Under the pieces are notes generated by a model that worked only from the letters and a program-made list of their open reading frames with translations, had not been told where the DNA came from and ran no database searches. A stretch of DNA of 33,940 nt from Granulosicoccus sp. GTDB taxonomy: Bacteria; Pseudomonadota; Gammaproteobacteria; Granulosicoccales; Granulosicoccaceae. Shown here piece by piece: positions 1 to 33,940 of this stretch; the first letter of the stretch is position 1, and the number at the start of each line of letters is the position of its first letter. The translations under genes were made by a program, and so were the position numbers. Location: the NCBI GenBank assembly GCA_013002205.1, contig JABDKN010000071.1:1-33940 (forward strand), read 5' to 3'.

Positions 1-1153
1 CCTCCAGACAGACATCCATCAGCCCGATACCCGCCATTATGTCGTAGAGCGTACTACTGTGACCCGCTACCAGTGCCACACTGCCGGCAGGCAGGCTCAG
101 CAATGCATCAATCACCGGTGGTACTGATGCCGAGACACCCTCCGGGTTCAATTCGGCTACCGCACTGCCGTCACCGTTCTCGATCGGGTACTCCTGGATA
201 CCGTCACCCGGATTCTTGTCCACGTCTCCCGCGAGGCCGGCATCGGCCACTATCAACTCAATGGTCTGGCGGGTGCGGGTCTTGTGACTGGAAAATGCAT
301 GGGTCAGCCGATCGGTGATGCCGACCTCACGAAACAGACTCATCAGCAATTCCGCCCGTAATTCACCCTTGGTATTAAGTACCTCGGCACAATTGGTCTC
401 GCCACAGACCTCGATGAATGAGCCATCTTCCTGCTCCTCGAGCTGAGTCATCTTTTCGGCGTGGCGAGTGAAGTAGATTTCAACGTCATCCGGATTGTCA
501 GCGCTGGCTGCATCGAGCCTGGCCAGCACATCCTGATCCGTTTCGGGCACTGTGGGAGGTAGCTCAGGACCAACCGCTACGGCAGACTTGGCCGGATAAT
601 TTCCATTGGCATACCAGGCAACCTGGTATTGCTCTGTGCCGGTGTAGGATACCGTTGCCGAGAAAGTCAACGATCCGAATGTGGTCTGGTATTCATTGTC
701 CAGAAACAGGTTGTATCCGTCCGCACCCGTTACCTCGCACCAGCTCAGTTGCGCTGTGCCATCGTCATCGACCATCAGTTGCACGCGCGGTGCGGATCCG
801 TCGGTAGCTGCATCACAGATGCCCAGATCAGCTGATCCACTGGCGGTGGTCACATCAGCCTGGGTCGACGCAGGCGAACACATGCCCTCGGCATTGCAGG
901 CAGTGACGAAAAACTGATAATCAGTGGCCGCATCGAGACCGGACACGTCCACCGTGTTGTCCGTAATTCCTGTCTGGATGCGCTGGCTGTCCTGGTAGAG
1001 CTCATAGTAATCCGTACCCTCGACGGCACTCCAGCTTACTCTTACTGCACTGCTGCCAAGAGCACTCGCGGAGATGCTCTCCACTGACATGGCCTGCACC
1101 TGCGTCGCCACCGCAAACAGCCCCGCCATCACCACTGATCGATAGTTTTTCAC
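1..1153 (-). CDS. Secreted FN3-domain protein with C-terminal histidine phosphatase domain (partial, C-terminus off the left edge)
   Basis: A GTG start at 1153, preceded by AGGG, opens 384 codons that run off the left edge; this is why the gene is easily missed. The N-terminus is a signal peptide (KNYR, then a hydrophobic run ending VQA, about residue 21). Residues about 22-105 look like a fibronectin type III domain (VRVSWSAVEG, DYYELY, YQFFVTACN). Residues about 106-200 look like a second FN3-like module. From about 222 it is a histidine-phosphatase fold: YFTRHAEK with the probable phospho-acceptor His231, SSHKTRTRQT, and GHSST with the second His365. The RHG motif is RHA here. The family contains periplasmic phosphatases and phytases, but the substrate cannot be read. 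It probably acts outside the cytoplasmic membrane. It is transcribed alone from a promoter about 30 bp upstream. Confidence 0.8.
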   Translation of the reverse strand, partial: MKNYRSVVMAGLFAVATQVQAMSVESISASALGSSAVRVSWSAVEGTDYYELYQDSQRIQTGITDNTVDVSGLDAATDYQFFVTACNAEGMCSPASTQADVTTASGSADLGICDAATDGSAPRVQLMVDDDGTAQLSWCEVTGADGYNLFLDNEYQTTFGSLTFSATVSYTGTEQYQVAWYANGNYPAKSAVAVGPELPPTVPETDQDVLARLDAASADNPDDVEIYFTRHAEKMTQLEEQEDGSFIEVCGETNCAEVLNTKGELRAELLMSLFREVGITDRLTHAFSSHKTRTRQTIELIVADAGLAGDVDKNPGDGIQEYPIENGDGSAVAELNPEGVSASVPPVIDALLSLPAGSVALVAGHSSTLYDIMAGIGLMDVCLE

Positions 1154-1185
1154 TAAAAGTATTCCCTGTTCAAAAACCGATCCCC

Positions 1186-1191
1186 ATTATA
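1186..1191 (-). promoter_or_regulatory. -10 element for the FN3/phosphatase gene
   Basis: On the minus strand this is a perfect TATAAT, 33 bp upstream of the GTG start at 1153. No good -35 hexamer lies 16-18 bp further upstream (GTCCGA is the best), so either an activator is needed or the match is fortuitous. Confidence 0.4.
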
Positions 1192-1337
1192 TCTCTTGAA
1201 AGCCCGGGTCGGACCACCGTAAGTTACAGAAAATAAAGGTATTTCAGCCGCACAACGGCAGAAATCGGTAACTAATCAGTACAAAACAGTGTGGAAACCT
1301 GCGTCCTGCTGCGGACTATGCCGTCTAAACCCCTCAA

Positions 1338-2114
1338 TCAGAAAGCTTTATTCACAGCACCGCCGTCGATCAGCAGATTCTGGCCAGTGATGTAACCGGC
1401 GTGAACGCTGCACAGGAACGCACAGGCGGCGCCGAATTCCTCCGGCTGACCAAATCGCCTGGCCGGAATTCCCTGCGCCCGTGCAGTGGCCAGTTCTTCG
1501 GCCGATTTACCGGTACGTTTGGCGGTAAACTCGATTCCACCGCGCAGGCGGTCGGTATCGAACGCACCCGGCATGATCTGATTGATGGTGACACCGGTGG
1601 CTGCCACAGACCGGGAGACACCCGCCAGGAACGATGTCAGACCGGCGCGGGCTCCGCTTGACAGGTCAAGACCCGGAATGGGCGACACAACCGAGGAAGA
1701 GGTGATGTTGACGATACGCCCCCAGCCCCGCTCGCCCATACCGTCCACACAGGCCCGAATGAGCTCCAGCGGAGTGATCATGTTCATTTCCAGGCCAGCC
1801 AGCAGGGCCTCGCGATCGACCTCACGAAAATCGCGGAACGGTGGACCACCATTATTGTTGACCAGAATGTCGGGCTCCGGACAGGCATCGAACAGAGCCT
1901 GTTGACCCTCACGCGTCGATACATCCGCAACAACGACCGATACCGAGACGCCGGACTGTTCCAGCTCCGCCTGCGTTCTCGCCAGTTGCGCCTCGTCACG
2001 TCCATTGATGACCAGGTTCACACCGGCATCTGCCAGTGCTGCCGCGCAGGCCTTCCCCAGTCCCCTCGACGATGCACACACAATAGCCTTGCGGCCGCTG
2101 ATACCCAGATCCAT
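1338..2114 (-). CDS. SDR-family oxidoreductase-like protein lacking the catalytic Tyr and Lys
   Basis: A 258-aa Rossmann-fold short-chain dehydrogenase/reductase resembling FabG-like 3-oxoacyl-ACP reductases. The cofactor motif ASSRGLGKA lies at residues 14-22, and NNNGGPP (87-92 region) replaces the usual NNAG. Asn111 and Ser139 align with the catalytic Asn and Ser. The YxxxK dyad is replaced: Ser152 stands at the Tyr position and Arg156 at the Lys position (LSSGARAG). I started at the ATG at 2114 because family members begin MDLGISGR; an in-frame ATG at 2156 adds 14 uncharacteristic residues. The C-terminal GQNLLIDGG is typical. From memory, a subfamily with LSNGAR at this place exists, so the change is probably not a mutation in this strain. 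Its reaction, if any, is unknown. It has no operon partner. Confidence 0.85.
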   Translation of the reverse strand: MDLGISGRKAIVCASSRGLGKACAAALADAGVNLVINGRDEAQLARTQAELEQSGVSVSVVVADVSTREGQQALFDACPEPDILVNNNGGPPFRDFREVDREALLAGLEMNMITPLELIRACVDGMGERGWGRIVNITSSSVVSPIPGLDLSSGARAGLTSFLAGVSRSVAATGVTINQIMPGAFDTDRLRGGIEFTAKRTGKSAEELATARAQGIPARRFGQPEEFGAACAFLCSVHAGYITGQNLLIDGGAVNKAF

Positions 2115-2441
2115 GTCGTGATTTTCCGCTTGCTTGTCGTCAGATAGCCAGAGCATACCCCAGTAGGGGGCTCCGACAGTAGTACACCATTACCCGCTGA
2201 CGGCCCACGCACGGACCAAATCCACTGCGTTCGCGCCAGAGAGCTATGGAGCTATGGAGCCTATGGTGGTGATGTCAGCCCCAGGCAGCTGGCCAGCGCA
2301 GATGGCCATGTGTAGTCTGGCCGGCAAAGTGCCAGCCGGCCTGCCCTGCAGGCGGGATTCACATATCAAACACACAGCAGGGCACCACAGGCCACCCTGC
2401 CGTGTCTACCAGCTCCGGGGAGCAAGAACCGATGGAAAAAC
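2115..2441. other. Non-coding interval with short tandem repeat and a hairpin
   Basis: This 327-nt gap holds no credible gene. It contains three near-tandem copies of GAGC(C)TATGG (2241-2265). It also has a perfect 7-bp stem, GGCCGGC (2319-2325) with GCCGGCC (2335-2341), around a 9-nt loop. The hairpin lacks a T tract on either strand, so it is not a standard intrinsic terminator. Confidence 0.5.
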
Positions 2442-2669
2442 TCAGTTATGAACGACAGGCGTATCCAGCAGTTTTTCCAGTGCTTCCAGTTCTTCCTGCT
2501 CCTGCAATCGAGCCAGAAGCTCCGCGTCCATTTGCTCAGCTGCCGCCATGACGGGGGCTTTTTCCTGTTCGGCAACTGCGTGGCTGCCGTAGTTACATCC
2601 TTCACCCGCATGAGCCGCGCCGGCCATCAGCGCCAGGGTTGCTGCCACTGCAACGATCAGTCGTTTCAT
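2442..2669 (-). CDS. Small secreted hypothetical protein (75 aa)
   Basis: The chosen ATG at 2669 gives MKRLIVAVAATLALMAG, then AAHA, a clear signal peptide with cleavage near residue 21. An in-frame upstream start at 2720 would put 17 residues before it. The mature part is about 54 residues, with one cysteine (GEGCNYGSHA), then an Ala/Glu/Gln-rich helix (LLARLQEQEELEALEKLLD) ending PVVHN. I recall similar small periplasmic proteins with a GGCNYG-type N-terminus in gammaproteobacteria, none with a known function. The gene is monocistronic, with a 100-nt gap to the binding-protein gene upstream. Confidence 0.6.
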   Translation of the reverse strand: MKRLIVAVAATLALMAGAAHAGEGCNYGSHAVAEQEKAPVMAAAEQMDAELLARLQEQEELEALEKLLDTPVVHN

Positions 2670-2769
2670 GAAAATGTCCTGTGTTCGGTTGATACCGCGT
2701 GGATCTTCCACACCCGCCATTTATCTCACATTTCGACAGCCGAGAGCAAGTAGCACTGTGCAAGGCATA

Positions 2770-3666
2770 TCACCTGATAGGCAACTCAGTTTGCTGCCGA
2801 AGCAGCTCTTCGCGGGCGTTCGCCAGATTCTCAATGACATCCACCAGCCAGGGTCCGTCGCAGATCGTCTGATTGCTGGGCACCGTTACGATGAGCGGAT
2901 TCAGTCCGGCCTTGCGCAAAGCCGGGTGTCGAGTCAGGTTCTGTGCTCTGGAATACGTGCCCTCGCCGTAGGGCGATTCGATCAACACCTGGGGCGCAAG
3001 GCGAATCATGTCCTCCAACTGCAGTACACCGTATGTCTCGATCCCCATATCCGAGGCCACATTGTGCCAGCCCGCCCGAACCATGGCTTCTCCACGCAGT
3101 GAATTGGCTCCCACAGTGTAGCCATTGGCGTCGTAGACCGCCGCTCTTGGATAGTCGATATTGGCCTCATCCAGCAGGGCATTCTGCAACGCGACTCGGG
3201 CATCGATCTTCGCCAGTCGGGTACGCAGTGAGGTAATCAGGTCCGCAGCACGACGCTGCTGCTGCAGAATATCACCCATATGCCGTATGTTGCCGAGCAT
3301 TGCCTCGACCGAATCGGCCATGTCCAGTGTCTCTACCCGAATCCCCAGCTCATCGAGCATGGAGAGGGTATGACGGGAGGAAAACCGGCTGGTTATGACA
3401 ACATCCGGCGCTCGGTGGATGATGTCTTCGGCACGTACATCGGCCTGTGGAAACTGGTAGGCCTTTTCCAGGAAATACGAGCCTGCCTCATCCCGACTCA
3501 ATGCTGACAGAGCACGCACCTGCCCAGGATCTGCCAGCAGCATGACAAGCTGATCTGCACACAGATTGATGGACAGGACTGCAGGCAGCGGGGTGGACGC
3601 GACTGCTGCATGAACACAGGCAGGCACGGCCAGACAACCGGCCATGCAACACAGCCTGATGGACAC
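2770..3666 (-). CDS. Periplasmic iron-siderophore/cobalamin-type ABC substrate-binding protein
   Basis: A 298-aa protein with a signal peptide (cleavage near ACVHA or AAVAS) and the bilobal TroA/BtuF/FepB-type binding fold. The start of the mature part, SINLCADQLVMLLADP, then VRALSALSRD and a mid-protein helix containing LITSLRTRLAKID, are typical. DVVITSRFSSRHTL and the late segment IVTVPSNQTICDGPW match the second lobe. The start is GTG at 3666; no better one with a signal peptide exists. It lies 17 nt downstream of the 5'-nucleotidase gene and is probably cotranscribed. No permease or ATPase for it is nearby, so it must use one encoded elsewhere. The ligand (heme, B12 or ferric siderophore) cannot be told from sequence. 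Confidence 0.85.
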   Translation of the reverse strand: MSIRLCCMAGCLAVPACVHAAVASTPLPAVLSINLCADQLVMLLADPGQVRALSALSRDEAGSYFLEKAYQFPQADVRAEDIIHRAPDVVITSRFSSRHTLSMLDELGIRVETLDMADSVEAMLGNIRHMGDILQQQRRAADLITSLRTRLAKIDARVALQNALLDEANIDYPRAAVYDANGYTVGANSLRGEAMVRAGWHNVASDMGIETYGVLQLEDMIRLAPQVLIESPYGEGTYSRAQNLTRHPALRKAGLNPLIVTVPSNQTICDGPWLVDVIENLANAREELLRQQTELPIR

Positions 3667-3683
3667 GCGTCGGGAAACTGCAG

Positions 3684-5309
3684 CTATTGGCGCGTGATAC
3701 GGCCTTGCAGCACAGGTTTATACGGTGCATGTGCGGCCAGGTATTCCGACACGACATCCTCCACGTTGGGACCGAAATCGTAGGCATTTTTCGCATTGTT
3801 GGCGAATACTGAATAGCCGTCACCACCACTACGCACATAGTTGTTGGACACCACACCGTACAGGGCGTCTGGATCGATAGGCTGCATCTGCCCGTCGACC
3901 TCCACCTTCACCTCAAGGATACGACCCTCGTTGGCAGGTTTTGACGCGTCCCAGGTGAAAGTGAGCCCCGCCACCTGCGGAAACCGTCCCTTCACCTCTT
4001 CCACCTGACTAACGCCGTTTTCCAGGGCAGCGATGACATCAGCGCCAGTAATCTGGAACGTTGACAACGTGTTTTGAAAGGGTAATACAGTCAGGACTTC
4101 TCCCATGGTGACTTCGCCTTCGTCGATCGATGCACGCAGGCCACCGGAATTCATGATGGCGATGCTGATACCCTGATTCTTTACACGATCCAGCAATGCA
4201 TCGGCAACCAGATTGCCCATCTCACATTCCTGAACCCGGCAGATCTCACGATTGCCCTCGATCATGGCCGCAGTTTCGGCAACCACCCTGTTGCGGATTC
4301 CCTCCAGAGGCTCGGCAAGTTCCGTCACACGCGCAACGATCTGTTCATCTTCCTTGATACTGCCGTCGATGGATATCGGCTCGCCGTTCGCAGTGAGCAA
4401 CTCCCCATCATCGTTGAAGGTCACGGACAGTTCACCGACATACTTGCCATAGGCATAGGCCTGGACAATGGCGGTGTTGCCGACCATGGTCGGGTACGGC
4501 CCCGCCGCGTTTTCAGCGCTGTTCGACAGGTAGGTATTGGTATGACCACCTACGATCACATCGACCCCCGTGGTACCGGCGGCAACCTGCTTGTCCACTT
4601 CATAGCCGGAATGCGACAACACGACGATTCGCTTGATGCCCTGCGCGGTAAGTTCATCAACTTCACCCTGTACGGCAGCCACCGGATCCGAGAACGTGAT
4701 GTTCTTGCCCGGGCTGGCCAGTTCGTCGGTGTCTTCCGGCGTCAGGCCGATAATGCCGTACTTCTGCCCCGCCTTCTCTACTACCGTCGACTTCATGATC
4801 TTGTTGGCCAGTGCAGGTTCCTGACTGACATCGGCATTCGACATGACCACCGGAAAATCGACGCTGTCGATGAACTCACGCAGCACGACCGGCCCGTCAT
4901 CAAACTCATGGTTGCCCACGGTCATACCGTCATACTGCAAGGTGTTCATTATCTCTGCGGCGACCTTGCCTTTGTAATGGGTATAGAACAGCGAGCCCTG
5001 GAACTGGTCTCCACCGTCAAAGAGCAGAGCATCCGGATTGCGCTTGCGTGCATCGGCAACGGCGGTGACCAGCCGCGCATAGCCACCAAAACACTCGCCC
5101 GCCTGATTATCCTCAGCCGAACACGGACTGTCATACTTGCTGATGGGTTCGACACGCGAATGAAAATCATTTGTGTGAAGTATGGTGACGGTGTCTTGAG
5201 CATGCGACGGTAAAGCGATGGACAGCGTGATGATCGACAACACACACGTCAATGTCTGTCGACCAGGGCGCGGCAGTGCGTTCCGGATGGGCTTAGCGGA
5301 TAGTGTCAT
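3684..5309 (-). CDS. Periplasmic 5'-nucleotidase / UDP-sugar hydrolase-like metallophosphatase
   Basis: A 541-aa UshA/NadN-type enzyme that removes phosphate from nucleotides outside the cytoplasm. The ATG at 5309 has GGAG 11 nt upstream. It is followed by a signal peptide ending SHAQ, about residue 38; the frame stays open upstream to 5453 but would overlap the aldo/keto reductase gene. Two-metal motifs are intact: HTNDFH (Asp48, His50), GGDQF (Asp101), GNHEFD (Asn133, His134), LSHSGYE and GGHTNT. The C-terminal substrate-binding domain shows MNSGGLRASIDEG, LPFQNTL and VVSNNYVRSGGDGY. Its neighbour 17 nt downstream is a periplasmic binding protein, which suggests a shared role in phosphate, nucleotide or cofactor scavenging. 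Confidence 0.92.
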   Translation of the reverse strand: MTLSAKPIRNALPRPGRQTLTCVLSIITLSIALPSHAQDTVTILHTNDFHSRVEPISKYDSPCSAEDNQAGECFGGYARLVTAVADARKRNPDALLFDGGDQFQGSLFYTHYKGKVAAEIMNTLQYDGMTVGNHEFDDGPVVLREFIDSVDFPVVMSNADVSQEPALANKIMKSTVVEKAGQKYGIIGLTPEDTDELASPGKNITFSDPVAAVQGEVDELTAQGIKRIVVLSHSGYEVDKQVAAGTTGVDVIVGGHTNTYLSNSAENAAGPYPTMVGNTAIVQAYAYGKYVGELSVTFNDDGELLTANGEPISIDGSIKEDEQIVARVTELAEPLEGIRNRVVAETAAMIEGNREICRVQECEMGNLVADALLDRVKNQGISIAIMNSGGLRASIDEGEVTMGEVLTVLPFQNTLSTFQITGADVIAALENGVSQVEEVKGRFPQVAGLTFTWDASKPANEGRILEVKVEVDGQMQPIDPDALYGVVSNNYVRSGGDGYSVFANNAKNAYDFGPNVEDVVSEYLAAHAPYKPVLQGRITRQ

Positions 5310-5403
5310 CGGTAGTAACTCCAGCAACAGTGAAAGGTCAATGGGTCGTGGGCGGACTCTCAGGAGCAGCCTGCAGCTATCACAGAGCCTACCAGAGCCT
5401 ACT

Positions 5404-6390
5404 CTACTCATAAATCGGCAAAAAGGTATTGAAGGCCTTTTCCGCAAATACACCGGGGTCGTTGAAGCGCTGATGGCGGTTCAAAGAACTGATCGAGGCC
5501 ATTTCTGCGTTGCTCAGTTGGAAGTCGAACAGGTCGGCATTCTCGCGCAGACGTTCAGGCCTCGATGTCTTGGGGATGATGGCGTTGCCACGCTGGACAC
5601 CCCAGCGCAGGACGACCTGGGCCGGGGTCCGACCAAGGCGAGCGGCAATCTCCTGCACGATAGCCTGTTCAAGCACAGAATCACCTGGCTCCGCCATTCC
5701 CAGTTCGAGGTAGGACAAGGCTGCGAGCGGCGAAAATGCCGTTACCGACACGTCCTGTTCGGCACAGAAACGCATCAACTTATCCTGTGTCAGATAGGGG
5801 TGTGATTCGACCTGCAGGACTGCCGGCGCAATGCGCGCATAGTTCAGCAGATCACGCATCAGGCTGACCCCGTAATTGCACACACCGATGTAGCGCGACA
5901 GACCACTGTCCACCAGCGCTTCCATTGCCCGCCAGGTATCCTGCAAGGGCACGGCCGCCGTCCTGATCATCGGCATCCTGTCATCCGGATCGTATAGCCA
6001 CTCCGGTGGGTAGCGCGTCTGGAACGGCACGAATTCCATCGCGATCGGGAAATGCACCAGATACAGATCCAGATAATCGAGCCCCAGATCCTCCAGCGTC
6101 TGATCCATCGCCATGACGACGTGATCAGGGTGATGGTACGTGTTCCACAACTTGGAGGTGACCCACAGATCCTCCCTCGTGCACAGTCCTTCATCGATGG
6201 CTCTACGTATGCCTTCGCCCACCTCTTTCTCGTTGCCGTAGTCGCAGGCACTGTCCAGGTGACGATAACCGAGACGGATCGCCTCGACCACGACATCGAC
6301 CACTTGTTGCTTTTCGATCTTCCACAGACCCAGGCCAATGCATGGCATCTGTCCATCTGCACCAATCGTCAACGTGGGTATGTTCATCAT
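5404..6390 (-). CDS. Aldo/keto reductase
   Basis: A 328-aa (beta/alpha)8 NADPH-dependent carbonyl reductase. The catalytic tetrad is complete at family spacing: Asp46 and Tyr51 (HLDSACDYGNE), Lys80 (WVTSKLWNT) and His113 (LYLVHFP). The C-terminal cofactor segment IIPKTSRPERLREN is present. The ATG at 6390 has AAGGTGA about 7 nt upstream. It follows the Gfo/Idh/MocA gene by 72 nt in the same direction and may be cotranscribed. Together they suggest redox conversion of a sugar or polyol. AKRs are too promiscuous to name the substrate. Confidence 0.92.
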   Translation of the reverse strand: MMNIPTLTIGADGQMPCIGLGLWKIEKQQVVDVVVEAIRLGYRHLDSACDYGNEKEVGEGIRRAIDEGLCTREDLWVTSKLWNTYHHPDHVVMAMDQTLEDLGLDYLDLYLVHFPIAMEFVPFQTRYPPEWLYDPDDRMPMIRTAAVPLQDTWRAMEALVDSGLSRYIGVCNYGVSLMRDLLNYARIAPAVLQVESHPYLTQDKLMRFCAEQDVSVTAFSPLAALSYLELGMAEPGDSVLEQAIVQEIAARLGRTPAQVVLRWGVQRGNAIIPKTSRPERLRENADLFDFQLSNAEMASISSLNRHQRFNDPGVFAEKAFNTFLPIYE

Positions 6391-6454
6391 CTGTCGTCAC
6401 CTTTGTCTACTGATAACCGCCGTCTGCGACGGTGAAAAACGGACTGATGCCAAT

Positions 6455-6468
6455 CTGTGACTTCACAG
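6455..6468. repeat. Inverted repeat CTGTGA-CT-TCACAG over a stop codon
   Basis: Six-bp arms around a 2-nt centre overlap the stop codon (6463-6465) of the Gfo/Idh gene. The core TGTGA-N2-TCACA recurs as a perfect palindrome at 28682-28693. It may be a small hairpin between the two cistrons or a protein site. Confidence 0.35.
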
Positions 6469-7572
6469 TTCGACAGCTCGACCGGTACGAATGGATTCCT
6501 GCGCGGCCACTCCCATTTGCACCGCAATCGCACCGTCTCTGGCCGTGACTTCCACCAACGAGTCACCTGCCACAGCTCTGGCAAACCTGAGGTGCTGGTA
6601 GTAAGTCGAGCCGTGATGATCGCCGGCGGCGGCCAGCGACGGGTCCAGCACGATCGAGTCTACCTGCGGTGTGCTCTGGTCGCGAGGACTGAACACCACC
6701 CGGGCATGCCGCTCTCCGGCATCTGGCCAGAAACGGTCCGGTCCGGGGATGCTCGCATCCAGCTTGCCTTTATCGCCGATAGCCGTCAATTGTTCCTGTG
6801 GCTCAGCCCCCTCGGCAAACATGCACAACTCAAGCATACCCCGTACACCATTGTCGAACTCGATGATCACCTGGGCATTGTCGATGATGTCCGGCGTACG
6901 CCCCGCATAGGATTCATCCAGGTGATTGACATCCATGGCTCCGCTGGCAAAAATCCTCACCGGTTCAGCGGCGCTCATCAGGCGCAAGAGATCGAAATGA
7001 TGACAACATTTCTCGACCAGCGTCCCGCCAGTCTTCTCGCTGAAACGGTTCCAGTCGCCGACCTTGCGCAGAAACGGGTAACGATGCTCGCGAATGCTCA
7101 GCATGCGAATCGTACCGATATCCCCGTTTGCCAGACGTTCCAGGAACCTGGCGGTGGCTGGCATATAGCGATATTCCATGGCAACCCACAAAGGTGCGGA
7201 GAATTGATCCAGTCTGTGCAGCAGATCCTCGCAGTCGGTCAACGTCGTGCAAAACGGTTTTTCCACGAGGATCGCCTTGCCCAGCGGAAGTAGCCTGGTG
7301 ACGATCGAATGATGTGTAAAATTGGGAGAGGCGATGACGTAAGCGCTGATCGAACTGTCCGCCAGCTCATCGAGTCCGGCAACAGCCTGCACCTCCTCAA
7401 AGCGAAGGGAGCGCGCCAGTTCAAGCGCAGAATTGCGCATGCCGGTGTCCGGATCAACAAGCGCAGCGACGGTCAGTGGCCACCCCTGGATATCCCTTGC
7501 CAGGGCAATATTCCTGAGGTGTTCCTGGCCCATCATCCCGGTTCCGATAATGGCGTAACGCAGAGCTTTCAT
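6463..7572 (-). CDS. Gfo/Idh/MocA-family oxidoreductase, inositol/sugar dehydrogenase-like
   Basis: A 369-aa NAD(P)-dependent dehydrogenase. The N-terminal Rossmann motif is IIGTGMMGQEH (8-18). EKP at 104-106 marks the cofactor/active-site loop, and TGGTLVEKCCHHFDLLRL (181-198) carries the active-site Lys/His region. Family members oxidise inositols, sugars or amino sugars. Its position near the iol genes makes an inositol-isomer or inosose dehydrogenase plausible, but hspQ interrupts the block. The LacI operator of the iol locus is not found upstream, so membership of that regulon is not supported. It starts at 7572, 47 nt from the divergent hspQ. Confidence 0.9.
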   Translation of the reverse strand: MKALRYAIIGTGMMGQEHLRNIALARDIQGWPLTVAALVDPDTGMRNSALELARSLRFEEVQAVAGLDELADSSISAYVIASPNFTHHSIVTRLLPLGKAILVEKPFCTTLTDCEDLLHRLDQFSAPLWVAMEYRYMPATARFLERLANGDIGTIRMLSIREHRYPFLRKVGDWNRFSEKTGGTLVEKCCHHFDLLRLMSAAEPVRIFASGAMDVNHLDESYAGRTPDIIDNAQVIIEFDNGVRGMLELCMFAEGAEPQEQLTAIGDKGKLDASIPGPDRFWPDAGERHARVVFSPRDQSTPQVDSIVLDPSLAAAGDHHGSTYYQHLRFARAVAGDSLVEVTARDGAIAVQMGVAAQESIRTGRAVEL

Positions 7573-7619
7573 GGCCGGAGTCTAGCCTGTCTGCATGCGC
7601 GGCTGGTAGACTTGAATTC

Positions 7620-7946
7620 ATGATCAGAGACGCAAAATTCAGCATAGGCCAGGTGGTGAGGCATCGTGTCTATCCGTTTCGCGGGGTAATCTTCGATGTG
7701 GATCCAGTGTTCGATAACTCGGATGAGTGGTACGAGGCCATTCCTGCGGCAGTACGTCCGCACAAGGACCAACCCTTCTATCATCTATACGCCGAGAACG
7801 AGGAGTCCGTGTACGAGGCGTATGTCTCTGAACAGAATCTGCTGGCCGATGACAGCGACACACCGCTGAGGCATCCGCGAATCGCCGTCGATTTCGAACG
7901 AAGCTCCGCGGGCACTTATCGCCCCCGGCATATTGCAACTCACTGA
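7620..7946 (+). CDS. hspQ: HspQ / YccV-like heat-shock protein (hemimethylated-DNA-binding fold)
   Basis: A 108-aa cytoplasmic protein matching HspQ: KFSIGQVVRHRVYPFRGV, FDVDPVFDNSDEWY, KDQPFYHLYAEN, YVSEQNLL and a C-terminal YRPRH. In E. coli, HspQ influences DnaA stability and acts as a specificity factor for Lon. The KDQPFYHL form without a long insertion resembles the version I know from alphaproteobacteria. It is convergent with iolJ, with 9 nt between stop codons, and divergent from the Gfo/Idh gene. It is functionally unrelated to its catabolic neighbours. Confidence 0.93.
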   Translation: MIRDAKFSIGQVVRHRVYPFRGVIFDVDPVFDNSDEWYEAIPAAVRPHKDQPFYHLYAENEESVYEAYVSEQNLLADDSDTPLRHPRIAVDFERSSAGTYRPRHIATH

Positions 7947-7955
7947 GCCGCCGGA

Positions 7956-8822
7956 TTAGCGCTTCGCGGCGGAGTTGCTCGAGCCCTGCGTGGCATCACA
8001 CCCCATGCTGTGCAGTACTGCCAACGCAGCACGAAACACAGGCTCATGGGTCTGCCCGAGAATGGCCACCCGGTCGAAGCGTTCGGGATCTTCATTGACC
8101 GCAGCACGCAGCGCCGCACCAAAGGCCATGCGTAACTCGGTTCCGATATTGAACTTGCAGACACTGGTTGTCCTGGCCAGTTGCAGTCGTTGATCCGGTG
8201 GAACGCCAGAGCCGCCATGAATCACCAATGGCACAGTCGTCAGCGCCTGGATGGCCCGGATTCGAGTCTCGTCGAGCCGTGCCTGCGCGGCCTGCTGCAG
8301 ATGGACATTGCCTACCGATATGGCCATGGCATCTATACCAGTCTGACTGGCAAACTGCGCCGCTTCTTCCGGAACCGTACCTCTGGACTCTTCGCCATCA
8401 CTGTAGCCGACGAAGCCGATCTCACCTTCGCAGGAGACCCCGGCTGCATGTGCCATGACCGCTATTTCGCCAGTCTCGTCGATATTCTGTGCAAGTGGCT
8501 TGCGCGAGCCGTCATACATGACCGAGGAAAACCCGCATTCAATGGCCAGTCGGCACTCCTCGGCGCTATAGCCATGATCCAGATGGACGACCACAGGTAC
8601 CGAGGCCTGCTCCGCCAGCCAGGTCAGCATCCTGCCCACCACCGGCAGCGGAGTATGAGCCCGACAGCCGGGGCCTGCCTGCAGGATCACCGCAACGTTT
8701 CCGGCTTCGGCGGCAGCCACGAAGGCGCGCATGTCTTCCCAGCCGAGCGTGACCAGTCCCGCCACCGCGTACCCGTTACGCAGGGCGGGTTGAAGTACAT
8801 CTGACAGGTTGACCAGCGGCAT
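7956..8822 (-). CDS. iolJ: Class II aldolase, probable 6-phospho-5-dehydro-2-deoxy-D-gluconate aldolase
   Basis: A 288-aa zinc-dependent class II aldolase of the fructose-bisphosphate aldolase superfamily. HLDHG carries the first zinc ligand. VMYDGSR, CEGEIGFVGYSDGEES, HGGSGVP and FNIGTELR form the phosphate and metal site. In inositol catabolism IolJ splits DKGP into dihydroxyacetone phosphate and malonate semialdehyde. The assignment over FbaA or KbaY-type aldolases rests on context: it is the last gene of iolD-C-B-J, and its ATG shares one base with the iolB stop (TAATG). The C-terminal tail (CDATQGSSNSAAKR) is not conserved. Confidence 0.85.
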   Translation of the reverse strand: MPLVNLSDVLQPALRNGYAVAGLVTLGWEDMRAFVAAAEAGNVAVILQAGPGCRAHTPLPVVGRMLTWLAEQASVPVVVHLDHGYSAEECRLAIECGFSSVMYDGSRKPLAQNIDETGEIAVMAHAAGVSCEGEIGFVGYSDGEESRGTVPEEAAQFASQTGIDAMAISVGNVHLQQAAQARLDETRIRAIQALTTVPLVIHGGSGVPPDQRLQLARTTSVCKFNIGTELRMAFGAALRAAVNEDPERFDRVAILGQTHEPVFRAALAVLHSMGCDATQGSSNSAAKR

Positions 8823-9664
8823 TACCTGAACTTCGCGATCATGTCCTTTATGCCGGGTATGGTTTCTATCTGGTAGGCATGCGTCGGCTGGAAGTACTGC
8901 ACCAGCGATCGCTGCGAGAGTCCGCCGAGTATGGTGAAGTAATACATCTCATACCCGGGCAGCGCGGCACAGGGATGATAGCCCTTGTCCAGGCAAATAG
9001 TCGACCCGTCCATGATGTGGTAGGCATCGCCAGGTTCATTGTCCACACGCTGCAGCATTTGCACGCCAGAACCGTGTTTGGGCCGGAAGCGGAAGTTGTA
9101 GGTCTCGTCATGCCGCGACTCCTCCGGCAGTCTGTCGGTATCGTGTTTGTGCGAGGGAAAGCCTGACCATCCACCTGCACCGACAGTGAACAGTTCGCTG
9201 ACCAGCAGACGTCCAACCCGGTCATGGTGCTTCTGTCCAAGGATATGCTTGATCTTGCGGTGCGTCTTGGTGTCATCGGAGCCGTATTGCACCAGGTCCA
9301 GGTCATCGCTTCTGACCTCGAACGGTTCCAGCACCTGATCGTATCGCGCACCGGCAACGAACACTTCAGCCGCCTCGGATACGCAGGACATCGTTACCGT
9401 TGCCCCAACCGGCACATAGACTCCCTCGGGCTCACCATCCCAGACATCCACACCCCGATTGCCCAGGGATGAAAAGGACACACCCTCCACCTCCACGTCG
9501 ACGCTGCCGGTGGCCGGCACGATACAGGTCTCGTACCCAGGCACCTGGTACTGGAAAGCATCGCCTTTCGTCAACTTGACGATGTTGAAGTAATTGAGCG
9601 GAACGAGCTTGTCGTCAACGTCGACGACAGGCTTGTTGCGGTTATCGTATGGCGCAATGTGCAT
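8822..9664 (-). CDS. iolB: 5-deoxy-glucuronate isomerase
   Basis: A 280-aa bicupin that isomerises 5-deoxy-D-glucuronate to 2-deoxy-5-keto-D-gluconate. The hallmark is GGWSGFPSHKHD (164-175), carrying metal ligands, followed by RHDETYNFRF, CLDKGYHPCAALPGYEMYYFTIL and the C-terminal WFQPTH-like QYFQPTHAY. Length matches the family (about 270 aa). It lies 12 nt after iolC and overlaps iolJ by 1 nt, so it is inside one operon with them. Confidence 0.95.
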   Translation of the reverse strand: MHIAPYDNRNKPVVDVDDKLVPLNYFNIVKLTKGDAFQYQVPGYETCIVPATGSVDVEVEGVSFSSLGNRGVDVWDGEPEGVYVPVGATVTMSCVSEAAEVFVAGARYDQVLEPFEVRSDDLDLVQYGSDDTKTHRKIKHILGQKHHDRVGRLLVSELFTVGAGGWSGFPSHKHDTDRLPEESRHDETYNFRFRPKHGSGVQMLQRVDNEPGDAYHIMDGSTICLDKGYHPCAALPGYEMYYFTILGGLSQRSLVQYFQPTHAYQIETIPGIKDMIAKFR

Positions 9665-9676
9665 GTGTTGAATCCT

Positions 9677-10657
9677 CTACTTGAGTGTTGGACCGGGATG
9701 GGATGCCAGAAATGCGTCCAGTTGCGCCGGGTCCGGCATGGCAGGTGCGCATCCGACCCGAGCCACCACGATGGAGGCACAGGCTGAGCCGCGCAGCACT
9801 GCTTGCCTGAGCGGATAGCCAGCGGCCAGCGAGGCAATGAATCCACCCATGAAACTATCACCGGCACCAGTGGGCTTGAGTGCCTGCACAGGGTAGATAC
9901 CGCTGCGAAACTCTTCGTCCGGCGTTACGGTAATGGAACCCGCCTCTCCCATCTTGTAGACAACGATGGCGGCGCCATCATGTGCCAGTTCACGGGCTTT
10001 GGCCAGACCGGCGTCATGGTCTCCAGCCATGAAACCGAATTCCACATCATTGCCGATGATGATATCGCACAGCGCACCAGCGCGACTGTAGACCTCGGCG
10101 GCTTCGGCTGCCGATGCCCAGCTGTAGGGCCGATAGTCGACGTCGAAGATCAATGGGATACCGGCTTGCCTGGCGAGTTCGAAAGCGCGGAAGGCTGCAC
10201 TGCGTGAAGGCTCAACTGCCAGCACAGTGCCGGTCGTGATCAGCGCCCCGAAACTTGAGTAGTCGATACCTTCCACATCGTCCAGCCCCATCTGGAAGTC
10301 GGCAGCACCGTTTCGATAGATGACTGTCTGATGCTCCTCGACACGGCTTTCCGACACTGCCAGTGAGTTGCGGTACTCCCCTCCCACGGACCGGACATGC
10401 TGGCGATCTACACCGTAGTGATCGAGCTGGTTCAGACAGAAGCGCCCGACCGCATCATCGGAGACACAGGTTACCAGCGAGGCCTGCCCGCCGTGCCGGG
10501 AAATGGCGACGCAGATATTGGCCGACGATCCACCCAGGCTGGCAGCGAACATCGCCGCCTCTTCGGTACGCGTACCCGCCGGTTCCGGGTATAGATCCAT
10601 GCCGGCCCGTCCCAGTACCACAAAGCGGTTGCGTGATAAAGATTGCACGCCGATCAT
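9677..10657 (-). CDS. iolC: 5-dehydro-2-deoxygluconokinase (PfkB family)
   Basis: A 326-aa ribokinase-fold kinase that phosphorylates 2-deoxy-5-keto-gluconate. The N-terminal LGRAGMDLYPEP and GGSSANICVA (42-51), the middle FDVDYRPYSW (171-180), which is typical of IolC, and the C-terminal PTGAGDSFMGGF with catalytic Asp267 are all present. The ATG overlaps the iolD stop as ATGA, indicating translational coupling. IolC, iolB and iolJ catalyse consecutive or neighbouring steps. Sugar kinases of this family can be confused, but the iol context settles it. Confidence 0.94.
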   Translation of the reverse strand: MIGVQSLSRNRFVVLGRAGMDLYPEPAGTRTEEAAMFAASLGGSSANICVAISRHGGQASLVTCVSDDAVGRFCLNQLDHYGVDRQHVRSVGGEYRNSLAVSESRVEEHQTVIYRNGAADFQMGLDDVEGIDYSSFGALITTGTVLAVEPSRSAAFRAFELARQAGIPLIFDVDYRPYSWASAAEAAEVYSRAGALCDIIIGNDVEFGFMAGDHDAGLAKARELAHDGAAIVVYKMGEAGSITVTPDEEFRSGIYPVQALKPTGAGDSFMGGFIASLAAGYPLRQAVLRGSACASIVVARVGCAPAMPDPAQLDAFLASHPGPTLK

Positions 10658-12531
10658 ACGCCGCGACGTTGTCTGACTCGTGTCGATTCCCAGTCCTCAT
10701 GCGCCTGGACGACCCGCTCGCTCTGGCTTATCTGCGGTGTACCGACTTCCCACCAGGCATGCCCCTGCGAGGTCCATCCCTCGTAGGCGTCTACTTTCAT
10801 GACGATCACCGAGGTCTTGTCGGCAGCCTGGGCACGCTTGAACGCTTCTGCCAGCTCGGCGGCATTGGCAACGGTTTCCGCATTGGCACCCAGCGCTCTT
10901 GCATGCGCTTCGAAGTCCACGTCGAATGGCGCCTTGACAGTGGGACAGTCAGCAATCAGGTTGTTGAAACTTTCATTGCCGGTGTTGTTCTGCAGCTTGT
11001 TGATCACGGCAAAGCCGCCGTTGTCGAGCACTAGAATGATCAGTTTCATCCCAGTCAGCACGCTGGAATAGATATCCGAATTCATCAACAGGTAGGAGCC
11101 GTCTCCGGTGAATACGATGGTGTCTCTGTCCGGCTGATTTTCGGACTGGGCAATACGGGCGCCCCAACCACCGGCTATTTCATAACCCATGCAGGAGAAA
11201 CCGAATTCGACATCGACGGTGCCAACGTGCAAGGTCCGCCAGTTGGCCGTGACTTCGGCGGGCAAGCCACCCGCTGCTGCCACAACCCGATCCTGCGGGT
11301 CACACAATTCGTTGACCACGCCGATGGCCTGCGCATAGGAATTGGGCCGGTTGCCGTGGGCAACATTGACGGCTACGTAGGTATCCCATTGCTTGCGCAG
11401 CTCTGTGGCGATTCCGCTCCAGTGCGGCGAGACGCGATAGCCGGCCAGGTGTTCGCTCAGCTGTTCGAGCGCCAGCCGGGCATCGGCTACCACGGGCAAG
11501 GATCGGTGTTTGCCCGCATCATGACGCGCCGCGTTGATGGCGATGAAATCCGCATCGTGTGCAAACGCCGTCCAGGAGCCCGTCGTGAAATCCTGTAACC
11601 GAGTGCCCACCGCCAGAACGACATCTGCCTGCTCAGCCAGCGCGTTGGCAGAATCGGAGCCGGTCACCCCGATCGGACCGGCATTCAGTGGATGTGTAGC
11701 CAGCAGGTTGGCGCGACCCGCGATGGTCTCGACCACCGGAATCTGGTGCTCCTCGGCAAATCGTGTCAATGCATCGACCGCACCTGAATACTGGACACCA
11801 CCGCCGGCAATGATCAGCGGCCTGGCAGCGGATCTTAGACGCGCGGCGGCATCCTCCAGTTCGCGCTCATCCGGGGCACAACGTCGAACACGGTGAACCC
11901 GGCGTTCAAAGAACGCGGCCGGATAATCACACGCCCAGCCCTGCACATCCTGTGGCAGCCCGATGAAGGCCGGTCCGCAGTCGGCCGGGTCGAGCATGGT
12001 CGCCAGCGCATTGGGCAGACTCTGGATGATCTGCGCCGGGTGCACGATACGATCCCAGTAACGTGTCACCGGCTTGAAGGCATCATTCACACCCAGGGTA
12101 GGATCGTAGAAATTTTCCATCTGTTGAAGCACCGGATCAGGCAGGCGGGTGACGAACGTATCCCCGCACAACAACAGCACAGGAAGACGATTTGCATGGG
12201 CCAGCGCTGCCGAGGTGAGCAGGTTCGAGGTGCCTGGACCTGCCGATGCGGTGCAGAACATCATCCGTTGTCGCAAGTGGTACTTCGCGTACGCAGCAGC
12301 AGCGAAACCCATGCTCTGCTCGTTCTGTCCACGGTACAGGGGCAGCGCATCGCGATGCTGGTACAGGGCTTCGCCCAGACAGGTGACGTTACCGTGTCCG
12401 AAGATGCCGAAACCGCCCCCGAAGAGTCTCAATTCCTGTCCGTCGATGACAATGTATTGAGCGGCCATCCAGCGAACGATCGCCTGGGCCATGGTTAGTC
12501 GGATCGGTTCGCCAGTGGTGCTGTCAGTCAT
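10654..12531 (-). CDS. iolD: 3D-(3,5/4)-trihydroxycyclohexane-1,2-dione hydrolase (ThDP-dependent)
   Basis: A 625-aa thiamine-diphosphate enzyme related to acetolactate synthase, which hydrolytically opens the inositol-derived ring to 5-deoxy-glucuronate. The N-terminal Pyr domain holds the cofactor-activating Glu in YRGQNEQSMGFAAA. The central domain carries PLIIAGGGVQYSGA. The PP domain shows FTGDGSYLLMNSDIY ending in LVLDNGGFAVINKLQ, the ThDP/Mg motif. I take the ATG at 12531 because AGAGGAA lies 7 nt upstream; an in-frame upstream start at 12567 lacks this. It is the first gene of iolD-C-B-J and faces iolE across a 124-nt region containing the LacI-type operator. Confidence 0.95.
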   Translation of the reverse strand: MTDSTTGEPIRLTMAQAIVRWMAAQYIVIDGQELRLFGGGFGIFGHGNVTCLGEALYQHRDALPLYRGQNEQSMGFAAAAYAKYHLRQRMMFCTASAGPGTSNLLTSAALAHANRLPVLLLCGDTFVTRLPDPVLQQMENFYDPTLGVNDAFKPVTRYWDRIVHPAQIIQSLPNALATMLDPADCGPAFIGLPQDVQGWACDYPAAFFERRVHRVRRCAPDERELEDAAARLRSAARPLIIAGGGVQYSGAVDALTRFAEEHQIPVVETIAGRANLLATHPLNAGPIGVTGSDSANALAEQADVVLAVGTRLQDFTTGSWTAFAHDADFIAINAARHDAGKHRSLPVVADARLALEQLSEHLAGYRVSPHWSGIATELRKQWDTYVAVNVAHGNRPNSYAQAIGVVNELCDPQDRVVAAAGGLPAEVTANWRTLHVGTVDVEFGFSCMGYEIAGGWGARIAQSENQPDRDTIVFTGDGSYLLMNSDIYSSVLTGMKLIILVLDNGGFAVINKLQNNTGNESFNNLIADCPTVKAPFDVDFEAHARALGANAETVANAAELAEAFKRAQAADKTSVIVMKVDAYEGWTSQGHAWWEVGTPQISQSERVVQAHEDWESTRVRQRRGV

Positions 12532-12562
12532 ACTCGTTCCTCTGGTCAGGATCAGTGTCTTG

Positions 12563-12576
12563 TCCACGATCGTGGA
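12563..12576. repeat. Perfect 14-bp palindrome TCCACGATCGTGGA in the iolD leader
   Basis: This perfect palindrome lies between the LacI-type operator and the iolD start. It differs from the operator sequence, so it is either a second regulator's site or a leader hairpin. The 9-mer GGATCACAG occurs next to it (12574-12582) and again at 12599-12607. Confidence 0.4.
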
Positions 12577-12585
12577 TCACAGTTA

Positions 12586-12615
12586 TTGACGATGTACCGG
12601 ATCACAGAATACAAT
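12586..12615 (+). promoter_or_regulatory. iolE-iolG promoter
   Basis: TTGACG at 12586-12591 and TACAAT at 12610-12615 are separated by 18 bp, a strong sigma-70-like promoter reading toward iolE. The predicted transcription start (about 12622) falls inside the 14-bp operator at 12619-12632, the classical layout for LacI-family repression. A weaker minus-strand promoter for iolD (TTGCAA, 16 bp, TATTCT) would overlap the same operator. Confidence 0.6.
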
Positions 12616-12618
12616 AAA

Positions 12619-12632
12619 TGCAACCGGTTGCA
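12619..12632. promoter_or_regulatory. LacI-family operator, perfect palindrome TGCAACCGGTTGCA
   Basis: The palindrome is perfect with a central CG, as LacI/PurR/GalR-type proteins bind. An identical 14-mer lies at 16098-16111 upstream of the regulator's own operon. A degenerate copy, GGAAACCCGTTGTA (10 of 14 matches), is centred 20 bp downstream at 12639-12652. Confidence 0.75.
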
Positions 12633-12638
12633 AACCAT

Positions 12639-12652
12639 GGAAACCCGTTGTA
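12639..12652. promoter_or_regulatory. Degenerate second operator copy upstream of iolE
   Basis: GGAAACCCGTTGTA matches 10 of 14 positions of the perfect site. Its centre is 20 bp from that of the perfect site, so both would face the same side of the helix. It sits in the iolE leader, four bases before the ATG at 12656. Confidence 0.4.
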
Positions 12653-12655
12653 CCG

Positions 12656-13549
12656 ATGAGTATGAGAATTGGTAATGCGCCCTGCTCCTGGGGTGTCGAG
12701 TTCGCTCAAGACGACCGGAATCCGGCCTGGCAGACAGTGCTGCAGCAATGCAGTCGAGCCGGTTACAGTGGTATCGAGTTGGGGCCGGTAGGCTTCATGC
12801 CGGAAGATCCCGGCGAGCTGGCTGACGCACTGGCGGCAAATGGACTGGAACTGATCGCTGGCGTAGTGTTTCGTCCATTCCACGACCCGGCACAATGGGA
12901 TGATGTACTGGATGGAACCGTGCGCACCTGTAAGGCATTGCAGGCGCATGGCGCCAAACACTGCGTGCTCATCGATTCAATTTCCGCACGTCGTGCGCCC
13001 ACTGCCGGTCGTGGCCAGGAAGCCGTGAAGATGGAGCCCGACGAATGGAACGCCTATCGGGAGCGTATCGTCAAGGCCGCCACACTGGCGCATGAAGAAT
13101 ACGGGCTCATCCCCGAGATACATCCGCATGCTGGAGGATTCATGGACTTCGAACCAGAAGTCGAACGGCTGCTCGATGAAACCGACCCGGAGATCCTGAA
13201 GATCTGTATCGATACCGGACACTGCACGTATGCCGGATTCGATCCGGTTGCCTTCATGCAACGCCACATGGATCGCATTACTTACGTGCACTTCAAAAGC
13301 ACGGATCCTGTCGTCAAGGCTCGTGCCATTGCCAACCGTACTGGTTTCTACGACGCCTGCGGCCAGGGCATCTTCTGCAACCTGTCCGATGGCGAGGTGG
13401 ACTTCGTTGCCGTGCGCAAACTGCTCCTGGATTCCGGATACGATGGATGGTGCACCATCGAACAGGACTGCGATCCGACGCTAAACCCCGATCCGGAAGG
13501 CGATGCGAGACTGAATCGTGAGTACCTGCAATCGATCGGATTCGACTGA
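12656..13549 (+). CDS. iolE: Inosose dehydratase-like sugar-phosphate isomerase/epimerase-fold protein
   Basis: A 297-aa TIM-barrel of the xylose-isomerase-like family. The N-terminal IGNAPCSWGVEF is the IolE signature. Metal-binding residues appear at barrel positions: Glu154 (IPEIHPHAGG), Asp186 and His189 (CIDTGHCTYAG), His212 (YVHFKSTD) and Glu in CTIEQDCD. IolE dehydrates 2-keto-myo-inositol to the diketone that IolD hydrolyses. ATGs at 12656 and 12662 are both possible and neither has a clear Shine-Dalgarno. It is the first gene of the rightward iolE-iolG unit, under the operator described above. Confidence 0.92.
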   Translation: MSMRIGNAPCSWGVEFAQDDRNPAWQTVLQQCSRAGYSGIELGPVGFMPEDPGELADALAANGLELIAGVVFRPFHDPAQWDDVLDGTVRTCKALQAHGAKHCVLIDSISARRAPTAGRGQEAVKMEPDEWNAYRERIVKAATLAHEEYGLIPEIHPHAGGFMDFEPEVERLLDETDPEILKICIDTGHCTYAGFDPVAFMQRHMDRITYVHFKSTDPVVKARAIANRTGFYDACGQGIFCNLSDGEVDFVAVRKLLLDSGYDGWCTIEQDCDPTLNPDPEGDARLNREYLQSIGFD

Positions 13550-13594
13550 GCTGCTCTCACTTTTCCACAAGTGGCAGAAACAAGAGGCAAGTAG

Positions 13595-14758
13595 ATGAGT
13601 AAATTGAGCTGGGGCATGATCGGCGGCGGCGAAGGCAGTCAGATCGGTCCCGCACACAGGCTGGGGGCAGGTCTTGATGGACTGTTCGAGTTCACTGCCG
13701 CTGCGCTGGATCATCGCGCTGAAGAGGGGCGTCGCTATGCTCGCCAGTTGGGCCTGGCTGAGGATCGCAGCTACGGCAGCTGGCAGGAGATGCTCGAGCG
13801 CGAATCAGCCCGTCAGGATCCTGTGGATCTGGTCACCGTGGCCACGCCCAATGCCACTCATTTTGAAATCACCCGCGCATTCCTGCAGGCCGGATTTCAT
13901 GTACTGTGCGAAAAACCGATGACGATGAGCGTCGAGGAAGGCGAGGAAATCGTCACAGTGGCAGCGCAGGCCAAGCGTATCTGCGCAGTCAATTACGGAT
14001 ATACCGGCTATTCACTGGTGCGTCATATGCGCGCAATGGTCGCCCGTGGGGATCTAGGCAGGATTCGCCTGGTCAAAACCGAGTTTGCCCATGGACATCA
14101 TGCCGATGCAGCGGATGCCGACAATCCTCGGGTGCGCTGGCGCTACGATCCGGCTCAGGCAGGTGTCTCCGCCCAATTCGCCGATTGCGGCATACACGCC
14201 CTGCACATGGCCAGTTTCGTAACCGGACAGGAAGTGACCCGACTCTCGGCTGATACCGTCGCGTGCATCGCATCCCGGGAGCTGGAGGATGATGCCATGG
14301 TCAACTTTCGCATGAGTGACGGCGCGGTGGGACGTCTCTGGACCTCATCCATCGCCATTGGCCGCCAGCATGGCCTGAGCATTCAGGTGTTCGGTGAAAA
14401 AGGCGGATTGCGCTGGGCGCAGGAACAACCCAATCAACTTTACTGGATGCCACTGAATCAGCGTCTGCAGATCATCGAGCGTGGTGAAGCAAATCTGTCA
14501 CCCGAAGCCGATCGCTCGTCCCGCGTTACCATCGGGCACGCGGAAGGCATGCCACTGGCGTTTGCCAATATCTACAAGGACCTGGCCGAAGCAATTCACG
14601 CGCACCAGCAAAACCGCCCCATCGACCCGGCTGCCGATCTCTACCCGCGTGCCGCCGACGGCCTGCGTTCAATGGCGGCCGTCGTGGCCGTGGCAAACTC
14701 GGGCGCAGCCAATGGCGAGTGGCTGGATGCGCGTCCACCGATGTTCCGCGACAACTGA
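13595..14758 (+). CDS. iolG: Gfo/Idh/MocA-family inositol dehydrogenase
   Basis: A 387-aa NAD-dependent dehydrogenase. It has the Rossmann motif MIGGGEGSQIGPAHR (8-22), TPNATHFE, EKP at 106-108 and the active-site DCGIH (Asp197, His201). AGAGGCAAG lies just before the ATG. It is 45 nt downstream of iolE, in the same repressed unit, so oxidation of myo- or scyllo-inositol to inosose is the likely job. The sequence is longer than classic IolG (about 340 aa) and resembles the longer MocA/IolW-type members, so the isomer it prefers is uncertain. A terminator follows 14 nt after the stop. Confidence 0.85.
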   Translation: MSKLSWGMIGGGEGSQIGPAHRLGAGLDGLFEFTAAALDHRAEEGRRYARQLGLAEDRSYGSWQEMLERESARQDPVDLVTVATPNATHFEITRAFLQAGFHVLCEKPMTMSVEEGEEIVTVAAQAKRICAVNYGYTGYSLVRHMRAMVARGDLGRIRLVKTEFAHGHHADAADADNPRVRWRYDPAQAGVSAQFADCGIHALHMASFVTGQEVTRLSADTVACIASRELEDDAMVNFRMSDGAVGRLWTSSIAIGRQHGLSIQVFGEKGGLRWAQEQPNQLYWMPLNQRLQIIERGEANLSPEADRSSRVTIGHAEGMPLAFANIYKDLAEAIHAHQQNRPIDPAADLYPRAADGLRSMAAVVAVANSGAANGEWLDARPPMFRDN

Positions 14759-14772
14759 TTCACATCGTGTGC

Positions 14773-14799
14773 GCTCGCCGCCTCGGCGGGCACTATTTT
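14773..14799 (+). terminator. Intrinsic terminator after iolG
   Basis: An 8-bp stem, GCTCGCCG with CGGCGGGC (one G-T pair), around a CCT loop is followed by ACTATTTT. It overlaps the last codons of the convergent LacI gene. Confidence 0.65.
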
Positions 14800-15794
14800 C
14801 GATCCCTGAGTGTTCGCCGCTCGATAACGGAACACGGAAACAGCCGTGCCTCGGGATAGCGGTCAGGTTCGTCCATCATAGCCTCGATGAGTTCGATGGA
14901 GGAGCTGATGATCTGCCGGACCGGTTGCCTGATCGTGGTCAGGGCGATACTTTCCCAGCCTGCCATCTCCATGTCATTGAGCCCGATGATGCCGATATCC
15001 CCGGGTACCTCGAGCCCCGCATCATGAATGGCGCTGAGCGCACCGATGGACAGCACGTCGTCACCGCAGAAATACGCCTCGGCCGGCTCTCCACGCAGCA
15101 GCTCCAGCATTTGCCTGCGTCCAGCCTGGAAGGTATAGGCATCGGCAAACGAGCAGGTGCATTCAACCTGGTCATGCAGGCCCAGCTCCGCAACAAAACC
15201 CGCCTGGCGATCCTGTGTCGAGGTAGCCGTTTCCGGCCCACCCATGAATGCAAGCCGGGTATAACCCCGAGCGAGTAATTCCCTGGCTGCAATGCGACCG
15301 CATTCGATGTTATCGATCCCGATCACATGCACCTGCGGTGAACTGGAATGTTTACCGAACGAGTGAACTACAGGCAATCCGGCATCTTTAAACGCCTGGG
15401 AAAAGCCTGGCGACAAGGTGGACGACGCCACGATGACGCCATCGACCGAGTACTGCCGGAGCATGCGGACCGAATTGGCTGGATCAGTCTCGTCGGTCAG
15501 ATTGACCAGCAAGGGACGCAGCTTGCGTTCCTGCAAGCCCCGCGTGAGCAGGTCGAATACTTCAAGGAAAATCGGGTTGTGAAAGTTATTGGAGACCAGG
15601 CCGATCAGTCGGGTACGGCCGGTGGTCAGACTCGACGCCAGCGCATTGGGTGTGTAGCCGAGCTCGGCCGCTGCCTTTTGCACCCTGCGCCGCATGCCGG
15701 GTGATACCGAGGCACCATCAGTGAAGGCACGGGAGACAGCCGAACGCGAAACACCCGCCCGTAACGCCACATCCTTGAGCGTGACCATGCTCAT
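14793..15794 (-). CDS. LacI-family transcriptional regulator of the iol locus
   Basis: A 333-aa repressor. The N-terminal helix-turn-helix is at about residues 4-25 (TLKDVALRAGVSRSAVSRAF) and the hinge NALASSLT at 50-57 inserts into the CG centre of LacI-type operators. A periplasmic-binding-protein-like sensor domain follows (LIGLVSNNFHNP, GIIGLNDMEMAGW, SITTIRQP-like). I start at 15794; the ATG at 15788 is an alternative, and the frame upstream overlaps another gene. The palindrome TGCAACCGGTTGCA precedes both this operon and iolD/iolE, arguing for autoregulation and iol control. The inducer is probably an inositol pathway intermediate, by inference only. Confidence 0.9.
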   Translation of the reverse strand: MSMVTLKDVALRAGVSRSAVSRAFTDGASVSPGMRRRVQKAAAELGYTPNALASSLTTGRTRLIGLVSNNFHNPIFLEVFDLLTRGLQERKLRPLLVNLTDETDPANSVRMLRQYSVDGVIVASSTLSPGFSQAFKDAGLPVVHSFGKHSSSPQVHVIGIDNIECGRIAARELLARGYTRLAFMGGPETATSTQDRQAGFVAELGLHDQVECTCSFADAYTFQAGRRQMLELLRGEPAEAYFCGDDVLSIGALSAIHDAGLEVPGDIGIIGLNDMEMAGWESIALTTIRQPVRQIISSSIELIEAMMDEPDRYPEARLFPCSVIERRTLRDRK

Positions 15795-15798
15795 CGAT

Positions 15799-15999
15799 TC
15801 AGGTGTCCGGCGTATCGTCCGGCCAGTCGGCCAAAAAAAGTTGCCAGAGCGCATAAACGCCCATACTGCCGAAGACCACACCCCAGAATGGTGCTCCCGA
15901 GACGAACTCGAACAGCGCCCAGCACAGACACACCGCGACGACGGTCACACGTCTCCAGACCGGCAGGAAGAATTTTGTCTGTAGATCGAAGAATTGCAT
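15799..15999 (-). CDS. Small membrane protein (66 aa), DUF3329-like
   Basis: MQFFDLQTKFFLPVWRRV leads into two hydrophobic segments (about 18-34 and 37-54), then an acidic tail, DWPDDTPDT. From memory it resembles short DUF3329-type proteins of alphaproteobacteria (LWRRVALVAVCLGWALFE, GAPFW). Its stop is 4 nt before the lacI ATG, and it is the first cistron after the operator and promoter, so the two genes are surely cotranscribed. No function is known; it may be a bystander that shares the promoter. Confidence 0.7.
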   Translation of the reverse strand: MQFFDLQTKFFLPVWRRVTVVAVCLCWALFEFVSGAPFWGVVFGSMGVYALWQLFLADWPDDTPDT

Positions 16000-16075
16000 G
16001 ATCCGTGTGCGCGTTGGAGATGGTGCGCGGCAAGCGCATACCTTCCTTCACAAGTGCTGTGATGACGCAGGTAGA

Positions 16076-16089
16076 ATATACCGGTTGCC
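16076..16089. promoter_or_regulatory. Degenerate second operator upstream of the regulator operon
   Basis: ATATACCGGTTGCC matches 9 of 14 positions of TGCAACCGGTTGCA, including the CCGGTTGC core. Its centre is 22 bp from the perfect site at 16098. It overlaps the likely -10 (TATATT, minus strand). Confidence 0.35.
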
Positions 16090-16106
16090 AGCCGGCTTGC
16101 AACCGG
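16079..16106 (-). promoter_or_regulatory. Candidate promoter of the small-membrane-protein/lacI operon
   Basis: On the minus strand TTGCAA is followed 16 bp later by TATATT. The -35 lies inside the perfect operator and the -10 inside the degenerate copy, so bound repressor would cover the promoter. Confidence 0.45.
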
Positions 16107-16111
16107 TTGCA
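16098..16111. promoter_or_regulatory. LacI-family operator, second perfect copy of TGCAACCGGTTGCA
   Basis: Identical over 14 bp to the site at 12619-12632 in the iolD/iolE promoter region. It lies about 100 bp upstream of the 66-aa gene that precedes lacI, consistent with autoregulation. Confidence 0.72.
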
Positions 16112-16403
16112 GTGCCAGCTGGGAGCGTTTCAGCCCCAGGCATGCTCTGTGGACTGGTGTCAGCCGGGCTGAGAAGAAGCTGACACAGGATTGAAAACGG
16201 GTTGATCACAGGGTGAGTCAGGGTGAGGCGGACATGAAATCACAGGCAACCGGAGAACCGGGTTACAGCGATGCGTCAGCTGGTCACAGGACAACGTCTG
16301 CTCCAGCGATCGGGGATTTTATGCACCGATTAAGGTTAGACTTGCCGATAGCCGATGGTCCCGCGTGGACACGACGTACACTGGCCAACCCTGATAGCCT
16401 CGC
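16112..16403. other. Mostly non-coding region with an inverted repeat and one doubtful small ORF
   Basis: A perfect 8-bp inverted repeat, GTGTCAGC (16157-16164) and GCTGACAC (16179-16186), flanks a 14-nt loop; no T tract follows. From 16234 a 57-codon ORF runs to 16407. It has GGTGAGG 7 nt before its ATG and ends overlapping the next gene's ATG (ATGA). The product (MKSQATGEPGYSDASAG...) has no recognisable domain. It may be a coupling leader peptide or chance. Confidence 0.35.
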
Positions 16404-18074
16404 ATGATTGATGAAGACCTGTACCAGCAAGCCGCCGATGAACTCAATTCGGACAAGCGCCGACCGCATATCTGGGCCCGCGCCTGCGCGCTGGCCAGTG
16501 ACGATCATGACGAGGCTCGCTATCTGTACACGAATCTGCGTGTAGAGGAGCTTATCGCCGAACGTAAGCGCCAGAGTGAGTCCCCCGTCAGTGCGCCGGC
16601 TGTCATCGAACACGATACGACGCTGGCGCTGGAACCCATCAAATTCACCGATGAGGTCAGCACCGATGAGGTCAGCGATGAAGGTGCTGGCACTCAGGGC
16701 GACTTGGCCATGCAGGACGACATTCCCTCCTCGGTATCGGCACCCTCTGGCGTTGACCTTAATGAAGGTCGAAACGACATTCTGCAATTGGATGACGATG
16801 CACCGTCCTCCGGGGCGGATGACGAACTCGCGGGCGCATCCAGCGAGCGATTGAATTTCCAGGAGCGCTTCGACCAGATCAACAGCAACACGGACGATTC
16901 ATCCCTGGATGATCTTCGCGTGGATGAAGCGGATTCACAGGAGGACGATGAATACCTGGATGCCACCATCGACCTGACCGCCGAGCTCGACGGCACGGCT
17001 GTCTTCGAGATCAGCCAGCCTGATGAGCCTGACCTCGACGAACTTGACATGCAGGCCGAGCACGATGCGTATTCAGAAGCAGACGATTTCGACACACTCG
17101 AAAAGCCTGCAGGGATCGGCGGGGAAGATGAAACCGGCACGGCGGCCGACAATGAGGCAGCAGCAGTCGATGAAATCGACTCCCTGCTCGACGGAGTCTA
17201 TGCCGGTGGTGCACCCGTCGAACAGCCGCTGAGGGAGGATGACACTCTGGAGGCAGCACAGACTGCAGACTACAGTGATATAACCGGCAACCACGATGAG
17301 CCATCGGACAATCTTGACTGGCTCGACGATGACCTCGCAGCCGCGTCCGAATCGACGGATCTGCAACACTCATCGACTGCCAGGTCGTTGGAGCTGCCTG
17401 CCTCGCACGCCGATGCCGAGACCGACCGTCTGGCAAAGGAACTGGAACGACAGGCCGACGATTTGCCAGGCCAGCGCAGCGATGTCGTCGCAAGCAGCGA
17501 TTCGCAGGAAAGCGATTACCGGGAAAGCGATTCCGATGCCGTCACAGAAAAAGCGGCAGAAACGGAACACCGTGATGAACTGCCGATTGCGGCCATGTCC
17601 GCGGGCGCAGCCCTTGACGCTCAAGCGCACCGACCGAACTTGCCGATTGACAAGTCGGATTCACTGACCGGGACCCGCTATGCGGTGTATCGTCGTGGCA
17701 ACAGTGCACAGGCTGTGAAGAGCGGTGTTTCCTGGAGCGCCCTGTTCCTTACACTACCCTACCTCGTCTATCGCCATCTGTTCGGCACCGCCATCATCTA
17801 CGGCATCACGTGGTTGATCATCATGAGTGGATTGCTGGTGTCAGGACTTGCCTGGCTGGACGCCGGCGCAGCAGCCACACCGATCGTAAAGTTCAGCACG
17901 GCTGGTTTTGCCCTGCTGGCACTGATCGGATTGCTCTATCTGCCTTTCCGCAATGGCAATCTGTGGCGTGAGGAGAAACTTGAACAACGCGGGTATGAAC
18001 TGGTTGCCTGGGTACGCGCTGCATCTCCCGGAAAAGCCTTGTCAGAGGCAAGACGTGCGGCAGCTCTCGACTAG
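16404..18074 (+). CDS. Acidic membrane protein with C-terminal DUF2628-like domain
   Basis: A 556-aa protein in three parts. Residues 1-55 are a compact helical module (LYQQAADELNSDKRRP, IWARACALASDD, EARYLYTNLRVEEL). Residues about 60-415 are a very acidic, low-complexity region dense in Asp, Glu and Ser (DDEYLD, QPDEPDLDELD), surely disordered. Residues about 423-556 are DUF2628-like: YAVYRRGNSAQAVKSGVSW, three hydrophobic segments (about 442-459, 460-485, 494-516), then WREEKLEQRGYELVAWV. The topology would leave the acidic part in the cytoplasm or periplasm; I cannot tell which. The ATG lacks a clear Shine-Dalgarno. The function is unknown. The gene is convergent with matB. Confidence 0.85.
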   Translation: MIDEDLYQQAADELNSDKRRPHIWARACALASDDHDEARYLYTNLRVEELIAERKRQSESPVSAPAVIEHDTTLALEPIKFTDEVSTDEVSDEGAGTQGDLAMQDDIPSSVSAPSGVDLNEGRNDILQLDDDAPSSGADDELAGASSERLNFQERFDQINSNTDDSSLDDLRVDEADSQEDDEYLDATIDLTAELDGTAVFEISQPDEPDLDELDMQAEHDAYSEADDFDTLEKPAGIGGEDETGTAADNEAAAVDEIDSLLDGVYAGGAPVEQPLREDDTLEAAQTADYSDITGNHDEPSDNLDWLDDDLAAASESTDLQHSSTARSLELPASHADAETDRLAKELERQADDLPGQRSDVVASSDSQESDYRESDSDAVTEKAAETEHRDELPIAAMSAGAALDAQAHRPNLPIDKSDSLTGTRYAVYRRGNSAQAVKSGVSWSALFLTLPYLVYRHLFGTAIIYGITWLIIMSGLLVSGLAWLDAGAAATPIVKFSTAGFALLALIGLLYLPFRNGNLWREEKLEQRGYELVAWVRAASPGKALSEARRAAALD

Positions 18075-18256
18075 GTTGGGTATGGCTCGCATTTTATGCA
18101 AGCACAAGTGGAAGAGCACCTCAATAATCTATCACCAGATTACATTTCCCGGCGTCTTCGTCGTTACCCCTAATCAAGTCATCGCGCAAGAATGACGGGT
18201 CCTGATACAGTTGAGATCACGACTGGCTGACATCACCGTGTCGGCATTTTAGGGGT

Positions 18257-18278
18257 GCCGGGCAAGGGAACGCCCGGC
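18257..18278. repeat. Hairpin in the convergent gap after matB
   Basis: Perfect 7-bp stem, GCCGGGC (18257-18263) and GCCCGGC (18272-18278), with an 8-nt loop. No T run follows on either strand, so it is more likely an RNA 3'-end stabiliser than a classic terminator. Confidence 0.4.
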
Positions 18279-18294
18279 GACCAGTTACCCTCTC

Positions 18295-18316
18295 GAGCCT
18301 GCGAACTCCCAGGCTC
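18295..18316. repeat. Hairpin overlapping the matB stop codon
   Basis: Perfect 7-bp stem, GAGCCTG (18295-18301) and CAGGCTC (18310-18316), with an 8-nt loop, directly at the end of the matPQMAB transcript. With the hairpin at 18257 it makes a tandem 3' structure. Confidence 0.4.
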
Positions 18317-19838
18317 AGCTGAAGAGATCTTCCCACCGATCACGAAGTAAGTTCTTCTGCACCTTGCCCATGGTATTGCGCGGTAGCTGATCGATGAATT
18401 CCACGTGTTTTGGTTGCTTGAAACGCGCCAGCTTGCCCACCAGCTGTTCCACAAGTCCGGCAGCATCCAGTGCCTCGCCGCTGGCATCCATTCCGGCAGC
18501 AGTCGACCTGACGACCACCGCAACCACGGCTTCTCCGAAATCAGGATGTGGCACGCCGATGACGGCAGATTCGGCCACGCCCGGCAGATCATCGATGACC
18601 AGTTCAATTTCCTTGGGATAAATGTTGTAACCGCCCGAAATGATCAGGTCCTTTGCGCGTCCGACTATCGTTACATACCCTGCCTCATCGATGGTCGCCA
18701 GATCACCGGTGATGAAAAAACCATCCGCCAGCAGTTCCTCCTTCGTCTTTTCCGGCATCTGCCAGTAGCCGATGAACACGTTCGGACCGCGTACCTGAAG
18801 TATGCCCACCTCATTCGTACCGAGTGGTTCATGAGATTCCGGATCGCACACCCTCACTTCCACACCCGGGAGCGCCGGCCCGACCGTGCCGGCGATGCGT
18901 TCGCCCACATAGGGGTTGGAGGTATTCATGTTGGTCTCCGTCATGCCATATCGTTCGAGTATCCTGTGACCGGTTCTGGCTTCGAATTCACGGTGTGTCT
19001 CTGCCAGCAACGGCGCACTGCCGGATATGAACAGTCGCAGCTGACTGACGAGCTGGCGGTTGAATCGAGGCTCAGCCAGCAGGCGAGTATAGAAAGTCGG
19101 CACACCCATCATCGTGGTGGCTGCAGGCAGAGCTGCCAGTACGGCCTCGATGTTGAATCCGGGCAGAAATATCATGCGCCCGCCGCATAGCAGTATCACG
19201 TTGCTGGCGACGAACAGGCCATGTGTATGAAAGATCGGCAAGGCGTGCAGCAATACATCCTGTGCATCGAATTGCCAGTAGTCCACGAGCGTCTGCGCAT
19301 TCGATAACAGGTTGTTCTGCGTGAGCATCGCACCCTTGGAGCGACCAGTGGTTCCCGAGGTGTACAGGATGGCGGCCAGATCGCCAGGCTCCCGTGCCAG
19401 TGCACCGGTCAGCGGCGTTGCGCTGCTAGCGCGTGCCATCAGGCTGCCCTCACCGCCGGTACCCAGGGTCAACACCGATTGTGTTGTCGCCAGTCGCTCA
19501 CCCATCGCCACTGCCTCAGGATCCACGATCAGCACGCGCGGTGTGGCATCGTCAATGAAATACCGCAATTCCGTTTCCGTGTAGGCCGTATTCAAAGGCA
19601 GAAAAACTGCACCTGTTCGAACGCAGGCGACATACAGGGCCAATGCCTCGATACTCTTGTGTACCTGCACGGCCACCCGCTCACCAGGTGTGACGCCCAG
19701 GTCCAGCAGCACCGACGCAATGCGCGCGCTGACATCGAAAAACGCGTCGTCGGAGACTGGGCCGTCAGCATCTACGAACAATTCACCATTGCCGGCTGCA
19801 CGACCGCGAATCATCGCATCAAAAAGTGGGTTGCTCAT
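18315..19838 (-). CDS. matB: Malonyl-CoA synthetase (AMP-forming)
   Basis: A 507-aa ANL-superfamily ligase that makes malonyl-CoA from malonate, ATP and CoA. It has the P-loop YTSGTTGRSKGAM, ERYGMTETNM, the hinge GDLATIDEAGYVTIVGRAKDLIISGGYNIYP and the C-terminal catalytic Lys in NTMGKVQKNLL. RYGMTET and GYNIYPKEIE are typical of MatB. Its place directly after malonyl-CoA decarboxylase and TRAP uptake genes specifies malonate rather than another acid. It is the last gene of the operon, 50 nt after matA. Confidence 0.93.
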   Translation of the reverse strand: MSNPLFDAMIRGRAAGNGELFVDADGPVSDDAFFDVSARIASVLLDLGVTPGERVAVQVHKSIEALALYVACVRTGAVFLPLNTAYTETELRYFIDDATPRVLIVDPEAVAMGERLATTQSVLTLGTGGEGSLMARASSATPLTGALAREPGDLAAILYTSGTTGRSKGAMLTQNNLLSNAQTLVDYWQFDAQDVLLHALPIFHTHGLFVASNVILLCGGRMIFLPGFNIEAVLAALPAATTMMGVPTFYTRLLAEPRFNRQLVSQLRLFISGSAPLLAETHREFEARTGHRILERYGMTETNMNTSNPYVGERIAGTVGPALPGVEVRVCDPESHEPLGTNEVGILQVRGPNVFIGYWQMPEKTKEELLADGFFITGDLATIDEAGYVTIVGRAKDLIISGGYNIYPKEIELVIDDLPGVAESAVIGVPHPDFGEAVVAVVVRSTAAGMDASGEALDAAGLVEQLVGKLARFKQPKHVEFIDQLPRNTMGKVQKNLLRDRWEDLFS

Positions 19839-19888
19839 TGCGTTTGCTCGCCAATCTCCTGCCTGCTCTGGTTGTTCATAGTGATACT

Positions 19889-21241
19889 TCAGGCTCGCTT
19901 GCGCACACGACGTGTTTTATCCAGCAGTGCACTCACCTCGGACGAGACGATGACCGTTTGATCATTGGCATAGGCTTCATGATTATCCTCGACCCTGTCC
20001 AGGTCGTAAAGATAGCTGACCATGACACCGGCAGATTGCGCCAGGCCCTTCTTGTACACATCGGCGGCAGGCAACACATGATCCAGACTGGCACCATTGC
20101 CCAGATGAAAACGGGCAACGGGATCCAGAGGCCAGTTGTCCTCACGTTTCCTGTCTCGAAGAAAATAGGCAACCAGAAACTGCAGTTGCTCAGCTTCATC
20201 GGCGTGCAACTCGATCGTGTCCTGCGTCGACACACGGCGCGCCGTTTCCAATGCCTGGACGATTCGCGAATGCATGCCATCCGATTCGCCTATGCCCTCG
20301 GCAGACTGATCGTCCACGCTGTTCACCCAGCGCATGAATCCGGGAACCGGTGACAGGGTGCGGAATGTTTCCAGTCCGGGCAATTCTCTCGATAATTCCC
20401 TGGCAACCTGCTTGATCAGGAAATTGCCGAATGAGACCCCCGCCAGTCCTGACTGGCAATTGGATATGGAGTAGAACACTGCCACTGTCGCATTGGCCGC
20501 TGGCAGGATGTCGCGATGTGTGGACAACACATCGCGGATGCTTGCGGGACTTGAACGGGTCAGGGCAACTTCGACGAATATCAGCGGTTCATCGAGCATG
20601 GCCGGATGGAAGAATGCGAAGCAGCGGCGATCATCCGGTTCCAGTCGACTGCGCAACGCCGTCCAGCTGTTGATCGCGTGAACAGCCTCATAGGCAATGA
20701 TTTTTTCAAGGATATTGGCCGGGCTGTGCCAGTCGATCTCCCGCAGCACCAGAAAACCCTGATTGAACCAGGAACGGAACAGGTGCTGGAAATCGACGTC
20801 GATGCGACGCAGGGCTGGATGTTCCCGACAGGCCTCGAGCAGCAGGGCACGCATCTGTACCAGCTCATTGGTAGCGCCCGGCACCTGGTTCAGTCGGCGG
20901 AACAATTCCTGGCGACGCGGTTCGACGCATTCCATCAGCACAGACAGGTTGTCGGCGTTCTTTTCCCTGGCATAGAGTTGCGCCGCCCCGACTGCGTGCT
21001 CCGCATCGATATCGAAACGATCGGCCAGCATGAGAAAGAAGGCGATCTGTTCTTCGCTGCCAGCTGCAGCAAACCGGTTCAGCACACCGCGAGCCAGCCT
21101 GTTACCGGACATTTCGCCACTTTGTGACAGCAAGGCATCGCACAGCTCGGCCAGCGAGCCGTCACCGGCACCCTCCGGCTGCTGCTCCTGGCGAATGAAG
21201 ACCGAGCTCAACAATTCTGACAGGTATCTGATTCGACTCAC
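19889..21241 (-). CDS. matA: Malonyl-CoA decarboxylase
   Basis: A 450-aa enzyme converting malonyl-CoA to acetyl-CoA and CO2, giving carbon from malonate. The N-terminal helical domain includes ADRFDIDAEHAVGAA and ALRRIDVDFQHLFRSWFNQGFLVLREIDW. The catalytic acetyltransferase-like domain includes CFAFFHPAMLDEPLIFVEVAL, YSISNCQSGLAGVSFGNFLIKQVA, LSPVPGFMRW and, near the end, SYLYDLDRVEDNHEAY. I prefer the GTG at 21241, with GGAAG upstream, which leaves a 40-nt gap after matM. The open frame extends to 21325 but would overlap matM by 44 nt with an unrelated-looking sequence. Confidence 0.92.
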   Translation of the reverse strand: MSRIRYLSELLSSVFIRQEQQPEGAGDGSLAELCDALLSQSGEMSGNRLARGVLNRFAAAGSEEQIAFFLMLADRFDIDAEHAVGAAQLYAREKNADNLSVLMECVEPRRQELFRRLNQVPGATNELVQMRALLLEACREHPALRRIDVDFQHLFRSWFNQGFLVLREIDWHSPANILEKIIAYEAVHAINSWTALRSRLEPDDRRCFAFFHPAMLDEPLIFVEVALTRSSPASIRDVLSTHRDILPAANATVAVFYSISNCQSGLAGVSFGNFLIKQVARELSRELPGLETFRTLSPVPGFMRWVNSVDDQSAEGIGESDGMHSRIVQALETARRVSTQDTIELHADEAEQLQFLVAYFLRDRKREDNWPLDPVARFHLGNGASLDHVLPAADVYKKGLAQSAGVMVSYLYDLDRVEDNHEAYANDQTVIVSSEVSALLDKTRRVRKRA

Positions 21242-21281
21242 TCTGTTTCGCTTCCGTTGATGCTGGGAACCACTGCACCGA

Positions 21282-22601
21282 TCATACCGCCTGCCCCATG
21301 ACCATGGCAGGCAGCCACGTGGCAAGTCCCGGAAACACGCACAGGATCACAATGGCAATGACCATGCAGGCCACGTAGGGCAAGGAGCCCAGCAGGATGG
21401 TCTTCAAGGGAATGTCGGGCGCGATGCCGTTGATCACGTACAGATTCAGACCCACTGGCGGTGATATCAGGCCAATCTCCATGTTGATGGTCAGTATCAC
21501 TGCGAACCAGTACGGATCGAATCCTGCCGAGGTAATGATAGGCAGAAGAATCGGGGCAGCCATCAGAATGACCGCCACGGGCGGCAGAAAAAAACCCGCA
21601 ATGAGCAGAAACAGGTTGACCATACCCATCAATACCCAGCGGTTTACGTCCAGCGTGCCGATATAGGTGGCAATGGATTGCGTGATGCTGAGACTGGATA
21701 ACATGTATGAAAACACACCGGCCGCGGCAATGATGAACAGGATCATGACGCTTTCGCGGGTGGAGTCGCGCAGCACCACCCACAGCGATGTTGGACTCCA
21801 GAGACGATAGATGATCACGGCGATGAGAAGACACAGCAAGGCACCCACTGCTGCGGTCTCGGAAGGCGTGGCGATTCCGCCGTACATTGCATACAGCACA
21901 CCGATGATGATAAGAATGAACGGCAACACCCTGGGCAGGATCTCCAGGCGCTCCCTCCAGGTATAGAGTTTTGCCTCGAGGGCACCCTTGCCACCTTGCT
22001 GGCGCCACGTGCTGTAGATGGACCAGGCCATGAACAGTATCACCAGCAGCGCACCGGGAAGAACACCGGCCAGGAACAAACGACCGATGGAGGTCTCGGT
22101 GGCAATGCCGTAGACGATCATCGTCACCGAGGGAGGGATCAATATGCCAAGCGTGCCCCCGGCGGCAATCGAGCCCGCTGCCACACTGTCCGGATAGCCC
22201 CGCTTGCGCATCTCGGGTATACCCATCTTGCCAATCGCTGCACAGGTGGCAGGTGAGGATCCCGACATGGCCGCAAACAGCGAACAGGCACCCAGATTGG
22301 AAATCACCAGACCGCCTGGCACACGGGTCAGCCAGCGATCCAGCGCTTCATACAGGTCTGCACCTGCCCGGGTCGAGGAAATGGCGGCACCCATGATGAT
22401 GAACATCGGAATGGACAACAGCGCGAAGCTGTCCAACTTGCCAAAAAAGATCTCCGGCATCAGTTCCAGGGAGCGCATACCGTCGAAAAGCAGCAGAAAG
22501 ACCGCAGAGACGATCAACAGACCGGTGGCCACCGCCACGCCGGAAAACAGCACAAGTATGGTAACGATGGCCACGATTGCACCGAGCAGCAAGGGATCCA
22601 T
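21282..22601 (-). CDS. matM: TRAP transporter large permease (DctM-type), malonate uptake
   Basis: A 439-aa multi-spanning protein with about 12 hydrophobic segments. Signatures of DctM are GAAISSTRAGADLYEALDRW, LGACSLFAAMSGSSPATCAAIG, AGGTLGILIPPSVTMIVYG, ATPSETAAVGA and the C-terminal EIGLISPPVGLNLYVING. It couples sodium or proton entry to uptake of a solute delivered by MatP. Its ATG overlaps the matQ stop by 1 nt (TGATG). The order P-Q-M-A-B matches the malonate operon described for Sinorhizobium meliloti. Confidence 0.93.
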   Translation of the reverse strand: MDPLLLGAIVAIVTILVLFSGVAVATGLLIVSAVFLLLFDGMRSLELMPEIFFGKLDSFALLSIPMFIIMGAAISSTRAGADLYEALDRWLTRVPGGLVISNLGACSLFAAMSGSSPATCAAIGKMGIPEMRKRGYPDSVAAGSIAAGGTLGILIPPSVTMIVYGIATETSIGRLFLAGVLPGALLVILFMAWSIYSTWRQQGGKGALEAKLYTWRERLEILPRVLPFILIIIGVLYAMYGGIATPSETAAVGALLCLLIAVIIYRLWSPTSLWVVLRDSTRESVMILFIIAAAGVFSYMLSSLSITQSIATYIGTLDVNRWVLMGMVNLFLLIAGFFLPPVAVILMAAPILLPIITSAGFDPYWFAVILTINMEIGLISPPVGLNLYVINGIAPDIPLKTILLGSLPYVACMVIAIVILCVFPGLATWLPAMVMGQAV

Positions 22602-23140
22602 CAGTGGCCGGCCTCGGGGAACGGATCATCGACGTCCGTGATCGTGGCGACCAGGTCTGCGCCGAGCTGCAACAGGAAGATACCGAATCCGAGTGGCATG
22701 GTCAGGTAGGGAATCCACAAGGGTGGCCCCCAGACCGTATCGGACGTCCAGCCCCTGACCCAGGCGACGTGCCAGAGCTCGGCGGAGTAGAAGAGCATCA
22801 CGCCGATCACCCCCATGGCGACCATCAGCGTCAGACAGGCCAGCGCTTTGCGCATGAACGCAGGTAGCAGCCGTGGCAGCAGGTCCACGTTGACATGGCC
22901 GCGCAGCAGTTGCACGTACGGCAGACCGATCAGGGTGGCGCCGATCATCAGGTAAATGACCGATTCAGTCTGCCACACGGTCGACGCATTGTTGATCTTA
23001 CGCACCCAGATCATCTGGCAGGTCAACAGCACGGCAGCAAGGATCATGCTCGCGGACAGCGCACCACAGAGTCCGGACAGCCCCGCCACGGCCCGCATCC
23101 ACAATGGGCGAGCCGGCGAGCGGGAGCGTTCAGGCATCAT
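22601..23140 (-). CDS. matQ: TRAP transporter small permease (DctQ-type), malonate uptake
   Basis: A 179-aa protein with four hydrophobic segments, starting after a basic N-terminus (RSRSPARPLWMRAV). CQMIWVRKINNASTVWQTESVIYLMIGATLIGLPY and LLRGHVNVDLLPRLLP are the conserved DctQ stretches. It forms the membrane complex with the large permease. It overlaps matP by 4 nt (ATGA) and matM by 1 nt. Confidence 0.93.
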   Translation of the reverse strand: MMPERSRSPARPLWMRAVAGLSGLCGALSASMILAAVLLTCQMIWVRKINNASTVWQTESVIYLMIGATLIGLPYVQLLRGHVNVDLLPRLLPAFMRKALACLTLMVAMGVIGVMLFYSAELWHVAWVRGWTSDTVWGPPLWIPYLTMPLGFGIFLLQLGADLVATITDVDDPFPEAGH

Positions 23141-24126
23141 TCAACTGCGAGTGCCATGTCCAGCAATGCCTGACCCTCAGGCAGATCAGCAATGAAGGCG
23201 GCATAGGACGACTCCCGCGCCACTGCACGCCAGGCGTCAAACTGCTCTGGTGACATCTCGGCGATATCCACACCCGCATCGCGGAATACCTGCACCGAGG
23301 CTGCGTCTTCCTTCTTCGCCTCGTCCAGGTAGAATGCCTGCGCCTCGGCTGACGCATCCATCAGCGCAGCCTGCTGTGACTCACTGAGTCCTTCAAAGGT
23401 GCTTTTGTTCATCAGCAGTGGCTGATACATGAACCACAGGGCTACATCACCTGCCGGCGTATAACATTTGACCTGTTCGTACAGGCGATAGGATACGAAG
23501 GATGAGGATGAGGTGTTGGCTGCGTCGAGCACCCCGGTCTGCATGGCGTTGTAAATTTCGCTGGATGCCATCGATGCAATCGACGCGCCGGCCGATGCCA
23601 GCATCTGTTCGAATGCCTTGCCCGCCGCGCGTGTCTGCAGCCCTGCCACATCCTCCGGTGCGGTAATGCATTTCTCCTTACCGGCAAATCCCCCTGCCAG
23701 ATACCCGTGAACCAGCACCATGACGTCATCCTCGGCCATGATCTCTTCTATTCGGTCCATGAACGGTGATTCATTGAGTCTGGCGGCGTGATCGTGATTC
23801 TTGACGAGGCCAGGCATCAGCGTCAGGTTGTAGGCAGGTTGCTGGCCGCCGGCATAGGAAAGCGGCAGTACCGTCATATCCAGCTGCCCGCGCGACAACG
23901 GCTTATATTGTTCGCGAGGTGGAAACAACGATTTTGACGGGAAGATGGTGATCTCCAGATCGACGTCAGCGGCAGCGACGCCATCGGCCACCATCTGTGC
24001 GACCTTGTGGCGTATATCCTGAGTCGACCACTGGTGCGACAGTCGCAGTTCGGCAGCGTTGGCGGCCTGCCCGGCCAGCATGGTAGATACCAGCAGAGTG
24101 GCGACAGTAATTCCTCGACGTTTCAT
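23137..24126 (-). CDS. matP: TRAP transporter solute-binding protein (DctP-type), malonate
   Basis: A 329-aa periplasmic binding protein. I start at 24126 because MKRRGITVATLLVSTML begins a good signal peptide (cleavage after ANA, about residue 24) and GGATGAG precedes it. The frame upstream is open to 24306 but would run through the operators and into matR. DctP features are LRLSHQWSTQDIRHK, PREQYKPLSRGQLDM, AEDVAGLQTRAAG (with the conserved Arg that binds the carboxylate) and SEIYNAMQTGVLDAANTSSSSF. It is the first gene of matPQMAB, divergent from matR. Confidence 0.93.
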   Translation of the reverse strand: MKRRGITVATLLVSTMLAGQAANAAELRLSHQWSTQDIRHKVAQMVADGVAAADVDLEITIFPSKSLFPPREQYKPLSRGQLDMTVLPLSYAGGQQPAYNLTLMPGLVKNHDHAARLNESPFMDRIEEIMAEDDVMVLVHGYLAGGFAGKEKCITAPEDVAGLQTRAAGKAFEQMLASAGASIASMASSEIYNAMQTGVLDAANTSSSSFVSYRLYEQVKCYTPAGDVALWFMYQPLLMNKSTFEGLSESQQAALMDASAEAQAFYLDEAKKEDAASVQVFRDAGVDIAEMSPEQFDAWRAVARESSYAAFIADLPEGQALLDMALAVE

Positions 24127-24161
24127 ATGCTCATCCGGTGTGTGATGTGATAAGGCTGTCT

Positions 24162-24171
24162 TTGTATCCAA
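24162..24171. promoter_or_regulatory. Second MatR-type operator (TTGTATCCAA)
   Basis: Matches TTGTATACAA at 9 of 10 positions. Its centre is 21 bp, about two helical turns, from the perfect site at 24182-24193. It also overlaps the likely matR -35 hexamer (TTGTAT). Confidence 0.6.
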
Positions 24172-24191
24172 CAGCTCACTGATTGTATACA
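24162..24191 (+). promoter_or_regulatory. Candidate matR promoter
   Basis: TTGTAT (24162-24167), 18 bp, then TATACA (24186-24191), reading toward matR. The two operator copies cover the -35 and -10, so regulator binding would repress. The promoter of the opposite matP unit would share the same site. Confidence 0.4.
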
Positions 24192-24193
24192 AT
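24182..24193. promoter_or_regulatory. MatR operator, perfect palindrome ATTGTATACAAT
   Basis: A 12-bp perfect palindrome between the divergent matP and matR genes. Its core, TTGTATACAA, is the binding sequence I recall for MatR of Rhizobium leguminosarum bv. trifolii, which supports naming both the regulator and the operon. Confidence 0.78.
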
Positions 24194-24225
24194 GACTGGC
24201 CTGTGCAATGCAAGTCCCGTGAACG

Positions 24226-24870
24226 ATGAATCGCATCAGAGAGCAAATTGAGCAAGCCATCCTGATGGGTGAATTTCCCAGCGGCGCGCGCCTGGATGAA
24301 ACGCAACTGGCCAGTCGCTTTGCCGTGTCACGAACGCCCGTGCGTGAAGCACTCAAGCAACTGGTTGCTTCCGGACTGCTGGAACACAGACCCAACCGTG
24401 GCGTATTCGTGCGCACGCCCTCTGTACAGGAACTGCTGGAAATGTTCGAAGTCATGGCCGAACTGGAAGCCTTTTGCGGCTCTCTGGCTGCACGCCGGGT
24501 TAATGATGAGGACATGCTGTCGCTGCGTGAACTCACTGCAGCGTGTGAACGGGCAATGCAATCCGGTGACTGTGATCGCTATTACCGCGCCAACGAACAG
24601 CTGCACAACGAGGTGTACCGGCTGTCGGGCAATCACTACCTGGCACGTCAGGCCGCGGCCCTGCACAAGCGCCTGCAACCCTACCGCCGCCTGCAGCTCC
24701 GCGTACCCTACCGTATGCGTCAGTCGATGAACGAACATCGCATCATCGTCGACGCCATCTGTCGCGGCGATGCCGACGCCGCGTCCAGTGCGATTCGCGC
24801 ACATATTGCGATTCAAGGTGAAAAATTCAATGACCTGGTCGCAGACCTGCAGCTTTGCGCGGCGGTGTGA
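24226..24870 (+). CDS. matR: GntR/FCD-family regulator of malonate genes
   Basis: A 214-aa regulator. The N-terminal winged helix spans residues about 1-65 (IREQIEQAILMGEFPSGARL, FAVSRTPVREALKQL, GLLEHRPNRGVFV). The C-terminal all-helical FCD ligand domain has the expected metal/ligand residues (YYRANEQLHNEVYRLSGN, NEHRIIVDAICRGDADAA). It is divergent from matP, with two TTGTATACAA-type sites between them. Family knowledge and placement suggest it represses or activates matPQMAB in response to malonate. The ATG at 24226 has only a weak ribosome-binding site. Confidence 0.92.
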   Translation: MNRIREQIEQAILMGEFPSGARLDETQLASRFAVSRTPVREALKQLVASGLLEHRPNRGVFVRTPSVQELLEMFEVMAELEAFCGSLAARRVNDEDMLSLRELTAACERAMQSGDCDRYYRANEQLHNEVYRLSGNHYLARQAAALHKRLQPYRRLQLRVPYRMRQSMNEHRIIVDAICRGDADAASSAIRAHIAIQGEKFNDLVADLQLCAAV

Positions 24871-24875
24871 GAGGT

Positions 24876-25754
24876 CTATGAGCGCACATCACGGCTTGCC
24901 AGACGACGTTCCAGCCAGCGTACTGCTGCCGAGACGATCAGTATCAATACCAGGTACTCCAGTATCAACACTGTATAGGTTTCCAGCGGTCGGTACTCAG
25001 CCGTGACCAGTTCATTGGCACGTCGAGTCAGTTCTTCCATGCCGATGACGGACACCAGCGACGACATCTTGAGCATGTAGACGAGCTGATTACCCAAGGG
25101 TGGAAGCACTCGCCTGAGTGCTTGCGGCAACACCACGTAACGCATCCGATCGATGTACCCCAAGCCGAGAGAGTCTGAGGCCTCGAGCTGGCCACGATCG
25201 ATCGACTGGATACCTGCGCGAAAGATTTCCGCCTCGAATGCACTGTCGGACAACGCCAGCGCCAGCACCCCTGCCCAGAAGACATTGATGGCAATTCCCA
25301 TCATGATCGGCAGGCCGTAGTAGACCCAGAGGATGAGGACCAGTAGCGGAACCGCCCTGATGATTTCGACGTAGACTTTATTGAAGCCGCGAGCGATGGG
25401 GTTGCGGGACAGGGCAGGCAAGGCGACCAGCAAGCCGATCACCACCGAAATGACAATCGCTGTCATCGACAGCAGTATCGTGTACTTCAAGCCACCGAGC
25501 ATGAATTTGAGGTTGGCCTGACCAGCCGGTGTCAGCGGCGATACCACATACCATTGCAATTGACCGGCACAGCCAGTGAGCAGCAGCGACAGTGCCAGCA
25601 GGCCCGGCCACAGCCGAAGCCGAAGCCGAAGCCGAAGCCACAGCCGAAGCGGAACGCGGGCGCGGTCCCTGGCGCGGACGCCGTCGCGGACGCCGTCGCG
25701 GGCATAGTCGCGGCCGCGGTCGCGATGGCCGGACACTTTCAGCATGGCAGTCAT
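24876..25754 (-). CDS. Polar amino-acid ABC transporter permease with unusual Arg-rich N-terminal extension
   Basis: A 292-aa HisM/GltK-type permease. After about residue 80 it is ordinary: GGLKYTILLSMTAIVIS, EIIRAVPLLVLILWVYYGLP, and the EAA loop EASDSLGLGYIDRMRYVVLPQALRRVLPP. Just before lies LLALSLLLTGCAGQ, a lipobox-like hydrophobic segment that I recall from related permeases. The first 50 residues are odd: HRDRGRDYARDGVRDGV and an LRLWLRLRLR stretch, encoded by hexamer and 12-mer repeats. I take ATG 25754, which shares one base with the ATPase stop (TGATG); no later start avoids the repeats. It probably works with the divergent binding-protein-like gene. Confidence 0.85.
   Translation of the reverse strand: MTAMLKVSGHRDRGRDYARDGVRDGVRARDRARVPLRLWLRLRLRLRLWPGLLALSLLLTGCAGQLQWYVVSPLTPAGQANLKFMLGGLKYTILLSMTAIVISVVIGLLVALPALSRNPIARGFNKVYVEIIRAVPLLVLILWVYYGLPIMMGIAINVFWAGVLALALSDSAFEAEIFRAGIQSIDRGQLEASDSLGLGYIDRMRYVVLPQALRRVLPPLGNQLVYMLKMSSLVSVIGMEELTRRANELVTAEYRPLETYTVLILEYLVLILIVSAAVRWLERRLASRDVRS
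25608..25649. repeat. Hexanucleotide repeat inside the permease gene
   Basis: Seven 6-bp units in a row: CCACAG, four CCGAAG, CCACAG, CCGAAG. On the minus strand they encode alternating Leu-Arg/Leu-Trp. Unit number changes would keep the reading frame. Confidence 0.85.
25675..25698. repeat. Two tandem 12-mers (CGGACGCCGTCG) inside the permease gene
   Basis: Two exact copies in direct tandem, encoding the RDGV RDGV repeat on the minus strand; they precede the hexamer array in the protein. Confidence 0.85.
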
Positions 25755-26494
25755 CAATGTTGCAGGATCTGTTGCAGGAAGGTGCGGCCGCGCTCGGTTC
25801 GGGGACTGGAAAAGAACTCCGCTGGCGATGACTGCTCCACGACACGACCGCCGTCCATGAACACCATGGTGTCGGCAACCTGCCGGGCGAATCCCATCTC
25901 ATGAGTAACCACCATCATGGTCATACCGGTATCCGCCAGCTCGACCATGACATCCAGTACCTCGGAAATCATTTCAGGATCCAGTGCGGATGTGGGTTCG
26001 TCAAACAGCATGATCTTCGGCTCCATGCACAGACTGCGGGCAATCGCCACACGCTGTTGTTGCCCACCGGAGAGTTGACCGGGAAATTTGTCCGCCTGTT
26101 CCGGAATTCTCACGCGTTCCAGATAGCGGCGAGCCAACCCGGTTGCTTCTTCGCGCGACAGCTTGCGTGCCCGCATCGGTCCCAGTGTGAGGTTATCCAG
26201 CACGGACAGATGCGGAAACAGATTAAACTGCTGAAAGACCATACCGACATCCGTGCGGGCTGAGCGCAATGCCTTTCTGTTCCCGCCCAGCTCGACTCCG
26301 TTGACGAATACCTGGCCGGCATCGTGTCGCTCAAGCTGATTGACGCAGCGAATCAAGGTGGATTTACCCGAACCTGAAGGACCGCAGATGACCATGCGCT
26401 CACCCACTGCCACGCTCAGGGAGACGTCGCTCAGTGCCTGGAAATCACCGAAGAACTTGGCCAGATTGAGAATTCTGATGATGGGTTCGGACAT
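25754..26494 (-). CDS. Polar amino-acid ABC transporter ATP-binding protein
   Basis: A 246-aa ATPase of the GlnQ/HisP type. Walker A is GPSGSGKST (38-46), the Q-loop VFQQFNLFPHL (86-96), the signature LSGGQQQR (141-148), Walker B IMLFDEPTSALDP, and the switch His in VTHEMGFARQ. The start at 26494 (MSEPIIRIL) is chosen by alignment with the family; upstream codons look non-coding. It has no obvious Shine-Dalgarno. It overlaps the permease gene and is divergent from the binding-protein-like gene, with a 97-nt shared promoter region. Confidence 0.94.
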   Translation of the reverse strand: MSEPIIRILNLAKFFGDFQALSDVSLSVAVGERMVICGPSGSGKSTLIRCVNQLERHDAGQVFVNGVELGGNRKALRSARTDVGMVFQQFNLFPHLSVLDNLTLGPMRARKLSREEATGLARRYLERVRIPEQADKFPGQLSGGQQQRVAIARSLCMEPKIMLFDEPTSALDPEMISEVLDVMVELADTGMTMMVVTHEMGFARQVADTMVFMDGGRVVEQSSPAEFFSSPRTERGRTFLQQILQH

Positions 26495-26591
26495 GGATGG
26501 AGTGTAGCTCAGTCCTGAGACTCGCAAAAACCAACCGCCGATAGTGTGACAGTGGGTATACTCCGAGCTATCACACGCGCGAGTCGACGTC
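26495..26591. promoter_or_regulatory. Divergent promoter region between the ABC ATPase and the PheC-like gene
   Basis: It contains GTGTGA (26544-26549) and TCACAC (26571-26576) as an inverted repeat around TATACT (26557-26562), which looks like a -10 reading right. No convincing -35 is seen, so activation by a bound protein is plausible. Confidence 0.3.
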
Positions 26592-27413
26592 ATGTTGCAG
26601 ACCATCCACAACACGCTCTATCGCAGGGTAAACATTCCGTTCATCGCGGCGTTGTCTGCCCTGGCATTGTCGACGATGCCGGTGGTGCCTGCTGCGGCAG
26701 CGGATTCGATGCTCACCGATATCCTGGCAAACGGCAAGCTCAAGGTGGGCACTACCGGCGACTGGGATCCGATGACACTCAAGGACCCTGCCACCAACAG
26801 TTACAAAGGCTATGACATCGATGTGGTGACCCAGCTGGCGCAAGATCTGGAAGTGGAGCTTGAACTGGTTCCAACTGACTGGAAAACACTGGTCAATGGT
26901 GTCACCGCTGGCAAGTATCACATGACCGGCAGTGCTTCAGTCAGTGCAAGTCGAGCCAAGGCAGCCGGTTATACCGAAAGCTACTTCTCCCTGAATACGG
27001 TACCGCTGACGCTCCAGAAGAATGCGGAACGCTTTCGCGACTGGGCAGATCTGGACAAGCCGGAGGTTACGGTCGCCGCCACCCTGGGAACCACACAGGA
27101 ACAACAGGTAAAGAGCTTCTTTCCCAGCGCACAGCATAAGATCATCGAGGCGCCTGCCCGGGATTTCCAGGAAGTGCTTGCCGGGCGCGCCGATGCGCAT
27201 ATAACCTCGAATGTGGAAGCATACAAACTGGTGGAGAAGTACCCCACTTTGATGGTGGTGCCTGTCAGCCAGGCCCGGGCGCGCACCCCGATTGCCATGC
27301 TGGTTCCGCAGGACGATCAGATCTGGATCAATTACCTGAACACCTGGATCAAACTGCAGAAAGAGCGCGGATTCTTCGATGAACTTGCCATCAAGTGGCA
27401 ACTCGCGAACTAA
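26592..27413 (+). CDS. Periplasmic binding-protein-fold protein: amino-acid ABC binding protein or cyclohexadienyl dehydratase (PheC-like)
   Basis: A 273-aa exported protein (signal peptide cleaved near AAAA, about residue 36). The fold is SBP type 3: LTDILANGKLKVGTTGDWDPM, YKGYDIDVVTQLAQDL. It can be read in line with Pseudomonas aeruginosa PheC. PheC has LDRILESGVLRVATTGDY where this has LTDILANGKLKVGTTGDW. Glu209 (SNVEAYKL) falls on the catalytic Glu173 of PheC (DAIEARLQ). PheC makes phenylpyruvate from prephenate in the periplasm. The next gene encodes an aromatic/aspartate aminotransferase, which fits that role. The divergent genes encode an amino-acid ABC permease and ATPase, which fits a binding-protein role. 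I cannot choose from sequence alone. Confidence 0.8.
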   Translation: MLQTIHNTLYRRVNIPFIAALSALALSTMPVVPAAAADSMLTDILANGKLKVGTTGDWDPMTLKDPATNSYKGYDIDVVTQLAQDLEVELELVPTDWKTLVNGVTAGKYHMTGSASVSASRAKAAGYTESYFSLNTVPLTLQKNAERFRDWADLDKPEVTVAATLGTTQEQQVKSFFPSAQHKIIEAPARDFQEVLAGRADAHITSNVEAYKLVEKYPTLMVVPVSQARARTPIAMLVPQDDQIWINYLNTWIKLQKERGFFDELAIKWQLAN

Positions 27414-27439
27414 ACACTCAGGTAAACGAGCACAAGCAT

Positions 27440-28630
27440 ATGTTTGAAGCACTACAGGAACCCAGGCCCGATGCCATCCTCGGTCTGATGGCGGCGTTCA
27501 GGGCTGACACCCGCACCGACAAACTCGACCTGGGCGTCGGCATCTACAAGGATTCGGCAGGCGAGACCCCGGTCATGCGGGCCGTCAAATCGGCTGAACG
27601 GAAATTGCTTGAGTCGCAGCAAACCAAGGCCTATGTGGCACCGATCGGCAGCCCCGCTTTCTGCGCTGCGATGATTACCCAGGTGTTTGGCAAGGAGGCT
27701 GACCTGACACGCCTGCGTGCCGCACAATCGGTGGGCGGCAGTGGTGCATTGCGGGTACTGGCTGACCTGATGAAACAGGGACGACCGGAGGCCGATATGT
27801 GGGTGTCCGATCCGACATGGCCAAACCACGTACCGCTGCTCAGTGCGGCAGGCTACACACTGCACAGCTATCCGTACTACGATGCAGCCAGCGGCCAGGT
27901 CGATGTCGAGGCGATGCTGGCAGCGCTGGGCAAGGCTAAACGCGGCGACATCGTGGTCTTGCACGGCTGCTGCCACAATCCCACGGGTGCCGACCTGACG
28001 ATCCAGGACTGGTCGCGCGTCATCACCGTGCTGCAGGACAACGATCTGTTCCCGCTGGTCGACCTGGCTTACCAGGGATTCGGTGACGGACTGGAGGAGG
28101 ATGCAGCGGCCGTGCGGCTGATGGCCAGCAAGCTGCCCGAGATGGTCGTTGCCGCCAGTTGCTCGAAAAATCTGGGACTGTATCGCGAGCGCGTCGGTGC
28201 TGCGATGTTGCTGGCCAGGAACGAGTCGGAAGCCACCCGGGCCCTGGGCCGACTGGGCGGTGTCATTCGTGCCAACTATTCCATGCCACCAGACCATGGC
28301 GCGAATGCAACCGAGATCGTCTTGAGTGATGCTGCGCTGAATGCGCAGTGGCGGGAGGAACTGGAAGCCATGCGGTGTCGCATGGTCACTTTGCGCCAGG
28401 CCTTCAGTGAGGCCATGCGCAAGCGCTCCAATTCCGATCGATTCGACTACATCACCCGACAGAAAGGCATGTTCAGTCGTCTGCCGCTGTCGACGGCTCA
28501 GCTGGACGCGCTGCGCGACGATTACGGTATCTACATCGTCGGTGATGGACGTATCAATGTCGCCGGACTGCCCGAGCAGGGCATGGAAAAACTGGCGGAT
28601 GCCATCTGCTGCGTACTGGCAGACCACTAG
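27440..28630 (+). CDS. Aromatic-amino-acid/aspartate aminotransferase (class I)
   Basis: A 396-aa PLP enzyme of the AspC/TyrB subgroup; start 27440 gives exactly the subgroup's usual length (MFEALQEPRPDAILGL). An upstream in-frame start at 27395 would overlap the previous gene. LGVGIYKDSAGETPVM, GGSGALRVLADL, HGCCHNPTGADL (Asn180), DLAYQGFGDG (Tyr211), the PLP lysine Lys243 in SCSKNLGLYRERVG, and GRINVAGL near the C-terminus are all intact. It transfers amino groups between glutamate and phenylpyruvate, hydroxyphenylpyruvate or oxaloacetate. It follows the PheC-like gene by 26 nt and is probably cotranscribed. Confidence 0.92.
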   Translation: MFEALQEPRPDAILGLMAAFRADTRTDKLDLGVGIYKDSAGETPVMRAVKSAERKLLESQQTKAYVAPIGSPAFCAAMITQVFGKEADLTRLRAAQSVGGSGALRVLADLMKQGRPEADMWVSDPTWPNHVPLLSAAGYTLHSYPYYDAASGQVDVEAMLAALGKAKRGDIVVLHGCCHNPTGADLTIQDWSRVITVLQDNDLFPLVDLAYQGFGDGLEEDAAAVRLMASKLPEMVVAASCSKNLGLYRERVGAAMLLARNESEATRALGRLGGVIRANYSMPPDHGANATEIVLSDAALNAQWREELEAMRCRMVTLRQAFSEAMRKRSNSDRFDYITRQKGMFSRLPLSTAQLDALRDDYGIYIVGDGRINVAGLPEQGMEKLADAICCVLADH

Positions 28631-28645
28631 CCTGGATCACCAGGC
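28630..28645. repeat. Small hairpin at the aminotransferase stop
   Basis: GCCTGG, ATCA loop, CCAGGC: a perfect 6-bp stem directly behind the stop codon. No T tract follows. Confidence 0.35.
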
Positions 28646-28681
28646 AGTTGCAACGGCATCTGCTCCGAGGGTGGACGTGTT

Positions 28682-28693
28682 TGTGATATCACA
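28682..28693. promoter_or_regulatory. Perfect palindrome TGTGATATCACA upstream of tctC
   Basis: A 12-bp perfect palindrome immediately upstream of the candidate -35 at 28704. Its arms match a CRP-like half site, but the spacing (2 nt instead of 6) excludes a normal CRP site. A GntR- or similar-type regulator is possible; no such gene lies beside it. Confidence 0.45.
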
Positions 28694-28703
28694 GCACAAT
28701 GAG

Positions 28704-28732
28704 TTGTCCTATTGATCAACAACGCCGATAAT
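28704..28732 (+). promoter_or_regulatory. Candidate promoter of the tctCBA operon
   Basis: TTGTCC (28704-28709), 17 bp, GATAAT (28727-28732), reading right. The palindrome TTGATCAA (28712-28719) lies in the spacer. This implies a leader of about 100 nt before tctC. Confidence 0.5.
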
Positions 28733-28799
28733 GCCCCGGTACGATCGGCGTAAGGCCGCTCGACATCGCGACTGTGACCTCGAGGATACCGTCCCGTAG

Positions 28800-29813
28800 T
28801 TGGTTGACCATCGCGATTCTACGAACCCATTGGAGAGAGAATGGAATAAGACTCATACGACAAGACTGGCTGCAGCCGTATTACTGAGCCTGGGCCTGAG
28901 CAGTGGCCTGCAGGCGGCCGAATGTATAGCACCAGCCAATCCTGGCGGTGGTTGGGACTTCACCTGCCGCTCCATCGGCAAGATCATGTACGACATCAAG
29001 GCGGTGGATTCCCCGATCCAGGTGACCAATATGGCCGGGGCCGGTGGCGGACTTGCCTACACGCACGTTGTCACCGAACGCGCCAACGATGAAGAGTTGA
29101 TCGTGGCGGCCTCCTCTGCCACGGCCACACGACTTGCACAGAATGCCTACGGGGGCATGACTGCAGATCAGGTCCGCTTCCTGGGTGCCATTGGCGCCGA
29201 TCCAGGCGTCATCGTCGTGGCCAAGGACTCACCGTTCCAGTCGCTCACCGACCTGATCGATGCGGTCAAGGCCGATCCTGGCCAGGTGGCGTTTGCCGGC
29301 GGGTCGGCAGTCGGTGGATTCGATCACCTGAAAGTACTCATGGCACTGGGTCGAGCGGGCTTCGACGACATCACCAAGGTCAAATATATTGGCGTGGATG
29401 GCGGTGCTGATGCGATCACGCAGACGATCGGCGGTTTCGCTCAGGCAATGACTGGCGATATATCAGAGATAGTCGGCTTCCTGAAATCCGGTGACGTCCG
29501 GGTACTGGCGTCCTTTACCGAAGAGCGGCTCCCGGGCGAATTCAATGACATCCCCACCGCCAGGGAGCAGGGTATCGATGTGGTGGCGGTCAACTGGCGT
29601 GGCCTGTATGTGCCCAAGGATATTTCCGATGAAGCCTATAACAAGTGGTCAGATGCACTGGCCCAGGTTGCAGCTTCCGATGAATGGGCCGAGCAGATGC
29701 AGGCCAATGGTCTGGCACCGTTCACCAAGGTAGGGACTGAGTTCCAGGGGTATGTCGATGGCGTAATCGAGGAAATCAGGACGCTCTCGAAGGAAATCGG
29801 CGTCATTCAGTAA
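28800..29813 (+). CDS. tctC: Tripartite tricarboxylate transporter substrate-binding protein (start codon problematic)
   Basis: A TctC/Bug-family periplasmic binding protein of about 320 aa. NKTHTTRLAAAVLLSLGL then LQA is a signal peptide. ANPGGGWDFTCRSIGKIM, NMAGAGGGLAYTHV, VRFLGAIGADPGVIVVAKDSPF and AREQGIDVVAVNWRGLYVP are family features. The frame is open from a TTG at 28800, with another TTG at 28830; neither has a good ribosome-binding site. A perfect GGAGAGAGA followed by ATG sits at 28832-28843 but is one base out of frame (it reads ATG GAA TAA). Removing the extra G would give ATG-AAT-AAG, the expected start. I report the open frame; the true start is unresolved. Confidence 0.8.
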   Translation: MVDHRDSTNPLEREWNKTHTTRLAAAVLLSLGLSSGLQAAECIAPANPGGGWDFTCRSIGKIMYDIKAVDSPIQVTNMAGAGGGLAYTHVVTERANDEELIVAASSATATRLAQNAYGGMTADQVRFLGAIGADPGVIVVAKDSPFQSLTDLIDAVKADPGQVAFAGGSAVGGFDHLKVLMALGRAGFDDITKVKYIGVDGGADAITQTIGGFAQAMTGDISEIVGFLKSGDVRVLASFTEERLPGEFNDIPTAREQGIDVVAVNWRGLYVPKDISDEAYNKWSDALAQVAASDEWAEQMQANGLAPFTKVGTEFQGYVDGVIEEIRTLSKEIGVIQ

Positions 29814-29821
29814 GCGCCTGT

Positions 29822-29839
29822 ATTCCCGCCCGGGGGAAT
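29822..29839. repeat. Stem-loop between tctC and tctB
   Basis: ATTCCC, loop GCCCGG, GGGAAT: a perfect 6-bp stem in the 106-nt tctC-tctB gap. Such structures often set higher binding-protein than permease mRNA levels by stabilising the upstream segment. Confidence 0.5.
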
Positions 29840-29919
29840 GCGTCTGCAGTGGCCCGGAGCTGTGCGGTGGTATCGGGCCCCTGCATCCAGAGTGATCCGT
29901 TTAACGTGAGTGCACGACT

Positions 29920-30357
29920 ATGAGTGATCGACTGTTCGGTCTGATTGTCCTGATCGGATCGGTAGCCTATTTCATGGCAGCCGCCAGTATTCCTACCGGT
30001 TTTCTGGTCGACCCGGTCGGTCCCAAACTGTTTCCACGCCTGGTCAGTGGCCTGGCTGCGTTATGCGCATTGTTGATTCTCATCAGGCCCGATGCTGAGC
30101 CTGACTGGCCTGGTACCGGCACCTGGCTCAGATTGCTGCTGGCACTGGCAGTATTGGTGGCCTACGCCTACACGCTCAAACCACTGGGCTTCCTCATCCC
30201 CACCGCCGTGGCATCCGGGGTTCTGAGCTTCCAGATCCGATCGCGTCTGCTGCCTGCCGTACTGACCGGGCTGGGCCTGTCCGTCGGGCTGTTCATACTG
30301 TTCAGGTTCGTACTCGGACTCAGTCTGTTTGCCATACCGCGTACCTGGATGAGCTGA
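29920..30357 (+). CDS. tctB: Tripartite tricarboxylate transporter small membrane subunit
   Basis: A 145-aa protein with four hydrophobic segments (about 6-24, 44-58, 68-90, 110-135). VDPVGPKLFPRLVSG near the N-terminus is the TctB signature. It partners TctA in secondary uptake of carboxylates delivered by TctC. It is followed 10 nt later by tctA. Confidence 0.9.
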   Translation: MSDRLFGLIVLIGSVAYFMAAASIPTGFLVDPVGPKLFPRLVSGLAALCALLILIRPDAEPDWPGTGTWLRLLLALAVLVAYAYTLKPLGFLIPTAVASGVLSFQIRSRLLPAVLTGLGLSVGLFILFRFVLGLSLFAIPRTWMS

Positions 30358-30367
30358 GCGCAACGTC

Positions 30368-31873
30368 ATGGAAACTTTTTCACTGCTGGCTCAGGGCTTT
30401 GCCGTTGCCCTGACCCCGACCACGTTGGCACTGGCCGTCGCCGGCTGCATCATTGGCACCATGGTGGGCGCTCTTCCCGGTCTGGGTCCTTCCAATGGCG
30501 TGGCCATTCTCATACCGCTGGCTTTTTCACTGGGCCTGGACGCCACAGAGGCACTGATCCTGATGACCAGTGTGTACTACGGGGCCATGTATCGTGGTCG
30601 TATCTCCTCGATCCTGTTGAATATACCCGGGGATGAACCGGCGCTGATGACCACACTCGATGGTTATCCGATGGCCAGGGACGGACGCGCCAGCGATGCC
30701 CTGGTACTCTCGGGTGTGGCCTCGTTCGTCGGTGCCCTGCTTGCCACTTTCGGCCTGATGCTGCTGGCCCCCGTACTGGCCAGGGTCGCTTACCTGTTCG
30801 GTCCGGCCGAGTATTTTGCCCTGTATCTACTGGCCTTCTCCACACTGGGAGGCATAGCGTCCGACAACCAGCGTAAAGCAGCTCTGGCGGCCTGTATGGG
30901 ACTGGCGATCGCCATGATCGGCCTGGACAATTCCACCGGTATGAGTCGTTTTACCGGTGGCAACCTGCACCTGATGGACGGCGTCGATTTCCTGGTGGCC
31001 ATCGTGGGCCTGTTTGCCGTCTCTGAGGTCTTCATCTTCATCGAAAGCCATGGCCGCTCCTCCGCGATCGGCGTAAAGCTGGAATCGATCACCATCCCGT
31101 TCAAGGACATCGTGAATACCTTCGGTACCATGTTGCGTTCCACGGTGATCGGATTCGTTGCCGGGATACTGCCGGGCGCCGGTGCGTCGCTCGGCAGTTT
31201 TCTGGCCTACATGAGCGAGAAAGCATGGGTTCGGGACAACAGCCAATTCGGCAAGGGTGATCCGCGGGGTGTGGCAGCTCCGGAGGCGGGCAACAAGGCC
31301 GCAGCAGGCGGTGCACTGGTACCGATGCTCACTCTCGGCGTTCCAGGTTCCAGAACGACAGCAGTTCTGCTGGCTTTGCTGATGACATTGAACATCACGC
31401 CAGGACCCCTGCAATTCACCGAGCGCCCGGAAGTGGTCTGGGGGCTGATGGCCGCACTGCTGATTGCCAATATTGTACTGCTGATCCTCAACGTACCGAT
31501 GGTGCGTATTTTCGTCAAAGTTCTCAGTGTTCCACCCTGGATTTTACTGCCAGGTGCCTGCATGGTTTCGTTCGTCGGCATCTATTCCCTCTCAGGCAGC
31601 TATTTCGACCTGGTTCTGATGATTGTTTTCGGGCTACTGGGCTACTTCCTGCGCAAACTGCACGTGCCTACCGTGCCGATCATTCTGGGTATACTGCTGG
31701 GGAATCACATGGAAGACAGCTTGCGCCGGGCCATGGTCATCTCCGGTGGAGACTGGAAGTACCTGTTTCAGTCTGGCATATCCATTGGTTTCTGGATCGC
31801 CGCAATTATCGGATTTGTCGCACCGGTGTTTCTGCGTAGATTTCTCAAAACCCCGACACCGCATACAACGTGA
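30368..31873 (+). CDS. tctA: Tripartite tricarboxylate transporter large membrane subunit
   Basis: A 501-aa permease with about 12 transmembrane segments. The N-terminal GTMVGALPGLGPSNGVAILIPLAF and YYGAMYRGRISSILLNIPGDEPALMTTLDGYPMA are diagnostic. A second motif, GILPGAGASLGSFLAY, and GVPGSRTTAVLLALLM follow. Its stop overlaps the GTG start of the next gene by 4 nt (GTGA), so the downstream pair is part of the same operon. The substrate is unknown; the family carries citrate, tartrate, phthalate, glutamate and others. Confidence 0.94.
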   Translation: METFSLLAQGFAVALTPTTLALAVAGCIIGTMVGALPGLGPSNGVAILIPLAFSLGLDATEALILMTSVYYGAMYRGRISSILLNIPGDEPALMTTLDGYPMARDGRASDALVLSGVASFVGALLATFGLMLLAPVLARVAYLFGPAEYFALYLLAFSTLGGIASDNQRKAALAACMGLAIAMIGLDNSTGMSRFTGGNLHLMDGVDFLVAIVGLFAVSEVFIFIESHGRSSAIGVKLESITIPFKDIVNTFGTMLRSTVIGFVAGILPGAGASLGSFLAYMSEKAWVRDNSQFGKGDPRGVAAPEAGNKAAAGGALVPMLTLGVPGSRTTAVLLALLMTLNITPGPLQFTERPEVVWGLMAALLIANIVLLILNVPMVRIFVKVLSVPPWILLPGACMVSFVGIYSLSGSYFDLVLMIVFGLLGYFLRKLHVPTVPIILGILLGNHMEDSLRRAMVISGGDWKYLFQSGISIGFWIAAIIGFVAPVFLRRFLKTPTPHTT

Positions 31874-33243
31874 ATAAGATTATCCGGGTACTGGTTCCCT
31901 CAGGGGTCCTTGGACTGGGCTTCGACCCGAAGGCACTGGCAGACGCCGTAGCTCTGAAGCCGGATGTCATTTGTATCGACGGCGGATCCACGGACAGTGG
32001 TCCAAACTCACTGGGTACCAGCACCTCGAAATACTCCCGCGCCGTATGCCTGCGGGAATGGCGTCAGCTCATGCGCGCACGAGCGCAACTGGATGTCCCC
32101 CTGATCATCGGCTCTGCCGGTACCTGTGGCACGGATGACATGGTGGACTGGATGTTCGACATCACCCGGGAAATCGCAGCCGGTGAAGAACGCCAGGGCA
32201 ACAGGCCCCTCAAGGTTGCCAGGCTCTATACCGAGCAGGACAACACGATTGTCGCCTGCGCCTTTGCACAGCAGAGAATCAAGCCACTGGAACCGCAGCT
32301 CCCCCTGGATGCAGACACAATAGACAGCTGTGAGCACATCGTGGCATTGGCCGGTGCCGAGCAGATTCAGGCGGCATTGGCCACGGGTGCCGATATCATC
32401 ATCGCCGGGCGCACGACCGATACTGCGGTGGTGAGCGCCTTGCCGCTCATGCGCCGCTGTCACGCAGGTGCGGCATGGCATGCTGCCAAGATCGCCGAAT
32501 GCGGCGCCTTGTGTTCAACACACCCGACCAGTGGTGTCATCATCGTCGATATCGACCAGTCAGGCTTCACGATATACCCCACTGCGGCCGGTGCACGGTG
32601 CACACCTCAGTCGGTGTCTGCGCACATGCTCTACGAAAATACTGACCCGTTCATCCTGTATGAACCCGGTGGACACCTGGACGTCCGCCACACACACTAT
32701 GAAGCCCAGGGGGATGCGCAGGTGAGGGTTACCGGTTCTCAGTGGGTGCCGACAAGCCCGTATACCCTGAAACTGGAGGGTGCGCGACTGGTCGGATATC
32801 AGACTATTCTTCTGGCACTGCTGCGGCATCCTCATTACGTCACGCATGCAAAAGCCTGGGTAAATCGACTGACCGGTTTTCTCAAACGGGAAATCAGCGT
32901 AAGTCTCGAGCTGCCTGAAGACCGTTATGAGATCGAATTTCGTCTCATTGGTGTAGACGCTACACTGGGTAAACTGGAAACCCGGTCTGCGGAAGGTGTG
33001 GAGACGGGCGTACTGGTTATCGTCACCGCCAGTTCTCAGGCAGAGGCCGACGAGATTGGCAAGCTCATCAATCCCTTCCTGCTGCACTATCCATTGACCG
33101 ATGAGGAACCCCTGCCCACATTCGCCTTCCCGTATTCGCCAGCGCAGACATCACGAGGCCCACTCTTCGGGTTCTGTCTCAACCATGTACTTCAACTGGA
33201 CGACCCGATGAGCGCCGTCAGACTCGAAGTGACGACTCTATGA
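31870..33243 (+). CDS. AtuA-like (DUF1446) protein
   Basis: A 457-aa protein of the acyclic-terpene-utilisation AtuA N-terminal family: VLVPSGVLGLGFD, DVICIDGGSTDSGPNSLG, IIGSAGTCGTDDMVDW, HIVALAGAEQIQAALATGADIIIAGRTTDTAV, and ILYEPGGHLDVRHTHYE. The C-terminal part from about 330 (RYEIEFRLIGVDATLG) resembles the AtuA-like ferredoxin-fold region. AtuA is needed for terpenoid (citronellol) breakdown in Pseudomonas, but the reaction of this group is not clear to me. The GTG start overlaps tctA by 4 nt and the stop overlaps the DUF4387 gene as ATGA, so the three are translationally coupled. Confidence 0.88.
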   Translation: MNKIIRVLVPSGVLGLGFDPKALADAVALKPDVICIDGGSTDSGPNSLGTSTSKYSRAVCLREWRQLMRARAQLDVPLIIGSAGTCGTDDMVDWMFDITREIAAGEERQGNRPLKVARLYTEQDNTIVACAFAQQRIKPLEPQLPLDADTIDSCEHIVALAGAEQIQAALATGADIIIAGRTTDTAVVSALPLMRRCHAGAAWHAAKIAECGALCSTHPTSGVIIVDIDQSGFTIYPTAAGARCTPQSVSAHMLYENTDPFILYEPGGHLDVRHTHYEAQGDAQVRVTGSQWVPTSPYTLKLEGARLVGYQTILLALLRHPHYVTHAKAWVNRLTGFLKREISVSLELPEDRYEIEFRLIGVDATLGKLETRSAEGVETGVLVIVTASSQAEADEIGKLINPFLLHYPLTDEEPLPTFAFPYSPAQTSRGPLFGFCLNHVLQLDDPMSAVRLEVTTL

Positions 33244-33548
33244 AGGTCATCGACGTGGTGAGCAGTGTCCGGTCTAAGAACGCGGGTCCGTTCTGGGTCA
33301 CGATCGACATATTCTGCGGATCTGTACCTGCGTTCAACAGGATCGTCGCAGGACTGACGACCCGTCAGGTGGGCGACGCGTTGGGTCAACCCGAGGCCGC
33401 CGTCAAACGGTTCGATATCGCTTCACTGCACGTCGTAAAGTTCAGCGTTCATCGTCCTGTCGTCCAGGGGCACCCTGCGGACCGCGACCTGCACGGCGCG
33501 CAATGGGCCGTGCTGATCGAAGAACTGGTGTTACCTGACCAGCAGTAG
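33240..33548 (+). CDS. DUF4387 protein, partner of the AtuA-like gene
   Basis: A 102-aa protein: VSSVRSKNAGPFWVTIDIFC at the start, FDIASLHVVKFSVHRPVVQG and a C-terminal GAQWAVLIEELVL. This matches my recollection of DUF4387, which typically sits next to, or is fused to, AtuA-like proteins. It probably forms a complex with the upstream product. It is the last gene of tctC-B-A-atuA-like-DUF4387. No function is established. Confidence 0.85.
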   Translation: MKVIDVVSSVRSKNAGPFWVTIDIFCGSVPAFNRIVAGLTTRQVGDALGQPEAAVKRFDIASLHVVKFSVHRPVVQGHPADRDLHGAQWAVLIEELVLPDQQ

Positions 33549-33573
33549 CATCAAGCCTGAGAACTGCGTCTCA

Positions 33574-33601
33574 TTGATTAGTACGCCAAACCGCCGATAA
33601 C
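33574..33601 (+). promoter_or_regulatory. Candidate promoter for the right-edge gene
   Basis: TTGATT (33574-33579), 16 bp, GATAAC (33596-33601). The predicted start of transcription would coincide with the ATG at 33608, implying a leaderless message or a downstream start. Confidence 0.3.
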
Positions 33602-33607
33602 ACAGGC

Positions 33608-33940
33608 ATGTCCGGAGTACCCCCTGCAATCCAAGTGAGACGATACGTCAGCGCCCTGCACCCGATTTGGGTGTGGGCGCTGTGCGTATCGCTGTGGTGG
33701 GCTCCGCACACAGTCCAGGGTGCCATCTACGCCTGTCCGACCGACGAAGGGTCCACTGTTTTCCAGGACAGGCCCTGCCCGCTGAAACCCCGGAAAGTGG
33801 CCAAGGCCAAACTCATCCAGCGTTTACCATTTGGTATTCACGCCTCCTGGTTCGAGGTGCCTGGCCAGGCAGAGGGGCGCGCTTTCTGTGATCGCCGCGG
33901 TTGTGAGTGCGGGGCCGTGGAGCGCCGGCATGAGGGCTCC
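33608..33940 (+). CDS. Secreted DUF4124-like protein (partial, C-terminus off the right edge)
   Basis: Open from ATG 33608 to the window edge (111 codons). A hydrophobic segment, WVWALCVSLWWAPHTVQG (residues about 22-39), serves as signal peptide. It is followed by AIYACPTDEGSTVFQDRPC, the DUF4124 N-terminal pattern with paired cysteines, and a second Cys cluster, FCDRRGCECG. No Shine-Dalgarno precedes the ATG; a GTG at 33635 is an alternative start. DUF4124 proteins are exported and of unknown role. It is a separate unit from the tct operon, 59 nt after the DUF4387 stop. Confidence 0.65.
   Translation, partial: MSGVPPAIQVRRYVSALHPIWVWALCVSLWWAPHTVQGAIYACPTDEGSTVFQDRPCPLKPRKVAKAKLIQRLPFGIHASWFEVPGQAEGRAFCDRRGCECGAVERRHEGS

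Follow-up and report, generated by a model that had tools for sequence, protein, structure and literature searches.

The five genes at 28800-33548 of the window, the whole stretch of 33,940 nucleotides analysed here from Granulosicoccus sp., probably form an operon for taking up a substituted malate or a citrate-like acid and breaking one of its carbon-carbon bonds (a probability of roughly 0.6). The periplasmic protein TctC would capture an organic acid and TctBA would move it into the cell, where a heteromer of the AtuA-like and DUF4387 proteins would split it at a C-C bond, the acid being a hydroxy acid of the substituted-malate or citrate-like kind. The products would be a 2-oxo acid and a simple carboxylate, and cleavage would proceed with neither a CoA thioester nor an acyl carrier protein on the substrate. 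We infer this type of reaction from a named homologue and from gene neighbourhoods, and on the same grounds a two-subunit lyase for an imported carboxylic acid, as suggested in the first-pass annotation, appears to be the best reading of the pair.

The gene arrangement described for this region is confirmed. The ORF list and Pfam scan give five consecutive reading frames, all on the plus strand and all scoring above the Pfam cut-offs, and they are listed here with the two genes preceding them:

26592..27413, + strand: amino-acid-type ABC solute-binding protein (PF00497)
27395..28630, + strand: aromatic/aspartate-type aminotransferase (NF006719, 528 bits)
28800..29813, + strand: tctC, periplasmic solute-binding protein of a tripartite tricarboxylate transporter (PF03401, 76.9 bits)
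29920..30357, + strand: tctB, small membrane subunit (PF07331, 69.3 bits)
30368..31873, + strand: tctA, large membrane subunit (PF01970, 484.5 bits)
31870..33243, + strand: AtuA-family large subunit, 457 aa, CmlA-like predicted fold, window-type signature (PF07287, 82.5 bits)
33240..33548, + strand: DUF4387 small subunit, 102 aa, CmlB-like predicted fold (PF14330, 73.0 bits)

All three subunits of a tripartite tricarboxylate transporter are thus present in one operon, and the PF07287 gene is directly followed by the PF14330 gene, as in AtuA-like/DUF4387 two-subunit enzymes. The 4-nt overlaps noted earlier are present in the sequence, GTGA at 31870-31873 between tctA and the AtuA-family gene and ATGA at 33240-33243 between the latter and the DUF4387 gene. 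Ahead of the signal peptide of TctC the in-frame candidate start codons are TTG only, at 28800 and 28830, and the start listed is a guess between the two. The best solved match of TctC is 25hk_A (E 1.3e-29), which has no ligand in its name, and weaker matches include terephthalate-binding and Bug proteins, its solved relatives being of the TctC/Bug type.

The chemistry of the pair, regarded as unassigned in the first-pass annotation, is not wholly so, because a homologous pair has been deposited as citramalate lyase subunits A and B (PDB 9erq and 9evf, the latter titled as an ADP-pyruvate complex), an assignment that rests on the depositors' names. In sequence searches, the AtuA-family protein matched 9erq_A with an E of 2.1e-70 and the DUF4387 protein, which carries the RSKNAGP motif, matched 9erq_B with an E of 1.2e-4. 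Structure prediction, proposed earlier as a check, agreed for each subunit: the AtuA-family model matched 9evf_A with a TM of 0.93 and a Z of 47.9, and the DUF4387 model matched 9evf_B with a TM of 0.87. Other structural matches of the AtuA-family model (Z up to 8.7, mostly over residues ~307-434) were set aside. The homologous chains A and B co-occur in both entries, by analogy with which the window proteins would form a heteromer, and the ADP in 9evf suggests that a nucleotide may take part in the reaction. The deposited protein is 91% identical to an E. coli protein encoded in a methylaspartate cluster. Literature searches found no paper on 9erq/9evf and none on DUF4387, and DUF1446 yielded a single useful one; a search on citramalate lyase met this protein family only in connection with PMC4682846, which leaves the fate of (S)-citramalate open.

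Of 137 family rows (duplicate loci still included), 130 retain a 17-residue core, the solved 9erq/9evf form being among them, and the window protein has this core identical. Outside this core the two forms diverge. The window AtuA-family protein is 34% identical to the citramalate-lyase form and has 0/11 of the class-specific residues of that citramalate (methylaspartate-pathway) form; none of the ten citramalate-class rows in the 137-row set shares its residue at any of the 11 signature positions. The positions were picked on an earlier alignment that lacked L199, L200 and L203-L222. When the signature was applied to the outside loci L203-L222, six citramalate-class rows scored 11/11 and one scored 8, six window-type rows (L203-L208) scored 7 to 11, and 8 rows belonged to neither class; L199 and L200, fetched before the positions were fixed and absent from the selecting alignment, scored 11 and 6. 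Consistently, a quick midpoint-rooted tree of 104 rows, for which duplicates were removed and the close TctA-linked rows were thinned to one in two from L109 onwards, placed the window protein in a 72-row group (SH-aLRT 96) and 9erq_A in a separate 11-row group (SH-aLRT 99). The sequences therefore argue that the AtuA/DUF4387 family splits into discrete classes distinguishable by 11 residues, and that the window pair, in another clade and another signature class, is not an orthologue of the citramalate-lyase pair. An activity already assigned to orthologous pairs would have spoken against an undescribed system; this refutation goes halfway, since the pair with an assigned activity is homologous and not orthologous.

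These differences bear on the substrate. Citramalate is one candidate, with a rather limited chance. Other malates substituted at position 2 or 3 and citrate-like acids are, taken together, likelier, since relative to the citramalate class the core is surrounded by residues that have changed as a block. Furthermore, with all 11 class-specific positions changed, the reaction may differ as well as the substrate.

Gene neighbourhoods were surveyed in the 80 nearest GTDB loci, which are the best 80 of 576 confirmed matches and are accordingly biased to near relatives. The AtuA-like and DUF4387 genes stand in this order, one after the other, in 79 of the 80, the sole exception (L150) lying at a contig end. 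A TctA more than 60% identical is found directly upstream on the same strand in 56/80, TctA relatives adjoining the pair being 66-93% identical to that of the window; no TctA was seen in the available sequence of 15/80, and in 8 of these the sequence stops within 3 kb on one or both sides. A survey of 80 genomes from a single family, which we take to be Rhodobacteraceae, found the pair adjacent in all 17 that carry this TctA (at least 72% identical) and no pair in 14 that carry a sister TctA. The AtuA ORF ends in ATGA, GTGA or TTGA in 40/79 loci and the TctA ORF in 20/58; overlaps of exactly 4 nt are thus not a conserved feature. In many relatives a divergent two-component pair and a solute-binding protein come before the Tct genes. 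Clusters common to at least nine loci of the Tct version are the pair, Tct, this regulator trio and the ABC ATPase of the window; no further enzyme stood out among them, as would be expected if the products of the pair fed straight into central metabolism. Unassigned ORFs, several of them antisense to pair, Tct, regulator or ATPase genes, were also common to at least nine loci.

In the genus of the window, no Tct was seen in the available sequence around 8 of 19 pairs, two of which (L064 and L067) have less than 2 kb of upstream sequence. The coupling to TctABC advanced in the first-pass annotation is therefore conserved in one clade and is not universal. Stand-alone pairs of the genus are L059-L064 and L067. 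Six of their neighbours (four in L060, one in L063, one in L064), which encode HD-domain, transpeptidase, TPR, pseudouridine synthase, ApbE and zinc alcohol dehydrogenase proteins, gave no clue to their role. The ABC solute-binding protein and aminotransferase genes adjoin the pair in 8 of the 19 genus pairs, the window included; they lie on the other side of the pair in L068, and in L058 no Tct intervenes. Apart from L106-L108, the GTDB loci gave no SBP3 or aminotransferase match, and the role of these two genes in the system is uncertain. The window also encodes a malonate operon (malonyl-CoA synthase, malonyl-CoA decarboxylase and TRAP genes), similar genes occurring near some genus loci and in Shinella. 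As a clue to the substrate this link was dropped: among the 80 GTDB loci only L108, also a Granulosicoccus, has a close MatB match (67%), matches in L115, L158 and L177 are at 27-29%, and MCD was found in 0/80.

The two classes also differ in their neighbours. Proteins collected in this analysis served as queries (E 1e-15, within 6 kb), so that a fumarase or transporter of a different kind would have escaped detection. Loci with at least 6 signature matches were counted as window class and those with at least 7 as citramalate class, the borderline L200 (6) and L204 (7) falling in the former and L076 (7) and L215 (8) in the latter. This gave 119 window-class, 17 citramalate-class and 15 other loci, leaving out five untyped loci (L058, L070, L071, L084, L119), six fetched twice and eight sister-TctA loci (L193-L198, L201, L202); the proportions are biased, because loci were chosen by similarity to the window or as hits in sampled genomes. 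Tct was found in 84 and CitMHS in 9 of the 119 window-class loci, and neither in any of the 17 citramalate-class loci; fumarase, methylaspartate ammonia-lyase and glutamate mutase matched in 0/119 of the former versus 4, 2 and 2 of the latter. The E. coli pair, adjacent and in the same order, lies among glutamate mutase, methylaspartate ammonia-lyase, dicarboxylate/amino-acid symporter and fumarase genes, those of Klebsiella and Neorhizobium lie with fumarases, and that of L079 with mesaconyl-CoA genes; in such settings the cleavage of a malate-type acid is required. Of the 17, 12 show neither a fumarase nor a mesaconyl-CoA gene. A literature search on galegine with Neorhizobium galegae found nothing. 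Window-class contexts comprise TctCBA; CitMHS with 2-hydroxyacid dehydrogenase and aconitase-type subunits; and MFS or Fbp-type ABC genes. L098 is an orthologue of the window pair in Paracoccus seriniphilus.

Fumarase produces (S)-hydroxy acids, and aconitase/LeuCD-type enzymes and D-isomer-specific 2-hydroxyacid dehydrogenases act on (R)-hydroxy acids. Because the citramalate class adjoins the first and the window class, where enzyme genes accompany it, the others, and because the positions surrounding the shared core have changed together, the window-type pair might mirror citramalate lyase in stereochemistry: it would cleave (R)-substituted malates without a carrier and have an importer and a sensor of its own; we regard this narrower reading as doubtful. 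In five loci (L083, L089, L203, L205, L208) the 2-hydroxyacid dehydrogenase and aconitase-type genes accompany the pair, and they would be superfluous for a one-step cleavage. They count against the cleavage reading, as do the genus pairs at which Tct was not seen, the changed signature positions, the 12 citramalate-class loci with neither fumarase nor mesaconyl-CoA gene, and the depositors' origin of the citramalate-lyase name.

Two alternatives are special cases of the uptake-plus-cleavage reading. Were the pair a plain citramalate lyase, TctCBA would import (S)-citramalate and the pair would yield pyruvate and acetate, the reaction proposed for the E. coli form. In favour, citramalate has a shape similar to that of citrate, the sole named solved homologue is a citramalate lyase, and one importer with one lyase would make a complete pathway; the 11/11 signature differences, the separate clade and the lack of methylaspartate-pathway and fumarase neighbours in the window class make this unlikely. 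Alternatively, the pair could cut citrate or another tricarboxylate in the manner of a CoA-free citrate lyase, with TctCBA importing citrate. To our knowledge, aerobes need no dedicated lyase for citrate, and sister TctA modules occur without the pair, as a citrate importer would, although the Ruegeria pomeroyi citrate transporter could not be placed among our loci. This alternative, which we hold to be improbable, draws on the citrate-type transporter families Tct and CitMHS, on the aconitase-type subunits beside some window-class pairs, and on the citrate uptake described for tctABC of Ruegeria pomeroyi in PMC10130141.

The pair may instead perform non-cleavage chemistry on the imported acid, such as ATP-dependent activation, hydration or isomerisation. 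The title of 9evf does not explain the role of its ADP, and the signature blocks differ between classes; the predicted fold and the core shared with a named lyase speak against this option, to which we give little weight. Acyclic terpene or citronellol breakdown by an AtuA-type protein, suggested by the Pfam name of PF07287, was rejected as very improbable, in agreement with the first-pass annotation: no carboxylase family occurs among the 17 window proteins scanned (16404-33940), and the window protein has a DUF4387 partner and only 457 aa. Most of the weak matches come from longer frames, of 458 to 843 aa and often ~600, which we take to be AtuA proper. As to the earlier argument that no CoA ligase or carboxylase of the terpene pathway is present, the window does have a CoA ligase, but this is the malonyl-CoA synthase of the malonate operon.

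On the uptake-plus-cleavage reading, a widespread two-gene family labelled AtuA/DUF4387 gains a likely chemistry, with one class tied to citrate-type importers in Rhodobacterales and the genus of the window. Because of this tie, the operon should reveal an imported organic acid missed by current annotation. The operon is found in marine bacteria, and its enzyme forms, by sequence, a separate branch of a citramalate-lyase-related family; the class split opens substrate prediction to testing with a handful of purified enzymes.

Among known systems, AtuA of the Pseudomonas acyclic terpene cluster has PF07287 in common with the window protein and presumably a longer chain, and no terpene pathway genes were found among the window proteins scanned. 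CitDEF-type citrate/citramalate lyase and (S)-citramalyl-CoA lyase belong to families unrelated to the window pair that depend on an acyl carrier protein or on a CoA thioester. Their overall cleavage, as given in PMC4682846 and PMC12290011, would be alike if our reading holds. TctABC of the Ruegeria pomeroyi type (SPO0184-0186) has all three subunits and Pfam families in common with the window transporter, which, unlike it, is joined to a two-subunit enzyme and, unlike that of many relatives, does not have the regulator trio beside it. The closest system is citramalate lyase CmlA/CmlB (9erq, 9evf), with both subunits homologous, the same gene order in E. coli, the same predicted fold and an identical 17-residue core; the window pair is coupled to TctCBA, whereas E. 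coli CmlAB is coupled to the glutamate mutase, methylaspartate ammonia-lyase, symporter and fumarase genes.

ORF calling and a Pfam scan confirmed the five genes of the first-pass annotation, in the order it gave:

28800..29813, tctC, tripartite tricarboxylate transporter
29920..30357, tctB, same transporter
30368..31873, tctA, same transporter
31870..33243, + strand, AtuA-family gene (PF07287)
33240..33548, + strand, DUF4387 gene (PF14330)

As read in the sequence, 4-nt overlaps tie tctA to the AtuA-like gene (GTGA) and the latter to the DUF4387 gene (ATGA). The start position of tctC is unclear because the in-frame starts before its signal peptide (28800-28860) are TTG codons only, with no ATG. 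The window is a complete contig whose end cuts an ORF beginning at 33608, and its genome holds a single PF07287 match. A malonate operon (malonyl-CoA synthase, malonyl-CoA decarboxylase, TRAP transporter DctM/DctQ/DctP, divergent GntR regulator) occupies 18315-24870, and matches to malonyl-CoA decarboxylase or synthase were also seen near the pair in four fetched loci (L058, L068, L069 and L108). An amino-acid ABC transporter (permease, ATPase, binding protein) and an aromatic/aspartate aminotransferase, whose gene overlaps the binding-protein gene, follow at 24876-28630. Of the 19 pairs of the window's genus, 8 have this set close to the AtuA-like gene; among these, L068 has it on the opposite side of the AtuA-like gene and L058 has no Tct between.

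The association of the pair with the transporter was measured at three scales. Among the 80 nearest GTDB loci, 56 have a TctA more than 60% identical immediately upstream of the AtuA-like gene, 2 have one at another place in the locus, and 7 have a different TctA (31-39%). In the remaining 15 no TctA was seen; 7 of these extend 3 kb or more on each side. The loci L072 and L099, like the 7 with a different TctA, carry the pair with other Tct lineages; since the pair also accompanies these lineages, the pattern argues for a functional link to this transporter type. Of the 47 adjacent cases whose loci reach 7.5 kb or more upstream, 37 also contain a trio made up of an SBP_bac_11 protein, a sensor kinase and a response regulator; in most rows this trio is divergent from tctC. 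The window has the ABC transporter and aminotransferase genes in its place. TctA and the AtuA-like gene were then compared in 80 genomes of one family, presumably Rhodobacteraceae because, in the tree, the genome G463 clusters with named loci of Rhodobacterales. TctA at 72% identity or above occurs in 17 of the 80, with the AtuA-like gene (at least 53%) adjacent in all 17, and one further genome (G840, locus L199) has the pair without the usual TctA. A sister TctA (60-67%) occurs in 14 of the 80, none of which has the AtuA-like gene; all eight fetched sister loci contain TctC and TctA and lack the pair, and the regulator trio is present in all but L195 and L198, thus in six. In genome G783 (C1:172528-173867), the AtuA-like match is split over two overlapping frames, and the gene looks interrupted. 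The AtuA-like gene is present in 19 of 27 genomes of the window's genus: Tct lies beside it in 10 (after it in L066), 8 show no Tct (two with less than 2 kb of upstream DNA), and in one the contig breaks off within the gene. These counts from the window's own genus argue against obligatory Tct coupling.

A PDB sequence search returned one match for each protein of the pair, 9erq chain A for the AtuA-like protein (E 2.1e-70) and 9erq chain B for the DUF4387 protein (E 1.2e-4); the entry calls these chains subunits cmlA and cmlB of citramalate lyase. AlphaFold2 models of the pair (mean pLDDT 90.8 and 94.1, respectively) are predicted to share the fold of the related entry 9evf, with TM 0.93 and Z 47.9 against chain A and TM 0.87 against chain B. 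The title of 9evf describes a citramalate lyase - ADP - pyruvate complex. A literature search found no paper that describes 9erq/9evf, so the assignment depends on the PDB deposition. Over its printed part, the solved A chain shares 91% identity with an E. coli protein whose gene sits between the methylaspartate ammonia-lyase and DUF4387 genes, in a cluster that also holds glutamate mutase, a dicarboxylate/amino-acid symporter and class I fumarase. PMC4682846, in the part available to us, records a DUF1446 gene in that cluster and leaves the fate of (S)-citramalate open.

Seventeen positions are identical in 130 of 137 alignment rows (duplicates included). Around this core, 11 positions split two discrete classes (window numbering, window/citramalate residue): 43 S/P, 54 K/F, 85 T/G, 183 T/Y, 185 T/P, 203 W/L, 257 N/K, 265 E/G, 311 Q/R, 401 N/R and 408 P/G. 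Window/citramalate scores are 11/0 in 103 rows and 0/11 in ten; 15 further rows resemble the window type, with 8 to 10 matches to it and no more than one to the citramalate type, and the remaining nine match neither class fully. These positions were picked on the scored rows themselves, and the loci fetched later serve as an outside comparison: seven rows were of citramalate type (six at 11/11, one at 8/11), six of window type (7 to 11 matches) and eight, from seven loci, of neither type. The latter proteins are 28-33% identical to the window's, and six of the seven loci adjoin ABC transporter genes. A third group of AtuA-like proteins (L214, L216-L220; 28-33% identical to the window's), beside ABC ATPase genes, has the core His204 replaced by Y or F. 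The tree, built by a quick method with a midpoint root, agrees with the two-class split: the window falls inside a 72-row group (SH-aLRT 96), and 9erq_A belongs to another group of 11 rows (SH-aLRT 99), which comprises all ten rows of the citramalate class plus the long branch L073.

The neighbourhoods were surveyed by class. Fumarase or mesaconyl-CoA genes occur in 5 of 17 citramalate-class loci: L104 and L077 have glutamate mutase, methylaspartate ammonia-lyase and class I fumarase, L105 and L186 have fumarase by the pair, and L079 has two HpcH/HpaI lyases, CoA-transferases and mesaconyl-CoA hydratase. Neither was seen in the other twelve, among them L215, with a TRAP transporter, an amidase and a family III CoA-transferase. 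Scanned neighbours of the pair in L095/L097 and L211 proved to be of no relevance here. Among 119 window-class loci, Tct matches lie within 6 kb in 84 and CitMHS in 9, and none has fumarase, methylaspartate ammonia-lyase or glutamate mutase within 6 kb. A family III CoA-transferase query matched in two (L148 and L154). Five (L083, L089, L203, L205 and L208) combine the pair with CitMHS, a D-isomer-specific 2-hydroxyacid dehydrogenase and both subunits, large and small, of an aconitase-type enzyme; four come from genomes of one order, presumably Burkholderiales, and L083 is from another class.

L105, on a Klebsiella pneumoniae conjugative plasmid (6980-15039), carries a citramalate-class pair, aldehyde and alcohol dehydrogenases and fumarase; Klebsiella accounts for 12 of the 53 plasmid records that gave a match. 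L186, on a Neorhizobium galegae plasmid of a strain from a Galega nodule, has a run (1-9201) of aldehyde dehydrogenase, aminotransferase, agmatinase, P450, alcohol dehydrogenase, the AtuA/DUF4387 pair and fumarase. These genes would suit a route in which a prenyl group is oxidised to mesaconate, mesaconate is hydrated to citramalate and citramalate is cleaved, and the set could serve breakdown of galegine, a prenyl guanidine, via mesaconate and citramalate; a literature search on this route with Neorhizobium galegae found no paper.

From fold, core and neighbourhoods, our best guess is that the window pair would cleave a hydroxylated di- or tricarboxylic acid, carrier-free, and that the Tct transporter would supply this acid. 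The lyase suggested in the first-pass annotation fits. Plain (S)-citramalate appears a less likely substrate for the window pair than for the E. coli enzyme, because the residue block is changed and the company differs. Substituted malates, citrate-like acids and (R)-citramalate are candidates, in no order. One paper reports citrate import by Ruegeria pomeroyi tctABC (PMC10130141), and another mentions, close to an itaconate cluster, a TctC gene whose function is unknown (PMC12290011); neither is decisive for the window's substrate. The interest of the system lies in its sharp class split, testable substrate question and conserved uptake module. Its chemistry had been proposed as undescribed, which does not hold, as the sole solved family member is called citramalate lyase; the window pair represents a new class in that family.
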